From positions 372,001-436,000 of the forward strand of contig NZ_NBOF01000003.1 in NCBI RefSeq assembly GCF_002104475.1: a stretch of 64,000 nucleotides of DNA, in the 5' to 3' direction. The notes beneath the pieces are model-generated. The model was not told the origin of the DNA and ran no database searches. It saw nothing but the letters and a program-made list of their open reading frames with translations. The position numbers and the translations under genes were made by a program. This document shows, piece after piece, positions 1 through 64,000 of the stretch. Within the stretch, counting starts at the first letter, position 1; every line of letters starts with the position of its first letter. Origin of the DNA: Cognaticolwellia mytili. GTDB taxonomy: Bacteria; Pseudomonadota; Gammaproteobacteria; Enterobacterales; Alteromonadaceae.

Positions 1-143
1 TGTGTAGTACCATTCACATTCATAAGTAGCGCACGGACATTCACGCTAGCAACTGAAATAAATAAGCCACTCATAATCGTGAGAATTAAGTAATGACTTT
101 GTTCGATAAGCGCTATGTTGAGTAGAACGTATTCGGGGGCATG
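1..143 (-). pseudogene. possible MFS transporter fragment, cut by window edge
   Basis: On the minus strand a frame that is open from a TAG at 144-146 to the window edge reads a hydrophobic stretch ending in SVNVRALLMNVNGTT. This resembles the conserved region of spinster-like MFS transporters, where a transmembrane helix runs into NVRA-x-LLNVN. No start codon or upstream transporter sequence is visible, so if the match is real this is a remnant or the middle of a broken gene. The resemblance is short and the call is tentative. Confidence 0.28.
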
Positions 144-386
144 CTAAAAAAGATCACGGCAGACCAAGGCATAGCGACATATTTGACGTATTTTTGCAGT
201 AGCCAAGCACCAGATATTCACTTGGTTTTTGGTAACTCATGTGTTTTTTATTCCTACCTCTTTCCGGCTCAATAGCAATTAACCTGTAAAGCATGATTAA
301 CGAAAGCCTAGGCTGCAAGAATAAAAGCCAATCACCTCCGTAGTCTAAAAGTGCATAGTTGGTTAATAGTGAACTGGAAACGTGCC
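144..386. other. non-coding or decayed sequence
   Basis: No convincing reading frame on either strand. It lies downstream, on the minus strand, of a GH1 gene remnant and is probably degraded gene sequence. I see no RNA gene or repeat in it. Confidence 0.4.
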
Positions 387-558
387 TCAGCCCCGCGTAA
401 TATCACCATTCTCATTATGATTGTTTTTGCCTTTTGTCTGGCTAAAAATGTCCAAAATTGATGGCCCTCTGCCATCTTTGGTTGCACCTCCTTCAATTTG
501 ATACGCGGCAGTAGCACTACCAAAAATAAAGTTTTTTGGAAAAATTAGTTTTGACATA
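387..558 (-). pseudogene. 5' remnant of a GH1 beta-glucosidase gene, frameshifted
   Basis: Minus-strand translation starts MSKLIF at 558 and, after removing one base from the six-A run at 540-545 (plus strand), continues [19 protein letters not shown], then [13 protein letters not shown] and NENGD, before a TGA at 387-389. This is the canonical N-terminus of family 1 glycosidases (FPxxFxFGxATAxYQIEG, DGRGPSIWDxFS, GDNGDxA). Family members are about 450 residues long, so only the first 12% or so survives. Without the base removal the frame stops at codon 14. The gene is dead. What is seen is the sequence match; the family assignment rests on known GH1 N-termini. Confidence 0.75.
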
Positions 559-564
559 CTCATC

Positions 565-1836
565 TTATACTTGCTTTAAAATGGACCAAGATTGCTGAAT
601 TATTTGATTTCTTACGATGAGTAAATCACCAAACTGTAAAAATACTGATTCACTTTGGCTCGGCCTGAGAAATACATGGTCATCAACACCGATATCAATT
701 TTATTTGAGCCATTGACCATGTCTTGATTAGTACTGGGGCCAAACAGGCCATTATTTTGTAATCCTGACGGGGCTTCGTATTTTGCTAACCACTTACCGC
801 CATAAATAAAGAATGTTTGCTGCATGTTCGCATCCCACAACGGCAATATGTTTTTAGCCATTTCAATGGCGGGGATTTGTGTGCCGGCCATTTTTTTCAA
901 TACCGGTGTCGAAATATAAGCAGCAGCGGTGAAACTCTCTAAACTGGGTAAATCAAAATCGGTGGGTTTAACTAAACATGAACCCGCTGAAAGTTCATTA
1001 GCAACAGTATTGCTGTTGTGCATAGCAATGGTCGGGCTACCTGCGCCGTTAAAGCAAAGTTTTTGATTTTTATAGTTATTATTTATTGCGTATAAACGCT
1101 CGATAAAGCTTTGATAGATTGTTTGTGATTCTTGATAGGCTTCGTCTGCTGATTTAATAATGCTAGGCAGTTTTACTACATGCGGGTCGTAGCCCATAAA
1201 ACCTGAAAAACGCAGGTAAGATGGGTTCTGTTCAATTAGCGTTATTAGGGCATCAAGCTCTTGTGCTCTTTGTAAACCGCCTCGGTGTAAGCCAACATCA
1301 ATTTCAATATTTACTTGCAGCTTTATTTGTTGCGATTTTGCTAATGCCAGGTACTGCTGTAGGCGCGGCTCGCTGTCGATAAGCCATTGTAATTGTTTTT
1401 CTGGCTTGAAAGCATGCTCAGCCGTATGTTGCTGGTAAAAGCTTTCGGCGGCTTTTGCCGGCATCGGCTTACCAAATAATAAATCACTGTCAGGGTAGGT
1501 TTGTGCAATATGAGTAAGGAAGGGCAGATGAAAAACCATTAATTTATTCGTTGCTGCTTTGTCCATAATATAGCCCAGTAATTCAGGGCTAGGGAGGGAC
1601 TTTGCTACGAGACGTAAATCAGTTTTTGGGTTTAATAATGCTTGTAATGCCTGAATGTTTAGGTCGAGCTTATCTAAGTCAATCAGCATGTTCGGCAAAG
1701 AATTACCGTTAGATTTTAGATCATTATTTAGCGCCGAAAAATAAGGGCTATATGGTCCACCATTATCGTCTGGCTTCAATAAAGCTATAGCGACAGCTGC
1801 AGCAACGCTAGCGATAATAAATTTTCTTCTATTCAT
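565..1836 (-). CDS. Tat-exported PLP-dependent fold-type III enzyme (alanine racemase N-domain / D-threonine aldolase-like)
   Basis: A 423-residue protein. The N-terminus has a twin-arginine motif (NRRKFI) followed by a hydrophobic helix, suggesting Tat export or membrane anchoring. After residue about 48 it follows the alanine-racemase N-terminal TIM-barrel pattern: [12 protein letters not shown], then [12 protein letters not shown] with the likely PLP lysine K79, and [12 protein letters not shown] in the middle of the barrel. The C-terminal half resembles the D-serine dehydratase / D-threonine aldolase metal-binding beta domain, ending in [12 protein letters not shown]. Fold-III PLP enzymes racemise, deaminate or cleave D-amino or beta-hydroxy amino acids; the substrate here is unknown. 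Only 29 bases separate it from the upstream flavoprotein gene, so they form an operon. A periplasmic PLP enzyme is unusual. Confidence 0.75.
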
Positions 1837-1865
1837 ATTTATAATTCCATTACTATCATTAAAAT

Positions 1866-3296
1866 TTAGCTAATACCCAAGACACGATCAATGTGGTTGT
1901 TGGTGAATATATTGTTGGGGTCCATTATTTCTCGTACCCGTAAAAACTCATCGAATTTTGGGTATCTCGCCCGTTGCTCTTTGGCGGCTAAGGTGTGAAT
2001 TTTCCCCCAATGTGGTCGGCCATCATATTTCAAAAAAATAGGCTCAATTGCGGCAAAGTATTTTTTATAATCTTTGTCATGAAAGTTATGACAACTGATT
2101 GCACAGCTATCACGTTGGTAGAAGGGACTTAGCCAAACGTCATCTGCTTTTATATACCTAAATTCCATGGGGAAAATAACATTGATGTTTTGCTTTTTAA
2201 TGGTGGCCAATATTTCCCGTAAGCAGGCAACGCCGTGTTCAGCTGGTACTGAATATTCCATTTCATTGAAACGGATATCACGTAGGTTGCCAAAAATTTC
2301 ATAATTTCGACCACTACGCTGCTCTTCACCAACCGTGCTAGCGGCGGTATTGATGATAAAGCGTCGTAAAAAAGGCACGATATCAATCAGCTTTGACATA
2401 CTTTTAAAGGTCTCATAAGCATCACTTGTTGGTGCCTTAGTTGCTTGCAATTCGCTTTCAGCGACTTTATCTAGGCTAATAGCAAGAATATAGTCAGCAT
2501 AGGGTAAGGCATAAAACTCGAAGTGTCGGTGGCTGTCACGTAAACTTTCTGCTTGTTCAAGCCCTGCTTCAAGGTCCATCATCCAGCTAGTTTCTTTGAG
2601 GTGATATTTGTCTTGCGCTTGTAACGTTAAATTGGTTACTGCGCCTAAGGTGCCGATATTATTGCGAGCAGCATTAAATAAATCTGCATCGCTATCCTTG
2701 TTGCAAACAAGCTCTTCACCTAAACCGTTAACAAGGGTCATTGATTGTACGGTGCTCGACATAGAGCCATAGTTCATGCCCGTACCATGTGTTGATGTCG
2801 CGATAGCACCGGCAAATGTTTGGGTGTTAATATCAGGCATGTTTTCTAAACTAAGATCATTTTTCCAAAGCTCTTCACCAACACTCGCTAGAAAAGTATT
2901 ACCGGCAACACTGAATTGTTTTTTCTCTTTATTTATATCTGTAATACCACTGAAATATGCCAAAGACATTTGCGTTTCGTTGGTTGGTACTAATGGTGAA
3001 AAACTATGACCGGCCCCCACTAAGCGAATTTTTTGCTTAGTGGTTTTGATCATGGTTGCAAGCTCTTGGCTGTTTTTCGGTATCAAACGCTCGTTAGGGG
3101 TTGAATATTGATTGCCTGACCAGTTTGTCCAAGGTGCGATAATATTGCCGTCTTTTCCTGCGACGCCTTGCAATGTTGGTGCTGCTATTTCAACGGGTTT
3201 ACTGCAAGCACTTAACCCTAAGGCGCTTGTTGCGCCTAGCACTGCACTAGCTTTTAGCAGCCTTCGGCGGTCTAAGACTATTTTATCAATATTCAT
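1866..3296 (-). CDS. Tat lipoprotein FAD-dependent L-gulono/D-arabinono-1,4-lactone oxidase family protein
   Basis: A 476-residue flavoprotein. The signal shows both a Tat motif (DRRRLLKAS, residues 9-17) and a lipobox (LSAC, Cys31), so it is probably exported folded with FAD and lipid-anchored. An FAD-binding PCMH domain spans about residues 55-230: LVGAGHSFSPLV holds His97 at the position that covalently binds flavin in gulonolactone and alditol oxidases, and GAIATSTHGTG follows. The C-terminal ALO domain contains the family signature HWGKIHT and ends MDPNNIFTNNH. The family oxidises sugar lactones or alditols at C2-OH. First gene of the operon with the PLP enzyme and divergent from the TetR regulator. 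The substrate cannot be read from sequence. Confidence 0.85.
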   Translation of the reverse strand: MNIDKIVLDRRRLLKASAVLGATSALGLSACSKPVEIAAPTLQGVAGKDGNIIAPWTNWSGNQYSTPNERLIPKNSQELATMIKTTKQKIRLVGAGHSFSPLVPTNETQMSLAYFSGITDINKEKKQFSVAGNTFLASVGEELWKNDLSLENMPDINTQTFAGAIATSTHGTGMNYGSMSSTVQSMTLVNGLGEELVCNKDSDADLFNAARNNIGTLGAVTNLTLQAQDKYHLKETSWMMDLEAGLEQAESLRDSHRHFEFYALPYADYILAISLDKVAESELQATKAPTSDAYETFKSMSKLIDIVPFLRRFIINTAASTVGEEQRSGRNYEIFGNLRDIRFNEMEYSVPAEHGVACLREILATIKKQNINVIFPMEFRYIKADDVWLSPFYQRDSCAISCHNFHDKDYKKYFAAIEPIFLKYDGRPHWGKIHTLAAKEQRARYPKFDEFLRVREIMDPNNIFTNNHIDRVLGIS

Positions 3297-3348
3297 TTAT
3301 GACTCCGTATGTATCTATAATGTAACTTGTTTTTTATTCAAGTAATCT

Positions 3349-3366
3349 ACTGTACTATCGTACAGT
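3349..3366. promoter_or_regulatory. candidate TetR operator
   Basis: ACTGTACTATCGTACAGT is an inverted repeat with perfect 7-bp arms and a 4-bp spacer. It lies in the divergent intergenic region, 52 bp from the flavoprotein start and 98 bp from the TetR start. TetR-family repressors typically autoregulate and repress the divergent operon from such a site; assignment to this TetR protein is inference. Confidence 0.55.
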
Positions 3367-3464
3367 TAGTCAAATAGTGAAAAAATACTTTTGTTATAAA
3401 TGAGGCGAGGTATAATTTATTTATGTCTTCTTTTGATTTACTCTGTGGATAATAACAACCAATT

Positions 3465-4097
3465 ATGGATGCTAAACAACGGATATTTGATGCAACATTA
3501 AATATCATTAAAACATCGGGAATGCGGGGAGTGCGTCACCGTGCTGTTGCTGCTGAAGCTGGTGTTTCACTTGGTTCAACAACCTACCACTTCAAGAGTA
3601 TTGAAGACTTAATTAGCTCAACGTTCCTTTACTGGCATGATCAAATTGATATTAATAAGAACAACCATTTTATTTCTCTAGAGCAAGACGTCAGTGATTT
3701 TTCGCAGCAAGAAGTTTGTCCAGAGCTATTAGCTGAAAAACTCTACCAAGATGGTATTGAATATTTAAGTGATCAAATATTTACGAAATCGGACGATCGA
3801 AGAGTCGAGTTGGCATTCCACAATGAGGCATTAAGAAGTGTACAATTAAGTCAATTACTACTGGCTTCTTGGCAGCAAGAAACAAAAATATTAGCTGATT
3901 TATATCAGTTACTTGGTAATGAGTTCCCGGAAGAAGATGCTGAAGTAACCTTTGCCTTAGTGCTGCAATTAGAAAAAAGGGCGATGTTAATTCGGGGTAA
4001 ACAAGCATTAGCTGCTGAATTTGAAAAAATGAAATTAATTCTTAAAAGGCATATATATTTGGTGACTGGTGCAAGTTTCACTAAAAGTGATGGTTGA
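3465..4097 (+). CDS. TetR/AcrR family transcriptional regulator
   Basis: A 210-residue regulator. The N-terminal helix-turn-helix covers about residues 8-55 (KQRIFDATLNII, then VRHRAVAAEAGVSLGSTTYH), a standard TetR DNA-binding domain. The C-terminal two thirds is helical with no recognisable ligand signature. It is divergent from the Tat-exported flavoprotein/PLP operon with an inverted repeat at 3349-3366 between them, so it probably represses that operon and itself. The inducer is unknown. It is convergent with mutY, with a hairpin terminator between them. Confidence 0.88.
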   Translation: MDAKQRIFDATLNIIKTSGMRGVRHRAVAAEAGVSLGSTTYHFKSIEDLISSTFLYWHDQIDINKNNHFISLEQDVSDFSQQEVCPELLAEKLYQDGIEYLSDQIFTKSDDRRVELAFHNEALRSVQLSQLLLASWQQETKILADLYQLLGNEFPEEDAEVTFALVLQLEKRAMLIRGKQALAAEFEKMKLILKRHIYLVTGASFTKSDG

Positions 4098-4100
4098 ATT

Positions 4101-4132
4101 GCCAAGCTACTTGCATCATCAAGCAGCTTGGC
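4101..4132. terminator. bidirectional hairpin terminator between TetR gene and mutY
   Basis: GCCAAGCT pairs with AGCTTGGC and, after one mismatch, CTTG pairs with CAAG around the loop CATCAT, giving a 12-bp stem between two convergent stops. The flanking T/A tracts are weak. Confidence 0.55.
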
Positions 4133-4140
4133 TATATATC

Positions 4141-5223
4141 TTAAATATGAAGCTGTTTAATGCTTTGAATTAACTGCTTGGTAGATGCTGCAAAGCCAAC
4201 TGAAGCATTGGTGGTTAAGTTATACCACTGGTGACTGCTATCATCATTTACTGCATTGTTACTACCATATTCACATTCAACTAAAACAGGTTCTATATCT
4301 AAATGAAAGTGGCTAAAAGTATGACGAAAGCTTGGTAGCTGTTTTTTTGTTATTGCACGTAATTGATGTTTCGCTAAAGTATCTTCAATTTTACTGTGAT
4401 CATCAACCTCTAAAAAGCACCATAAACCGCCCCAAATACCTGTTGGAGGACGTTTTTCCATTAATACTTGTTGGTTAACGCGAGGAATAACCATAATAGT
4501 ATGTTTTTCAGGAATAACTTTTTTAGGTTTCTTTTGTGGATAGTTTGCTTGCTCAGCGCCGGCAAAGGCTAAGCAACCTGTTTGTATCGGGCAAATTTCA
4601 CATTTAGGTTTAGATCGGGTACAAACCATTGCGCCTAAATCCATCATCGCCTGATTGAAATTAGCAACGCCTTTTTCTGGTGTTAATGCCTCAGTAATTG
4701 GCCATAAAGTTTTTTCATAAATCGCTTGTCCGGTATGTCCTTGCACCATGTAACAGCGGGCAAGTACACGTTTAACATTACCATCTAATATTGCGTGATG
4801 CTTATGTAGCGATAAACTTAATATTGCGCCCGCAGTAGAGCGACCAATACCAGGTAAAGCAATAACTTGCTCTAACTCATCTGGAAATTCACCTAAATAT
4901 TGGTCACGAATAATTTTAGCTGACTTATGCAGGTTTCTAGCGCGGGCGTAATAACCTAACCCCGTCCAATGATGCAACACAGTATCTTCATCAGCATTGG
5001 CTAAGTCGGTTACGGTGGGAAAGCTTGCCATAAATCGTTGATAATAAGGAATCACCGTAGCAACTTGGGTTTGTTGCAACATTATTTCTGAAATCCAGAC
5101 ACGGTAAGGCGTTTTGTCTTGCTGCCAAGGCAAGTGTTTTCTACCCTGTAATTCAAACCAGTTTAACACTTGGCTTGAAAACAACTGAGCAGATTTGGCT
5201 GAAATTGTAGTTTTATTTGTCAT
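4141..5223 (-). CDS. mutY: adenine DNA glycosylase MutY
   Basis: A 360-residue A/G-specific adenine glycosylase that removes A opposite 8-oxoG in base excision repair. The HhH-GPD domain shows the catalytic Glu46 in [10 protein letters not shown], the helix-hairpin-helix [13 protein letters not shown] (residues 123-135) and the catalytic Asp147 in ILDGNVKRV. The 4Fe-4S loop has the family spacing C-x6-C-x2-C-x5-C ([17 protein letters not shown]). The C-terminal Nudix-like domain that reads 8-oxoG spans about residues 230-350. Length matches E. coli MutY. It is divergent from yggL. Confidence 0.97.
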
Positions 5224-5353
5224 AGCGGCGACAGTGTAGCGAATAAAGCTAATATTTTCATTGCAAAAATTTATATTGTCACTATGCTCTCGACCAGAGT
5301 AAATATTCGTTATAATAAAGTGCTAAATTTGACTTAGCCTTAAGGGAAAAAAC

Positions 5354-5692
5354 ATGAAAGTAACTGCAAAAAATCGTAGTAATCGTTTACGTAAAAAATT
5401 ACGCGTTGATGAATACCAAGAATTAGGTTTTGATCTTGCTTGGAAACTAGATGATGGCACTGATAGCGAAGCAATCGACACATTTCTATCTAAATTTTTC
5501 GATGAAGTAATTGAGCCAAACGGCTTAGGCTTTGGCGGCGAAGGTGATACTTTGTGGCATGGCTTAGTTTGCACACAAAAAATTGGCAAATGTACTGAAG
5601 AGCATCGCCAACTTGTTGAAAAATGGTTAACTGATAATGGCGCAAGCGCTGTAACAGTTAGCGATTTGTATGACGTTTGGTGGGCAGCGTAA
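5354..5692 (+). CDS. yggL: YggL (DUF469) family ribosome-associated protein
   Basis: A 112-residue protein of the YggL/DUF469 family, recognised from NRSNRLRKKLRVDEYQELGF at the N-terminus and the central NGLGFGGEGD and W-GLV segments. E. coli YggL has been described as a 50S-binding protein with a minor role. The basic N-terminus fits ribosome contact. As in E. coli, mutY, trmB and yggL are neighbours, though yggL here precedes trmB as a separate unit 137 bases upstream. Confidence 0.88.
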   Translation: MKVTAKNRSNRLRKKLRVDEYQELGFDLAWKLDDGTDSEAIDTFLSKFFDEVIEPNGLGFGGEGDTLWHGLVCTQKIGKCTEEHRQLVEKWLTDNGASAVTVSDLYDVWWAA

Positions 5693-5829
5693 GCAATCGC
5701 TTAGCGCTCTTGTATATTAAAGCGCATAATTAAAAGTGTTGGCAGTAATGCTGTGATTGAAATTCAATCATTAAACACGGATAATATGCGCCCGAATTTT
5801 GATGACACATTTAAGTAATTGATAGCATT

Positions 5830-6555
5830 ATGACTGAAAGAACCCATAAAACCGTTGAGCAAGCAGAGCAAGAAGGCAAGTACATTCGAAAAGTACGTAG
5901 TTTTGTTAAGCGTGAAGGTCGCCTTACTAATGGTCAGGCAAAAGCATTAGAGCAATTTTGGGCAACTATGGGCTTGAATCATGCTGACGGTATGATTAAT
6001 CCTAGCGAATTATTTGGTAACGATAACCCTATCGTACTTGAAATTGGTTTTGGTATGGGTAAATCTTTAGTTGAAATGGCTAAAAACGCACCTGAATTAA
6101 ACTTTATTGGTGTTGAAGTACATCGTCCTGGTGTTGGTGCTTGTATTGGACTTGCACAAGAAGAGGGTGTTAATAACTTAAAAGTGTATGAACATGACGC
6201 GATTGAAGTTTTAGCTGACTGCATTCCTCCAGAGTCACTATCAACCGTGCAATTATTCTTTCCTGATCCGTGGCATAAAAAGAAACATCATAAGCGTCGT
6301 ATTGTACAAGCGAGTTTTGTTGAAGCTATTCGCCAAAAACTTAAGGTTGGTGGTGTGTTTCATATGGCGACCGATTGGGAAAATTACGCTGAATGTATGT
6401 TAGAAGATATGACCTCTTCTCCGGGTTATAAAAACTTGTCAGAAAACAATAACTACGTACCTCGTCCTGATTCACGTCCGTTAACGAAATTCGAAAATCG
6501 TGGTCAAAACTTAGGTCATGGTGTTTGGGATTTACAGTTTGAAAAACTGGCTTAA
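5830..6555 (+). CDS. trmB: tRNA (guanine-N7-)-methyltransferase TrmB
   Basis: A 241-residue SAM-dependent enzyme that makes m7G46 in tRNA. The Rossmann motif I is [16 protein letters not shown] (about residues 69-84), followed by [15 protein letters not shown], where the acidic residue binds SAM ribose. The family signature [17 protein letters not shown] is present, with Asp and the basic patch for tRNA binding, and TKFENRG sits near the C-terminus. Length and N-terminal extension match gammaproteobacterial TrmB. A strong hairpin terminator follows. Confidence 0.97.
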
Positions 6556-6576
6556 GAGTTAAGTTTTTTTAAATAT

Positions 6577-6604
6577 AAAAAAGAGAGCTTAAACTCTCTT
6601 TTTT
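6577..6604. terminator. intrinsic terminator after trmB
   Basis: AAAAAAGAGAG and CTCTCTTTTTT form a stem with a 6-nt loop and A/T runs on both sides, so it can end both trmB (plus) and the convergent minus-strand gene. Confidence 0.8.
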
Positions 6605-6659
6605 GTCTCTATGATTTGTACAATGTTACTAACTGACGGCTACGTTATTCGATAATTGG

Positions 6660-7010
6660 TTATCTATGTAATGAGTCACGCTCAATATGAAATAGGTGTT
6701 GGCTGTTGCGTAAATTACCGGTTTCTTTTAACCACTGTTCTGTGATTATTTCTCGCATTAACGCAGCTTGTAATATTCTTCCGGTTGAAGCCGTCCAGTA
6801 AGTAATGGTTGCTTCTTGGTGAGCTGAATTATTTGGTAGTTGCTCTGAACGCGTTTCTGTCATTTCTTCAACAATACTAGCAATAACTTTAGGTTTTAAT
6901 TCCTGCGCTATTTGACGCCTAAACTTAGTAAAATGTTTAGCGCGCATAAGCTGCCAAACTAACCAAACTAAAAATATCACTGCGATAACTACAATAAATT
7001 CCAAAACCAC
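6660..7010 (-). CDS. small single-pass membrane protein of unknown function
   Basis: A 116-residue protein that I do not recognise. Residues 1-22 form one strongly hydrophobic helix (LEFIVVIAVIFLVWLVW) followed by a basic stretch, giving an N-out or signal-anchor topology with a soluble C-terminal domain of about 90 residues. It has no cysteines, metal motifs or repeats. It stands alone between trmB (convergent) and a Deg-like protease (divergent). Confidence 0.6.
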   Translation of the reverse strand: MVLEFIVVIAVIFLVWLVWQLMRAKHFTKFRRQIAQELKPKVIASIVEEMTETRSEQLPNNSAHQEATITYWTASTGRILQAALMREIITEQWLKETGNLRNSQHLFHIERDSLHR

Positions 7011-7155
7011 ATTTAAACCACTTCAATAAATAACCGCGCCATCATAGCAGTATTTATAATTCGGCCAAATTATTTTTCATATCAATTCTTTTCACAGCCG
7101 TTACACTGAGGTTGAGTCGTTTTTAATGTGATTGATTGTTTAAGGATTAACTTTT

Positions 7156-8199
7156 ATGCGTTGTCGTTTACTTATTGTCTGTATTTCTTTTTGTACGAGC
7201 TTATTTTCATTGTCTTCAAGCGCCGATAACTCGGTGCAAAAACTATTTAAAGAGGTTGATAATAGTGTCGTAGAGCTGCATGTGGAATCTATTGCCCAGC
7301 CAAACCCTAACCAAGTGCGTTATGAAGCGAGTACCGAGAACTCTTTAGGCTCAGGCGCCGTTATTAGTGAAAATGGTCGAATTTTAACCGCGGCACACGT
7401 GGTTGATCGGGCAACTAGCATTGAAGTGATATTTGCTGATGGTACAACTACAACAGGTCATTTAGTTTGGATTAACTCGATGTTGGATCTCGCGATGATC
7501 CAAGCCGCTAAGTTGCCAGATAATATTAAGGCGCTGCCTTTAGCTAAATCAGGCAGTTATGAAGTGGGTGAACAAGTGATGGCCATTGGCGCGCCGTATG
7601 GCGTTAGTCATAGTTTATCTGTTGGCTATTTAAGTGGTATTCGCGACCAAGACGTTATTCCTGGAACTGATATTGTTCCGCGCTTTATCCAAACTGATGC
7701 TGCTATTAATCAAGGTAACTCAGGTGGTCCTTTGTTTAATCGTTCAGGTGAAATTATTGGCATAGTTAGTCATATTCTATCTGCAACAGGCGATAGTAAT
7801 GGCCTTGGCTTTGCCATTTCAGTGGACTCTATTCATGATATTATTGCGAGTAAACCTGCAGTATTCGCAGGTTTTATTCCACACATCCTAACTGAAATGG
7901 AAGCGCATGCACTGAATAACCCCTATGGTTACGGCATGCTTATTCAGCAGGTTATTCCAGGGACCTTAGCCGCGAAGTTGGGTTTTCGAGGTGGTAATTT
8001 AAATATTATGCTAGGTGAAAAGCCACTACTTCTTGGTGGAGATATTTTGTTAGAAATATCCGGTCGACGTTTAACCGACCTTGAGTCGATGATCAAATTG
8101 CAACAGCGCTTTTCACGCTATGACAAAGGCGAAAAGCTTGTGTTTACCTTCTTGCGTAATGGTGAAAAGAAGCAAGTACAGTGGGTTGTTGATAGGTAA
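7156..8199 (+). CDS. periplasmic trypsin-like serine protease (Deg/HtrA-like) with one PDZ domain
   Basis: A 347-residue S1C-family protease. Residues 1-23 are a signal peptide ending SSSA. The chymotrypsin-fold triad is visible: His81 in LTAAHVVD, Asp111 in MLDLAMIQ and Ser189 in GNSGGPLFN. A PDZ-like domain covers about residues 240-345, with MLIQQVIPGTLAAKLGF as the ligand-groove strand and GGDILLEISGR as the family loop. HtrA proteins degrade or refold damaged envelope proteins. It is divergent from DegP/DegS in length and has a single PDZ, so it is a paralogue rather than degP itself. Confidence 0.85.
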   Translation: MRCRLLIVCISFCTSLFSLSSSADNSVQKLFKEVDNSVVELHVESIAQPNPNQVRYEASTENSLGSGAVISENGRILTAAHVVDRATSIEVIFADGTTTTGHLVWINSMLDLAMIQAAKLPDNIKALPLAKSGSYEVGEQVMAIGAPYGVSHSLSVGYLSGIRDQDVIPGTDIVPRFIQTDAAINQGNSGGPLFNRSGEIIGIVSHILSATGDSNGLGFAISVDSIHDIIASKPAVFAGFIPHILTEMEAHALNNPYGYGMLIQQVIPGTLAAKLGFRGGNLNIMLGEKPLLLGGDILLEISGRRLTDLESMIKLQQRFSRYDKGEKLVFTFLRNGEKKQVQWVVDR

Positions 8200-8535
8200 G
8201 TTAGTTTGTTAACAAAAGAAGAGACCATATGACCTCTTCTTTATCTCTAACATTTTTTATTATAGAGAATATTATGAAAAATAAGCTTTTATACATGCTT
8301 TTTGCTTAGCATTTTAAAAAGTAATTTGGTTGGGGTTACTTTAGACTTTTAACTCTAGTTGATTTAAGTGCTAAATAATTAAAATTTATGTAGATAAATG
8401 TTTTGTTACATTCTACTCTGATATTGAAGGTATTTACTTGTAAATGGATTTTCTCGAAGCCTGTACGGCTGAAATTTATTAATGAAGTAAACCGTGACTT
8501 AATTGGTTTGCTTAGTTTAAAAGAGGTAAATCATT
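8200..8535. other. intergenic region: terminator, abortive mini-ORF, chemoreceptor promoter region
   Basis: A hairpin (8215-8242) ends the protease gene. An 11-codon frame with a signal-peptide-like start (MKNKLLYMLFA, 8274-8309) follows an AGAG Shine-Dalgarno-like run but stops at once; it may be a remnant or chance. Small inverted repeats (GCCTGTACGGC; AAACC...GGTTT) lie before the chemoreceptor. I see no complete gene. Confidence 0.45.
8215..8242 (+). terminator. hairpin terminator after the Deg-like protease
   Basis: AAAGAAGAG pairs with CTCTTCTTT over a 10-nt loop, shortly after the stop at 8199. The T tract is weak. Confidence 0.5.
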
Positions 8536-10083
8536 TTGAGTAAAGAAGTAAAATTTGGGCCGTCGGAAATTCTTCTTTCGACCACAGACCTAGATAGTCA
8601 TGTTAAATACGTCAACAAAAATTTTTGCAAAATTGCCGGTTATTCACTGGAAGAAATGGTCGGAAAACCTCATAACCTTGTTCGTCACCCTGATATGCCA
8701 AAAGCGGCATTTAAAGATCTCTGGTCGTTTATTCAATCTGGTAACTCTTGGATGGGGCCGGTTAAAAATCGCTGTGAAAACGGTGATTATTACTGGGTTA
8801 ATGCCTTTGTTACGCCAATAAAGGATGAAAGTGGCAAAGTACATGAATACCAATCCGTGAGAACTTGTCCTGAACCTGAGGTGATTAAACGAGCGGAAAA
8901 GTTATATCCTAAAATGAATGCTGGCCGCCCAATTCGACAGGCGAAAAAACAGAAAGATGCTACTTTATGGTTACAGTTAATGCTTGTCCTAATGACACTG
9001 TTGTCTTTAGCTTCTCTATTTATCAACGAAAGTAATTTAATACTTGACCTAGTAAGCACAGGTATTTCAATTGCAGCGGTTTCTGTGATGTTACTTTGGC
9101 GGAAAAAATACCGAACTGTGGTTAATGAAGCCAAACAGGTTTTTGATAATCCGCTAATGAGTTACCTTTATTCAGGTAATAATGATGATGTAGGTTCAAT
9201 AACGTTAGCATTAAAAATGCGTAAAGCAGAGTTAAATGCGGTTGTTGGCAGGGTAAGTGATGACTCAGTATCGATAACCAATAGCGCACAAGAATCCTCA
9301 GAGCGAGGCAATGGCGTGGCAAGAATTTTAGGTGAACAAAAAAATGAAACCGAACAAGTCGCGGTTGCAATCAACCAAATGTTGTCGACGGTACAGGAAA
9401 TATCTCAAGCGGTAACCAGTGCTTCTGACAGTGCACAGCAAGGCTTAGATATCAGCACAGATGGGCAAGTGATTGTGAAAGAAACGATTAGCGCAATCAA
9501 TGAGCTTTCCTCACAACTTACTGAAGTTGAAAGTGCTATTAGCCGCTTGATTAATGGCAGTAGAGCGATTACCGCTGTGTTAGGTGAAATTAGCAGCATT
9601 GCAGATCAAACTAATTTACTTGCATTAAATGCAGCAATTGAAGCTGCACGGGCAGGTGAACAAGGCCGCGGTTTTGCTGTTGTTGCAGAAGAGGTTCGTG
9701 CATTAGCGATGCGCTCACAGCAATCAACCGAAGAAATTAGCAAGCTACTTGAACAGCTAGAAAAGGAGTCAGAACTTGCTACGCAAGCCATGACTAAAGG
9801 CAGTCAACTATCAAACAATTGTGTTGAACAGGTAAATAAAACGGGTGATTCATTAACAAGAATAGGATCTGATATTTCTGATCTAGCCAATATGAGTATG
9901 CAAATTTCTGCTGCAGTAGAAGAGCAGTCAGTGACTGTTGAACAAATTAGTCAGAATATCGTTTCAATTCGTGATATGTCTTCAGACAGTGAGGCACATG
10001 GCCAAGAGGCGGTTCAACTAAGTGATAAATTACTACGCAGACTTAATCAGCAGACGAATTTAGTCGCTCAGTTTCAAAGTTAA
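8536..10083 (+). CDS. PAS-domain methyl-accepting chemotaxis protein (Aer-like)
   Basis: A 515-residue chemoreceptor. Residues about 10-120 are a PAS domain with the Aer-type pattern [37 protein letters not shown] and [11 protein letters not shown], which in Aer holds FAD and senses redox or oxygen. Two hydrophobic segments near residues 146-187 anchor it in the membrane with no large periplasmic domain. The MCP signalling hairpin lies near residue 360 ([19 protein letters not shown]). Translation most likely starts at TTG 8536, which has AGAGGT 8 bases upstream and no ATG alternative before the PAS domain. Confidence 0.9.
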
Positions 10084-10112
10084 ATAATAGTAGTGTTTAG
10101 CTGCCTATATTA

Positions 10113-10146
10113 TTAAAAAAGGAAGCAATTAAGCTTCCTTTTTTAA
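10113..10146. terminator. bidirectional intrinsic terminator
   Basis: TTAAAAAAGGAAGC pairs with GCTTCCTTTTTTAA around a short AATTAA loop between two convergent genes; A and T runs flank both sides. Confidence 0.8.
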
Positions 10147-10163
10147 TGCTCTAAAACTCGTTG

Positions 10164-13100
10164 CTAATTTAAAGTAATTGGCGTTGTACTGTTAAGTAAT
10201 CCTAAACCTGATTGACTGTATTGTGCTTTAAATTCAGCAATATCTTTTGCTAAAAAGTTATTAACTTCATCTACTGCTTTTTTCAACGCAATTTTACCTT
10301 GTGCTAAGTACAATTCAGCCGTCGGTGATGGCTTACCGTAGCGGCTGCCAGCATAACCCCAAGCAGTAAATATTTTAGAGCTAACTTTGTAGCTTTCATC
10401 AACAATACCGTTAGTTTTAGGAATAGAACGTAGGCCTTTATCTAGCGTTGCTATTTTCTTAAGTAGAGCGTCAGCTGAGTTACTTAAGGTTTTTTCTGGA
10501 CTAGATTTTTCCTTATCAGCGCTAGTCACTTTCCCTAATGCTTTATCAGCCATGGCTTTAATTAGCTCGACATCTTTTTTACTATCAACTAAGGCATGAA
10601 CCGCTTTGGTTAAGGTTGAATACATATTAACTGCTTGATGTTGTAGGTTATAGCTGGCTGTTAAGTCTTGTTCTGAAACATTAAAACGAGGGTCTTTTAA
10701 TACTGTTGCCTTAGTTTCAAATTCATGGTCGTTTAACTTAACGGTAATACTGTAAATACCAGGAACCACTTCAGGGCCAGCGGATAAAATGTCTTTATCT
10801 TCTTTAGGTTCGTCGCCAGGCATATTTAACGCGCCATCCGACTCTAATCCCCATGCAATACGGTTAATACCTTGCTTAACTTTGCTAACAAATGTTCGAA
10901 CCACTTCACCTTGGCTATTTTTAACCGTAATGCGCGCCTTGTCTGAAAGCTCTGGCTTATCTTTTTTGGCTTCATCATTATTTTTAGGTTTTTCAGCTTT
11001 CTTTTTAGCTGCTTTATCCTTAGCTGCTTTCGCAATGAGACGAGCTTTTTCTTTGTCTTCATCAGGATGCGCTAAATGCTCTCCTGCGGCCATAAATGTC
11101 AAGGTAACACCATAAACTTCATTTTCACCAACATATGCAGCGTCACCCCAGAAACGAGAAGACGGCGCGCGGTTAGTGACATATTGCTGACCATCAGAAA
11201 CATTAAGTAATTTTAAAGGCGTTTTGAATGACTTTTCAGATAAACCGCGTAGCGCGCTGTAATCGTCGATAACAATAATCGAACGACCATGGGTACCTAG
11301 CACTAAATCATTTTCACGTTGTTGAATCGCCATATCCATTACCGAAACGGTCGGCACGTTATCATATTTAAACCAAGAATCACCGGCATCAGTAGAAGCA
11401 TATAAGCCAAGTTCAGTACCTAAAAATAATAGGTTTTCATCAACGTGGTCTTGCTGAACGGAAAGGGCATAACCTTTGATATTTTTCGCAGTTAAGTTCT
11501 TAAACTTACTACCGTATTTAGAGGCTTTAAAAATATAAGGCTTCATATCGCCTCGGCGATGATCATCAAAGACAATAAAAGCTTCATCGGCATTATAAAG
11601 AGACGGTGTTATATGTGGAACAAAGGCATTTTTTGGTGCTTTACGGGCTTTTTTCTCAACACTTTTCCAAGTTTTTCCGCCATCTTGTGTCACATGAATG
11701 CGGCCGTCATCAGTACCAACCCAAATAACGCCTTGTTTAATTGGGCTAGGAGCAATGGCAATAATCGCAGTATTGTTTTCTGCGGCTGTAACGTCAGGCG
11801 TTAAACCACCTGAATCTTTATAGCGTTGAAATTCTGGATTATTGGTAGAAAGGTCTTTTGAAATAACTTGCCAAGTGTCGCCTCGGTCAGTCGATTTATG
11901 CATAAACTGGCTACCGTAATAAATGGTGTCTTTATCATACGGGTCTTGCGCTAGGCCTGCATTCCAATTGAAACGCAATTCTGTCTCAGGGTTTGGTGGC
12001 GGTGGCATAATAAGGCTTTGCTCACCGGTATTAATATCCCAGCGGTTCAAATAACCGCCTTGTGATTGGCTATAGCCTTTTGTTACGTCATCAGGAAATG
12101 GCATTGCATCAAAGCCGTCACCAAAACCTATTTCTTGCCAATGAACGTTGCGAATGCCACCACTATGCCAAACTTCTGCTGGGCCTCGCCATGAGCCGTT
12201 ATCCTGTAAACCGCCATAAATATTGTACGGTTGGGCATCGTCAACACGAATATGATAAAACTGAGAAATAGCTAAGTTTTGCACGAAACGCCAGCTATCG
12301 CCTTTGTCTTGGGTGATTGAAACACCACCATCATTACCTAAAATTAGGTGTTTTGAATCATTTGGGTTGATCCATAATGAGTGGTTATCAATATGAATGG
12401 TATTGCCAACAGCACAACAATCAACTTTTTCTACTTTACTAAAGGTTTTCCCGCCGTCAATTGAACGGCGTATAAAAGTTGCTATGTTATAAATTACATC
12501 AGGATTATTTGGGTCTACTTCAATTTCTGAATAGTAGAATGGTCGGTCAGCAACACCAACTTCATTATTAACGGTTCGCCAGCTGTTGCCGCCATCGTCC
12601 GAGCGCATCAAGGCACTTTTTTCAGCTTCTATTAAGGCATAAACAGTATTGGGTTGGCTTTGGGCAACATCAAGGGTTATACGGCCTAAATCACCTTCCG
12701 GTAAACCATCCGCGGCAGTTTTCTCCTGCCATGTTTCACCGCCATCAAGGGAAATATACAAACCAGAACCAGGGCCGCCTGATTCAAAACGGTCAGGCCA
12801 ACGTCTAAACTGCCACATTGAAGCGTAAAGTTTATTTGGATTAGTTGGATCCATTTTTATATCCGTTGCGCCTGTGGTGTTATCAACGAATAAAATTTTC
12901 TGCCACGTTTTACCACCATCAACAGTTTTATAAATGCCACGGTCTTTATTTTCTGACCATAAGGTACCAAGTGCGGCAACATAGGCTATATCAGGGTTTG
13001 TTGGGTGTAAGGCAATACGGTTAATGTGCTCGGTATTTGCTAAACCCATTTTTTTCCAATTTTTACCAGCATCAATTGATTTATAAATGCCGCCACCAAT

Positions 13101-13445
13101 CGATACCGAATTTCGAACATTACCTTCCCCCGTACCTAGCCAAACAATATCAGGAATTGCTTGGTTGATAGCAATCGCGCCTGTTGAAGCATATTCTTCG
13201 TGCTCAAAGATCGGGGTCCACTTCAAGCCTGCATTTTCTGACTTCCAAACACCACCTGACGCGGCAGAGGCATAAACAATGCTAGGGTTTGAAATCACTG
13301 CTTCTATATCAGATATTCGGCCACTTGTAGCTGCAGGACCAATATTTCTAACTTTGATGCCTGATAGTAGATCAGTGTCTATGGCGGCTGATGCACTAGT
13401 GGCAATAGCCGCAGTAAGCATCAAGGAGGTAAGAGACTTTTTCAT
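10164..13445 (-). CDS. secreted beta-propeller (BNR/sortilin-like repeat) protein
   Basis: A 1093-residue exported protein. Residues 1-20 form a signal peptide (KKSLTSLMLTAAIATSASA). Residues about 25-720 consist of repeated BNR/Asp-box units of the type S-x-D-G-G-x-T-W (for example KSIDAGKNW, KTVDGGKTW, SLDGGETW, STDAGDSW), the pattern of VPS10/sortilin and sialidase propellers. A Lys/Glu/Ala-rich linker (about residues 800-835) precedes a C-terminal beta and helical region. Proteins of this kind are often auto-annotated as glycosyl hydrolases, but I see no catalytic residues that establish this. It probably acts in the periplasm or outside the cell. Monocistronic. Confidence 0.8.
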   Translation of the reverse strand: MKKSLTSLMLTAAIATSASAAIDTDLLSGIKVRNIGPAATSGRISDIEAVISNPSIVYASAASGGVWKSENAGLKWTPIFEHEEYASTGAIAINQAIPDIVWLGTGEGNVRNSVSIGGGIYKSIDAGKNWKKMGLANTEHINRIALHPTNPDIAYVAALGTLWSENKDRGIYKTVDGGKTWQKILFVDNTTGATDIKMDPTNPNKLYASMWQFRRWPDRFESGGPGSGLYISLDGGETWQEKTAADGLPEGDLGRITLDVAQSQPNTVYALIEAEKSALMRSDDGGNSWRTVNNEVGVADRPFYYSEIEVDPNNPDVIYNIATFIRRSIDGGKTFSKVEKVDCCAVGNTIHIDNHSLWINPNDSKHLILGNDGGVSITQDKGDSWRFVQNLAISQFYHIRVDDAQPYNIYGGLQDNGSWRGPAEVWHSGGIRNVHWQEIGFGDGFDAMPFPDDVTKGYSQSQGGYLNRWDINTGEQSLIMPPPPNPETELRFNWNAGLAQDPYDKDTIYYGSQFMHKSTDRGDTWQVISKDLSTNNPEFQRYKDSGGLTPDVTAAENNTAIIAIAPSPIKQGVIWVGTDDGRIHVTQDGGKTWKSVEKKARKAPKNAFVPHITPSLYNADEAFIVFDDHRRGDMKPYIFKASKYGSKFKNLTAKNIKGYALSVQQDHVDENLLFLGTELGLYASTDAGDSWFKYDNVPTVSVMDMAIQQRENDLVLGTHGRSIIVIDDYSALRGLSEKSFKTPLKLLNVSDGQQYVTNRAPSSRFWGDAAYVGENEVYGVTLTFMAAGEHLAHPDEDKEKARLIAKAAKDKAAKKKAEKPKNNDEAKKDKPELSDKARITVKNSQGEVVRTFVSKVKQGINRIAWGLESDGALNMPGDEPKEDKDILSAGPEVVPGIYSITVKLNDHEFETKATVLKDPRFNVSEQDLTASYNLQHQAVNMYSTLTKAVHALVDSKKDVELIKAMADKALGKVTSADKEKSSPEKTLSNSADALLKKIATLDKGLRSIPKTNGIVDESYKVSSKIFTAWGYAGSRYGKPSPTAELYLAQGKIALKKAVDEVNNFLAKDIAEFKAQYSQSGLGLLNSTTPITLN

Positions 13446-13804
13446 CGATTTTTCCCTGTTATTATTGTCGATAATGTTTGGATTACTTTCGTATTATTCG
13501 ATAATAGTTCAATAGATGGTTTTGATGAATAAATAATCTAGCGAAACTATTTTAAGGTACGCTTATAAAGATAATATTACTTTACTTCAACTAGCTTTAT
13601 TTGATGATGTTGCTTAAGGCGAGCTGAGGTTACTTATCAATGTTGTATCACTTTATTGTTATAGATGCTGCACTGATAAGCTAAATTGTTTGTTTTTTGA
13701 GGTATATGGCGAAATTATTTTGGCGAATTTAATTATTAATAAAAATAACTACCAAATTATATGTAATTGTTTAGTAGCTATTTTTACGATTTTATATTCA
13801 TTGT
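13446..13804. other. intergenic region with promoter of the propeller gene and ogt terminator
   Basis: AT-rich and non-coding. It contains the leader of the minus-strand propeller gene and, at its far end, the hairpin that follows ogt. I see no gene. Confidence 0.5.
13741..13785. terminator. hairpin terminator after ogt
   Basis: AAAATAACTAC pairs with GTAGCTATTTT (one G-T pair) across a 21-nt loop, 20 bases past the ogt stop on the minus strand. A/T runs on both sides. Confidence 0.5.
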
Positions 13805-14284
13805 TTAAGGTTTGAATTGCGCGCCTTCATGCATTAATAGTTTTGCTTTTAGTGCTAAACCGCCAGCATAACCCGTTAACTTACCATTACTGCCAATAAC
13901 TCTATGGCAAGGTACTATTAAGGCAATAGGGTTGGCACCATTTGCTGTCCCGACAGCACGTACTGCTTTTTCATTGTTAATGCTTTTAGCAATCCAGCCA
14001 TAGCTTTTAGTTTCGCCACAAGGAATTTTGCTTAGTGCTTGCCAAACTTGTTTTTGAAATGCGGTGCCTTTTGGGGCTAACGGCAAGTCAAATTGAGTTC
14101 GTTCTTCATTAAAGTATTCAGTTAACTGCTGAATGACTTCGGCAAATTTACTAGTATCTTCGGTTAAGCCCATGGTTAAATCGATTGGTGACTTACCCGC
14201 TTGAAAGGCTAGTGCGCTTAAGCCCTCATCATTAGCCGTTAAGGCGATTTCACCTAAAGGTGATTGATAAATACAATAATACAT
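13805..14284 (-). CDS. ogt: methylated-DNA-[protein]-cysteine S-methyltransferase
   Basis: A 159-residue suicide repair enzyme that transfers methyl groups from O6-methylguanine (and O4-methylthymine) to its own cysteine. The acceptor motif IVPCHRVIGSNGKLTGYAGG is intact near residues 125-145, and the winged-helix FQKQVWQALSKIPCGETKSYG precedes it. It lacks the Ada N-terminal domain, so it is Ogt-type. It starts 5 bases after the stop of the Ada/AlkA fusion gene, so the two are co-transcribed as an alkylation-repair operon. Confidence 0.95.
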   Translation of the reverse strand: MYYCIYQSPLGEIALTANDEGLSALAFQAGKSPIDLTMGLTEDTSKFAEVIQQLTEYFNEERTQFDLPLAPKGTAFQKQVWQALSKIPCGETKSYGWIAKSINNEKAVRAVGTANGANPIALIVPCHRVIGSNGKLTGYAGGLALKAKLLMHEGAQFKP

Positions 14285-14289
14285 AACGC

Positions 14290-15756
14290 TTATTCCTTTA
14301 TATCAGTTTTGATATTGTTTTCAGTTGTGAGTTGCAGTGACTGCCATAAATAAATAGCAGCGTAGGCACGCCAAGGACGCCAAGTTTCTGCTAACGCTAA
14401 AATATCTTTATTTTTCGGTTTTATGTCATCGATTGTTAGCGCTTTAATAATGCCTAAGTCGGCGCTAGGAAATGCATCAGGGTCGCTCAAACCGCGCATG
14501 CCTATATAGTTTACCGTCCAGGGGCCAATACCTTTGAGTTTTGTTAATGCAGCTTCTAACTCTTCAATGGTTAAGCCTTTGGCAAATATACTTTCGTTTT
14601 CTTTAAAAAAGCTCACCCAAGTTTGCAATGTTGCGATACGTGACCGTGTTAAGCCGATATCTTGATAATCTACAGCCATTAGGGCATCAATTTTTGGAAA
14701 ATACTTTGAGGTTTTAATATTCGCTGGTTGCTCTAATTCAGCAATATTTTCGCCATATTTTTCGGCAATACGTTGTGCCAGTGTTGTTGCGCCTTTTACC
14801 GATATTTGTTGACCTAATATCGCACGAATAGAAAATTCGAAAATATCCCAGCAACCCGGTAAACGTAGGCCCGGAAAGTTTTCTATCACTGATGCTAATT
14901 TAGAATGCTTCATCAAGTGTTGATGAACTATTTGCATATCGGCATCTAAGTCGAACATACGACGAACACGCACAATGATTTGGTGTAAATAACTATAATC
15001 AGTAAGCTTTACGGTTAGATTCAACGCGTTTTTCTTTTTATGGTGAGTTACTTTTATCCAGCCACGGCAATCATCAAGTTCAATGGTGCGAAAGTAATGC
15101 TCAGTACTTATATCTTCTATGTTGCTCATTTTTCTTGAACGGAAAAAACTCAGCATTAGTGGCCAATCGAATGGTGCTTTGTAAGGCAGCAAAATAGTGA
15201 CTTGGCTGTCAGATGAGGTGACTTTATTACCCCTGATATCACTCGGTGTAGTTTGATAGGCTTGTAAAATCACTTCATTAAAGCGTCGAATACTATTAAA
15301 ACCTGCGGCAAATGCAACGTTTGTAATACTTAACGGCGTTGAAATGAGTAGTTTATGGGCAAGTAATAAACGTTGTTGATGAAAAAACTCACTTGGCGGT
15401 AAGCCATAATATTGAATGAATAGGCGGCGAATTTGCCTTTCGCTAATATCTAGTTGTTGTGAACAGCTTTGTAAACTGTAGTTATTCTCATAATATGCTT
15501 GGGTAATTTGTTTTATTTTACGCGGCAAAGGCAGGTTCGGCGCTAATTGAGGAAAACAACGTTTACAAGGACGAAAGCCTGACTGTTGAGCTAATTCTGC
15601 ACTTTCATAGTATTTTACGTTTTCTGGTTTTGGTGGCCGTGCAGGACAAACTGGGCGGCAGAATATTCCAGTGGTGAGTACCGCGGTGAAAAACTTACCA
15701 TCAAAACGCGCATCTCGACTTAACCTAGCGTTTTCGCAAACCTCAACACTTAACAT
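14290..15756 (-). CDS. alkA: Ada-type sensor / AraC HTH / AlkA 3-methyladenine glycosylase fusion
   Basis: A 488-residue three-part protein. Residues 1-75 form the Ada metal-binding domain: Cys33, Cys37, Cys64 and Cys67 match Ada Cys38, Cys42, Cys69 and Cys72 in spacing, so Cys33 could accept methyl from phosphotriesters. Residues about 80-175 form an AraC HTH (SLQSCSQQLDISERQIRRLF; NVAFAAGFNSIRRFNEV). Residues about 190-480 form AlkA N-terminal and HhH-GPD domains, with LKGIGPWTVNYIGMRGL and the catalytic Asp in PSADLG. It can sense methylation, activate transcription and excise 3-methyladenine. It is followed directly by ogt, so the adaptive-response functions are split differently from E. 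coli Ada. Confidence 0.93.
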   Translation of the reverse strand: MLSVEVCENARLSRDARFDGKFFTAVLTTGIFCRPVCPARPPKPENVKYYESAELAQQSGFRPCKRCFPQLAPNLPLPRKIKQITQAYYENNYSLQSCSQQLDISERQIRRLFIQYYGLPPSEFFHQQRLLLAHKLLISTPLSITNVAFAAGFNSIRRFNEVILQAYQTTPSDIRGNKVTSSDSQVTILLPYKAPFDWPLMLSFFRSRKMSNIEDISTEHYFRTIELDDCRGWIKVTHHKKKNALNLTVKLTDYSYLHQIIVRVRRMFDLDADMQIVHQHLMKHSKLASVIENFPGLRLPGCWDIFEFSIRAILGQQISVKGATTLAQRIAEKYGENIAELEQPANIKTSKYFPKIDALMAVDYQDIGLTRSRIATLQTWVSFFKENESIFAKGLTIEELEAALTKLKGIGPWTVNYIGMRGLSDPDAFPSADLGIIKALTIDDIKPKNKDILALAETWRPWRAYAAIYLWQSLQLTTENNIKTDIKE

Positions 15757-16241
15757 ATTTTCTTCTCATGATGATTAACTGGTCTAGCATGACTATTAGT
15801 TTGATCATACGTTAGGGAATCTAAATGACTAGCGATAATCGGACAATACCTAAAATATAACTTGATAACTTAAATTCAGAGTAATTAGTTCCCTTATTGA
15901 GCACTTAGTTTTGTAAGTTATTTTTATAAAATAGTTGATGATTGAGGCTATTGGTAAACGAAAAAATTGCGCTTTTTAATGTTATTTTATAAGTGCTTTT
16001 TTATGGTTTCAAATAACTGATAGGTAATTAGTTTATGATTTATCACGCTTTTTAAATAAAAACTTAATGATTTTTAATATTTCGTCAGTGATTTTTAACA
16101 TTACGCAAGCTTTTTATTTTTTTGGTTTATATAGTGATTATTGAAAATATAAAAATAATCAGGTGATATGACCGAAAATATTTATGCTTCGGCAATATAA
16201 CAAAAATAAATAGCCATTTTAGATCACTAGGGGAAACAATC
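15757..16241. other. long AT-rich intergenic region
   Basis: Divergent leader region for the alkA fusion (minus) and the TonB receptor (plus). Very AT-rich, with no reading frame worth calling and no clear operator. A GGGGA ribosome site lies just before the receptor ATG. Confidence 0.5.
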
Positions 16242-18839
16242 ATGAAGTATCTTTTAGAAAGTAACTGTCGACGATTCCATGTTAAAAAGCATCGAGTTGC
16301 AAAAGCTGTAATATCAGCATTATTGTTTGCACCCTTATCAATTTTTGCTGAAGAGCAACAAGATAAAGAGATAGAAATTGTTACGGTTACGGCACAAAAG
16401 CGGGTCCAAAATATTCTCAAAGTTCCGGTGACTGTTGGTACGGTTAGTGCTGATACAATTGAGGAAAGTGGCTCGGTGCTATTGAGTGATATCGATAAAT
16501 TTATCCCCGGTTTTGACTTTTCTGATAGTAGCATGACGCAAGCTGGTGTCACCATGCGAGGCATTTCTAGTCCAAATATTAGTGTTGGTGGCGATCCTTC
16601 TTCTGCAACATTCTTTGATGATGTTTACATGCCTCGTGCGGCGCAAAATGTTGTTTTCTCTGATATGGCGCGAGTAGAGATTTTAAAAGGGCCACAAGGG
16701 ACGTTATTTGGTCGTAATGCTGCGATGGGGGTGGTTAGCATGGTGCCAAATGCACCTCATGCTGACTTTGAAGGCTTTATTAAAGCAACTTTAGGTACAG
16801 ATGATCTGCAGCGCTATGAAGGGATGATTAATGTACCGCTTGCGGATAATTTTTATATGCGAGCTAATTTTCTGACTAATACTCAAGACGGCTTTATTGA
16901 TAATGTTGCACAGCCAAGTTGGAATAATAATTTTAAAGTTTGGGATTTAGGCGCGCGTGATCATAGTGCCGCGCGAGTTTCATTTTTATGGGATATATCA
17001 CCAGCAACGAATTTACAATTTTCTTACGACTGGGATGATTTGGAGCAAGCACCGCCAATGGCGATAGCCATTAGTGAGTATGGCTACAACCAGGGGCAAT
17101 CATTTTTTGCCAATAAAGCTGAGAATGATGTCCGCAATGGTGTTGAAGCACGTGACATGTATGGTGTTACGACGAAGCTAAACCATGAGTTTAATGAAGA
17201 ATGGTCGATGAAGTATGTGTTAAGTTACCGTGATTGGGACACGGTAAACCGTCAAGATGAAGATGGTACGGCGAATATTACCCGCTACTTTGATACGTCG
17301 AACAATGAAGATTCCGATATTCTTTATACCGAATTACAGTTCAATTATGTCAGTGAAAAAATTAATGCTGTTGCTGGCTTTTCTTATTCAAAAGAAAAAG
17401 TTTCACAAACAACAGAGCTAAATTTAACCGCAGATACTGCCGCCCGATTAATTACTGGTGAGCTAAATAGCTTTATTAAGAATGGTGTTTCTGAGCAAGT
17501 AGGCGCGATGATCGGTGGAACATCTGATGCCCATGCGGCTGGAGCGTTTGGACCAGGAGTAACATTTGCTGGTGCTGTAGATAGCTTTTATGCATTATCA
17601 GGATTCCCTATGGATCATATGTGGAATGCAAATGAATGGTCAAATGCTTTAAATGCTTTGGGGTTTGCGGATGCTATTATGGCTGGTATTGGTATGCCTG
17701 GTATGCCGCTGACGGCTGATGTTGTCAATGCCACAGGCGATACTACATACGATATTGTGGCTGCCCAACTGGGCATTGCTGAAGTTTTTGGCCCTAGCTA
17801 TTCTGGTCAGTGGTGGGGGGAAACAGTAAATAATACTGGTGATTTTACCAATTGGGGAATATTTGCTGATATTGATTATGCCGTAACTAATCAGTGGAAT
17901 GTTATCGCAGGTTTACGTTACTCCAAAGATAAAAAAGATTTTACTTGGTTAATTCCAAAAACGACATTTGCTCAGCAAGTGCCAGGCGTGAGCAATTTAA
18001 TCTTTCCTGAGGTTGATTTAAAAGCATCGGATGATTGGAGCAAAGTTACTGGGCGATTAGTAACAAGCTATCAACTAAATGATGATCATATGATTTTTGC
18101 ATCTTATTCCACAGGTTATAAATCTGGTGGTTTTGATTCATTGGCGCCAAGTATGCAATCATTTGCGCCAGAAGATACTACGAACTATGAAATTGGCTAC
18201 AAAGCTATTTTATGGGGCGAAGTTGTTGCCAATGTTAGTGCTTACTACCTTGAACTTGATAATTTACAAAAGCGGATTGATTCGAAAGTACCGGGTTCAC
18301 TTCAAGCAACTCCCACTATTATTAATGAAGATAGAGAAATAACTGGTATTGAATTTGACTTGTCATGGACGGCAACAGACAGTTTAACGTTAGGTATAGT
18401 ATCTGAAATACGTAGCTCTGATGTTTTCACTCCAGACTTCTATAATGGTGAAGGTGAACTAATTTCAGCACAAAAATCGTCAAAAGATGCTAGTGCCAAC
18501 TACACCCTGACTTTAGATTGGATGCCTGATTTAGGTTTAGGTAATACCAACCTTCATCTTGATTATGTCTTTGTTGAGAATATTAATGATGAAGAAGTCG
18601 GTATCGAAGATTATAAACTAGCGGTTCCTGAGTACTTTAAAGATACTAAAAGTTTTAATGCACGCATGTCTTGGACAAGTGAAGATGACACAATAGAACT
18701 TGGTTTATGGGGTAAAAATTTGTTTGATGAGCGCCATATGTTGTCAATCGGTGGCTTAACAGCCAATGTTATTGGTACGCCATATGGACGTATTAATAGA
18801 GGGATAGAAGCGGGTGTTGATGTAAAATATTCTTTTTAA
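16242..18839 (+). CDS. TonB-dependent outer membrane receptor
   Basis: An 865-residue receptor. A signal peptide ends near residue 36 (ALLFAPLSIFAEE), a TonB box-like stretch EIVTVTAQKR follows, and a plug domain covers about residues 50-165, with VEILKGPQGTLFGRNAAMG, the plug signature. The rest is a 22-strand barrel ending in an aromatic (VDVKYSF). It imports an unknown ligand using proton-motive force through TonB. Loops near residues 430-510 are rich in Met and Gly (AGIGMPGMPL). It sits upstream of a membrane AraC regulator and a cytochrome operon and may belong to the same pathway; the substrate is not evident. Confidence 0.93.
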   Translation: MKYLLESNCRRFHVKKHRVAKAVISALLFAPLSIFAEEQQDKEIEIVTVTAQKRVQNILKVPVTVGTVSADTIEESGSVLLSDIDKFIPGFDFSDSSMTQAGVTMRGISSPNISVGGDPSSATFFDDVYMPRAAQNVVFSDMARVEILKGPQGTLFGRNAAMGVVSMVPNAPHADFEGFIKATLGTDDLQRYEGMINVPLADNFYMRANFLTNTQDGFIDNVAQPSWNNNFKVWDLGARDHSAARVSFLWDISPATNLQFSYDWDDLEQAPPMAIAISEYGYNQGQSFFANKAENDVRNGVEARDMYGVTTKLNHEFNEEWSMKYVLSYRDWDTVNRQDEDGTANITRYFDTSNNEDSDILYTELQFNYVSEKINAVAGFSYSKEKVSQTTELNLTADTAARLITGELNSFIKNGVSEQVGAMIGGTSDAHAAGAFGPGVTFAGAVDSFYALSGFPMDHMWNANEWSNALNALGFADAIMAGIGMPGMPLTADVVNATGDTTYDIVAAQLGIAEVFGPSYSGQWWGETVNNTGDFTNWGIFADIDYAVTNQWNVIAGLRYSKDKKDFTWLIPKTTFAQQVPGVSNLIFPEVDLKASDDWSKVTGRLVTSYQLNDDHMIFASYSTGYKSGGFDSLAPSMQSFAPEDTTNYEIGYKAILWGEVVANVSAYYLELDNLQKRIDSKVPGSLQATPTIINEDREITGIEFDLSWTATDSLTLGIVSEIRSSDVFTPDFYNGEGELISAQKSSKDASANYTLTLDWMPDLGLGNTNLHLDYVFVENINDEEVGIEDYKLAVPEYFKDTKSFNARMSWTSEDDTIELGLWGKNLFDERHMLSIGGLTANVIGTPYGRINRGIEAGVDVKYSF

Positions 18840-18871
18840 TGCAATTAGGCAGCTAGTCGCAGTGTATTTTG

Positions 18872-18895
18872 GCCCGATGAATCATCGGGCTTTTT
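18872..18895 (+). terminator. intrinsic terminator after the TonB receptor
   Basis: GCCCGAT pairs with ATCGGGC around a 5-nt loop and is followed by TTTTT. Confidence 0.85.
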
Positions 18896-18920
18896 ATACT
18901 TAGGCCTTTCTCAGATATCC

Positions 18921-19120
18921 TGTCTTTCAAGACATTAGTGCACCTCGGTAATTGCTCCTGCACTACCCTAATATCTTACATCCCTGTAAGAACATGCACG
19001 TTGATGAATAGTCGCCTTTTTTGTTCTAGACAAAAGCTCCGTATTTACATCTATGTAGACAATGTTTTGATCACATGGCCGTTCCTTGTCATCTTTCACT
19101 TTATGACATTAAGACGTCTT
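18921..19120. repeat. cluster of short inverted repeats (possible extragenic repeat element)
   Basis: Five or more small perfect hairpins follow each other: TGTCTT/AAGACA (18921-18934), AGTGCA/TGCACT (18937-18964), TCTTACA/TGTAAGA with loop TCCC (18974-18991), TGTCAT/ATGACA (19087-19108) and the palindrome AAGACGTCTT (19111-19120). Base composition is less AT-rich than the flanks. The arrangement suggests a repetitive extragenic element, but other copies are not in this window. Confidence 0.45.
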
Positions 19121-19221
19121 ATATGTAGATATATTAATGTCTTGCTTACTCTCTAATTTATCAATTAAAAAACTTTTTAAGTTTCCCTTTATCTAAATAC
19201 CTGTTTATTATTGGTAAAACT

Positions 19222-19235
19222 ATACCAACTGGTAT
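19222..19235. promoter_or_regulatory. inverted-repeat operator candidate before the AraC gene
   Basis: ATACCAACTGGTAT has perfect 6-bp arms with a 2-bp centre, 33 bp before the start codon. It overlaps two more GGTA/TACC repeats between 19212 and 19240. It could be an autoregulatory site; nothing in the sequence proves this. Confidence 0.35.
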
Positions 19236-19268
19236 TACCTTTTATAAAAATAATAAACTAAGTTATAT

Positions 19269-20312
19269 ATGACTGAAATTATTTCTTTTTTCGCGACTTT
19301 TTCTTTTGCTCAAGCTGTACTTTGTGCATTGTTATTATTACCAAAGCAACAACAAAACCCCTCGATTCGCTTGTTTGTCGGTCTTATGATTTGCGTTAGT
19401 TGTTATTTATTACGTGATATATTCCCTGCTTTAGTTCCATATTCTTCTTTTTGGTGGCTGGAAAAGATTGGAGGTAATGCCTTGCCGGGCGTATTTTGGT
19501 TAGTCAGTTTAAGTGTGTTTGCTGACCATGTTATTTTAAAACGCTGGCAATACCTTTTAGCGTCGTTAACTTTATTTATTCCATTATCGATGATTTTTGG
19601 CTCTTTGTTGTTCGGTGTTAACATCAATCAGTTTTCTATGTTGGGATTGATAACAAAGTATAGTGCAATGGCGCTAGAGCTTGCTTTGGTTTTTCATGCC
19701 CTAATTATAGCTATTCAGCATTGGCGTGATGATTTAATACAACAACGTCGTTATATTCGCGGAGGTGTGCTCAGTTTGTCAGCGGTTTATATTTTCATGG
19801 TGATTTTTGCTAATGAATTTCTCGATATTCAGTGGGTAATGTTGGGTGGTGCAATTAGTATCGTTATGGCAATACTAATTACAGGTGTCAATTTCTTCTT
19901 GTTTAACCTCAGAGATAGTAGCTTATTTATTACGACAGAACCTCCTACTTTGGAAGATAATAATGTTGTCGTGAGTACAGAGCTGATTAAAATTACACAA
20001 GCAATGGAGCAAGAGAAACTTTATCGGCAAGAAGGGATCACCATTGCAAGTTTTTCACAACACCTAGCCATTCATGAATATAAACTACGTCAGTTGATAA
20101 ATGGCGAACTAAACTATCGTAATTTTAATGATTTTTTAAATTTTTATCGCATTCAGGAAGTCAGTGAAAATTTGACCCGGACTGAAAGCAAAAATATGCC
20201 TGTATTAACGTTAGCATTGGAAAGTGGCTTTAGAAGTTTGAGCTCTTTCAATAAAGCTTTTAAAGCGACTTATGGCCTAACGCCAACAGAATACCGTAAA
20301 AAACATCAGTAA
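19269..20312 (+). CDS. AraC family regulator with N-terminal membrane domain
   Basis: A 347-residue protein. Residues 1-215 contain about seven hydrophobic helices, so the sensor part sits in the membrane. Residues about 240-345 form the AraC double HTH: ITIASFSQHLAIHEYKLRQL and then LTLALESGFRSLSSFNKAFK, ending GLTPTEYRKKH. This architecture is common in marine gammaproteobacteria and Bacteroidetes and presumably couples an envelope signal to transcription. The neighbouring TonB receptor and cytochrome operon are the likely targets; this is inference from position. Confidence 0.88.
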   Translation: MTEIISFFATFSFAQAVLCALLLLPKQQQNPSIRLFVGLMICVSCYLLRDIFPALVPYSSFWWLEKIGGNALPGVFWLVSLSVFADHVILKRWQYLLASLTLFIPLSMIFGSLLFGVNINQFSMLGLITKYSAMALELALVFHALIIAIQHWRDDLIQQRRYIRGGVLSLSAVYIFMVIFANEFLDIQWVMLGGAISIVMAILITGVNFFLFNLRDSSLFITTEPPTLEDNNVVVSTELIKITQAMEQEKLYRQEGITIASFSQHLAIHEYKLRQLINGELNYRNFNDFLNFYRIQEVSENLTRTESKNMPVLTLALESGFRSLSSFNKAFKATYGLTPTEYRKKHQ

Positions 20313-20430
20313 TTGAAACATTTACTCAGCACTATTTATTAATTCGTCAGAGTTTTCTAGTTATTCGACAGCTTTTTATGATTTAGCATTTTATAGTCAG
20401 TTCATCCCGTCTTATTAAAAGAACTGATAT

Positions 20431-21186
20431 ATGTCGCAGCGACTCTTAGGTATTAATTTGAGTGATAAAGCTTCTTGCCTTACTAGAGATAAAATCTCAT
20501 TTCGAAGTGTTCTCCTAATATTTTTTCTAAGCTTTTTCTCCTATTCTCAGGTTGTTTATGCAGCCAAACATAATGAGTTATCACAAAAAGCTAATCAAAT
20601 GTTAACCGTATGCAAGGATTGTCATGGCAAAAATTTGTCGGGACAAGAAATGCTTAATGCTCCTGCCATTGCTGGACAATCTTTACTTTATTTGACTAGG
20701 CAAATAGCCAAGTTTAGGAACGGTTCAAGAGGAAAACATAAAGATGACAGCACAGGGCAACAAATGGCAAGTATAGCCATAACGCTAAATGATCCTGAAA
20801 GCCTTTTAGAAGTTAATCAATATATTAGCAGGCTGACATTCATTGAAGAGGTAACTAATCTAAATACAACTAAAGCGACCGCATCAATATCGCAATTAAG
20901 GCTGGGCAGTAATTATTATCAAGCTAAGTGTGGTGCTTGTCATGGCGGTAATGCACAAGGAAATGACAAAATGTTAGCTCCTAGGTTAAATCATTTGTCT
21001 CCCACTTATCTTTTAAAGCAAATGGCAAATTTTTCAAATGCTACCCGCGGTGGTGGCAGTGATGATAAATATGGCCGGCAAATGGCGATGATGGCTAAAA
21101 TAAGTGCTGGGCAAGAACTCGATAATATCATTATGTTTATCAATAGCCTTACCAATAAAATCATTGTTAGTGATGATAATGAATAA
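20431..21186 (+). CDS. dihaem cytochrome c (c4-like), periplasmic
   Basis: A 251-residue exported cytochrome. A hydrophobic segment at about residues 26-45 (VLLIFFLSFFSYSQVVYAA) is the signal, with a longer than usual N-terminus. Two haem sites are seen, CKDCHGK and CGACHGG, each followed by a distal Met candidate (GQQMASIA; GRQMAMMA). The two-domain repeat with YLTRQIAKFRNGSRG and YLLKQMANFSNATRG is typical of cytochrome c4, an electron shuttle. Its stop overlaps the start of the MauG/CCP-like gene, so translation is coupled and the two proteins likely exchange electrons. Confidence 0.88.
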   Translation: MSQRLLGINLSDKASCLTRDKISFRSVLLIFFLSFFSYSQVVYAAKHNELSQKANQMLTVCKDCHGKNLSGQEMLNAPAIAGQSLLYLTRQIAKFRNGSRGKHKDDSTGQQMASIAITLNDPESLLEVNQYISRLTFIEEVTNLNTTKATASISQLRLGSNYYQAKCGACHGGNAQGNDKMLAPRLNHLSPTYLLKQMANFSNATRGGGSDDKYGRQMAMMAKISAGQELDNIIMFINSLTNKIIVSDDNE

Positions 21187-22486
21187 TAGCTATTTAACTT
21201 CCCATATATCACAGGTGAAAAATAAACTATCTTTCCTTGCTTGTAGTTTATTTTTACTCTTTATTTTAGGACTGTATTCACATGTTTTTGCTGCTGAAAA
21301 TTGGCAGGGTAGTGTTATACAAGTAAGTTCTGAGCAAGCAAAACACTTAACAGTTGAAGATACTTATAAATTAAGTTCTACGTGTCCAGCTAGCTTTGAA
21401 TTAACTGCCGCTGGTGTTTGCCGCTTGCTCACTCAGTATCAGTTTTATGACTCAGTACAGAATAGGGGATTAGGCGGAACAAAAACGGCATTGCCGCCAC
21501 ACCGTGATGGTTTTACGCCAGAACAAATTGATTTAGGACGCTATTTATTTTTTGACCCTTTATTATCAAAAGATGGCTCGATATCTTGTGCAAGTTGCCA
21601 CCAACCAAACAAAGGCTTTAGTGATGATTTAGATAGAAGCGTTGGCATTACCGGTGAAAAGGTTGCACGCAGTGCGCCTTCATTATGGAATGTTGCCTTT
21701 TTAGATAAATTTTTCTGGGATGCAAGGGTAAAAACTTTAGAAGAGCAAGCGCAAGGGCCGCTGTTTGATGCGATGGAAATGGGTAATTCACCTGAACAGC
21801 TGCTAAGTTCTTTACAACAGAATTTTGGGTATAAAATGTTATTTTCTCAGGCATTTCCTAAAGATAATGAGTTGGCCTTATCGCAGGTTTACACTGCGTT
21901 GACTGCGTTTCAGACCTCTTTGATCTCACTTAATAGTCGTTATGATCGTTATGCTCATGGTTATCATCAAGCATTAACCGACAATGAAGTGGCGGGACTT
22001 AATGTTTTTCGATCGTTTGTTGCCCGATGTGCAGAGTGCCATCAACCACCGTTATTTACTAATAATCAAATTGCAGTCATTGGCACACCTGAGCCAAAAG
22101 GACGAGAACGTGATATCGGTGCGGGTAAAACATATAACGCTGAAAAATTACGTGGCGCTTTTAAAGTGCCGACTTTGCGCAATATTACAAAATCAGCGCC
22201 TTATATGCACTCAGGCCGTTATCAAACCTTACGAGAATCAATAAAATTTTATAATGATGGTCGCGGTAATGCGATTCCCGAAGGAGAACGTATGTATCTT
22301 CATTGGCATATATCTGAGCCAAATTTAACTGATGCAGAAGTCGGCCTTGTTGTTGAGTTTTTGGCCACACTAACAGATGAAAGTTTATCGCCAACAATAC
22401 CAATCTCATTACCTTCAGGTCTTGCGCCGGTAGATGAAAATTTTCAGGCCAAATTACATATGCAACGACGAAATTTAAATAAGTAA
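21173..22486 (+). CDS. dihaem cytochrome c peroxidase / MauG family protein
   Basis: About 437 residues from ATG 21173 (or 21179), both overlapping the upstream stop. The preferred start gives a signal peptide (KLSFLACSLFLLFILGLYSHVFAA), whereas an earlier in-frame ATG at 21104 would put 23 residues before it. Two c-haem motifs are present, CASCHQ with KGFSDDL after it and CAECHQ with PPLFTNNQ after it, and the conserved KVPTLRNITKSAPYMHSG holds the distal ligand region. Family members reduce H2O2 or oxidise protein side chains (MauG). With a c4-like donor encoded upstream and a beta-helix/cytochrome fusion downstream, a specific periplasmic oxidation is likely, but the target is unknown. Confidence 0.88.
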   Translation: MIMNNSYLTSHISQVKNKLSFLACSLFLLFILGLYSHVFAAENWQGSVIQVSSEQAKHLTVEDTYKLSSTCPASFELTAAGVCRLLTQYQFYDSVQNRGLGGTKTALPPHRDGFTPEQIDLGRYLFFDPLLSKDGSISCASCHQPNKGFSDDLDRSVGITGEKVARSAPSLWNVAFLDKFFWDARVKTLEEQAQGPLFDAMEMGNSPEQLLSSLQQNFGYKMLFSQAFPKDNELALSQVYTALTAFQTSLISLNSRYDRYAHGYHQALTDNEVAGLNVFRSFVARCAECHQPPLFTNNQIAVIGTPEPKGRERDIGAGKTYNAEKLRGAFKVPTLRNITKSAPYMHSGRYQTLRESIKFYNDGRGNAIPEGERMYLHWHISEPNLTDAEVGLVVEFLATLTDESLSPTIPISLPSGLAPVDENFQAKLHMQRRNLNK

Positions 22487-22606
22487 AGAAAGATAAAACA
22501 AAATAATCGCACTCGCAGCATTCAAGTAAAATTAACACAGCGATTAGAGTAGGAACTAACAGGCAAACTAACAATAAAAACATAATAAAGCAGGGTGGGG
22601 AATAAT

Positions 22607-24121
22607 ATGAAGTTGAGTAAACTTATTGCCGCGATATTGATTGTGGGTGCTTTCGCGGTAGGCTTGTACTTAGGCACTAAACAGAATAACGTACCAGTGA
22701 TCACTAACAGTGCAGAAGGCGCAAGTTATGGTGGTGGTTATGATCAAAGTGTTGATACCAGCGCTAAGGTCAAAAGCACAGTGACTAAGCGCACTAAGGC
22801 TGGAGAAACGCATATTGTTGAAGATGGCCAAACTATCATGGCAGCAGTGAAATTAGCTAAACCTGGTGACACTATCCAAGTTATGCCTGGTACCTATCAT
22901 GAAACCGTTTATATAGATAAAGATGATATTCGCATTATAGGCGTAGTCAAAGAGGGCAAGCGTGCCACCCTTGATGGTGAGAAAAAACTTAATGATGCCA
23001 TTTTGTATTCAGGTAATAATTTTATTGTCGAGAATATGCAAATTTCCAATTACAAAGGTAATGCCATTATGGGCCAAGCTGGTAATAACTTTGAAATTCG
23101 TAATAATATTATTATTGATACTGGGGTTTATGGTATTTTCCCACAACTCGGTAAAAATGGCATTGTTGAATACAATGTGATTTCCGGCATTGAAGATGCC
23201 GCTATTTATGTCGGTATGAGTGATAATATACATGTTGCTTATAACAATGTTTTCGATAGTGTTGCAGGTATTGAAATTGAAAACTCTCGTCATGCAATAG
23301 TTGAAGACAATTATGTGCATGGTAATACGGGCGGGATTTTAGCTTTTATTACCCCAGGCCTACCAATAAAAACTACCTTTGATGTCATTATTCGCAACAA
23401 TTTCATTTCTAATAATAATCATAAAAACTTCGGTGCGCCGGGATCTACTGTTGGTGGCATACCAGCAGGTACTGGCATCTTAGTGATGGCAGCAGATGAT
23501 GTTATCATTGAAGGTAATATTATTTCTGGCAATAAAACGGCCGGTATACTAATCACTGACCACCATAATGCCCCGAATACCACCATAGACCCTGAATCTG
23601 ATCCAAGCCCAGACCGTGTGATGATTTTAGATAATTTAATGCATAATAACGGCTATGACACCATTGATGAAGTTAAGGCTTTGATGCTAACAGAACTAAA
23701 ACAAGGAGAGCCAGATATTATTCGCGTTGGTACAAGCAATGACAGTTGTATTATTAATCGGCATCGTTATGTTTCTGTTGGGGTGAATAGTTGGAAAGAG
23801 TGTGAGTTTACTAATACTGCGTCGATTGATAGCTATTTATTAGATGAACCTGTTGCACCGCGTGTTATTGACCCTTCTGAGCGTGGTAAAGTGGTCTATG
23901 AAGGTATCTGTGCTGGTTGTCATACCTATACTGGGCGTATGATTGGGCCGCCAGTTCAAATTATTCAGGCACTGTATATGGAAAATCCACAGGGTATCGC
24001 TGACTATATTAACAAGCCGGTTAAAAAACGTGATGATTATCCTGAGATGCCACCACAAAATTATTTAGATGCTGAAACTCGCATGGCTGCGGCAAAATAT
24101 ATGCTAAGTCGAAAGAAATAA
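22607..24121 (+). CDS. right-handed parallel beta-helix protein fused to a C-terminal cytochrome c domain
   Basis: About 504 residues from ATG 22607, which has GGTGGGG just upstream and gives a clean signal anchor (KLSKLIAAILIVGAFAVGLYLG); an ATG four codons earlier is less likely. Residues about 60-370 are NosD/PbH1-type beta-helix repeats (DTIQVMPGTYHETVYI, then repeated N-x-I/F-x-x-N turns). A domain of about 90 residues at the C-terminus carries one haem site, CAGCHTYTGRMIGPP, with a Met ligand candidate in YPEMPPQNY. It is the last gene of the cytochrome operon and is followed by a terminator. Beta-helix domains of this kind often bind polysaccharide or act as scaffolds; the fusion links that to electron transfer. 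Function unknown. Confidence 0.85.
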   Translation: MKLSKLIAAILIVGAFAVGLYLGTKQNNVPVITNSAEGASYGGGYDQSVDTSAKVKSTVTKRTKAGETHIVEDGQTIMAAVKLAKPGDTIQVMPGTYHETVYIDKDDIRIIGVVKEGKRATLDGEKKLNDAILYSGNNFIVENMQISNYKGNAIMGQAGNNFEIRNNIIIDTGVYGIFPQLGKNGIVEYNVISGIEDAAIYVGMSDNIHVAYNNVFDSVAGIEIENSRHAIVEDNYVHGNTGGILAFITPGLPIKTTFDVIIRNNFISNNNHKNFGAPGSTVGGIPAGTGILVMAADDVIIEGNIISGNKTAGILITDHHNAPNTTIDPESDPSPDRVMILDNLMHNNGYDTIDEVKALMLTELKQGEPDIIRVGTSNDSCIINRHRYVSVGVNSWKECEFTNTASIDSYLLDEPVAPRVIDPSERGKVVYEGICAGCHTYTGRMIGPPVQIIQALYMENPQGIADYINKPVKKRDDYPEMPPQNYLDAETRMAAAKYMLSRKK

Positions 24122-24153
24122 TTACGCGTTTTATCTAGTGCGTATCGAAACAG

Positions 24154-24185
24154 TGGCCTTGTTAAATTTTAGCAAGGCCATTTTT
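24154..24185 (+). terminator. intrinsic terminator after the cytochrome operon
   Basis: TGGCCTTGTT pairs with AGCAAGGCCA (one G-T pair) over a 7-nt loop, followed by TTTTT. Confidence 0.85.
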
Positions 24186-24233
24186 GTAATGTTTCAGCGA
24201 AAATAGCCAGCAGAGCGATTATTGATATGTTAA

Positions 24234-24250
24234 ATGTGTATACAGTATGC
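24234..24250. promoter_or_regulatory. candidate GntR operator before the pyrroline-2-carboxylate reductase gene
   Basis: ATGTGTATACAGTATGC lies 48 bp before the start codon. It shares GTATACA-N-TATGC with the site at 34009-34026 before the trans-3-hydroxyproline dehydratase gene, which suggests one regulator for both. Confidence 0.55.
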
Positions 24251-24297
24251 AATAATTACTGGTAATTATTGCTTTGTTTATATTTTAAGAGGTCTCC

Positions 24298-25284
24298 ATG
24301 CTGACGATCAATGCTGAAATCGTTAACCACGCGTTATCATTTCCAAAACTTGTCAATGAGCTAGAGCAAGCTTTCGCGAGCGATGTAACTGTGCCGCCAC
24401 GTTTGCACTTCGATATGGCTAACCCGAACGCTGCGCGTGAAACAACGTTACTAATAATGCCGGCATGGCAAGCAGGAGAGGTCGCCGGTGTTAAAATTGT
24501 GACGGTTGCGCCAGAAAATGGTGATAAAGGCTTGCCGTCTATACAAGGCTCGTACCTATTGATGGACGTTGATACGGGCGCTATGATTGCCATGATGGAT
24601 GCGCCGGCATTAACAGCAAGAAGAACGGCTGCCGCTTCAGCGTTAGCATCTCGTTTTTTATCACGCCAAGACAGTGAAACCTTACTTATGATTGGTACCG
24701 GAACCTTGTCAAGTAAGCTTATTGAAGCGCATGCTAGCGTCCGTTCACTTAAAACAATATATGTTTGGGGCCGAAATAAAGCCAAAGCGGAAGCTATCTG
24801 TCAGCAAGTAGCCCATTTAAATATTGATTGTCATGCTGTTGATGATATTAAAGGTTATATTAGTAAGGCTGATATCATTTCCTGTGCCACGTTAAGTAAA
24901 GAGCCACTAGTTTTGGGTAAGTGGTTAGTGCCTGGACAGCATGTAGATATGGTTGGTTCGTACCGACCTGATATGCGAGAAATGGATGATGAATGCTTAA
25001 CTAAATCACGATTATTTGTAGATAACTTTGAAAGTGCATTACGTGAAACTGGTGATATGACTATCCCCCTACAGCAAGGTGTTATCAGCCAAGAACAGAT
25101 AGAAGCAGATTTATTTTCCTTATGTAAGAAAGAGTTTGTCGTTCGCAGAAATGAGCAAGATATTACTATTTTTAAATCAGTTGGTCATGCATTAGAAGAT
25201 TTAACTGCGGCTAAGCTTGTTGCTGACTTTGCTAACGCGAAATCAGCAGCAGAGCCCATAACAATCGAGCCGATGATATTTTAA
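24298..25284 (+). CDS. ornithine cyclodeaminase/mu-crystallin family protein, likely delta1-pyrroline-2-carboxylate reductase
   Basis: A 328-residue NAD(P)-binding protein of the OCD/mu-crystallin family. The dinucleotide fold is seen at LLMIGTGTLSSKLIEAH (about residues 129-145), with VWGRNKAKAEAI after it and HVDMVGSYRPDMREMDD as the family's C-terminal motif. PPRLHFDM near residue 40 is the substrate loop. In bacteria that use trans-3-hydroxy-L-proline, a family member reduces delta1-pyrroline-2-carboxylate to L-proline. That role is supported here by the operator shared with the dehydratase gene at 32926. True ornithine cyclodeaminase is the alternative. Good ribosome site AAGAGGT. Confidence 0.8.
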   Translation: MLTINAEIVNHALSFPKLVNELEQAFASDVTVPPRLHFDMANPNAARETTLLIMPAWQAGEVAGVKIVTVAPENGDKGLPSIQGSYLLMDVDTGAMIAMMDAPALTARRTAAASALASRFLSRQDSETLLMIGTGTLSSKLIEAHASVRSLKTIYVWGRNKAKAEAICQQVAHLNIDCHAVDDIKGYISKADIISCATLSKEPLVLGKWLVPGQHVDMVGSYRPDMREMDDECLTKSRLFVDNFESALRETGDMTIPLQQGVISQEQIEADLFSLCKKEFVVRRNEQDITIFKSVGHALEDLTAAKLVADFANAKSAAEPITIEPMIF

Positions 25285-25431
25285 TAGTTCCGAGTATTCT
25301 TTACTACCATTTATAAATGATTTCATTGCTCTTCCAAGTAAGCTAGCGCATACAAGCATTAAATTTGTTGGTTTGGTATTTGACTTTATAACTCACTACT
25401 ATATAAATGGTGCTACGATGTGAGGAAAAGG

Positions 25432-25456
25432 TAATACTAAACTCGCTTTAGTATTA
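25432..25456 (+). promoter_or_regulatory. stem-loop in the leader of the sensor kinase gene
   Basis: TAATACTAAA pairs with TTTAGTATTA over a 5-nt loop, about 20 bases before the ATG. It has no T tract. It may be a leftover transcript end or a translation control element. Confidence 0.35.
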
Positions 25457-25477
25457 TATAAATGGCAACTGAGATTC

Positions 25478-27094
25478 ATGGATAAGATAATGTCGAGTAA
25501 GGGCACATTTAATAATAAATTAAGCCGACGTGTATTTGTTTATATTTTCTTATGTAGTGCATTTTTATCAGTTTGCTCCACCATTATTCAGTTATATGTT
25601 GATTTTGAAGATGGTGTTTCTGCCTTAGATGAGCGTTTTAATAACGTTGAGTTAAGCTTTAACCAATCAATATCCACTAGCCTTTGGGATTTTAACGAAC
25701 CCTTAGTTGAGCAACAAATTGGCGGTATTCAACGCCTTCCTGACATTCGACATGTAAAAATCACTACGAGTTTTGGCAAAATATATGAAGTAGGTAATGT
25801 TATTTCGAATCCTGAAAAAGTTGAGCATTACTCAATAAAATTCGAGGGCAACACTATTGGTACTATGGTAATTTCTGCCGACTACCAAGATATTTATCAA
25901 GATATAAAGCAAAAAGCAGGCTTTATTATTACCTCTGAATTTATCAAAATTTTCATGGTGGCATTTTGTACGTTTTACATTGTGCATTGGCTGATTACCA
26001 AACATCTATATCGAATTACTCTATATTCAAAAGAATTAAGCGGGCAAAATCTAGACGTGCCATTGACATTAGAGAACCGTAAGCAAGAAACTGATGAACT
26101 TGATGAACTAGTTGATGCGATTAATGGTATGCGTTTAAGTTTAAAAACTGACATTTTTAAATTAGAGGATGCAGAAAATGCCTTGATAAATCTTAATGCT
26201 GACTTGGAAATCAAAGTCTATGAACGTACGGCGAAATTAGCGGAAAGTAATCAACAATTACAACAATCTTTAAATGAATTAACACTAGCTAAAGACCAAC
26301 TTGTACAGTCTGAAAAAATGGCCTCTCTCGGACAATTAGTTGCTGGGGTTGCCCATGAAGTAAATACCCCTTTGGGGATTTGTGTAACTTCAGTTAGTGC
26401 TTTGAAAGAAAAAATCTCTGAACTAAATGATGCCTTAATAGAAGAAAAATTAACGAAAAAACAGCTGACGTCAATATTGAGTCTTTTTGTCGAATATGAA
26501 CAAATCATAGAACGTAGTCTAAATAAAGCCGTCGATTTAATTCGAGGCTTCAAATCTGTTGCAGTCGAACAACATACCGACCCTAAAATAAATATTAATT
26601 TAGCTCAGCATGTTAGTGATGTGGTAAATACTGTAAAAACCCTATTCAAACAAAAGAACTACGCCATTAAAATTAGTGTTGATCCTGGACTTAATTTAGT
26701 GACTTTTCCTAGTGCTTGGAATCAAATACTGACTAATTTTTTGACTAACTCGCACCTCCATGGTTTTGAAGACCGCACTGATGGTGTAATTAGTATTGAT
26801 TTTCAAGTTGATGATGAAAATTTAGTACTGGTATACCAAGATGATGGCAAAGGTATTAATACCGATGTTAAAGATAAAATATTTGACCCATTTGTTACTA
26901 CTAAGCGTGGATTAGGTGGCTCGGGCCTTGGAATGAATATTGTTTATAATTTAGTGAACACTAAACTCGGTGGTACGATTAAAGTACTTGAAATCGAGCA
27001 TGGCTGCTGCTTTGTTGTTAAAGTTCCTTTGATACTCGAACAGGAAGTACAGGCAAAAAAAAAAGGTATACCTAATTTAAAAGTTATACCTTAG
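25478..27094 (+). CDS. orphan sensor histidine kinase
   Basis: A 538-residue membrane kinase. One helix near residues 17-40 and a second near residues 152-170 flank a periplasmic sensor of about 110 residues. A HAMP-like linker and a coiled coil (about residues 225-275) follow. The phosphoacceptor is His293 in GVAHEVNTPLG, and the ATPase part shows NQILTNFLTNSHLHGF (N box), DDGKGI (G1) and GGSGLGMNIV (G2). No response regulator is adjacent. It resembles the second orphan kinase at 55381-57132 in layout, and the two are probably paralogues. The start could also be the ATG four codons later. Confidence 0.88.
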   Translation: MDKIMSSKGTFNNKLSRRVFVYIFLCSAFLSVCSTIIQLYVDFEDGVSALDERFNNVELSFNQSISTSLWDFNEPLVEQQIGGIQRLPDIRHVKITTSFGKIYEVGNVISNPEKVEHYSIKFEGNTIGTMVISADYQDIYQDIKQKAGFIITSEFIKIFMVAFCTFYIVHWLITKHLYRITLYSKELSGQNLDVPLTLENRKQETDELDELVDAINGMRLSLKTDIFKLEDAENALINLNADLEIKVYERTAKLAESNQQLQQSLNELTLAKDQLVQSEKMASLGQLVAGVAHEVNTPLGICVTSVSALKEKISELNDALIEEKLTKKQLTSILSLFVEYEQIIERSLNKAVDLIRGFKSVAVEQHTDPKININLAQHVSDVVNTVKTLFKQKNYAIKISVDPGLNLVTFPSAWNQILTNFLTNSHLHGFEDRTDGVISIDFQVDDENLVLVYQDDGKGINTDVKDKIFDPFVTTKRGLGGSGLGMNIVYNLVNTKLGGTIKVLEIEHGCCFVVKVPLILEQEVQAKKKGIPNLKVIP

Positions 27095-27100
27095 TTTTAT
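27062..27100 (+). terminator. hairpin overlapping the end of the kinase gene
   Basis: AAGGTATA (27063-27070) pairs with TATACCTT (27085-27092) across the last codons, followed by AGTTTTATT. A compact terminator inside the coding end is plausible. Confidence 0.4.
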
Positions 27101-27121
27101 TGAATGTATGCTAACGGTGAC

Positions 27122-27523
27122 TTACTCATCACCTAATAACGTCAGTACCATATTCGTGTAATTTACTAGCCCTAGCACTTCTTGATTTTCGATAACGGGT
27201 GCAGTGTTGACGCCAAAATTTTCGAACAATCTTGCACAGTAGCGCACGTCCATTTCCGGGGAAACAGATAACAATGGCTTTGCCATAATTTCATATAAAT
27301 TGACTCGATCAGGTGAGCGATCTTTGGCAATAACCTGCTTAGCGATATCTGATAATAATACTAAACCGAACTCGTCATTGTCGTGGCGTTTATTTATGAT
27401 TAAGGCATTCACATTATGCTCTTTAGCAAGCTTTATGCCCTCTGCAACCGTTACCATGCCATCAGTAAATTGATAACTGTCTGTAGTCATCGCATCTTTA
27501 ACTTGCACTAATTTATGACTCAT
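27122..27523 (-). CDS. two-CBS-domain protein
   Basis: A 133-residue protein made of two CBS motifs only: VKDAMTTDSYQFTDGMVTV to GLVLLSDIAKQVI, and NLYEIMAKPLLSVSPEMDV to GLVNYTNMVLTLL. CBS pairs bind adenine nucleotides and regulate partner proteins. It is the last gene of a four-gene unit and overlaps the PII-like gene by four bases (ATGA), so it is made with it. It probably senses energy state for the DUF1538 membrane proteins; that is inference. Confidence 0.88.
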   Translation of the reverse strand: MSHKLVQVKDAMTTDSYQFTDGMVTVAEGIKLAKEHNVNALIINKRHDNDEFGLVLLSDIAKQVIAKDRSPDRVNLYEIMAKPLLSVSPEMDVRYCARLFENFGVNTAPVIENQEVLGLVNYTNMVLTLLGDE

Positions 27524-27870
27524 ATTTCTTCCTCAATTTTACCTTTCAAACGTTCAACTTGATGAGCGACACCGACAGCGTCTTGTATATCTATTTGTAT
27601 TGCTATACCTCTGCCAGGCTCTTTATCAAAGCCAGCTATAAAAGCAATACGCTCAAGAATTTTTCGACATAAATGCTCTTCGACAACAAATAATAATACA
27701 TCACGTTGCGTTTCTAGCTGCATGCCAAAAAATGTTCTTTGTCGTTTAATGCCTTCGCCACGCGCATTGTTAATAATGGTAGCGCCTGTAGCGCCAGCCA
27801 TGCGAGCCTCTTTCATCACCTTTTCAGTAACCGCATCTTCTACAAATGCAATGATCAATTTAAAGTGCAT
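27520..27870 (-). CDS. PII-like signalling protein (non-GlnB type)
   Basis: A 116-residue protein with the ferredoxin-like PII fold pattern: KLIIAFVEDAVTEKVMKEAR, GATGATIINNARGEG, and near the end EPGRGIAIQIDIQDAVGV, which aligns with the PII C-terminal GDGKIFVxDLExAIRI. The T-loop is short and lacks the uridylylated Tyr of GlnB/GlnK, so it is not a classical nitrogen regulator. PII-like proteins often gate an adjacent transporter in response to nucleotides. It lies between two DUF1538 membrane protein genes and a CBS gene. Confidence 0.82.
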   Translation of the reverse strand: MHFKLIIAFVEDAVTEKVMKEARMAGATGATIINNARGEGIKRQRTFFGMQLETQRDVLLFVVEEHLCRKILERIAFIAGFDKEPGRGIAIQIDIQDAVGVAHQVERLKGKIEEEI

Positions 27871-27885
27871 TGTGTGTTCTCACTT

Positions 27886-28650
27886 TTAGTTAGTTTTTGT
27901 TTTAATTTGGGTAATTTGTGCATAGGCCATAACCGCAATTATTGGAAATAAACTAGCAAATGCGATCAATCCAAAGCCATCGATTAATGGGCTTCTTCCT
28001 GGAATTGTACTCGCTAAGCCCAAGCCTAATGCTGCAACTAATGGCACAGTAACTGTTGAAGTTGTTACACCGCCTGAGTCATAAGCTAAAGGTACGATCA
28101 TCTTTGGACAGAAGAAGGTTTGTATAACGACCAGAATATAACCACAAATTATATAATAATGGATTGGATGGCCAACAACGATTCGGTAGCTGCCCAATGC
28201 GATGCCAATAGCAACGCCAATAGCGACAGCAATACGTAAGCTATTTGCTTTAATACCGCCACCAGAAACTTCTTCTGCTTTTAATGCTACAGCGATTAAT
28301 GATGGTTCAGCTATGGTGGTACTAAAACCTATTGCAGCAGCGAAGACATATACCCAAGTATAGTGTGTCCAATTAATCGCTTCTTCAGCCAAGGCGCTTG
28401 GGTTAATAAATGCTGGTGCTGTTAATTGTTCAGCCATCATTTTTCCTAGCGGGAATAAAGCCTTTTCTAAACCTAATAAAAATAATGCTAGGCCAATTAA
28501 AACGTAAAGAAAGCCAAATCCCACTTGCTTAATATGGGGAATAGGTCGACGAATTACTAATAATTGAAAAACAAGAATTATTGATAATATCGGCAGCACA
28601 TCAACAACTGTTGACTTTAACGTTTCAAAAAATTCTATCAATAATTCCAA
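27886..28650 (-). CDS. DUF1538 membrane protein (second copy)
   Basis: A 254-residue integral membrane protein with six to seven helices. It carries the family's conserved stretches [19 protein letters not shown] (about residues 112-130), [20 protein letters not shown] and [14 protein letters not shown]. These are polar, glycine-rich segments inside hydrophobic regions, as expected of a transport pore, but no substrate is established for DUF1538. It is a paralogue of the gene just upstream (28693-29430), with which it shares nearly identical motifs; in some bacteria the two halves are one protein. The PII-like gene begins 15 bases after it. Confidence 0.85.
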   Translation of the reverse strand: MELLIEFFETLKSTVVDVLPILSIILVFQLLVIRRPIPHIKQVGFGFLYVLIGLALFLLGLEKALFPLGKMMAEQLTAPAFINPSALAEEAINWTHYTWVYVFAAAIGFSTTIAEPSLIAVALKAEEVSGGGIKANSLRIAVAIGVAIGIALGSYRIVVGHPIHYYIICGYILVVIQTFFCPKMIVPLAYDSGGVTTSTVTVPLVAALGLGLASTIPGRSPLIDGFGLIAFASLFPIIAVMAYAQITQIKTKTN

Positions 28651-28692
28651 GTTAAAAAGCTCCGTTGAATGTAAAACAAAACGTTCGAATCA

Positions 28693-29430
28693 TTAGCTCA
28701 GTACCATGCCGTAGGCCATCACAAAAATCATTGGGGTAAGTGATGCGAACGCAATTAAACCGAATCCATCGATCATTGGATTCCTGCCTTTGATCGATGA
28801 TGCTAAACCAACGCCAAGTGCTGTTACTAAAGGCACTGTTATTGTTGATGTGGTAACCCCACCTGAGTCATAAGCGATGCCTATTATCCAACTTGGTGCA
28901 AAAGCCGTCATAATAACCACTAAGGCATAGCCACCTAAAATAAGATATTGAATTGGCCAACCACGGATAATACGTAATACCCCGATAACAATAGCTAAGC
29001 CAACGGCAAAAGCTACAGTGTAGCGTAAGCCATTTGCATATTCATTTTGTGCAACTTCTGTTGCTGCAATGATACCTCCACTAGCGGCAACAGTAGCAGC
29101 TTCTCGGGCTACTGCGATTAGTGACGGCTCAGCTACCGTAGTACCGAAGCCTAAACAAAATGCAAATGTTAATAGCCAAGAGATACTACCCTTACGAGCA
29201 AAGGCTTTCGCCATGGATTCACCAATGGGGAATAATCCCATTTCCAAGCCGTAGATAAAAAAGGTTAAGCCGAGTACAACTAATAGCAAGCCAATAAAAA
29301 TATCGCCAACATTTGGCATTGGTTGCTGTAATACTACAAACTGAAAAAAAGCGATTACGATGACGATGGGAAGCAAGTCTTTACAACTACCCAAAAGAGC
29401 TTTGAAGAAAATGATAAACTGTTGGTTCAT
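28693..29430 (-). CDS. DUF1538 membrane protein (first copy)
   Basis: About 245 residues from ATG 29430; a GTG 15 bases earlier is the alternative. A polytopic membrane protein with the DUF1538 motifs [39 protein letters not shown] and [14 protein letters not shown]. It heads a four-gene unit DUF1538-DUF1538-PII-CBS on the minus strand, with a gap of 42 bases to the second copy. The two copies probably form a heteromeric pair. The role as a PII- and CBS-regulated transporter is inference from domain company. Confidence 0.85.
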
Positions 29431-29608
29431 ATCGCTAAAAGTCACCAGAATAAAAATTTATTATACGAACCATATTGCTGAAAAATATTGATCCAAAACA
29501 AGTTCGACGTTAGTTGCTAATAAATAGTAGCACAGCGATTCTATTCGGCACGCGTAATTGTTAATTATTGTTATTAAAGAATAATTTTAATTTATATCAA
29601 AGTGTTTA

Positions 29609-31333
29609 TTAAACAAAGAAGTAAGCAGTGGCTGTCCACAAGGCACCAGCTAAAGATGCGGCTAATGTTGCCGGGACGAGTTGCGACTTTACATGGTCCA
29701 TTAAGTCACAACCTGTGGTCATCGCACTGAGAATAGTGGTGTCAGAAATTGGCGAGCATTGGTCACCAAAAACACTACCATTGAGCACAGTTGCAAAACA
29801 TAACATCATAAATAACTCTGGATTAGCTAATTCTTGGCTTTGACATATTGCCCAAGCTAAAGGCATCGCTAACGGAAAAGCTATGGCATATGTGCCCCAA
29901 CTTGTGCCGGTTGAAAATGCGATTATCATAGTGATAAGTTGTAAAATAACTGGTAAACACCAAAATGGTAGCTGCTCTCCTAATAGCGATACTAGAAATA
30001 AGCCACCGCCGGTCTCTTTACTAATACTGCCAATAATGACCGCAAGCATCAGAATTACCGAAGCGAAAACTACGCCTTTTAAGCCATTGGTAAAACCGTC
30101 AATAACATGATTTAACGACATACCCTTAACGATGGCGATAACGGCTGACAAGAGCAGTGCAGACGCAAATGCCCAGTTTATTTTCGGTGAGCCTAAAGCA
30201 ATAAAGCTGCCGATTGCGATGGCTGTTAATGTAACTAACGGCAAAACAAACTCTAAAACATGAGGTAAATATCCCTCAGGTACGTCTGAACTTTGTAATT
30301 CTTTAGCACTGAGCGGTTTTGCCGTTGGCGCGTCAAGAAGGCTTTGAGTTTCAGCTCTATATTTTGCTGCTCTAATACGTTTACCTGCGAAGGTCGTGAT
30401 ATTGAGACTTAACAGAAATGTGCCGGTAACTGCAAAAATACTGTAAAAGCTAAAAGGAATACTTTGAAAGAAGAAAGCGATTCGGTCGGCTTCCGTTGCT
30501 AAAAAAGATACTCCGGGAATAAAGATCAATGCCTGCACGTAAGCAGGCCATGCATTGAACGCAAGAATTGAAGCAATGGGTGAGGCGGTTGAGTCGACAA
30601 TGTAGCTCATTTCTTCATGGCTAACTTTTGCTTTGTCGGCTAGCGGTCGCACTGTTGTACCAACGAGTACAGTACTCATAGTGCCACCTTGAAAAAACAG
30701 TATGCCTAATAACCATGAAACTAGTTTTGCCGATCTTCTCCCTTTAACAAAATGCTTAGTCATGTAATTGGCAAACGCTTGTGCAGCGCCTGTTTTCGAC
30801 CAAACGCCAAGTAAGCCGCCAAGGAGCCATAAATAAAGTAGTAATAATGCTGCAGTGCCTTCTTTGGCAAGGTTAGGAATAATGACTTTATCTGTTAGAT
30901 CATAACGGCCTAGCATTATTGCGCCCACAACTATACCGCCAAGTAACGCTGTTAATGGCTCGCGCGTTAGAAGGCACAAGGTGATAGTAATAAATGCCGG
31001 TAGTAACGACCAAACACCAAAATGAAATGCAGGCTTTAGAAGTTTCAGCTGTTGCTGTTCATCGCTAACCCATTGTTGGCTGAGCGCTGGCGCGCCAGTG
31101 ATGTTATCTAGCTTTTGTTGATTTAGTGATGAACTTTTATAATCGACAATACTTTCAATGATGACCTTTTGCTCTTTGTATATATAGCTTGATGTTCCAT
31201 GTTCATCGGTACTGACATCGTAAACATAACTTTGCTCAATCCACTGGGGAGCAATAAATTGTTTGATATATATTGCTGAAAATACGGCGAAAATAAAAGC
31301 TAGAAAAGCAATGCTATTGTGTTTTTTGGGCAT
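29609..31333 (-). CDS. NhaC-family Na+/H+ antiporter-like transporter
   Basis: A 574-residue polytopic transporter of the NhaC type. The first 110 residues hold one helix and a soluble periplasmic stretch that NhaC itself lacks. Then come about eleven helices with family motifs [39 protein letters not shown] and, near the C-terminus, [17 protein letters not shown] and [18 protein letters not shown]. Family members exchange Na+ for H+ or for organic acids (malate/lactate in MleN). Its position beside hydroxyproline catabolism genes makes a role in amino-acid or imino-acid uptake possible, but not shown. Confidence 0.88.
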
Positions 31334-31514
31334 AGGTGCACTCTTATTATTTTTACTAAACGTGATTCAACAATATAAAAAACTTAGAAAATTGTTATGC
31401 AGTTGAGTGTATTACGTACTGTTGTAGCTTACGATAACAGAATTATTAATAGTTAGAAAAAATATAAAAGTTGAATTAAAAGGTTATTGTTGGTCAGCAA
31501 GGTAATAGAATTAA

Positions 31515-31573
31515 AGAAAGTTGCTGCAGCCAACGACGGGGATGAGCCGAAGGCCGCAGCGGTAAAAGCGCAG
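31515..31573. repeat. GC-rich inverted repeat (REP-like or terminator) after the DadA-like gene
   Basis: GCTGCAGCC (31523-31531) and GGCCGCAGC (31552-31560) form a 9-bp stem with one mismatch around a 20-nt GC-rich loop. The block is clearly richer in G+C than its surroundings and sits just past the stop of the minus-strand oxidase gene. It may be a repetitive extragenic element or an extended terminator. Confidence 0.4.
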
Positions 31574-31574
31574 G

Positions 31575-32876
31575 TTAGTTAAAACGACTGATTGAAAAAG
31601 GGCTAATATCAATATCTGTTTTTTGCCCTGACATGACTTGGCCGATAAGTTTTCCTGTTATTGCTCCTAAAGTTAACCCCAAATGTTGATGGCCAAGGGC
31701 AAGAAAAACATTACTGTGATTTGGCGCTTGGCCAATAACGGGTAAGGAGTCAGGTAATGAAGGTCTACAACCCATCCAACGCTGCTCTGGCTCTACATTT
31801 TGTGGTGAAAATGTTGGTAATTCACTTAGTAACTCTTGGGAGTTTTTATAAAGCATATTGGCACGCTTCATATTTGCTGCTTTAGTTAAACCTGCAAACT
31901 CAGCAGTGCCTGCTAACCTAAGCCCGTGTACCATTGGCGTAATAATACACTTTCGTTCGGCTGATGCGACAGGGCGTGTTAAATGTGCTTCCACTGAATG
32001 TGGCAAATCTAGGCTGTAACCTCGTTCGGCTTCAATCGGGAGCTTATAGCCTAATTGCGCAAGCAAAGGTTTTGACCAGGCGCCAGTCGCTATGACTACT
32101 TGATCAAACTCTTGAACGTCATTGATGAGCTCACCTTGTGATAAGCATTCGATCTTAATACCACTGTCAGAGCTGCTGATAGCTGAAACTTCTGCCTGTA
32201 TGAATTTGGTATCTAATTTCATGGTTTGGCTGGCAAGTACTTTACTGATCGCAAAAGGGTCTGCAGTGTGGGCTACATCAGTAAAATATAGCGAGTGGTG
32301 AATATTAAGACTCAAATTTGGTTCAAGTAATAACGTTTGTGCTCTGTCGAGCAACTTGACTGCAATTCCTGCTTTTTTATAACGATTAAACACTTTTTCA
32401 ACATCTTTACGTTTTTGACTTTCAAAAACTAGTAAGCTGCCTTTCGATGTTATTAAATGCTCTGCTTTTGCTGCTCGTAATAAGGGCTTGTAATAGTCGA
32501 TAGCATGTTTGTTGAGCGCTTTAAGTGCCGCGGTGTTTTTAGTTTTTTTACTGGTGAGCATGTTAGCAACAAACTTTAAAAACCATGGCAAAGCTTTTGG
32601 AAAATAACTTGGTGAAAGTGCCATTGGCCCAAGTGGGTCGAATAGCATTTTAGGCAACTGCCAAAGTAAACTAGCTTCAGCTAAAGGAAATACTTGCTCG
32701 GTGGCAAAATGTCCGGCATTGCGTTTCGAGCAACCTTCGCCAATACCTGCTTTGTCAATTAAGCTGACTTGAAATCCTAAGGATTGTAATTCCAAGGCAC
32801 AATTTATACCTATAATGCCAGCACCTAAAACGGCAACTTTCTTGCCTTTGTTAGTATTTACTTGTTCGTTATTCAT
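31575..32876 (-). CDS. FAD-dependent D-amino-acid (D-hydroxyproline) oxidoreductase, DadA-like
   Basis: A 433-residue FAD enzyme of the DAO/DadA family. The dinucleotide motif KVAVLGAGIIGINCALEL is at residues 13-30, followed by VSLIDKAGIGEGCSKRNAGH, where FAD contacts lie. The C-terminal part shows EPEQRWMGCRPSLPDSLPVIG and FLALGHQHLGLTLG, both family signatures. In trans-4-hydroxy-L-proline catabolism such an enzyme oxidises cis-4-hydroxy-D-proline, the epimerase product, to 1-pyrroline-4-hydroxy-2-carboxylate. The gene lies 49 bases after the trans-3-hydroxyproline dehydratase gene in one operon, so this role fits. General D-amino-acid dehydrogenase activity cannot be excluded. Confidence 0.85.
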   Translation of the reverse strand: MNNEQVNTNKGKKVAVLGAGIIGINCALELQSLGFQVSLIDKAGIGEGCSKRNAGHFATEQVFPLAEASLLWQLPKMLFDPLGPMALSPSYFPKALPWFLKFVANMLTSKKTKNTAALKALNKHAIDYYKPLLRAAKAEHLITSKGSLLVFESQKRKDVEKVFNRYKKAGIAVKLLDRAQTLLLEPNLSLNIHHSLYFTDVAHTADPFAISKVLASQTMKLDTKFIQAEVSAISSSDSGIKIECLSQGELINDVQEFDQVVIATGAWSKPLLAQLGYKLPIEAERGYSLDLPHSVEAHLTRPVASAERKCIITPMVHGLRLAGTAEFAGLTKAANMKRANMLYKNSQELLSELPTFSPQNVEPEQRWMGCRPSLPDSLPVIGQAPNHSNVFLALGHQHLGLTLGAITGKLIGQVMSGQKTDIDISPFSISRFN

Positions 32877-32925
32877 GCTCGTTTACTACCTAACGTTGTT
32901 TATTTTCTAGCGATACACTATTTGT

Positions 32926-33966
32926 TTATCGTAAAATGAAGCCTTGAGGAAAAATATCATCTGGGCTTAACATAAAATCATGACAGCCAGTGATAAATGC
33001 ACGCCCCGTCACCCTAGGAATTACTGCCGATTTATCAAAGTACTGACATTTTTGTTGAACACGTACGGTCATTTTTCCGCCGACAATACTTTCAATCACA
33101 ACATCTTGCTGCGTGGGGAGGTTTTCTTTCGCATGTAATAACGCTACTCGAGCACTAACGCCAGTGCCTGTAGGAGAGCGGTCGACTTCACCATCTGCAA
33201 ATACACAAACGTGTCGAGAATGAGAACGAGTAGAGTCAGTTTTACTCGAATAGAAAATAGTGCCGTAAAGGAAACTTAAGTCATCTTCAACGGGATGATT
33301 AATGCTGTAGCTTGCCATGACAGCACGTTTAATAACGCGGCCAACGTTGATCAACTGTTGGTTATTCTCTGGTGTACAAGCAATATTTAATTTGTCGGCA
33401 TCAACAAAAGCATAATAGGCACCGCCGAAGGCGATATCATAATTAACAGGTCCAAATTCTGGAATGTTGACCTGTTGATTTAACGCTTCAACAAAAGAGG
33501 GGACATTATCAAAACTAATTGCGAGTTTATTTTCTGCATCTTTTTCAGCATAAGCCTTAATAAAGCCTGCTGGAGCATCAATACCGATAACCTGATTTTT
33601 CTCAGGCATAGCAAGCGCTTTACTTTCAATAGCAGCAGATACCGCGGCAATAATGCCGTGACCACACATACTGCTATAACCTTCATTGTGCATAAACAAA
33701 ATGCCAAATGTTGCTTCACTGGTACAAGGTTTGGTAATTAAGGCACCATACATATCCGCATGGCCCCTCGGTTCAAACATCAGTAATTGTCGAAAATGGT
33801 CTAAGTTATCGGTTACGTATTGGCGCTTTTCTAGAATAGTATTACCTTTAATTTCAGGGTAACCATCAGTGATTATCCGTAAAGGTTCACCTTCAGTATG
33901 CGCATCTATGGTGCTAATTTTGTGATAATTTAAAAAATTATTCTTATTAAACTGCATGTTATCCAA
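32926..33966 (-). CDS. trans-3-hydroxy-L-proline dehydratase (proline racemase superfamily)
   Basis: A 346-residue protein of the proline racemase superfamily. The first catalytic site is Cys101 in SSMCGHG, but the second is Thr266 in VDRSPTGTGV in place of Cys. In this superfamily Cys/Cys proteins are racemases or epimerases, while Cys/Thr proteins dehydrate trans-3-hydroxy-L-proline to delta1-pyrroline-2-carboxylate. The call rests on these two residues. The product would be reduced to proline by the OCD-family protein at 24298, which shares its operator. It is divergent from the epimerase operon, with a palindromic GTATAC site 43 bp before its start. Confidence 0.93.
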   Translation of the reverse strand: MDNMQFNKNNFLNYHKISTIDAHTEGEPLRIITDGYPEIKGNTILEKRQYVTDNLDHFRQLLMFEPRGHADMYGALITKPCTSEATFGILFMHNEGYSSMCGHGIIAAVSAAIESKALAMPEKNQVIGIDAPAGFIKAYAEKDAENKLAISFDNVPSFVEALNQQVNIPEFGPVNYDIAFGGAYYAFVDADKLNIACTPENNQQLINVGRVIKRAVMASYSINHPVEDDLSFLYGTIFYSSKTDSTRSHSRHVCVFADGEVDRSPTGTGVSARVALLHAKENLPTQQDVVIESIVGGKMTVRVQQKCQYFDKSAVIPRVTGRAFITGCHDFMLSPDDIFPQGFILR

Positions 33967-34008
33967 CCTGAGAAATAAATTTTACTACTGGTACTTGTAT
34001 GACTCCAT

Positions 34009-34026
34009 ATATTGTATACAATATGC
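34009..34026. promoter_or_regulatory. palindromic GntR operator candidate
   Basis: ATATTGTATACAATAT (34009-34024) is a perfect 16-nt palindrome continuing to GC. It lies between the divergent dehydratase and epimerase genes and matches the site at 24234-24250 at GTATACA-N-TATGC. FCD-type GntR regulators commonly bind TTGTATACAA-like palindromes, and such a regulator is encoded at 37042. Confidence 0.65.
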
Positions 34027-34086
34027 TATATTATTTCTAGCAATAGTTTTAAATAGCTAAATAGATTTAACGGAACCAAAAGACTA

Positions 34087-34203
34087 ATGAAGAATATTAA
34101 CTGGCGAGGCGTTTACCCAGCGGTAACAACATAATACCTAGATGACATGCCTATCAATATCGACGCAATTCGCATTGATTTAAGTAAATTTAACTTAGAT
34201 TAA
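34087..34203 (+). pseudogene. remnant of a DapA-family 1-pyrroline-4-hydroxy-2-carboxylate deaminase gene
   Basis: Translation from ATG 34087 gives MKNINWRGVYPAVTT, then a TAA at 34132-34134, then YLDDMPINIDAIRIDLSKF and a final TAA. The opening W-x-G-V-x-PAVTT followed by a D-D-x-x-I-(N/D)-x-x-A segment is the N-terminus of DHDPS-family deaminases found in 4-hydroxyproline clusters. The family is about 300 residues; only 38 codons remain, and the TAA sits where Gln (CAA) is usual, so a C-to-T change explains it. The rest of the gene is missing before the epimerase gene starts at 34327. Confidence 0.75.
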
Positions 34204-34326
34204 TTCAGACTACTGTGGATTTAGTTTTACGAACTTAGGTTACTAAACTTTCACATTCTTAGTCTCTTATTTGTAAAACACTTTCCTGTTTAGGAATATT
34301 AGAAAATGACGGAAGCATAATATTAA

Positions 34327-35340
34327 ATGATTAAAGGAACTTTTATTTGTATTGACGCACATACGTGCGGTAACCCTGTGCGCTTAGTAACAAGTGGTCA
34401 CCCAAACCTACGTGGCAATACCATGAGTGAAAAACGACAAGACTTTCTTGAAAATCATGATTGGATACGTCAAGGCTTGATGTTTGAGCCAAGAGGTCAT
34501 GACATGATGTCTGGTGCTTTTTTATATCCTCCTTGCTCTCAAAATTCAGACGGCTCGATACTTTTCATAGAAACATCAGGCTGTTTGCCTATGTGTGGTC
34601 ATGGAACGATTGGTACGGTAACTGCTGCGTTAGAAAACGGTTTACTAAGCCCGAGAAATGAGGGAAAGCTTGTTCTTGATGTGCCTGCTGGGCAAATCAA
34701 TATTGATTACCAAATGCAAGGGGAGAAAGTTACTGCTGTTCGTTTAACGAATGTTGCTTCTTATTTAGCGCATGAAAATGTTGTGTTGGATATTCCTGGC
34801 TTAGGAACACTAAAAGTAGATGTTTCATACGGTGGCAACTTTTACGTTATTGTTGAGCCACAAGAAAATTTCCCAGGTATTGATCAATGGAGCGCTGGTG
34901 ATATTTTACATTGGAGTCCTATTGTTCGAGAAGTTGCAGGCAAAGCATTACGCTGTGTTCATCCTGAAGATGAAACAGTTTCTGGCGTAACTCATGTACT
35001 GTGGACTGGAAAAACACAAACTGAAGGCTCAGATGCTGCTAATGCGGTATTTTATGGTGAGAAGGCCATTGACCGTTCGCCATGTGGTACTGGCACAAGT
35101 GCTCGAATGGCACAGCTTTTTGCCAAAGGTAAACTAAACCTTGGTGATAATTTTGTACATGAAAGCTATATCGGTAGTCAGTTTGTCGGCAAAGTAGAAG
35201 AAATTGTTGAGTTGCAGTCATCCTCTGGCCCCATTAAAGCAATTAAACCAAGCATTCAAGGTTGGGCGCATGTCTTTGGAGAAAATAAAATCACTATTGA
35301 CGATAACGATCCATATGCAATGGGCTTTAGTGTTACATAA
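34327..35340 (+). CDS. 4-hydroxyproline 2-epimerase (proline racemase superfamily)
   Basis: A 337-residue superfamily member with both catalytic cysteines: Cys90 in LPMCGHG and Cys253 in DRSPCGTGT. Cys/Cys proteins are proline racemases or 4-hydroxyproline epimerases. The gene context (semialdehyde dehydrogenase 54 bases downstream, a deaminase remnant upstream, a D-hydroxyproline oxidase nearby) favours epimerisation of trans-4-hydroxy-L-proline to cis-4-hydroxy-D-proline. It is only a distant paralogue of the dehydratase encoded on the other strand. Proline racemase activity is the main alternative. Confidence 0.9.
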   Translation: MIKGTFICIDAHTCGNPVRLVTSGHPNLRGNTMSEKRQDFLENHDWIRQGLMFEPRGHDMMSGAFLYPPCSQNSDGSILFIETSGCLPMCGHGTIGTVTAALENGLLSPRNEGKLVLDVPAGQINIDYQMQGEKVTAVRLTNVASYLAHENVVLDIPGLGTLKVDVSYGGNFYVIVEPQENFPGIDQWSAGDILHWSPIVREVAGKALRCVHPEDETVSGVTHVLWTGKTQTEGSDAANAVFYGEKAIDRSPCGTGTSARMAQLFAKGKLNLGDNFVHESYIGSQFVGKVEEIVELQSSSGPIKAIKPSIQGWAHVFGENKITIDDNDPYAMGFSVT

Positions 35341-35394
35341 ATTGAATACTGACTATTCAGATTAACTAACTTAGATAAAATACAAGAGAATAAT

Positions 35395-36921
35395 ATGACA
35401 ATTACAGGTAAGAACTTAATTGCTGGGCAATGGTCTGGTGAAACACAAAATGGCTTTGTTGCCTTTAATGCAATTGAAAATACGCCGATGACGACACAAT
35501 TTGCAGATGCTACTAAGGCTGAAGTTGATAATGCCATTCTTGCGGCCCAAAGCGCATTTTCTATTTATAGTCAGCTACCCGCAGTTCGACGAGCGACCTT
35601 TTTACGTACTATCGGTGAACAAATCCTTGAATTAGGTGATGAGCTAGTTGAAACGGCTTGTGCAGAAACGGGCTTGCCAGCGATGCGTATTCAAGGTGAG
35701 CGTGGGCGTACAATTGGGCAACTTAATTTATTTGCCGATTTACTCGAAAAAGGTGAATACGAGGCGGTAATTGATTTAGCGGATCCTGAGCGTGCCCCGC
35801 TACCTAAGCCTGAAACACGTCTGGGCTATTTACCTTTAGGTGTTGTTGGTGTTTTTGCGGCTAGCAATTTTCCTTTGGCTTTCTCTACCGCTGGCGGTGA
35901 TACTGCATCAGCATTGGCTGCAGGTTGCCCAGTAGTGATGAAAGCACATGCAGCACATCCTGCAACTGCTGAATTGATCGCCCAAGCTATTTTAAAAGCG
36001 ATGAACTTAGCAGATATTGATACGGGTGTATTCTCACTAGTGCAAGGTAAGAGCTATGATATTTCTAGCCAAATAGTAACTCATCCATTGATTAAAGCTG
36101 TTGGTTTTACTGGCTCAGAACGAGTAGGTATGATCCTTCAACAGCAAATAAACCAACGCGATGAGCCAATACCTTTTTATGGTGAGCTAGGCAGCGTTAA
36201 TCCGCAATTTATTCTCGCTAATAAATTAAAAAATGATACCAAAGAAATTGCCTCTGGTTTAGTTGCATCGCTTATGATGGGCCAAGGTCAGTTTTGTACT
36301 AGTCCTGGTGTATGGTTTGTGGTCGATGCTGAGCAATATAGCGAGTTTGCTGAAACTGCCGCAGCTGATATCGCTCAAACACAGGCTGGTGTGATGCTAA
36401 CGCCAGGCATAGCAAACTCATACAAAAATGCCATTAATCAGTGGCAAAATATTGAAGGCGTAGAGTTATTAGCTCAAGGGCAAGCGGGGCTAGCACATTT
36501 TTGCCAAGCAGCATTGTTTAGTGCTAATTTAGCGACATTTGCCAACAATGCTTTACTACAAGAAGAGGTGTTTGGCGCTTCCGCATTAATAGTAAAATGT
36601 GCTGACTTTAATGAAATGATGCAAGGTATTGCTTTATTGAAAGGTAATCTCACTGCAAGTATTCATGCGCTGGAATCTGATATTGAAGATGCTAAAACGG
36701 TTGCCAATATCGCTGCCCATAAAGTAGGACGTTTAATTTATAATCAAATGCCAACAGGTGTTGAAGTTTGTGCATCGATGAATCATGGTGGTCCTTTCCC
36801 TGCATCAACAAACATTCGTACAACCTCAGTTGGCAGTGAAGCGATAAAACGTTTTCAACGTCCTATTTGTTATCAAAACATGCCAAGTGAATTATTACCT
36901 GAGTTACTAAAAAGTAAATAA
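35395..36921 (+). CDS. alpha-ketoglutaric semialdehyde dehydrogenase
   Basis: A 508-residue aldehyde dehydrogenase. NAD-site motifs include GVVGVFAASNFPLAFSTAGG (about residues 148-167) and VGFTGSERVG; GELGSVNPQFI holds the general-base Glu, and the nucleophile Cys301 lies in MGQGQFCTSPG. The FPLAFSTAGGDTASALAAGC stretch is typical of the KGSADH branch (type III) linked to hydroxyproline or sugar-acid pathways. It oxidises 2-oxoglutarate semialdehyde to 2-oxoglutarate, the last step of trans-4-hydroxyproline degradation. It forms an operon with the epimerase, followed by a strong terminator. Confidence 0.92.
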   Translation: MTITGKNLIAGQWSGETQNGFVAFNAIENTPMTTQFADATKAEVDNAILAAQSAFSIYSQLPAVRRATFLRTIGEQILELGDELVETACAETGLPAMRIQGERGRTIGQLNLFADLLEKGEYEAVIDLADPERAPLPKPETRLGYLPLGVVGVFAASNFPLAFSTAGGDTASALAAGCPVVMKAHAAHPATAELIAQAILKAMNLADIDTGVFSLVQGKSYDISSQIVTHPLIKAVGFTGSERVGMILQQQINQRDEPIPFYGELGSVNPQFILANKLKNDTKEIASGLVASLMMGQGQFCTSPGVWFVVDAEQYSEFAETAAADIAQTQAGVMLTPGIANSYKNAINQWQNIEGVELLAQGQAGLAHFCQAALFSANLATFANNALLQEEVFGASALIVKCADFNEMMQGIALLKGNLTASIHALESDIEDAKTVANIAAHKVGRLIYNQMPTGVEVCASMNHGGPFPASTNIRTTSVGSEAIKRFQRPICYQNMPSELLPELLKSK

Positions 36922-36956
36922 TATCGTGTTTTTTTAATGATTATAATGAATAAATC

Positions 36957-36990
36957 AAAAGAGTTATTAGCAATAACTCTTTTTTTTTGT
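36957..36990 (+). terminator. intrinsic terminator after the semialdehyde dehydrogenase gene
   Basis: AGAGTTATT pairs with AATAACTCT over an AGC loop, followed by eight T. Confidence 0.9.
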
Positions 36991-37041
36991 GTTTAGCGCG
37001 TGGATCTCTATAATAGCGGTAACATCCTTAGGAAGTCTTGT

Positions 37042-37713
37042 ATGAGCATAGTATATAAAACCAGAACTCAATTAGTTGTTGAAACACTTAGAGAAAAGAT
37101 TTTAAGTGGTGAGGTTAAAGCTGGTCAGCCGTTGCGACAAGCAGCCTTAGCGGAAGAGTTAAACGTCAGTCGTATTCCTATCAGAGAAGCGCTATTGCAA
37201 TTAGAAGGTGAGGGCTTAGTGGCATTTGAACCACATAAAGGTGCTACCGCAACTGAATTAAATGCTGATCAAGTTGATGAGTTATTTGAGTTACGTGCAA
37301 TGTTAGAAGCTGACTTACTTGCGAACTCATTACCTAATCTTAGTAATGAGAAGCTTGAAGAAGCGGCGCAATTATTGAAAAAACTCGATAAAGCTTTAGG
37401 TAAAGAGAATGCCGCAAACACTTGGAGTGAGCTAAACTCTGATTATCATAATTGTTTATATTCAGGTGCTAATCGTCCACAAACTCAAGATTTGGTTAAT
37501 ACTTTAAATAAGAATGCCGATCGTTACATTCGCATGCACTTACTTTGGGCGGGTGGTATTTCTAAAGCTGAGTCAGAGCACAATGAAATATTGGCATTAT
37601 GTAAAGCCCGTGATATTGAAAAGGCTATTGCTTTATTACAACAGCACATTTTGGGGTCTCGTGATGAGATTAAAGCTTTTCTTAATGAGCGTGAATCAAT
37701 CATTAGTGGTTAA
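37042..37713 (+). CDS. GntR family (FCD) transcriptional regulator of hydroxyproline genes
   Basis: About 223 residues from ATG 37042, chosen because AGGAAG lies upstream and it begins just before the HTH; an earlier in-frame start (37000) adds 14 unlikely residues. The winged HTH covers residues about 8-72 (LVVETLREKILSGEVKAGQ, RQAALAEELNVSRIPIREAL, LVAFEPHKGATAT). The C-terminal FCD domain (about residues 80-210) has the acidic and histidine ligands of this ligand-binding fold (FELRAMLEADL; SEHNEILALCKARD). It has its own promoter after the terminator. It is the likely reader of the GTATAC operators at 24234 and 34009. Confidence 0.9.
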   Translation: MSIVYKTRTQLVVETLREKILSGEVKAGQPLRQAALAEELNVSRIPIREALLQLEGEGLVAFEPHKGATATELNADQVDELFELRAMLEADLLANSLPNLSNEKLEEAAQLLKKLDKALGKENAANTWSELNSDYHNCLYSGANRPQTQDLVNTLNKNADRYIRMHLLWAGGISKAESEHNEILALCKARDIEKAIALLQQHILGSRDEIKAFLNERESIISG

Positions 37714-37839
37714 TTTAAGTAAATAATCCGTCGTATTTCTCCGACATTAAAAAACTTGATACTTGCTTGAAAATCTTGGTGTATTTTTGAACGTATATTG
37801 ACTTTTTATTGAATTATCTATAGTATTCCCGCGCCCTCA

Positions 37840-37956
37840 AGCCCCGAAAAATAACGATTTTTGTTTAGGTTGCCTATCATTAGGTTAATCACGGGGCTAA
37901 ATCTAAAGCCAAAGTATTTAAACATCAGCCAATGAGATATTTCGGCTGGTGTTTTT
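37840..37956 (+). promoter_or_regulatory. structured leader RNA (riboswitch- or attenuator-like) before the SulP gene
   Basis: AGCCCCG (37840-37846) pairs with CGGGGCT (37892-37898) to close a junction. Inside are AAAAAT/ATTTTT with an AACG tetraloop (37847-37862) and CCTA/TAGG with a TCAT loop (37873-37884). CCTA can instead pair with an upstream TAGG (37866-37869). Downstream, GGGGCT can also pair with AGCC at 37907-37910, and a terminator-like hairpin (37921-37953) lies 30 bases before the ATG. Mutually exclusive stems before a terminator are the layout of a riboswitch or attenuator. I do not recognise it as a known family. Confidence 0.5.
37921..37956 (+). terminator. terminator-like hairpin before the SulP ATG
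   Basis: AACATCAGCC pairs with GGCTGGTGTT (one T-G pair) across a 13-nt loop, then TTT G. Being upstream of the gene, it could act as a conditional terminator. Confidence 0.55.
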
Positions 37957-37983
37957 GATGTTTTAATCAACGTAGAGAAAATA

Positions 37984-39540
37984 ATGTTTGAATTACACGC
38001 CAGTAAAGCGGCAAATTTGAAAAATGATATGCTGTCGGGTTTAACTGTAGCCTTAGCATTAGTACCTGAAGCTGTTGCATTTGCATTTGTTGCAGGTGTG
38101 GAACCTTTAGTCGGACTATATGCTGCTTTTATGGTAGGCCTTATCACCTCAATATTTGGTGGTCGACCAGGTATGATTTCTGGAGCAACTGGTGCCATGG
38201 CTGTTGTTATGGTGAGTTTAGTTGCCATTCATGGTGTTGAATATCTATTTGCGACAGTGGTTCTCACCGGGGTATTGCAAATACTGGCGGGGCTATTTAA
38301 GCTCGGTAAATTTATTCGTTTAGTACCGCACCCGGTCATGCTAGGTTTTGTTAACGGCTTAGCGATTGTAATTTTTCTTGCGCAACTAGGTCAATTTAAA
38401 GTTACAAATGACGCCGGCGTATTAGAATGGATGCAGGGTAGTCAGCTATTTACCATGGCAGGGCTTATCGTGTTGACGATGGCGATTATTCATTTTCTTC
38501 CTAAATTAACTAAGGCTGTGCCATCTTCTTTAGTAGCTATTGTTGTAGTAACCTTGCTAGTACAAAGCCTTGATTTGGATGCTCGAACGGTTGTTGATTT
38601 TGTTCGTGATATGACTAACGATCCTGCTGCTTCAATTGCTGGAGGTTTACCACAATTTAGTATTCCTAATGTACCGTTTAGCTTTGAAACCTTTCAGGTT
38701 ATCTTACCTTTTGCTCTTGTTTTAGCGGCTATTGGTTTAATTGAGTCATTGTTAACATTAACTTTGATTGATGAACTAACTGGAACGCGTGGTCGCGGTA
38801 ATAAAGAATGTATCGCTCAAGGCGCAGCAAATACTGTTACAGGTTTCTTCGGCGGTATGGGGGGCTGTGCGATGATTGGTCAATCAATGATCAATGTAAA
38901 CTCTGGTGGTCGTGGCCGTATGTCAGGCATCACTGCTGCACTTGCGCTGCTTGGTTTCATTTTGTTCGCCTCTGGATTAATTGAACAAATACCATTAGCT
39001 GCACTGGTTGGTGTGATGTTTATCGTCGTAATTGGTACATTTGAATGGTCAAGTTTTCGTATTGTAGGCAAAGTGCCAAAGGCTGATGCCTTTGTTATTA
39101 TTTTAGTTTCTGGTGTTACGGTTGCCACTGATTTAGCGATTGCGGTTATTGTTGGTGTTATTGTTTCAGCATTGGTATTTGCTTGGGAGCATGCAAAACA
39201 CGTTATCGTTCATCGCTCAATTGATGACAATGGCTCTACGGTTTACGACGTAACGGGACCATTATTTTTTGGCTCAGTATCGAACTTTCTTGAGCAGTTC
39301 GATATTGAAGCGGATAGTGATGATGTTATCGTTGAATTTAAAAATACCCGTGTTGCTGATCACTCAGCAATTGAAGCGATTGATACCTTAGCCGAGCGGT
39401 ATATCAGTAGCGGTAAGAAAATGCATTTGAAACATTTAAGCAAAGAATGTACGCAACTATTGACTAAAGCAGGTAGTCTGGTAGAAATTAATGTTATTGA
39501 AGACCCGGATTACCATATAGCGACAGATAAGCTAGGCTAA
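37984..39540 (+). CDS. SulP family anion transporter with STAS domain
   Basis: A 518-residue transporter. About twelve helices cover residues 10-410, with [20 protein letters not shown] near the N-terminus and ATGAMAVV, both SLC26/SulP motifs. A STAS domain follows at about residues 430-510 ([39 protein letters not shown]). Family members import sulfate, bicarbonate or other anions, often with Na+. The substrate cannot be told. The leader carries a complex RNA fold (37840-37956), so expression may respond to a metabolite or ion. Confidence 0.93.
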
Positions 39541-39558
39541 ATTAGCTTTAAGTTTGTG

Positions 39559-39622
39559 CCCGATATGGCTGAGCTATACTTAAAGTAAAGTAGCTTGAGT
39601 ATTTAGTACGGTTCATATCGGG
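39559..39622. repeat. extended stem-loop between SulP and DUF1289 genes
   Basis: CCCGATATG (39559-39567) pairs with CATATCGGG (39614-39622). Within the loop AGCTA pairs with TAGCT and TACT with AGTA, giving a second hairpin. It follows the SulP stop by 19 bases and precedes the next start by 35 bases. There is no T tract, so it is not an ordinary terminator. Confidence 0.45.
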
Positions 39623-39657
39623 AAGTGACTATGCAGAAAATGGTTGATAATAATTAG

Positions 39658-39963
39658 ATGCAATTAGAATTTTTTGAGGTTCCTAGTCCATGTATTGGTA
39701 TTTGTCAGTCAGATGACAAAGGTCAATGCTCGGGCTGTTTTCGAACCCGTGAAGAACGATTAAATTGGGTCTCGTTTAATTCTGATGAACGTCAAAAAGT
39801 TATTAAACGCTGTCAACAACGCAAGAAACGAAAGTCAGCCCCTGCAAAAGTAAAAGTTGCAGAAGTTGAAGTCGTAGAAAAACAACCATCATTACTTGAT
39901 CCACCAGCTAAAGCTAAAATCAGCAACAGCGATGATTTTGATTTTGGTGATTTCGAACTTTAG
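39658..39963 (+). CDS. DUF1289 family protein
   Basis: A 101-residue protein. Residues about 10-55 match DUF1289: SPCIGICQSDDKGQCSGCFR, then E-R-L-N-W and K-R-C. The four conserved cysteines suggest a small metal-binding or Fe-S domain. The C-terminal half is Lys/Val/Glu-rich, then acidic (DDFDFGDFEL), and probably disordered. Function is unknown in the family. Monocistronic. Confidence 0.85.
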   Translation: MQLEFFEVPSPCIGICQSDDKGQCSGCFRTREERLNWVSFNSDERQKVIKRCQQRKKRKSAPAKVKVAEVEVVEKQPSLLDPPAKAKISNSDDFDFGDFEL

Positions 39964-40056
39964 CCTTTAATTCCCCCTCCATTTACCGCAGATAATTGTC
40001 TATTCAACGCAATTCAACGCCCGTAGTTAATAGCAGACTTGTTGTTGTTAACATTT

Positions 40057-40073
40057 CATCATATTGTATGATG
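40057..40073. promoter_or_regulatory. inverted repeat before the amidohydrolase operon
   Basis: CATCATA and TATGATG form perfect 7-bp arms with a TTG centre, about 128 bp before the first start. Possible operator; no regulator gene is adjacent. Confidence 0.3.
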
Positions 40074-40200
40074 CTAATATTGTGTTAATGCGATTAGCCT
40101 TAATACAATGACGCACACTGATAATAATAAGCTCATTACCACTTTGTCTGAATAACGAGATGTTTTTCTGCAAGGTATGCAGCAAAACAGGAATATTCTT

Positions 40201-41583
40201 ATGCAAAAGTTTCTCCCATCATTAGTGATGGCAGCTCTTTCTGTGTCTTTAACTGGCTGTTTGCAAAGCGAACAACAAGACGCAAAAGTACTGATTAATA
40301 AAAACCCTTACCCAAGTACCTACCAAGCATTACCTAAACAAAATATCTTAATTAAAAATGCCACGGTATTAACCGGAACAGGCGAGCGTATTGATAATGC
40401 TGATGTATTAATGGTTGATGGTAAAATTAGCCAAATTGGAAGCGCGTTAACGGCGGCTGATGCTGTTGAAATTGATGCACAAGGTAAGTGGATAACGCCG
40501 GGAATTATCGATGTGCATTCGCATTTAGGTGTCTACCCAAGTCCATCGGTTGAATCTCATTCTGACGGCAATGAAATGTCTTCTCCAAATACCTCTGAAG
40601 TGTGGGCAGAACATAGTGTTTGGCCACAAGATCCTGGTTTTGAAGCGGCGCGAGCTGGTGGTATTACGACTTTACAAATACTCCCTGGTTCGGCAAACCT
40701 CTTTGGTGGTCGTGGTGTAACACTGCGTAATGTGCCAAGCCAAACCATGCAGGGTATGAAGTTTCCTGCAGCTCCTTATGGTTTAAAAATGGCTTGTGGT
40801 GAAAATCCAAAGCGTGTTTATGGAGGTCGTAAAGTTTTACCATCAACTCGTATGGGCAATATGGCTGGCTATCGTATGGCATGGGCAGAAGCGACAGAAT
40901 ATAAACGTGCTTGGGAAAAGTATGATGCAGATTATGCGGCCGGTAAAAACCCTGAAGCCCCAGTTCGTGATATTGAACTTGATACTTTAAAAGGTGTGCT
41001 TGACGGTGAAATATTGATCCACAATCATTGTTACAAAGCCGAAGAAATGGCGATGATGATTGATTTAGGTAAAGAGTTTAATTACCACTCAGGTACCTTT
41101 CATCACGGTATAGAAGCTTACAAAATTGCTGATACCTTGGCTGAAAACGGTAACTGTGCTGCTATGTGGCCAGATTGGTGGGGTTTTAAAATGGAAGCTT
41201 ATGACATGGTGCATGAGAATGTTGCCATTGTTGATGCGGTGAAAAACTCTTGTGCGATTGTGCATTCCGATTCTGCTAATACGATTCAGCGCTTGAATCA
41301 AGAAGCCGGTAAAGTGATGTACCGTGCTAATGAAAATGGTTTTGAAATCAAACCTGAATTAGCAATTACTTGGATCACACAAAATGCTGCAAAATCATTA
41401 GGTTTAGCTGAAAAAACCGGTAGTTTACAAAAGGGTAAAAACGCTGACGTGGTTATTTGGAACCAAAATCCATTTAGTGTTTATGCACAAGCAGAGCAAG
41501 TATTTGTTGATGGCGCAAAAGTATATGATCGCCATGATGAAAAATACCAAGCGAAAAGCGATTTCCTGTTAGGTCAGAGATAA
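40201..41583 (+). CDS. amidohydrolase lipoprotein (imidazolonepropionase-like)
   Basis: About 460 residues from ATG 40201, preferred because AGGA lies upstream and it starts a clean lipoprotein signal (SLVMAALSVSLTGC, lipid Cys20). An ATG at 40177 would add 8 residues. The amidohydrolase fold shows the metal motif GIIDVHSHLG, further histidines in IHNHCYK and YHSGTFHHG, and the Asp in AIVHSDSAN. The C-terminal composite beta domain reads GSLQKGKNADVVIWNQNPF. Family members hydrolyse amide or imide bonds, here in the periplasm; the substrate is unknown. The next gene, an amidohydrolase relative, overlaps its ribosome site. Confidence 0.88.
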   Translation: MQKFLPSLVMAALSVSLTGCLQSEQQDAKVLINKNPYPSTYQALPKQNILIKNATVLTGTGERIDNADVLMVDGKISQIGSALTAADAVEIDAQGKWITPGIIDVHSHLGVYPSPSVESHSDGNEMSSPNTSEVWAEHSVWPQDPGFEAARAGGITTLQILPGSANLFGGRGVTLRNVPSQTMQGMKFPAAPYGLKMACGENPKRVYGGRKVLPSTRMGNMAGYRMAWAEATEYKRAWEKYDADYAAGKNPEAPVRDIELDTLKGVLDGEILIHNHCYKAEEMAMMIDLGKEFNYHSGTFHHGIEAYKIADTLAENGNCAAMWPDWWGFKMEAYDMVHENVAIVDAVKNSCAIVHSDSANTIQRLNQEAGKVMYRANENGFEIKPELAITWITQNAAKSLGLAEKTGSLQKGKNADVVIWNQNPFSVYAQAEQVFVDGAKVYDRHDEKYQAKSDFLLGQR

Positions 41584-41593
41584 GGTGAAGAAA

Positions 41594-42853
41594 ATGAAGC
41601 ATTTAAAATTATTTAAATCATCGCTAATTGCTTTGGCGCTAACAAGTTCATCAGTCAGTTTTGCACAGAGCATCGCGATTACTAACGCGACGGTACATAC
41701 CGTGACTGAACAAGGTATTTTGAACAATGCCACGGTAGTTATTGAAGATGGTAAAGTAACCGCGATAAATCCTGAATCAGTGACAGCGGATACTGTTATT
41801 GATGCGGAAGGAAAAATATTAACACCTGGCTTTATTGGTTCAATGAATCAGCTAGGTTTAGTAGAAGTGGGCGCTGTATCTAGAAGCCGCGATGCTAGCG
41901 ATAAAAAGGCTGATATTACTTTTGATGCCAGTTTAGCATTTAACCCTCGTTCAAGCGTTATTCCTTATAGCCGTAAAGGTGGAATTACCAGTAACGTAGT
42001 CGTGCCACGTGGTGGTGAAAGTATGTTTAAAGGACAAACTTTTGTTGCTGATTTATCAGGTGAATTTGATAGTGTTCGTGTTAGTAATAATGCAGTTATT
42101 ATTGATTTGGGCGCAAAAAGCAAAGGTTCTCGCGCCTTAGACTTACAAAAACTACAAGTTAAGTTTGAAGATGCGACAAAGAAGTTAGCTAAAGCGAAAA
42201 AGAAAGCTAAAGACGCAAAAGATAAAAAAGAAGCTAAAGAGCCAAGTCGTGAAGATAAGGTCATTAATGCTTTGTTAGCGGGCGATAAAGCACTCGTTGC
42301 TTATGCTGACCGTGCAACTGACCTTTTAGCATTATTAAAACTTAAAGAAATCTTTTCATTAGACTTAGTATTTGTAGGTGCCGCTGATTCAGTATTAATT
42401 GCTGATAAAATTGCACAAGCGAAAGTACCTGTTGTGATGGCTGCATTAGATAATTTACCGGGTAGTTTTGATTCGTTACATGCCTCATTAGAAAATGCTG
42501 CTAAATTAACTGCAGCGGGTGTTAATGTGGCATTGACGGTTGATGGTGATACTCATAACCTTTACCAACTGCGCTTTCATGCTGGTAATGCCGTAGCGAA
42601 TGGTTTGTCTCGTGATGCTGCACTTGCCGCAGTAACAGCTAATGTTGCCGATGCCTTTAACGTTGATAGCGGTAGAATTGCCGTAGGTAAAACAGCTGAT
42701 TTAGTATTGTGGAGTGCAGATCCATTTGAACTAAGCTCTCACGTCGCCAAAATCTGGATTGACGGTAAAGAAGTTTCAACGCAAAGCCGTCAAGATAAAT
42801 TACGTGATCGTTATATGCAGCAAAGCAATATGCCTAAGTCTTATTTGAAGTAA
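41594..42853 (+). CDS. amidohydrolase-like exported protein lacking the HxH metal motif
   Basis: About 419 residues from ATG 41594 (AGGTG upstream; a GTG three codons earlier is possible). A signal peptide ends SVSFAQS. It has the N- and C-terminal beta domain of amidohydrolases (ITNATVHTVTEQGI; GRIAVGKTADLVLWSADPFEL), but where the family has PGFIDxHxH it reads PGFIGSMNQLG, so the first two metal ligands are gone. An insert of about 45 residues (around 195-240) is almost all Lys, Ala, Asp and Glu, a probable coiled coil. It may be a non-catalytic partner of the enzyme encoded 10 bases upstream. Confidence 0.85.
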   Translation: MKHLKLFKSSLIALALTSSSVSFAQSIAITNATVHTVTEQGILNNATVVIEDGKVTAINPESVTADTVIDAEGKILTPGFIGSMNQLGLVEVGAVSRSRDASDKKADITFDASLAFNPRSSVIPYSRKGGITSNVVVPRGGESMFKGQTFVADLSGEFDSVRVSNNAVIIDLGAKSKGSRALDLQKLQVKFEDATKKLAKAKKKAKDAKDKKEAKEPSREDKVINALLAGDKALVAYADRATDLLALLKLKEIFSLDLVFVGAADSVLIADKIAQAKVPVVMAALDNLPGSFDSLHASLENAAKLTAAGVNVALTVDGDTHNLYQLRFHAGNAVANGLSRDAALAAVTANVADAFNVDSGRIAVGKTADLVLWSADPFELSSHVAKIWIDGKEVSTQSRQDKLRDRYMQQSNMPKSYLK

Positions 42854-42920
42854 ATCTTATTTGAAGTAAAACTTAGTGCCTAATAGCTAGCAATTTAGTT
42901 TGTTGGCATAACATAATTTA

Positions 42921-42947
42921 AAAACCACGCTTGTCGTGGTTTTTTTA
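42921..42947 (+). terminator. intrinsic terminator after the amidohydrolase operon
   Basis: AAAACCACG pairs with CGTGGTTTT around CTTGT, followed by T residues. Confidence 0.88.
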
Positions 42948-43104
42948 TTTATTACTATAACTTATAAGCTGACTTTATCGATCTGCGAGGCGAAAATATA
43001 CCCTTTACTATGAAAGTGCTTAAGTAAGCTTTTGTACTTTCATCCGTAAACGCTATATTTTAAACTTGCTTTTAACGTTTTACTTACCTCTTTGAAGGCA
43101 AAAC

Positions 43105-43995
43105 ATGTCGTCTGAAATCATTCTGAAAAATAAGTTTGGTACTGCTGAGTTATATACTATCGGCGATGATACCAAAGCAGTACGTTTTGTACATGGCAGC
43201 TGTGAAGGCTCAGTAAGCTTATTTGGCGGCCAAGTGTTAACTTGGCAACCTAGAGGCCAAAAACCTGTTTTCTGGCTCAGTAAAGATAGCCAATATTCAG
43301 CTAGCGCTGCTATTCGTGGCGGTATCCCAATATGCTGGCCGTGGTTTGGTGGTGACATTAAGCTAGCTACAGGTAATATTGAACAGGTCAGTAATCATGG
43401 TTTTGTTCGACAAAGCTATTGGCAGCTTGATGATATTGAAATATCAGCTTCACAAGTGAGTATTACTTTATCATTAAATGGCGAACATTTTTCGAAACAC
43501 TGGCCTGCGGCATTTAAATTGTCACAAAGGCTAGTATTCTCAGAAAAATTTCAACAGATATTAACCATGACGAACCTATCAGAGCAACTGGTAGAATATA
43601 CTGGCGCGCTGCACAGCTATTTTATGGTAAGTTCACCTGATAAAAGCAATATCCCGAGACTTGAAAGTGCGAGGTTCTCTGACAAGCTATCTGGTGAAAA
43701 AAATATCTTAGGAAAACTGATGAATTGTAATGGTCCCATTGATCGTATTTATCATGATAACCGACGCCAGACGATTATTGATTATGGCTGGCAAAGAGAA
43801 ATTAATGTCAGTAGTGACAATTGCCAACAATGGGTTATTTGGAACCCAGGGCAAGCAGCACAATCAATGCCCGATATGCATCAAGGTAGTGAACAAGAGT
43901 TTGTTTGTTTGGAAGCGGCTAACACTGATTGGCAAACGATTGCTAGTCAAGCGAGTGTTAGTATCAGCCAAAAAGTTACAATCAAAAATCTTTAA
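43105..43995 (+). CDS. D-hexose-6-phosphate mutarotase (YeaD-like aldose 1-epimerase)
   Basis: A 296-residue protein of the YeaD branch of aldose epimerases. Seen are GGQVLTWQPRGQKPVFWLS, AIRGGIPICWPWFG (Arg and the substrate pocket), NHGFVR with the conserved His, LHSYF with the second His, and VIWNPG near the C-terminus. The enzyme interconverts anomers of glucose-6-phosphate and related hexose phosphates. It has no signal peptide, so it is cytoplasmic. Monocistronic. Confidence 0.9.
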   Translation: MSSEIILKNKFGTAELYTIGDDTKAVRFVHGSCEGSVSLFGGQVLTWQPRGQKPVFWLSKDSQYSASAAIRGGIPICWPWFGGDIKLATGNIEQVSNHGFVRQSYWQLDDIEISASQVSITLSLNGEHFSKHWPAAFKLSQRLVFSEKFQQILTMTNLSEQLVEYTGALHSYFMVSSPDKSNIPRLESARFSDKLSGEKNILGKLMNCNGPIDRIYHDNRRQTIIDYGWQREINVSSDNCQQWVIWNPGQAAQSMPDMHQGSEQEFVCLEAANTDWQTIASQASVSISQKVTIKNL

Positions 43996-44060
43996 CGCTT
44001 AAGGTTACTTGCTGATTTAGTATTGCTAAGTATTGTGGTACTCACCATTAATAAATGGCA

Positions 44061-45497
44061 CTAATTAAATATTACGCTCTGATTTCTGCCATTATTCTTT
44101 GCTTTGTAAAGTGCTTTATCTGCACCTGAAATATAATCTTTTATGGTTCTTTCTTGTAACGGTAATTCACAAATCCCAAAGCTTACAGTGGTATTAAATG
44201 AGCCACTGGTCGTTGATATAGGAAATGATATATCTGCTATTTTTTTTCTAATGCGTTCAACAATAACCTGAGCTTGGCTTGCTGATGTATCTGGCAATAG
44301 TATAATAAATTCTTCACCACCCCAACGACCGACAGTATCGATTTGGCGCAATGTTTGTGATAACTGGTCAGAGATCATCCTTAACACATCATCACCAACT
44401 AAATGTCCATAGGAATCATTAATTTGTTTAAAATTATCTATATCAGCCAAAACAACACATAAGGTGTTATTTTTCTGAGAAATCTCGTTAAAGCGTCCAT
44501 GAATATGACTACGATTAGGTAGTTGTGTTAGAAAGTCAGTTTCTGAATCCTTAACCAGTCTAGACTTTAAGTATTTGATAATATTTAATAAAATTATATA
44601 AAAAATGAAAACTATAACGAAAAATATGATAAATCGTTCAACGAAAATTTTCCAATATTCATTTTGATCAGAAGCAGGAGGAGAAACAATAAATAAGCGC
44701 CAACTCAGTTCTTGTATTGGCATTTGAGTTATTAATACACCATCTTCAGTGGTGTACATTACTGAAGATGATAAATTATTATCTATGGTGCCATCTTTTA
44801 CCAGCGCTTGGTGCCAAGGTAAATCACTCAGCTTGGTTGTGGCATCTTTTCGATGATGACTTTCAGTTTTCATTATATTGTCTGATGATAATGTCACTAG
44901 ATTATTTTCATCAACAAAATAGAGTTCAAAACCAAAACGCTCGTTATATTCTCGAAATTTATTAGCAAAGTAATTTAAATCAATGCCAACACCTGTAAAA
45001 CCCAAGAACTGATTATTCTGATCGAGTATTCTGTTATCAAAGTATAAATGTGGATCTTCAGCATTCCCTATATCGGTAAACTGATCTCCAGGAAGGTCTT
45101 TAAGACGGTGAAACCATTCGGCATCTTTGCTACTTAGCATGGTTTCTTTAGCATTAGAATCAAGCATTAAGTCGTGATTTTTTAAAGCAATAAAAGCCAG
45201 CATATTATAGGAACTTGATATTTTCTGAAGGTAAGAAATTATATATGCTTTTTTGATGTCATCGCCTTGTGCATAATCAATGACAAAGCGATTGTTAGCC
45301 ATGAAATATGCTATATTCAAGGGTCGAATAATCTCACTGGTAACCAATGAAAATAGTGGTGTTATCGCCGAATGTTGCTGTTTATTGTGACTATTAATAA
45401 TTTCTTTAAAAGTTAAGTATGAGGTCAAAATAATAGTAATAATGGTTACAAAAAAGGTAACAGCAATGTAGCGATCGAATTTATTTCCAAACTTCAT
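44061..45497 (-). CDS. diguanylate cyclase with periplasmic CACHE-type sensor
   Basis: A 478-residue membrane protein. Helices at about residues 10-30 and 285-312 flank a periplasmic double-CACHE-like sensor domain. The C-terminal GGDEF domain (about residues 320-478) carries WGGEEFIILLPDTS, a GGEEF active-site variant that is fully competent, plus DIDNFKQINDSYGH and FGICELP. No RxxD inhibitory site is evident before the motif. It makes c-di-GMP in response to an external ligand. It has no EAL domain. Alone on the minus strand. Confidence 0.93.
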   Translation of the reverse strand: MKFGNKFDRYIAVTFFVTIITIILTSYLTFKEIINSHNKQQHSAITPLFSLVTSEIIRPLNIAYFMANNRFVIDYAQGDDIKKAYIISYLQKISSSYNMLAFIALKNHDLMLDSNAKETMLSSKDAEWFHRLKDLPGDQFTDIGNAEDPHLYFDNRILDQNNQFLGFTGVGIDLNYFANKFREYNERFGFELYFVDENNLVTLSSDNIMKTESHHRKDATTKLSDLPWHQALVKDGTIDNNLSSSVMYTTEDGVLITQMPIQELSWRLFIVSPPASDQNEYWKIFVERFIIFFVIVFIFYIILLNIIKYLKSRLVKDSETDFLTQLPNRSHIHGRFNEISQKNNTLCVVLADIDNFKQINDSYGHLVGDDVLRMISDQLSQTLRQIDTVGRWGGEEFIILLPDTSASQAQVIVERIRKKIADISFPISTTSGSFNTTVSFGICELPLQERTIKDYISGADKALYKAKNNGRNQSVIFN

Positions 45498-45613
45498 TAA
45501 ATATTAACAATGCCTAGTTTTAGTGCTTATAGCTTATTTATAGCGTGATTACTTGGCATTAGCCATAATTTTATTATTATTATATTATTTTGACGATAGC
45601 CTTAAATTTAGGT

Positions 45614-46357
45614 TTAGTTTACACGCAGATACTTATTCAATAACGCTTGAGTAAAGTTAGTTTTTAAATAGAAGCCCCGCGGTAAAGTTAAAAAAGGCTG
45701 CCCGTGGCGATTAAATGCTTGTGTTTTTACTTGGCTATTGGCCGCTTTAGGGCGTAATTGAAGCACTTGGCCATGTTTACCGTGAATATTCTCTACATTA
45801 CCTAGCACAATCATATCGGTTAACTCTTGCCAATCTAGCGCTAGAAGTTGTTCTTCTTCAGGTGAAGGTGACCAAATGAATGGTGTACCAACTATGCGTT
45901 CGGCTATAGGAATTTCACGTTCTGATATAACTGGCACCCATAAAACTCGTGCCATTTTATTGCGAATATGACTAGTCTGCCATTGTGCGCCAACTAAACC
46001 CGTTAATGGTGCAACACAAACAAAAGTGGTTTCTAATGGCTTACCTTGATAATTTATTGGCAGCGATTTTAGCTCTACTCCCAAATGTGGAAAGTCAGGC
46101 TCTGGGCGTGAGCCCGCGCTGGCACCAAGCATTTGTTCAAGTAATAGTCCTACCCAACCCTTTTCTCGCTTTAAATCTTTTGGCACTCTGATATTAAGTG
46201 ATGCCGCTATTTCGCCTAAGGTCATGCCGGCTAAATTTTGTGCGCGTTCAAGTAATTCAGCTTCGTTTGTAGGAATGTTAATACTATTCAATATGGTCTC
46301 ACCCAAAAAAATATTAGTGCTATTATCGTGTAATTTTGTTGCTGTGGGCAAGAGCAT
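45614..46357 (-). CDS. mutH: DNA mismatch repair endonuclease MutH
   Basis: About 247 residues from ATG 46357; a start 23 codons earlier would add an unlikely hydrophobic head. It nicks the unmethylated GATC strand in methyl-directed repair. Active-site residues are seen in [16 protein letters not shown] (the D-x-n-E-x-K metal site), and the family's [20 protein letters not shown] and GVxCVAPL-like strands are present. MutH implies Dam-directed repair in this organism, as expected for gammaproteobacteria. It is divergent from rppH. Confidence 0.94.
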
Positions 46358-46506
46358 TTTTATGGTTAAAGCTCGTCTATTGAATACAAACTCAGCGAAT
46401 GACAATGCGCTATAAAATAAAAACAATTATTTCTTCCAATATTTAATTGCTCCAAGATGCAGAGTATGGAAGAATCAAAACATTATTAATGCTATCTGGA
46501 GTTCCT

Positions 46507-47013
46507 TTGATAGATGCCGAAGGCTATCGAGCCAACGTAGGCATAGTAATAATCAATGACAGGGGACAAGTATTTTGGGCAAGACGTTTCGGTCAGCATT
46601 CTTGGCAATATCCACAAGGTGGTGTTGACGAGGGTGAAACTGCAGAGCAAACCATGTATCGGGAATTAAATGAGGAAGTCGGTTTAAAGCCTGAGCATGT
46701 TAAAATTGTAGCAACGACTAAGCACTGGTTAAGATATAAATTACCAAAAAGGTTAATTAGGCACGAGAGTTTACCCGTTTGTATTGGTCAAAAGCAGAAA
46801 TGGTTTTTACTGAAGTTAACGGCACCAGAGTCGGCGGTTGATTTATTGCACTCAGATCATCCTGAGTTTGATGATTGGCGCTGGGTTTCCTACTGGTATC
46901 CTGTAAGACAAGTAGTTTCGTTTAAGCGCGAGGTGTATCGTAAAGTGATGAAGGAATTTGCCATAGCGGCAATGCCTAGTTATCGTGCAGAACGTCGTCG
47001 ACGCCGAGCTTAA
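46507..47013 (+). CDS. rppH: RNA pyrophosphohydrolase RppH
   Basis: A 168-residue Nudix hydrolase that removes pyrophosphate from mRNA 5' ends and starts decay. I place the start at TTG 46507: GGAG lies 5 bases upstream and translation then begins [15 protein letters not shown], matching E. coli RppH (MIDDDGYRPNVGIVI). An earlier in-frame TTG at 46447 would add 20 residues not found in the family. The Nudix box spans about residues 38-60 (GGVDEGE, then RELNEEVGL). [11 protein letters not shown]-type contacts and the Arg-rich tail are normal. First gene of the rppH-ptsP-TSUP-thyA row. Confidence 0.94.
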
Positions 47014-47047
47014 ACCATGTTCACCTTAGATTATTATTATGTAATGT

Positions 47048-47079
47048 AAATAGCTCACTTCGGTGAGCTATTTAGTTTT
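47048..47079 (+). terminator. intrinsic terminator with UUCG loop after rppH
   Basis: AAATAGCTCAC pairs with GTGAGCTATTT around TTCG, the extra-stable C(UUCG)G loop, followed by AGTTTTA. Confidence 0.85.
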
Positions 47080-47242
47080 AAGGCTTTAAAATTATTCGCT
47101 CTGTAATGAACATGGATGGCATAACAGATAGCGTTAGCTTTTTACTCAGTAATTTTTATTTAACGTTAAACTGCTATAAATCTATTTTGCGTTGAATTTA
47201 CACATAGCTTAATTACAAAAAAGTTTAATTATAGGGATTATA

Positions 47243-49519
47243 ATGCTTACTACTCTACGTCGAATTGTGCTCGAATTTAGCCAAGCAGCAGAGCTTGATC
47301 CCGCTCTGTTACGTTTAGTGGTGCAAGTTAAAAAGGCCTTGTCTTCTCAGTGCTGCTCAGTTTATTTTGCTGATCATAACAAACAACACTTTCTGCTGAT
47401 GGCATCAGACGGCTTAGCTGAAGATGCTTTTGGTCGCACAAGTATTGGCTTTACTGAAGGTCTAGTCGGCTTAGTCGGTCAACGTGAAGAACCAATAAAT
47501 ATTGCTAATGCCCAACAGCATCCTGACTTTATCCATGCACCAGAAGTCGAAGAAGACAAATATAAAGCTTTTCTAGGCACACCAATTATTCATCAACGTA
47601 AAGTTCTCGGCGTATTAACCGTGCAACAAGAGCAAGCGCGTTCTTTTACTGAAAACGAAGAAGCATTTCTCGTTACTTTATCAGTTCAGTTAGCTGCGGC
47701 CATGGCGAGTCTTGAAGCGCAAGGTTTAATGCGGTTATACGGTAGTAGTCAAAGTGCCATTAAAACTCATAAAGGCATTGGTGGTGCGCCAGGTGTTGCG
47801 ATTGGTGAAATGGTAGTTGTTCATCCAATGGCAGACTTAGCGACTATTGCGGTGGCTAAAGAGCAAAATACTCATCAACAGTTGAGTCGATTTAATGAAG
47901 CAGTGCAAAGTACCCTTGTTGATTTTACTGTGATGGGTGGGAAGTTAAAATCAATTACCTCAGATAGTAGCTTAGACATCTTTGAGGTCTATAAACAACT
48001 GCTTGAAAGTGACAGTTTTAAAACAGAAGTTTTGCATAAAATTCAACAGGGCTGGAATGCTGAAAGTGCATTGAAATTGATAGTTGACGGCTATGTCATT
48101 CAATTTGAAGCGCTAGACGATGATTATATCCGAGAACGTGCAAGTGACATTAAGGATTTAGGTAATCGTTTATTAGAGAACCTTCAAAATTTAAAAGTAC
48201 AGGAGCAGAAATTACCTGAAAAATTTGTACTAGTTGCCGAAGAGGTAACTGCGTCAATGATTGCTGATTACCAGCATCAAGGTTTATTAGGTATTGTTTC
48301 ATTGAATGGTTCTAATAATTCTCATACGGCAATTTTAGCTAAGGCTTTGAATATACCCGCTATTATGGGGGTTGAATATGTTTTCATACGGCGATTTCAT
48401 CGTAAAGAAGTTATATTAGACGGGTACTCGTGCCAGCTACATGTTGCGCCAAGTGAAGCATTAGTTAATGAATATCAACATATTTTACTAGCGGAAACTG
48501 AGTTACAAGCCCAAGTAAATAAAGTAGCCCATTTACCGACATTAACGCTTGATGGTCACAATGTGAAGCTACTTGTAAATAGTGGCTTATCATCAGGTTT
48601 TGAATTTTCGCATAATGTTGGCGCCGAAGGGGTGGGCCTTTATCGAACTGAGATTCCTTTTATGAACCGCAGTTGTTTCCCTTCCGAATTAGAGCAAACC
48701 GCATTGTATCGACAAGTGCTTGAGTCATTTCCAAATCAACCAGTCACTATGCGGACATTGGATGTTGGTGGTGACAAGTCATTGCCTTATTTTCCCATTA
48801 CCGAAGCAAACCCATTTTTAGGCTGGCGTGGAATTCGGATCACACTTGATCACCCTGAAATATTTTTAGTACAAATACGAGCGATGATAAAGGCAAACAT
48901 TGGTCTTGATAATTTAGCAATTATGCTGCCAATGATCTCTAGTATTAGTGAGGTTGATGACGCAATAAGGCTGATTAACCAAGCCTACTTTGAATTAAGC
49001 ACAGAACTATCAATTACTGAAACCAACAAATTAGTAAAGCCGAAGGTTGGCGTTATGGTGGAAGTGCCTAGTATCATTTTTCAATTAGAAGATTTAGCCG
49101 ATAAAGTGGATTTTTTCTCGGTTGGCAGTAATGATCTCACCCAATACCTATTAGCTGTTGATCGTAATAATACCCGCGTTGCCAATTTATATGATTTTTA
49201 TCATCCATCCGTTTTACGGGCGTTAAATTATATTGCTCAAAAAAGCACAACACGCAATATGCCATTAAGTATTTGTGGTGAGTTGGCGAATGAACCTACA
49301 GGGGCTTTGCTACTGATGGCCATGGGTTACAAAAACTTGAGTATGAGTGCACACAGCTTAGCTAAGGTGAAATGGGTAATACGCCATGTTGAGTTTAGTG
49401 TGATAGAAGATATATTGACCAAGGTACTAACCCTGACGAATGCCAGTAAAGTGCACAGATATATGCATCAGCAGTTGGTTCAACTAGGCTTAGAAGACTT
49501 TGTTCATGTTAGGCATTAA
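47243..49519 (+). CDS. ptsP: phosphoenolpyruvate-protein phosphotransferase PtsP (enzyme I-Ntr)
   Basis: A 758-residue protein. An N-terminal GAF domain covers about residues 15-160. The enzyme I part follows: HPr-binding helices (about 175-325), the phosphohistidine His361 in NGSNNSHTAILAKAL, and the PEP-binding barrel (about 420-740) with GVGLYRTEIPFM, TLDVGGDKSLPYF, FSVGSNDLTQY and LSICGELAN. The SNNSH form in place of TSH is normal for PtsP. It phosphorylates NPr in the nitrogen PTS, and the GAF domain senses glutamine or 2-oxoglutarate in relatives. Its position between rppH and the thyA region is conserved in gammaproteobacteria. Confidence 0.95.
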   Translation: MLTTLRRIVLEFSQAAELDPALLRLVVQVKKALSSQCCSVYFADHNKQHFLLMASDGLAEDAFGRTSIGFTEGLVGLVGQREEPINIANAQQHPDFIHAPEVEEDKYKAFLGTPIIHQRKVLGVLTVQQEQARSFTENEEAFLVTLSVQLAAAMASLEAQGLMRLYGSSQSAIKTHKGIGGAPGVAIGEMVVVHPMADLATIAVAKEQNTHQQLSRFNEAVQSTLVDFTVMGGKLKSITSDSSLDIFEVYKQLLESDSFKTEVLHKIQQGWNAESALKLIVDGYVIQFEALDDDYIRERASDIKDLGNRLLENLQNLKVQEQKLPEKFVLVAEEVTASMIADYQHQGLLGIVSLNGSNNSHTAILAKALNIPAIMGVEYVFIRRFHRKEVILDGYSCQLHVAPSEALVNEYQHILLAETELQAQVNKVAHLPTLTLDGHNVKLLVNSGLSSGFEFSHNVGAEGVGLYRTEIPFMNRSCFPSELEQTALYRQVLESFPNQPVTMRTLDVGGDKSLPYFPITEANPFLGWRGIRITLDHPEIFLVQIRAMIKANIGLDNLAIMLPMISSISEVDDAIRLINQAYFELSTELSITETNKLVKPKVGVMVEVPSIIFQLEDLADKVDFFSVGSNDLTQYLLAVDRNNTRVANLYDFYHPSVLRALNYIAQKSTTRNMPLSICGELANEPTGALLLMAMGYKNLSMSAHSLAKVKWVIRHVEFSVIEDILTKVLTLTNASKVHRYMHQQLVQLGLEDFVHVRH

Positions 49520-49588
49520 GTGTTAGGCGTTAATGTCTGTGATATGCTGAATATTCTAATTTTGATTTTTTTCGTGGTAGATTAAAAC

Positions 49589-50386
49589 GTGTCGATGCTG
49601 GTAAGTGTATTTTTAGCTTGTGCTCTATTAGGTGCTATTGTTGGTTTCTTTGCTGGTTTATTAGGTATTGGCGGTGGGCTAATTATTGTTCCAGTACTAG
49701 TCTACTTACTACCTTTTTTTGGTGTCAGTGCTGAGTTGGCCTTCCCTATGGCGTTAGCAACATCACTTGCTTCTATCATTTTCACTTCCTCTTCTGCCGC
49801 CTTTGCTCATCATAAAAACGGTAATATTCCTTGGGATATCGCCAGACGTATCGGTATTACCGTTGCTATTGGCGCAATGGTAGGAGCAATAATTGCAGGC
49901 ATGCTAACACTTGATGCCTTAACATTATTCTTTGCTTGTGCCGTATTTGCGTTAGCAGTTTATATGTTCTTATCGATAAAAATTGAGCGAAGTATTGCGC
50001 TGCCTGCGAACTGGATATTACAACTTATTGGCTTGTTCACTGGCATTATTGCCAGCCTAATGGGCATTGCCGGTGGGGCAATATTAGTGCCTATTTTAAT
50101 GTACTGTTCGTTGTCTATGCGTCAAGCGATTGGAGTTGCTACTGCAAGCGGTATTGTTGTCGCGTTATTTGGTGCGCTAGGTTATGTGATTATTGCGCCA
50201 GAGCAAGCCGTATTACCGGCTTGGAGCCTCGGTTATATTTATCTGCCGGCATTATTAGGTATTGTTTTAACATCATCTTTATTTGCACCGATAGGCGTTA
50301 AAGTCGCCGAATCATTATCCATTCCATATTTAAAAAAAGGCTTCGCAATATTTTTGATGTTAGTGGCTATTAAAATGATGTTTTAA
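49589..50386 (+). CDS. TSUP (TauE/SafE) family membrane transporter
   Basis: A 265-residue protein with about eight helices. The family repeat is seen twice: GFFAGLLGIGGGLIIVPVL at residues 19-37 and IASLMGIAGGAILVPIL at about 155-171. TSUP proteins export sulfite or organosulfonates or take up related anions; the substrate is not known here. It lies in the rppH-ptsP-TSUP-thyA row. The lgt gene often found between it and thyA is missing. Confidence 0.9.
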   Translation: MSMLVSVFLACALLGAIVGFFAGLLGIGGGLIIVPVLVYLLPFFGVSAELAFPMALATSLASIIFTSSSAAFAHHKNGNIPWDIARRIGITVAIGAMVGAIIAGMLTLDALTLFFACAVFALAVYMFLSIKIERSIALPANWILQLIGLFTGIIASLMGIAGGAILVPILMYCSLSMRQAIGVATASGIVVALFGALGYVIIAPEQAVLPAWSLGYIYLPALLGIVLTSSLFAPIGVKVAESLSIPYLKKGFAIFLMLVAIKMMF

Positions 50387-50595
50387 ATTCATTAAAAACT
50401 GCACAGGCTTTAAGCGCTTTACATTAAATGGTTTCAAATAAGTTAAATTCTGCAAGAAATTTTGCCTAGTTGGTAATAATTAGGCATAATTTTGCTGTTA
50501 TAATAAAGTCGAAAATTCATTGCTAAGGAACGCTACGATAGTAATGATTTCGGTATTAATTCCCCACTGTTTTATTGATTTTAAAGGAAAGCCTA

Positions 50596-51429
50596 GTGAA
50601 AGCATATCTTGACTTAATGCGCCATGTAAGAGACGAAGGGGTTGAAAAATCTGATCGTACCGGCACGGGCACTAAAAGTATTTTTGGTCATCAAATGCGC
50701 TTTGATCTCGCAAAAGGGTTTCCCTTAGTGACGACAAAGAAATGTCACCTTAAATCTATTATTCATGAGCTATTATGGTTTATTAAAGGCGAGTCCAATA
50801 TTGGCTATTTAAAAGATAATGGTGTAAAAATTTGGGATGCTTGGGCAACTGATGATGGCGAGCTAGGTCCAGTTTATGGTGTGCAGTGGCGCAGCTGGCC
50901 TGCTGAAAATGGTGAAACTATTGATCAGCTAGCACAATTAATTAATGATTTAAAAAATAACCCTGATTCACGTCGCCATATAATTACAGCGTGGAATCCT
51001 GCGTTATTACCTGATACCTCTATTAGTCCTGATGCGAATGCAGCATTAGGTAAACAAGCGCTACCACCTTGTCATACCCTATTTCAATTTTATGTGCTAA
51101 ATGGCAAATTAAGCTGCCAATTATATCAGCGCAGTGCCGATATATTTTTGGGCGTGCCATTTAATATTGCAAGCTATGCTTTATTTACCATGATGATTGC
51201 GCAAGTTTGTGATTTGGAACTTGGTGACTTTGTCCATACCTTTGGTGATGCGCATTTATACTTGAATCACCTTGAACAAGTAGAAGAACAATTATCTCGT
51301 GAGCCATTAGCGTTACCGACTATGTGGATGAACCCAGAGGTTAAGAGTATTTTTGATTTTACTTTCGAAGATTTTGAATTACAGAACTATCAATCTCACC
51401 CACATATTAAAGCGCCGATTTCAGTTTAG
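50596..51429 (+). CDS. thyA: thymidylate synthase ThyA
   Basis: A 277-residue enzyme making dTMP from dUMP with methylene-THF. I place the start at GTG 50596, which has AAGGA upstream and gives [15 protein letters not shown], aligning with the E. coli start MKQYLELMQKVLDEG; a TTG at 50575 adds 7 residues. The nucleophile is Cys159 in [32 protein letters not shown]-type folate contacts, [19 protein letters not shown] and DAHLY are all present. A loop insert near residues 140-155 ([13 protein letters not shown]) is longer than in E. coli. A terminator follows. Confidence 0.95.
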
Positions 51430-51463
51430 GCGTACTGAGCAATAAAGTGAAATTATAAATAAT

Positions 51464-51502
51464 AAAAAGCCCTGCAATATTAATGCTATTACCGGGCTTT
51501 TT
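51464..51502. terminator. bidirectional terminator between thyA and the ferredoxin gene
   Basis: AAAAAGCCC pairs with GGGCTTTTT across a 21-nt loop that itself has a GCA/TGC mini-stem. It serves both convergent genes. Confidence 0.8.
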
Positions 51503-51567
51503 AGTATTAAGTAGCGTTAAATTACCTCGTAACTGAGCTACTGACATTTACTCGTTAAATAATTTTT

Positions 51568-51813
51568 CTAGCCATGCATACGAAGAAACTTTGCTAGTAG
51601 AGTGTCCTCATCTTCGACTTTGTCAGGATCCGGCTTTATACAATCAATAGGACATACTGAAACACAGGTTGGCTTATCATAATGACCAATACACTCAGTA
51701 CATTTATCAGTGTCAATCTCATAAATGTTTTCGCCCATTGTAATGGCTTCATTAGGACATTCTGGGTCGCACATGTCGCAGTTAATACAGCTGTTTTCAA
51801 TGAGTAGTGCCAT
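51568..51813 (-). CDS. YfhL family 4Fe-4S ferredoxin
   Basis: An 81-residue ferredoxin. Two clusters are predicted: CINCDMCDPECPNEAI (C-x2-C-x2-C-x3-C) and CTECIGHYDKPTCVSVCPID, the second with the long C-x2-C-x8-C-x3-C insert typical of YfhL-type (Alvin) ferredoxins. It follows trhP by three bases, so it is co-transcribed. TrhP is a radical-type or Fe-S dependent tRNA hydroxylase, so this ferredoxin is a plausible electron donor for it; that link is inference from adjacency. Confidence 0.9.
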   Translation of the reverse strand: MALLIENSCINCDMCDPECPNEAITMGENIYEIDTDKCTECIGHYDKPTCVSVCPIDCIKPDPDKVEDEDTLLAKFLRMHG

Positions 51814-51816
51814 TAA

Positions 51817-53178
51817 CTATTTGTCCTGATTCTGTGCAAAAGGGTGACGCGTTGTGCCTCCTTCAGTCAGGTACCGCATAATAATACCAAATGATAAATC
51901 TACATCTGTATCTAATTCGATAGCTACTTTATGACCAGAGCCTTTGGCGTCATCTACAGGTTCGCCTTTTAAGTTTTGCATTTTTGTTAACGTAAAACTA
52001 ATGTTACCAGTTGGGGTCATTAGCTCTAGTTGGTCACCGGTGAGGAACTTATTTTTTACATCAATTTCAATTAAGCCGGTTTCTTCATTACGGCCCATGA
52101 CTTCACCAACAAATTGTTGGGTATCACTTTTTGAATAACCATAGTCATAGTTCTGCGTATCACCATGGCGATGGCGTTGTAAGAAACCTTCAGTGTAACC
52201 ACGATGTGCTAAATGCTCTAAATCAGTGTTTAAACGCTGATTAAACGGCTTGTCGCTAATGGCATCGAGCATTGCCTGATTATATATTTGTGCGGTACGT
52301 GCACAATAATAGAAAGATTTAGTGCGTCCTTCAATTTTTAAGGAATGCACGCCCATTTTAACTAAGCGTTCTACATGCTCAACAGCACGTAGATCTTTTG
52401 AATTCATGATATAAGTGCCGTGCTCATCTTCGAAAGCAGGCATATATTCCCCTGGGCGACCTTGTTCTTGAAGTAAAACGACATCTTCAAAGGGCTTTTG
52501 TTCTGGTATATAAATTTCGGCAGGTTTTGTGGCAATAATATCGCCTGTTTCAGTTTCTTTCGCTGGATGGCTATCGTATTTCCAACGACAAGAGTTAGTG
52601 CAAGTACCTTGGTTAGGATCGCGTTTATTAATGTAGCCCGATAATAAGCAACGGCCAGAGTATGCCATGCATAAAGCACCATGCACAAAAACCTCTAGTT
52701 CCATTTCTGGGCAATGAAATCGAATCTCTTCAATTTCATCGAGCGATAATTCACGTGAAAGAATAACGCGCTCAACCCCTTGTTGATACCAAAATTTTAC
52801 TGTTGACCAATTAACCGCATTTGCTTGCACTGAAAGGTGAATTGACATCTCTGGAAAGTTTTCACGTACCATCATTATTAAACCTGGATCTGACATGATC
52901 AAGGCATCAGGACGCATTTCAATAATTGGCTTTATGTCACGAAGAAAAGTTTTTAACTTACTGTTATGTGGAGCAATATTATTAACGAGATAGAATTTTT
53001 TATCCAAAGCATGTGCTTCATCGATCCCTATTTTTATATTTTCTAAACTAAATTCATTGTTACGCACCCTAAGTGAATACCTTGGCTGGCCTGCGTATAC
53101 GGCGTCTGCACCATAAGCAAAGGCATAACGCATATTTTTTAAACTTCCCGCAGGAGACAATAATTCAGGTTTCAACAT
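51817..53178 (-). CDS. trhP: TrhP (YegQ) tRNA uridine 5-hydroxylation protein, peptidase U32 family
   Basis: A 453-residue U32-family protein. The N-terminal barrel begins PELLSPAGSLKNMRYAFAYGADAVY, and the U32 signature EVFVHGALCMAYSGRCLLSG is present, with cysteines in NQGTCTNSCRWKY that are expected to bind an Fe-S cluster. The C-terminal domain (about residues 360-440) resembles the U32 beta domain. In E. coli TrhP makes 5-hydroxyuridine at tRNA position 34 without needing oxygen. The perfect FNR-type site upstream (53258-53271) fits anaerobic control. Operon with a ferredoxin. Confidence 0.92.
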   Translation of the reverse strand: MLKPELLSPAGSLKNMRYAFAYGADAVYAGQPRYSLRVRNNEFSLENIKIGIDEAHALDKKFYLVNNIAPHNSKLKTFLRDIKPIIEMRPDALIMSDPGLIMMVRENFPEMSIHLSVQANAVNWSTVKFWYQQGVERVILSRELSLDEIEEIRFHCPEMELEVFVHGALCMAYSGRCLLSGYINKRDPNQGTCTNSCRWKYDSHPAKETETGDIIATKPAEIYIPEQKPFEDVVLLQEQGRPGEYMPAFEDEHGTYIMNSKDLRAVEHVERLVKMGVHSLKIEGRTKSFYYCARTAQIYNQAMLDAISDKPFNQRLNTDLEHLAHRGYTEGFLQRHRHGDTQNYDYGYSKSDTQQFVGEVMGRNEETGLIEIDVKNKFLTGDQLELMTPTGNISFTLTKMQNLKGEPVDDAKGSGHKVAIELDTDVDLSFGIIMRYLTEGGTTRHPFAQNQDK

Positions 53179-53257
53179 AACAAAAATTCAACTTAGTAAA
53201 ATCGGCCGCGTATTGTAATTTAGTTTCACCTGTTTGATTGTTTTTTGTCAGTTTAAC

Positions 53258-53271
53258 TTGATCTTGATCAA
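53258..53271. promoter_or_regulatory. FNR/EtrA binding site candidate
   Basis: TTGATCTTGATCAA matches the FNR consensus TTGAT-N4-ATCAA at every defined position. It lies 80 bp before the trhP start and 158 bp before the HDOD gene on the other strand. Confidence 0.65.
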
Positions 53272-53428
53272 GCGAATATGTGGTAAAAATATCACCGTAA
53301 TTATAATGTTTGTAGTTATAAAATATAAGAGTCGGTGGTTAGAGGAAAAAAACTTTATGTATTGGCAGTAATTTCAATATATTGTGCTAAATTTACTTAT
53401 GTAATAACACTAATAATAAGGATGATCT

Positions 53429-54271
53429 ATGGGCGCTGAAAATGCACTTTATACAATACTGGTTGAAAAGATTAAACAAGACACTTTAGTATTACCTACT
53501 TTGCCAGAAATAGCGCTAAAGGTGAGAAAAGCGGCTGATGATCCAGAAGTGAACCTCGGAAATATGAGCGATATTATTGCTCAAGATCCTGCGTTGTCTT
53601 TAGGTATGTTAAAAGTGGCCAATAGTGCTGTTTTTGGTAGAGCAGTGAGGGTGGAAACTGTTACACAATCGGTTACTCGTATCGGTCTGAGGCAAATTAA
53701 AAGTATTGCAACAGCTATGGCTGTTGAGCAAATGTTTGTTTCAAAAAATGCGGCTATATCTGAGTATATGCAAAAATCGTGGAATAAAACTGTTGATGTT
53801 GCAGCCGTTGCTATTGCATTAATGACTTTGTATTTACAAAAAAATAAACACGCAGCATTCAGCCTTGATACTATTACATTAGCAGCATTAATTCATAATA
53901 TTGGTGTCCTTCCCATTTTGCTAGAAGCAGAGAATCATCCAGAAGTATTTGCTAATCCAGTGTTCATTCAGCAAGCCATTATTAAGTTTTCTAATGAAAT
54001 TGGTGCTGAAGTTACTAAGTCTTGGGAGTTCCCAGCAGAGTTTACCGAATTAGTATCGGTATGGAATGATTTATCGGTGTTACCAAAAGAAGTGCATTAT
54101 ATTGATTTTATTCGTGCTGGTGCGGTTTACCACGAAATATTTAAAAGCGACTCAACTCGAGATATTCTCCTGAAAAGTTATGTCACTAAAGGCATACTCC
54201 CCGATGCTGATTATATGGCATCGGAAGAGTTTGAAAGCTTATTAACAGAAGCTAGAGCTATGTTTAACTAA
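53429..54271 (+). CDS. HDOD domain signalling protein
   Basis: A 280-residue single-domain HDOD protein: LPTLPEIALKVRKAADDPEV, NLGNMSDIIAQDPALSLGMLKVANSAVFG, and TVTQSVTRIGLRQIKSIATAMA are the family's defining helices. HDOD is a relative of HD phosphohydrolases that has usually lost the metal site; here the middle region reads LAALIHNIGVLPI instead of an intact HD, so it is probably not catalytic. Such proteins act as adaptors in motility, biofilm or stress signalling. It is divergent from trhP. Confidence 0.9.
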   Translation: MGAENALYTILVEKIKQDTLVLPTLPEIALKVRKAADDPEVNLGNMSDIIAQDPALSLGMLKVANSAVFGRAVRVETVTQSVTRIGLRQIKSIATAMAVEQMFVSKNAAISEYMQKSWNKTVDVAAVAIALMTLYLQKNKHAAFSLDTITLAALIHNIGVLPILLEAENHPEVFANPVFIQQAIIKFSNEIGAEVTKSWEFPAEFTELVSVWNDLSVLPKEVHYIDFIRAGAVYHEIFKSDSTRDILLKSYVTKGILPDADYMASEEFESLLTEARAMFN

Positions 54272-54286
54272 TGTTATAACTAAACT

Positions 54287-54316
54287 TAAATAAAAGGCGC
54301 TTAAGCGCCTTTTATT
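54287..54316. terminator. bidirectional terminator between HDOD gene and rdgC
   Basis: AAATAAAAGGCGC pairs with GCGCCTTTTATTT around TTAA, a 13-bp stem with A/T runs on both sides. Confidence 0.9.
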
Positions 54317-54332
54317 TACTCTTAAAGATAAA

Positions 54333-55253
54333 CTATTCTTCTAGATAATCACTAGCTTTAAGTGAAAACTCAGCGAGTAAATGATCGATAAAGCGGTTAA
54401 GTTCACCTGCCATCAAGGCAAAGTCGGCATCAAGTTTAGCGATAACATCATCACTATCAATATCGTCATTTTGCTCTTGAATAACATCGTAAAATTTCAA
54501 GCGTTTCACAGCCAAGTCATCACATAAAATAAATGATAATGACTCATCCCATTCAAGTGCAACTTTTACTGCGTATTTATCGGCATCAAGATGGGCTTTA
54601 ATTTCTTCACTGGTAAGATCTTGGTTCTTAACGCGAACAACTGCGCCATCGTCACCTAAAGCGTTAAACTCAGCTTCCATACCAAGCTGAAAATTAGCGC
54701 CTAAGTTACGCTCAACTAACCAATCTGTCATCACTTCATCTGGTGCTTTTTCAGGTGAGGGAGTCGTCACAGGTAAAGTACCTAACGATTTACGTAATAA
54801 AGCTAAAAAGTCTTCGGCCTTGCCACGACTGCTAGTATTAATAACAATAATGTTATGGCTAGCATTAATATAGGCTTGTGTGTCGCTATAACGAGAAAAT
54901 GCTCGTGGCAACAATTCAAAAATTATATCTTCTTTAAATTGTTCTTTCTCTTTTTTAGTTGCACCGCGTGATTGTTCAATTTCCAATTGAGCAATCTTTT
55001 GCTCAAGCATATCTTTAATTACGGGCGCAGGGAGAATTTTCTCTTCTTTACGTGCAGATAGTAAAAGGTTACCGTTAACGCCATGAACTATAGTTTGACC
55101 ATGCTTACCTAATGCGTTAACCCAACCAAAGTGTGACTGCTCAGTAGAAGCACAAGGGGTAAATAGGTGCTCAGACAATTGTTTTTCTAAATCAGCTTCT
55201 GAAACTTCAAATGGGCGAGTAAAGGCAAAAAAGTAAAGGTTTTTAAACCACAT
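54333..55253 (-). CDS. rdgC: recombination-associated protein RdgC
   Basis: About 306 residues from ATG 55253, chosen because it gives MWFKNLYFFAFTRPF, aligning with E. coli RdgC MLWFKNLMVYRL, and AGGA lies upstream; a start 8 codons earlier is less likely. RdgC forms a ring-shaped dimer that coats duplex DNA and limits RecA. The family segments HFGWVNALGKHG, LLSARKEEKILPAPVI and LEWDESLSFILCDDLAVKRLKF are seen. Confidence 0.94.
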   Translation of the reverse strand: MWFKNLYFFAFTRPFEVSEADLEKQLSEHLFTPCASTEQSHFGWVNALGKHGQTIVHGVNGNLLLSARKEEKILPAPVIKDMLEQKIAQLEIEQSRGATKKEKEQFKEDIIFELLPRAFSRYSDTQAYINASHNIIVINTSSRGKAEDFLALLRKSLGTLPVTTPSPEKAPDEVMTDWLVERNLGANFQLGMEAEFNALGDDGAVVRVKNQDLTSEEIKAHLDADKYAVKVALEWDESLSFILCDDLAVKRLKFYDVIQEQNDDIDSDDVIAKLDADFALMAGELNRFIDHLLAEFSLKASDYLEE

Positions 55254-55380
55254 TAAGATAATCCTAGGTCCCAACATTGTGGGCTAATAATTGAAAAACG
55301 AGCGTCATATTACCGTAAATACTCTTTGCACGCACGCCAATATTTCTTCTACTCTATAGTGCTAATTTAGTAAACTATTA

Positions 55381-57132
55381 TTACATGCTAGCGAATTCTA
55401 TCTCGTACCGTAAACCTTGTCCTAGTGTTGAGCTAGCTGTCACTCGGCCATTTAGTGTATCTTGTACCAAGTCATGTATGATATGAGTGCCTAAGCCTGA
55501 GCCTCCTTGACTTGCGGCGGTAGTATAAAAAGCATCAAATAAATGACTAAGCTCTTCTTCAGATAATCCATGACCATTATCTTGGTAAGTAATATGTGCT
55601 TGATCATCCCCTGTTAGCCTAACATTTATGGTAATAATTCCGCGATTAATATCCTTAAAACCATGAATAATAGAATTAATAATTAGATTGGTAAATATTT
55701 GAGACAGGGCTCCAGCATGGCAATAAATATTTGAATTTTCAGGACAATCGACTTTTATGCTATGGTTGGTTTTCTTTAATTTAGGGTGTAATGAATGAAT
55801 AATTTCATCGAGATACTTACCAATATTAACCCAACGAATCTTATCGCTTATTTGATCAACTGCGACTTGTTTATAGCTACTAACAAGCTCTGATGCTCGG
55901 TTGAGATTATTAAGTACTAGGTTAATTCCTTGCTCAGAATTTTGTGTGTAGTCATTAAGTACGCGTTTACTTAACTTGTTGTTATCAATATCAGCTTTAA
56001 GTGCAATAAGTAAATCTGCTAAATAACTGGTTGAAGTAATGCTGACTCCGATCGGGGTATTAATCTCATGAGTCACTTCTGCTGACATATTACCAAGTAT
56101 TGCCATTTTCTCTGCGTCAAGTAATCGCTCTTGAGCCTTATTTAATTCTAAAATAGAACTTTTCAAGTCATGGTTTGTTGCTATCAAGGTTTCTTCAGTG
56201 ATACTTCTGCGCTTATTTTCTGCCTGTAGCTTACTTTGCTGTTCTAATAATTCACGTTGCTGCATTTCCATTTTTAACATTGTGGTGCTGAGTGATGAGG
56301 TTTTTTTCGCCACTTCTTGTTCTAGCATTAAATTTTGTTCATCGAGTTGGCTGTTTGCAGAAATAATTTTATTTTGTGCCAGTGAAAGCTGCTCTTTATA
56401 CACCACCAGTTCATCGATCAGGTTATTGTAAGCATCTTGTAATATATTCAGTTCATTCTTTTCGTAATTAATAACATGTAATTTTGATGCTTCGGGGTCA
56501 TCGAGATCAAATTGATTAATTTGTTCAGTAAGCTCATTGAGAGGATTGGTAAGTAAACGCGAAAAGGCAATTGAAAATAACAGTACCAAAGCGGCTGTTT
56601 TCACCATAGCGTTACCAATTAAAAAGTAAATACCAACTTGTATCCGATTAAAAATAACCTCGTTACTTGAAAGTAAAGTTACTGAGCCTACTTTTGTGGT
56701 ACGACCGGAAAACTCAAAAATTAAAGGGAATGAATGACCAAATAAACCATCAGAGGTAGAAGATACATTAAAATATTCATTATTAGCAGAGTCATCACCT
56801 AACGATTCAATATTTAATGTATCTTCATCAGCGATTAAGCCTAGTTGTGTGATTACTTGGTTGTTTTCATCAGTAATAGTAATACCTTTTATCATGGGTA
56901 TAGCGACTAAACCGTCAGCAATATCAATGGCTTGTTGAGTGTTTAACTCCCAGACTGCACGAGTTAAGCTGCCACTAAATGTTTTTTCAAGTGTTAAAAG
57001 TTCGCTGGTAATGTGACTCTTGGTATTAATATACTCAGCGCCTATCTGTACACAAGTCACCAAAAAGGTGAGCACAAAATAAAATGATAATACTCGTGTG
57101 AGTAATTTTCGTGACAGGCTAGTAGTTTTCAT
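55381..57132 (-). CDS. orphan sensor histidine kinase
   Basis: A 583-residue membrane kinase. Helices at about residues 10-30 and 165-190 flank a periplasmic domain of about 130 residues. A HAMP-like segment (LLTNPLNELTEQINQF) and a long coiled coil (about 225-340) follow. The phosphoacceptor is His355 in AEVTHEINTPIG, and the ATPase motifs are FTNLIINSIIHGF, DNGHGL and GGSGLGTHII. No response regulator is adjacent. It shares layout and the E-x-NTP-x-G phosphoacceptor context with the kinase at 25478. Confidence 0.9.
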   Translation of the reverse strand: MKTTSLSRKLLTRVLSFYFVLTFLVTCVQIGAEYINTKSHITSELLTLEKTFSGSLTRAVWELNTQQAIDIADGLVAIPMIKGITITDENNQVITQLGLIADEDTLNIESLGDDSANNEYFNVSSTSDGLFGHSFPLIFEFSGRTTKVGSVTLLSSNEVIFNRIQVGIYFLIGNAMVKTAALVLLFSIAFSRLLTNPLNELTEQINQFDLDDPEASKLHVINYEKNELNILQDAYNNLIDELVVYKEQLSLAQNKIISANSQLDEQNLMLEQEVAKKTSSLSTTMLKMEMQQRELLEQQSKLQAENKRRSITEETLIATNHDLKSSILELNKAQERLLDAEKMAILGNMSAEVTHEINTPIGVSITSTSYLADLLIALKADIDNNKLSKRVLNDYTQNSEQGINLVLNNLNRASELVSSYKQVAVDQISDKIRWVNIGKYLDEIIHSLHPKLKKTNHSIKVDCPENSNIYCHAGALSQIFTNLIINSIIHGFKDINRGIITINVRLTGDDQAHITYQDNGHGLSEEELSHLFDAFYTTAASQGGSGLGTHIIHDLVQDTLNGRVTASSTLGQGLRYEIEFASM

Positions 57133-57484
57133 TAAATATTTCTTTTATTTAGTATTTCTTAATTTTAGCTTTTGATAGCAGGTTAACAGTCTTTTTTAAT
57201 ATTATACACCAAGCCACCTGAGATAGTATTTTTAAGTGCTTTGGGTCTAAATACTTATCTTAAGTAAAAGTTAGTTATTGCGCTATTATTTAACTGCTCC
57301 GTTACAGTATTGTTGAGTTATGTAATAAATTCATAATCTAATCGACATAAAAACATCAATTAAGCTTCGTAATTTTGTCATAATTATTTAAAATAATGCA
57401 ATTCATGTCACAAAAGTGTCATAAAAACTTGGCAAAATAGTCTTAATTACTTTCTAGGCCTATTTAATTTTTAAAGGTATAAAA
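57133..57484. other. intergenic region before the porin gene
   Basis: AT-rich divergent promoter region holding a Pho box (57405-57422) about 63 bp before the porin start and a further TGTCA at 57376. No gene seen. Confidence 0.6.
57405..57422 (+). promoter_or_regulatory. Pho box before the porin gene
   Basis: ATGTCACAAAAGTGTCAT holds two TGTCA half-sites 11 bp apart, as in the PhoB consensus CTGTCATAAAACTGTCAT. Confidence 0.75.
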
Positions 57485-58435
57485 ATGAAACATACGTACA
57501 GCAAAATAGCAGTCGCTTTATTGTCTTCTTTATCAATGTCAGTATTTGCAGCTGATGTTGACATTTATGGTAAGGCTAATCTCTCAATACAGTCTTCAGA
57601 TTTTGGCGAAGGCTCATTCACTGAAGTGACAAGTAATGCTTCACGCATTGGCTTTAAAGGGACTCATGAGCTTACTGATGGTCTAACGGTAATTTATAAA
57701 GCAGAGTTTGAAGTTGATTTAGACGGTGATGGCCATAAAGGTTATGGGTCTAAAGAGAAGGATGTGGACACTTTTGAAGCACGCAATCAGTATGTTGGTT
57801 TAGCGGGCAGTTTTGGCGAAGTTTTATTAGGTAAAAATGATACTATGTTAAAACAGTCACAGGGCAAAGTTGATTTGTTCAGTGATTTAAATGGCGATAT
57901 TAAAAACCTTTGGAAAGGTGAAAATCGCATGGCCGATACGGTCTCTTATAAAACGCCAAAATTTAATGACTTTCGCGTAGGCGTTACTTATATCGCGGAA
58001 GACTCAGTAGGTGCTGACAATGGCGTTTCCGTAGCGGTGTTTTACGGTGATGTTAAATTGAAAAAGTCAAAAGTTTTTGCCTCAATTGCTGTTGACTCTG
58101 AAGTCAAAGGTTACGACATTACACGCGCAACTGTACAAGGTAAAATAGGTGGTGTTGTGTTAGGGGCGATGGTTCAAACACAAGAGAAAGTTGATGGTAG
58201 CGCTGAAATGGATGGCTACATGGTTTCTGCTAAATATAAAATGGATAAAGTGACTTTTAAAGGTCAATATCAAGCGGCTAACTTTGATGGCAGCGATGAT
58301 AAATCCGGTGTTACGATCGGTGCCGATTATTCATTAGCTAAAAGTACCAAGCTTTATACCTTTTACACTAGTTTTGATATGGATAGTGGCGCAGATCAAG
58401 ACTACTTAGCAGCAGGTATTGAATACAAATTTTAA
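57485..58435 (+). CDS. phosphate-starvation-type outer membrane porin
   Basis: A 316-residue porin. A signal peptide ends SMSVFAADVD, and the gram-negative porin pattern follows: VDIYGKANLSIQ, SNASRIGFKGTHELTDGLTVIYKAEFEVD, EARNQYVGLAGSFGEVLLGKND, and a C-terminal strand ending in Phe (GIEYKF). These form a 16-strand trimeric channel. The Pho box upstream and the phoB-phoR-pstS genes downstream suggest it is made under phosphate limitation and lets in phosphate or phospho-organics. Anion selectivity cannot be read from the sequence. Confidence 0.92.
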   Translation: MKHTYSKIAVALLSSLSMSVFAADVDIYGKANLSIQSSDFGEGSFTEVTSNASRIGFKGTHELTDGLTVIYKAEFEVDLDGDGHKGYGSKEKDVDTFEARNQYVGLAGSFGEVLLGKNDTMLKQSQGKVDLFSDLNGDIKNLWKGENRMADTVSYKTPKFNDFRVGVTYIAEDSVGADNGVSVAVFYGDVKLKKSKVFASIAVDSEVKGYDITRATVQGKIGGVVLGAMVQTQEKVDGSAEMDGYMVSAKYKMDKVTFKGQYQAANFDGSDDKSGVTIGADYSLAKSTKLYTFYTSFDMDSGADQDYLAAGIEYKF

Positions 58436-58492
58436 TTTTACGGATATCGATTAATTAAATTCAATAGGTGAATGTATAACTTCTTATTATAG

Positions 58493-58517
58493 AAAAGTCG
58501 CTTGGAGCGGCTTTTTT
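58493..58517 (+). terminator. intrinsic terminator after the porin gene
   Basis: AAAAGTCGC pairs with GCGGCTTTT (one T-G pair) around TTGGA, followed by T residues. Confidence 0.85.
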
Positions 58518-58563
58518 CTACCTATTTTAAACGGCTTAGCCGGTCATGATATTAATTTTATTA

Positions 58564-58581
58564 CTGTCATGAAACTGTCAC
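58564..58581 (+). promoter_or_regulatory. Pho box before phoB
   Basis: CTGTCATGAAACTGTCAC has two CTGTCA half-sites 11 bp apart, nearly identical to the PhoB consensus, about 57 bp before the phoB start. It implies autoregulation. Confidence 0.88.
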
Positions 58582-58638
58582 AAAAAGTTATCACAATGTT
58601 TGGTAGACGATTTTTTATTTAGGCATCAGGAAAGATAC

Positions 58639-59340
58639 ATGAATAGACAGATTTTAGTTGTTGAAGATGAAGCGCCGATTAGAGAGATGATCACCTTTGT
58701 ATTAGAGCAAAATGGCTTTAATGCCATTGAAGCCGAAACTATCGAGCAAGCCCAAGCAAAAATTAAGGAGCCTTATCCGGATTTAATTTTGCTTGATTGG
58801 ATGTTACCTGGTGGTACTGGGGTTAAGCTTGCTAAATCACTTAAACAAAATGAATATACCCGCTCTATTCCAATTATTATGTTAACGGCAAGAGCAGATG
58901 AAGACGATAAAGTGAAAGGCTTTGACGCCGGTATTGATGATTATGTTACTAAGCCATTTTCACCGAAGGAACTTATTGCCCGCATTAAAGCCGTAATACG
59001 CCGTGTTGCGCCAACTGCGCTTGAAGAAGCGATTGAATTTCATGGTATTAAGCTAGATCCTGTTGCGCACCGTGTCTCAATCAATGATGAAAACCTAGAT
59101 TTAGGGCCGACAGAGTTTAGATTACTTCACTTCTTTTTAACCCATACTGAGCGAGTATATAGCCGTGAGCAATTACTCGATAATGTTTGGGGCACTAATG
59201 TTTACGTAGAGGATAGAACTGTTGATGTGCATATTCGACGTTTACGTAAAGCCATTTCTGGTCAGGGTCATGAAGACTTTATCCAAACCGTGCGAGGCTC
59301 TGGTTATCGCTTTTCTGGTAAAATTAAAGATCGAGTATAA
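58639..59340 (+). CDS. phoB: phosphate response regulator PhoB
   Basis: About 233 residues from ATG 58639 (AGGAAAG upstream); an earlier in-frame GTG/ATG region at 58600 lies over the Pho box side of the leader and is unlikely. The receiver domain has [11 protein letters not shown] and the phosphoacceptor Asp53 in [13 protein letters not shown], then [12 protein letters not shown] and TKPFSPKEL. The OmpR-type winged helix ends [10 protein letters not shown]. It activates phosphate-starvation genes when phosphorylated by PhoR, whose gene starts 10 bases downstream. Confidence 0.95.
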
Positions 59341-59350
59341 TTAATAAACT

Positions 59351-60652
59351 ATGCCTTTTCGTTTATCTCCCCGCACTATCGTAACTCGACTTATTGTCGC
59401 ACTGATTATTAGTGGCATTATTGGTTATGTATTAGGCACGACCTTTTTAGCGTTGAGCATAGCTTCAATTGGTTTGTTGGTCTGGAATTATAATCATCTA
59501 TTTAAATTGATGAATTGGTTGTGGCAAGGGAAATCTATTGCGCCGCCGCAAGCGCGAGGTATTTGGGGACGTATTTATGATGGGCTTTATCGTCGCATCA
59601 GAAAACAACGTCAAAAGCAAAAGCAGCTAAATGAACGGTTACGTAAATTTCGTGATGGCGCAGAGGCATTGCCGGATGCAGCGCTGGTACTGTCAACCGA
59701 GTTAACCATTTTATGGGGCAATAAAAAGGCCTCACAGCTCATTGGTATTCGTTGGCCTGGTGATGTTGGCCAACGTATTGACAATTTGATACGTTTCCCA
59801 GAGTTTGCTAAATATTTGGACGATGGTAACTATGAAAGCCCTTGTGTGATTACTTCGCCAGTGAATAGTGAATTACAACTTGAACTGAGAATGATGGCTT
59901 ATGGCAGCGATCAAATTTTGCTGCTAGCCCGTGATATTAGTAAAATTCAGCGTTTAGAAGAAATGCGTCGTGACTTTGTTGCTAATGTTTCTCATGAGCT
60001 GAAAACACCTTTAACGGTAGTTCGTGGCTATGTTGAAATGGTTCAGGCAAGTGAGACGGCTTTAGCGCCCCATTGGCAAAAAGCGTTCACCACCATAGAA
60101 ACGCAAGTATCGCGTATGGATCGCTTAGTTGAACAATTGCTAGTGCTTTCACGTGTCGAAAATAATATTGAAGATGATAACTTGCAACAAGTCGACTTAT
60201 CTCGCTTAATCTTAACGATCGTTGAAGATGTACAATGGCTAAATCAAGATAAAAATCATGTGATTAGTGATGATATTGCCGCAGATATTAAAGTTAATGG
60301 CAATGAGCACGAGTTAAAAAGTGCTTGTATGAATTTATTGTCAAACGCTATTGCTTATACACCAGCAAACGGCGTTATTGAGGTTAGTTTAACTAGTGAT
60401 GGTAATAAAGTGCGTTTTAGTGTTAAAGATAATGGTCCAGGCATTAAGCCTGAACATGTTAATCGCTTAACTGAACGTTTTTTCCGGGTTGATAAATCGC
60501 GCTCTCGAAATACTGGCGGCTCAGGCTTAGGCCTAGCTATTGTTAAGCATGTGCTAAATCATCATAACGCAGAGCTTGCGATTGAAAGCGAGTGGCATGA
60601 AGGCAGTGAATTTATAATTTACTTCACGATAAGAAACAGCTCTAAAGCATAA
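59351..60652 (+). CDS. phoR: phosphate sensor kinase PhoR
   Basis: A 433-residue kinase. Two N-terminal helices (about residues 12-45) with almost no periplasmic part, then a PAS domain (about 95-195; LPDAALVLSTELTILWGNKKA), then the HisKA phosphoacceptor in FVANVSHELKTPLTVVRGY and HATPase motifs (NLLSNAIAYTP, DNGPGI, GGSGLGLAIV). Lack of a periplasmic sensor is normal for PhoR, which senses phosphate through the Pst system and PhoU. Co-transcribed with phoB. Confidence 0.95.
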   Translation: MPFRLSPRTIVTRLIVALIISGIIGYVLGTTFLALSIASIGLLVWNYNHLFKLMNWLWQGKSIAPPQARGIWGRIYDGLYRRIRKQRQKQKQLNERLRKFRDGAEALPDAALVLSTELTILWGNKKASQLIGIRWPGDVGQRIDNLIRFPEFAKYLDDGNYESPCVITSPVNSELQLELRMMAYGSDQILLLARDISKIQRLEEMRRDFVANVSHELKTPLTVVRGYVEMVQASETALAPHWQKAFTTIETQVSRMDRLVEQLLVLSRVENNIEDDNLQQVDLSRLILTIVEDVQWLNQDKNHVISDDIAADIKVNGNEHELKSACMNLLSNAIAYTPANGVIEVSLTSDGNKVRFSVKDNGPGIKPEHVNRLTERFFRVDKSRSRNTGGSGLGLAIVKHVLNHHNAELAIESEWHEGSEFIIYFTIRNSSKA

Positions 60653-60653
60653 C

Positions 60654-60682
60654 ACCAAGTACTTTATTAGTAAGTGCTTGGT
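60654..60682 (+). other. stem-loop after phoR
   Basis: ACCAAGTACTT pairs with AAGTGCTTGGT (one T-G pair) just past the phoR stop. It lacks a T tract, so it may stabilise the 3' end rather than terminate. Confidence 0.5.
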
Positions 60683-60779
60683 AAACTCCTCCTTCAAATA
60701 TATATTAGTTTCCAACTAATTACTGACTGATAAAGTAGCAATATTACGCTAATAAAAAATAATGACAAAATTATGAACA

Positions 60780-60797
60780 CTGTCATCTAAGTGTCAC
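60780..60797 (+). promoter_or_regulatory. Pho box before pstS
   Basis: CTGTCATCTAAGTGTCAC holds TGTCA half-sites 11 bp apart, about 75 bp before the start. Confidence 0.8.
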
Positions 60798-60872
60798 AAA
60801 CTTTACTTATTATTGTCATATTCGAGCCATATAGTGTTCACAAATTAATTTACATTCTCATCGGAGAGTAAC

Positions 60873-61838
60873 ATGAGTTTAAAACGTGTTTTAGGTGTTA
60901 TCGGCTTAACCAGTGCATTAAGTTTTAGTGCCTTAGCAGTAGATAGTAATTTACCTAGCTATAAAAAAGTCAGTGGTGTTTCAGGTAATGTATCTTCAGT
61001 TGGCTCAGACACACTAGCTAACATGATGACATTTTGGGCGGAAGAATTTAAACGCACTTACCCAAATGTTAATGTGCAAATTCAAGCGGCAGGCTCTTCA
61101 ACCGCGCCACCGGCATTGACTGAAGCAACTTCGAACTTAGGTCCAATGAGTCGTAAAATGAAGTCTCGTGAAATTGAAGCCTTCGAAAAACGCTACGGTT
61201 ACAAACCAACTGCAGTACGTGTTGCTATTGATGCTTTAGCGGTTTTTGTGCATAAAGATAATCCTCTTAAAGGTTTACGTATTGATCAAGTTGATGCCAT
61301 TTTTTCTAACAACCGTAAATGTGGCGCTGCAAAAGATGTCGATCGCTGGGGCGACTTAGGGCTTACCGGCGAGTGGACAGGTAAAGATGTGCAACTTTAT
61401 GGTCGTAACTCAGTGTCAGGTACTTATGGTTACTTTAAAAAGAAAGCCTTATGTAAAGGTGATTTCAAAAATAATGTTAATGAACAGCCGGGCTCTGCAT
61501 CAGTCGTACAGTCGGTATCTGCTTCATTAAATGGTATTGGTTATTCTGGTATTGGTTATAAAACTTCAGGTGTTCGCGCCTTACCATTATCGAAGAAAGG
61601 TGATAACTATATAGAAGCAAATATGGCTAATGCGATTTCTAAAAAGTATCCGTTATCTCGTTTCTTATACGTTTATGTTAATAAACACCCAAATAAGCCG
61701 TTAGCACCAATGGAAGCTGAATTTTTGAAAATGGTGTTATCGAAATCAGGCCAAAAAATTGTTGAAAAAGATGGATATATCCCATTGCCAGCAAGTGTGG
61801 TCACTAAAGAATTTAATAAATTAGGTTTATCGTTATAA
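60873..61838 (+). CDS. pstS: periplasmic phosphate-binding protein (PstS family)
   Basis: A 321-residue exported solute-binding protein. A signal peptide ends FSALAVDS. The phosphate-site patterns [38 protein letters not shown] and [17 protein letters not shown] are the PstS-like type. The latter supplies Arg/Ser ligands. It delivers phosphate to a PstCAB transporter. No pstC, pstA, pstB or phoU follows; the next gene is on the other strand, so those must lie elsewhere. A Pho box precedes it. Confidence 0.93.
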
Positions 61839-61858
61839 ATTAACTTTACTGGTAGAAC

Positions 61859-61892
61859 TAAGCCCATATTCAGCAATGAGTACGGGCTTTTT
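61859..61892 (+). terminator. intrinsic terminator after pstS
   Basis: AGCCC pairs with GGGCT, with a partly paired interior, followed by TTTTT. Confidence 0.75.
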
Positions 61893-61968
61893 CAATTTAA
61901 GTCGGGGAATATGCTTGGTTAAATAAAACAACAATAAAGTTATGGTTTTAGATAAATATCAGTTCAAT

Positions 61969-62466
61969 TTAACGAGAAATATCGACCATCAAGTCATCAG
62001 CTAAGTTTTCTAATGCACTGATCATATTGTCAACATCTGCGTCATTAGCAGCAATCGTCACTTTTGCTTTAAATAATTCATGGCCGAAATGTGGAGCGCT
62101 TTCTTGGGTGCTGACTAACTTGAGTAAATTGCCACCATTACTGTGAATAGTAGATGAAATTTCCTGCACTATACCAGCTCTGTCATTTGCAGTTAACTCT
62201 AAGATTAATTGAGATTCAGTGACCGAAGCTACTGAGGTTGCTTGCTCAATTTGTATTTTAAAATTTTCTAAATCAGCAAGCTCTTTCGATAAAGCAGAGG
62301 TAGAACTGTTAGGGCAAACAATTTCAACAACACCTGCAAAAATCCCTGACATTTGATGCAAGCTCGACTTTTGCCAATTGCCTTGATGTTTACCAATTAT
62401 ATTAGATAAACTATCAACTATGCCTGGGCGGTCAGCGGTAATAAAAGAAATAATAAGGTGATTCAT
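61969..62466 (-). CDS. GcvR-like two-ACT-domain protein
   Basis: A 165-residue protein of two ACT domains (LIISFITADRPGIVDSLSNII and LILELTANDRAGIVQEISSTI begin them). This is the GcvR architecture, in which the protein binds glycine and restrains the GcvA activator of glycine cleavage. Several gammaproteobacteria have more than one such paralogue, so true GcvR function is not certain. No gcv gene is nearby. Confidence 0.85.
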   Translation of the reverse strand: MNHLIISFITADRPGIVDSLSNIIGKHQGNWQKSSLHQMSGIFAGVVEIVCPNSSTSALSKELADLENFKIQIEQATSVASVTESQLILELTANDRAGIVQEISSTIHSNGGNLLKLVSTQESAPHFGHELFKAKVTIAANDADVDNMISALENLADDLMVDISR

Positions 62467-62523
62467 TGCATGTCCTTTGAAAAATTATGAAAGATTATTC
62501 TTACTTAGTTAAAATCTTACTCG

Positions 62524-62889
62524 TTAGTACTCACTACGACTTAGCTGCGATAACTCTTTATGCAACTGCTCATCATCACCTAAGTTAAGTTCAATTAATC
62601 GTCGTAATAGACTGACACTATCGATATCAATTCCATTGCATTGTACACCTATCTCACTACCTTCTTGATGAACGATAGCAACATTCATGACGATACTAGT
62701 ATCGGTATCATCAAGTTGAAATGACAGTAAGCCGAGTTGACGAGTGAGCGTTAAATTTTTACTGTCGAGGTAAAGCAGAGCTCCATTTAATGAAATGTCG
62801 TGAATTTTGGCTTCAAATTGATGTTCATCCACCGTAAGTGTTGCCTGCATTGAAAAGAGAACTCGTGTAAATTGACGTCGATTTTGCAT
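62524..62889 (-). CDS. PilZ domain c-di-GMP receptor protein
   Basis: A 121-residue single PilZ domain. The c-di-GMP motif RRQFTR (R-x3-R class) is at residues 3-8, and the D/N-x-S-x-x-G motif is seen as DISLNGALL at about residues 31-39. It should bind c-di-GMP and act on an unknown partner. It sits between a GcvR-like gene and ettA. The diguanylate cyclase at 44061 is a possible source of the messenger. Confidence 0.88.
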   Translation of the reverse strand: MQNRRQFTRVLFSMQATLTVDEHQFEAKIHDISLNGALLYLDSKNLTLTRQLGLLSFQLDDTDTSIVMNVAIVHQEGSEIGVQCNGIDIDSVSLLRRLIELNLGDDEQLHKELSQLSRSEY

Positions 62890-62940
62890 GAATTTTAAGC
62901 TTGGCCAAGTGATACCTTCAGCATAGCTTGCTTTTAAAAA

Positions 62941-62974
62941 AAAGGCACCTTAATTAACATATTAAGGTGCCTTT
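62941..62974. terminator. terminator after ettA
   Basis: AAAGGCACCTTAA pairs with TTAAGGTGCCTTT, 13 bp around an 8-nt loop. The run of A on the plus strand just before it is a T run for minus-strand transcripts, so it ends ettA. Confidence 0.88.
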
Positions 62975-62980
62975 ATCTTG

Positions 62981-63014
62981 TTAATTACTAATCAGTTAAC
63001 TGATTAGTAATTAA
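62981..63014. repeat. perfect 34-nt palindrome just after ettA
   Basis: The 17-base arm TTAATTACTAATCAGTT is followed at once by its exact reverse complement. It lies 4 bases past the ettA stop and 6 bases before the 13-bp terminator. As RNA it would fold into a long AU-rich hairpin; as DNA it could extrude a cruciform. Confidence 0.85.
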
Positions 63015-63018
63015 CTAA

Positions 63019-64000
63019 TTAGCCAATCTTTTTGTATTTTATTCTATGAGGTTCAAGTGCCGCAGGGCCCAAGGTTTTTCTTAACCATTCATCATAATCA
63101 GTAAAGTTACCTTCAAAGAAGTTTACTTGGCCTTCGTCGCGGTAATCAATAATATGTGTTGCAATGCGATCTAAGAACCAACGGTCATGTGAAATAACCA
63201 TGGCGCAACCTGGAAATTCTAGAATGGCTTCTTCTAATGCACGTAAGGTTTCAATATCTAAATCGTTGGTTGGCTCATCGAGTAAAAGCACATTACCGCC
63301 AGTTTTCACTAATTTGGCCAAATGCACACGATTACGTTCACCACCAGATAATTGACCTATGATTTTTTGCTGATCAGTACCTTTAAAGTTAAAACGACTA
63401 ACATACGCACGTGCTGGTATTTCATAGGTGCCTATTTGAATGATTTCACTACCTTCTGATATTTCTTGGTAAACAGTTTTTGAATCGTCCATATCATCAC
63501 GGAACTGGTCAACACTGGCTAGTTGTACTGTATCACCAACACTAACGGAACCTGAATCTGGTGATTCAGCGCCTGAAAGCATTTTAAATAACGTTGATTT
63601 ACCTGCGCCGTTAGCACCAATTATCCCGACAATAGCACCTTTAGGAATGCTAAAACTTAAGTCATCGATTAATACTCTGTCGCCATAAGATTTGGTTAAA
63701 TTGTCAACATCAATGACTTTATCACCAAGGCGTGGCCCAGGTGGGATATATAATTCGTTAGTTTCATTACGTTTTTGATTTTCATTACTTGATAATTCTT
63801 CAAAGCGCGCCATACGGGCTTTACTTTTTGCTTGGCGACCTTTTGGATTCGAGCGTACCCAATCAAGCTCATGCTTAATGGTTTTTGCCAAGGCATTTTC
63901 GGTGCGCTTCTCTTGCTCAAGTCTGGCATCTTTTTGTTCAAGCCAATTAGTATAATTACCTTCGTAAGGGATGCCGTGGCCACGGTCGAGCTCTAATATC
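63019..64000 (-). CDS. ettA: energy-dependent translational throttle protein EttA, 3' part
   Basis: The C-terminal 326 or so residues of an ABC-F protein; the gene runs past the right edge, since the frame is open to 64000 with ILELDRGHGIPYEGNYTNWLE. That segment is the end of the first ABC domain's linker side, followed by the P-site tRNA interaction motif region (about 60 charged residues, ending KARMARFEEL). The second ABC domain has Walker A GANGAGKST, signature LSGGERNRVHLA, Walker B VLLLDEPTNDLD and the H-loop ISHDRWFLD. EttA binds the ribosomal E site and gates translation by ADP/ATP ratio. Family length is about 555. Confidence 0.94.
   Translation of the reverse strand, partial: ILELDRGHGIPYEGNYTNWLEQKDARLEQEKRTENALAKTIKHELDWVRSNPKGRQAKSKARMARFEELSSNENQKRNETNELYIPPGPRLGDKVIDVDNLTKSYGDRVLIDDLSFSIPKGAIVGIIGANGAGKSTLFKMLSGAESPDSGSVSVGDTVQLASVDQFRDDMDDSKTVYQEISEGSEIIQIGTYEIPARAYVSRFNFKGTDQQKIIGQLSGGERNRVHLAKLVKTGGNVLLLDEPTNDLDIETLRALEEAILEFPGCAMVISHDRWFLDRIATHIIDYRDEGQVNFFEGNFTDYDEWLRKTLGPAALEPHRIKYKKIG

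Follow-up and report, generated by a model that had tools for sequence, protein, structure and literature searches.

The HypR regulon has been described in Proteobacteria: HypR, a GntR-family regulator, controls hypE, hypO, hypD and hypH and has TonB receptors as extra targets in Alteromonadales (PMC5343134, PMC3223726). The step acting on 1-pyrroline-4-hydroxy-2-carboxylate (Pyr4H2C) is catalysed by DHDPS-family proteins, as is established (Watanabe 2012, cited in PMC4113996), and in the collagen-utilization hyp clusters of C. piezophila and C. psychrerythraea GAB14E the deaminase was stated to be missing (PMC7883544). The locus studied here lies in the genome of Cognaticolwellia mytili (G000), in a window of 64,000 nucleotides, the whole stretch of DNA that was analysed. 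It is like the published regulon in its GntR regulator and its hypE/hypO/hypH core; it differs in that the regulon descriptions, in their accessible text, present a single hypD and mention neither a second deaminase type nor a hypD remnant (PMC5343134, PMC3223726). The classical Pyr4H2C deaminase gene (hypD/lhpC) has been lost in G000, a 117-bp stub being its remnant, and we propose that it became dispensable once a distantly related DHDPS-family enzyme, here called type 2, took over the step.

The hyp operon and its deaminase stub

The features of the operon are given in Table 1, in which KGSADH stands for alpha-ketoglutarate semialdehyde dehydrogenase; the oxidase, the aldehyde dehydrogenase and the GntR regulator matched the expected families at scores below the equivalog cut-offs. 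The stub translates as MKNINWRGVYPAVTT, TAA, YLDDMPINIDAIRIDLSKFNLD, TAA. The sequence-only reading had taken it for the start of a broken deaminase with TAA where CAA is expected, and this is borne out by searching positions 33967-34326 (360 bp) against related genomes at the DNA level. A congener, G007, matched query bases 7-202 with 81% identity (E 9e-47) and, about 800 bp further on, bases 199-238, corresponding to the stub's last bases, with 88% identity (E 5e-7); between both matches it carries an intact hyp-operon deaminase gene of 305 codons, whose product starts with MKNINWKGVYPAVTTQYFDDMSINFDA and ends with ATRIDLSKFNLD and in which codon 16 is CAA. The similarity to the deaminase N-terminus is therefore present, and the tail of the stub, which the earlier reading had overlooked, is the true C-terminus: the stub joins in frame two pieces of the classical DHDPS-family (DapA-family) deaminase, about codons 1-27 and about codons 296-305, and the missing segment amounts to 267 codons (305 - 38), or 801 bp, also in frame. 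The 38-residue stub alone found no match in NCBIfam; its homology was settled by the DNA search and by the intact gene of the congener. Since GCAAC flanks the lost segment on both sides in G007, a slippage deletion would suit its origin.

Table 1. Features of the hyp locus, in window coordinates
Feature	Position	Strand	Basis or remark
FAD-dependent D-hydroxyproline dehydrogenase-like (HypO)	31575..32876	-	D-amino acid dehydrogenase families; operon position
Proline-racemase-family, trans-3-hydroxyproline dehydratase-like, divergent	32926..33966	-	NF045511 374 bits, below cut-off of 540
HypR-like operator ATTGTATACAAT, perfect palindrome (putative)	34011..34022		divergent intergenic region
hypD pseudogene	34087..34203	+	DNA alignment to intact 305-aa G007 gene; same stub in G015
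TAA at codon 16 (CAA in intact G007 gene)	34132..34134	+	alignment; G015 identical there
Deletion junction, exact point ambiguous	34163..34170	+	best breakpoints at stub bases 77-83
4-hydroxyproline epimerase (HypE), intact	34327..35340	+	NF010578 579 bits, cut-off 376
KGSADH-like aldehyde dehydrogenase, intact	35395..36921	+	2,5-dioxovalerate/KGSA dehydrogenase families, below equivalog cut-off; operon position
GntR-family regulator, HypR-like	37042..37713	+	GntR families; position as in published HypR regulon

The stub falls short of a full-length gene in a decisive part, as the YNNP and K165 codons lie inside the deleted 801 bp; with the catalytic Tyr and Lys lost, its predicted product is incapable of enzyme activity and the gene, judged in this way, is dead. 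By itself, the stub is an ordinary pseudogene. Draft genomes can show false frameshifts or nonsense calls, and the stub might accordingly be a sequencing or assembly error; nevertheless, the separate assembly of another species, G015, shares both the 801-bp deletion and the TAA (97% identity over all 360 bp, with 11 differences), and the chance of an error is practically negligible. A functional leader peptide was also considered and no sign of one was found, the two species differing at 5 positions in the 117 bp, 2 of them residue-changing. TAA is found as well at the aligned codon of the pseudogene of a further genome, G016; it may have been inherited by G000, G015 and G016 or have arisen in parallel, and the gene trees of HypE, KGSADH, GntR and SulP did not resolve the branching of G007, G016 and G000/G015.

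Synonymous divergence between G000 and G015 is uneven across 24298-41583: it is 0.10 over 31575-36921, rises to 0.73-0.80 in the GntR and SulP genes, falls to 0.07-0.13 directly after them, and amounts to 0.7-2.6 upstream of the NhaC gene. Such jumps look like the mosaic left by recombination, and G000 and G015 may therefore have exchanged the stub allele.

The operator in the divergent intergenic region is a putative binding site of HypR. No other place in the window matches it with fewer than 2 mismatches, and the examined relatives carry the same operator in their hyp operons. The promoter scan near the stub gave no plus-strand sigma-70 consensus match and no terminator. Because the operator has been retained and the epimerase gene follows directly, the stub's promoter probably serves the epimerase now, one of the outcomes the sequence-only reading had foreseen. 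That reading had also described the epimerase, the oxidase and the dehydrogenase as looking intact, and all three are intact, with dN/dS values of 0.06-0.13 between G000 and G015 (0.02-0.13 with the regulator included), ratios by which these enzymes are under purifying selection. A broken 4-hydroxyproline pathway, with the rest of the operon decaying, would agree with the dead deaminase gene and with an assembly holding no homolog above about 31% identity. It is nevertheless very unlikely, given that the remaining genes and the regulator are intact in both stub species and that more than 40 further HypE-positive genomes without the classical gene retain HypE together with type 2. The pathway is thus probably not dead, although the classical gene is.

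A distant DHDPS-family gene as the candidate replacement

The genome of G000 contains four DHDPS-family genes, L001 to L004, of which L001 and L003 exceed the DapA cut-off. L004, the type-2 gene, lies on another contig (G000:C12:621710-622681), encodes 323 amino acids with about 30% identity to the lost deaminase, and has a dN/dS of 0.09. The suggestion of a deaminase encoded elsewhere is consequently supported for a member of a distinct DHDPS subfamily and not for a duplicate of the classical gene, as the genome search for such a copy returned nothing closer than about 31% and offered this distant candidate instead.

Type 2 belongs to the DHDPS/NAL superfamily (PF00701, 89.8 bits against a cut-off of 22.1; TIM-barrel fold, Schiff-base Lys and YNxP), and its predicted structure, with a mean pLDDT of 80, has the DHDPS fold. 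NCBIfam provided no curated equivalog for it, and among solved structures there was no close one, the best reaching 61 bits. It stands outside the classical sequence subfamily, whose members found in the order share 41-89% identity with the enzyme of G007. An identity of about 30% is by itself insufficient to fix the reaction; comparison of the type-2 and classical profiles gave an E-value of 1.6e-30, and in 43 columns one and the same residue is invariant in both families, among them GTxGEN, YNNP, the Schiff-base lysine (K185/K165), GVD and LDxxP, with 10 of the 43 residues absent from the DapA types and from L002. The classical deaminase (HypD/LhpC) has PF00701, a place in the pathway given by context, and its operator and motifs in common with type 2, which differs from it in its length, in a short insert near residues 45-52 and, in Alteromonadales, in a usually separate locus.

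The remaining gene, L002 (G000:C1:155600-156463, 28% identity, beside a class II aldolase-like gene), might perform the deaminase step, since it is by E-value the best match in the genome to the lost enzyme (2e-34, with type 2 reaching 8e-26) and contains YNNP as well as the lysine. However, it has no operator site, no hyp neighbour within the 3.9 kb around the gene, no counterpart in G016 or in another type-2 genome, G027, and none of the GEN, GVD and LDxxP motifs common to type 2 and the classical enzyme, and we regard its involvement as extremely doubtful. G016 and G027 themselves have no DHDPS-family gene beyond the DapA types and type 2.

The type-2 gene of G000 is preceded, at about 50 bp, by AATGTATACAAT, which has 1 mismatch against the operator of the hyp operon. 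Across the entire genome only four places match the degenerate palindrome TWNTGTATACANTA, namely the hyp operon, the type-2 gene, a TonB-dependent receptor gene and an oxaloacetate decarboxylase operon, as against one match for the reversed control pattern. The copy just upstream of the TonB-dependent receptor gene is perfect (L092, G000:C12:700025; near 7026-7039), in agreement with the published HypR targets in Alteromonadales. Another perfect copy precedes the Na+-transporting oxaloacetate decarboxylase operon by about 180 bp (L093, G000:C16:597132; near 7133-7146, genes at 7322-10518), which is a possible further target of HypR. Among the first nine type-2 genes examined, all nine have the operator with 0-1 mismatch, at different chromosomal sites; it is absent at the Flavobacteriaceae and Undibacterium copies.

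Distribution and proposed horizontal movement of the type-2 gene

In an order-wide survey of 394 genomes, in which type 2 comprised close relatives of at least 82% identity and phylogeny was ignored in the counts, type 2 was present in 7 genomes, the classical deaminase in 39 and HypE in 41. All seven type-2 genomes have HypE (Fisher p 8e-8, phylogeny ignored) and six of them miss the classical gene, which is present in 28 of the 34 HypE genomes without type 2 (Fisher p 0.001, again ignoring phylogeny). The six exceptions among the 34 are four genomes of one genus with a third DHDPS gene in the operon, one with a fragment (G157) and one that is 80% complete and has neither classical gene nor type 2 (G197). 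In the former four (L161, L162, L166 and L167, in G272, G416, G299 and G408), the gene in the hyp operon is about 30% identical to the classical one and perhaps represents a third type. G157 has HypE, no type 2 and a fused 138-residue fragment of the classical deaminase (L160:11095-11511), and its only other non-DapA candidate is a distant DHDPS gene with 28% identity (G157:C27:21009-21701). As G007, which has the intact classical gene, is only 66% complete, it could hold type 2 as well.

A second collection was obtained by scanning named genomes with the type-2 protein, which gave 80 loci, 78-97% identical, from Colwellia, Thalassotalea, Shewanella, Pseudoalteromonas, many Flavobacteriaceae and Undibacterium. 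In the 47 of these type-2 genomes searched whole, a 4-hydroxyproline epimerase was always found (43 with this HypE type and 4, all Undibacterium, with the other type) and an intact classical deaminase only once. Both deaminase types are kept in Shewanella UCD-KL12 and in G339. Type 2 is thus associated in genomes with HypE, HypO and KGSADH: it is mostly clustered with their genes in Flavobacteriaceae and adjoins the hyp operon in several Colwellia and in two to three Shewanella-type genomes, and in Undibacterium it lies apart from the hyp genes. The two clusters reported to lack a deaminase, in C. piezophila and C. psychrerythraea GAB14E, have the type-2 gene 0.3-0.8 kb beyond the D-hydroxyproline dehydrogenase gene (L178, L180).

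This context also bears on the reaction. The DHDPS family includes lyases and aldolases, and sialic acid lyases and DHDPS are the solved structures whose folds come closest to type 2, so that type 2 might act on hydroxyproline-derived intermediates in another way, for example as an aldolase, with Pyr4H2C handled otherwise. Against this, its cluster partner in Flavobacteriaceae is the KGSA dehydrogenase, needed only if KGSA is made, and the deaminase is the only step left without a gene; such a different reaction seems highly improbable. Judged from context, type 2 is very probably a Pyr4H2C deaminase, and it would convert 1-pyrroline-4-hydroxy-2-carboxylate to KGSA by means of its Schiff-base lysine.

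In many type-2 genomes the classical gene is broken at its old place, with differing breakpoints, and others have no trace of it. The remnants comprise codons 1-63 with several stops in G016, codons 3-16 and 287-305 in C. piezophila, 253-305 in Colwellia 12G3 and 75C3, 4-39 and 282-304 in Colwellia RSH04, 3-40 and 296-305 in G027, 4-48 and 277-305 in Pseudoalteromonas EB27, and 4-87 and 259-305 in Shewanella kaireitica; in S. electrodiphila the gene is broken in the middle, and four flavobacterial loci have fragments of it. Head and tail are frequently preserved together. Since the head borders on the promoter and operator and the tail on the start of hypE, we infer that the deletions which persist are those sparing both.

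Several observations suggest that the type-2 gene spread by horizontal transfer. Between Colwellia and Flavobacteriaceae its identity is about 80-85%, compared with about 60% for HypE, and between G000 and G016 its synonymous divergence is 0.61, compared with about 2 for HypE and KGSADH. Its neighbours vary between genomes, and within one genus G266 has type 2, at a locus matching Thalassotalea algicola, and G166 has the classical gene. Type 2 probably arrived horizontally with its own HypR operator, and its arrival would have preceded the loss of the classical gene. We therefore hold it very probable that the classical deaminase has been displaced repeatedly, in G000 and in others, by the horizontally moving type 2.

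Significance for hydroxyproline and collagen utilization

A literature search covering mainly non-subscription papers found none that names a second deaminase type. The 'missing deaminase' of the two Colwellia collagen clusters would be explained by type 2, and a conserved DHDPS subfamily that none of the curated models searched names would gain a testable function. Genomes with both genes, with a broken gene and with the gene gone form a natural series in which an enzyme is displaced by a distantly related one that the same regulator would control. On the whole, it seems reasonably likely that a Pyr4H2C deaminase of a second kind, which has some selective advantage and travels as a lone gene accompanied by its own HypR site, has repeatedly displaced the classical one in Colwellia, Thalassotalea, Shewanella, Pseudoalteromonas and Flavobacteriaceae; one captured step of this process would then be the stub. 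Since hydroxyproline is a major component of collagen, the deaminase step is relevant to marine collagen breakdown.
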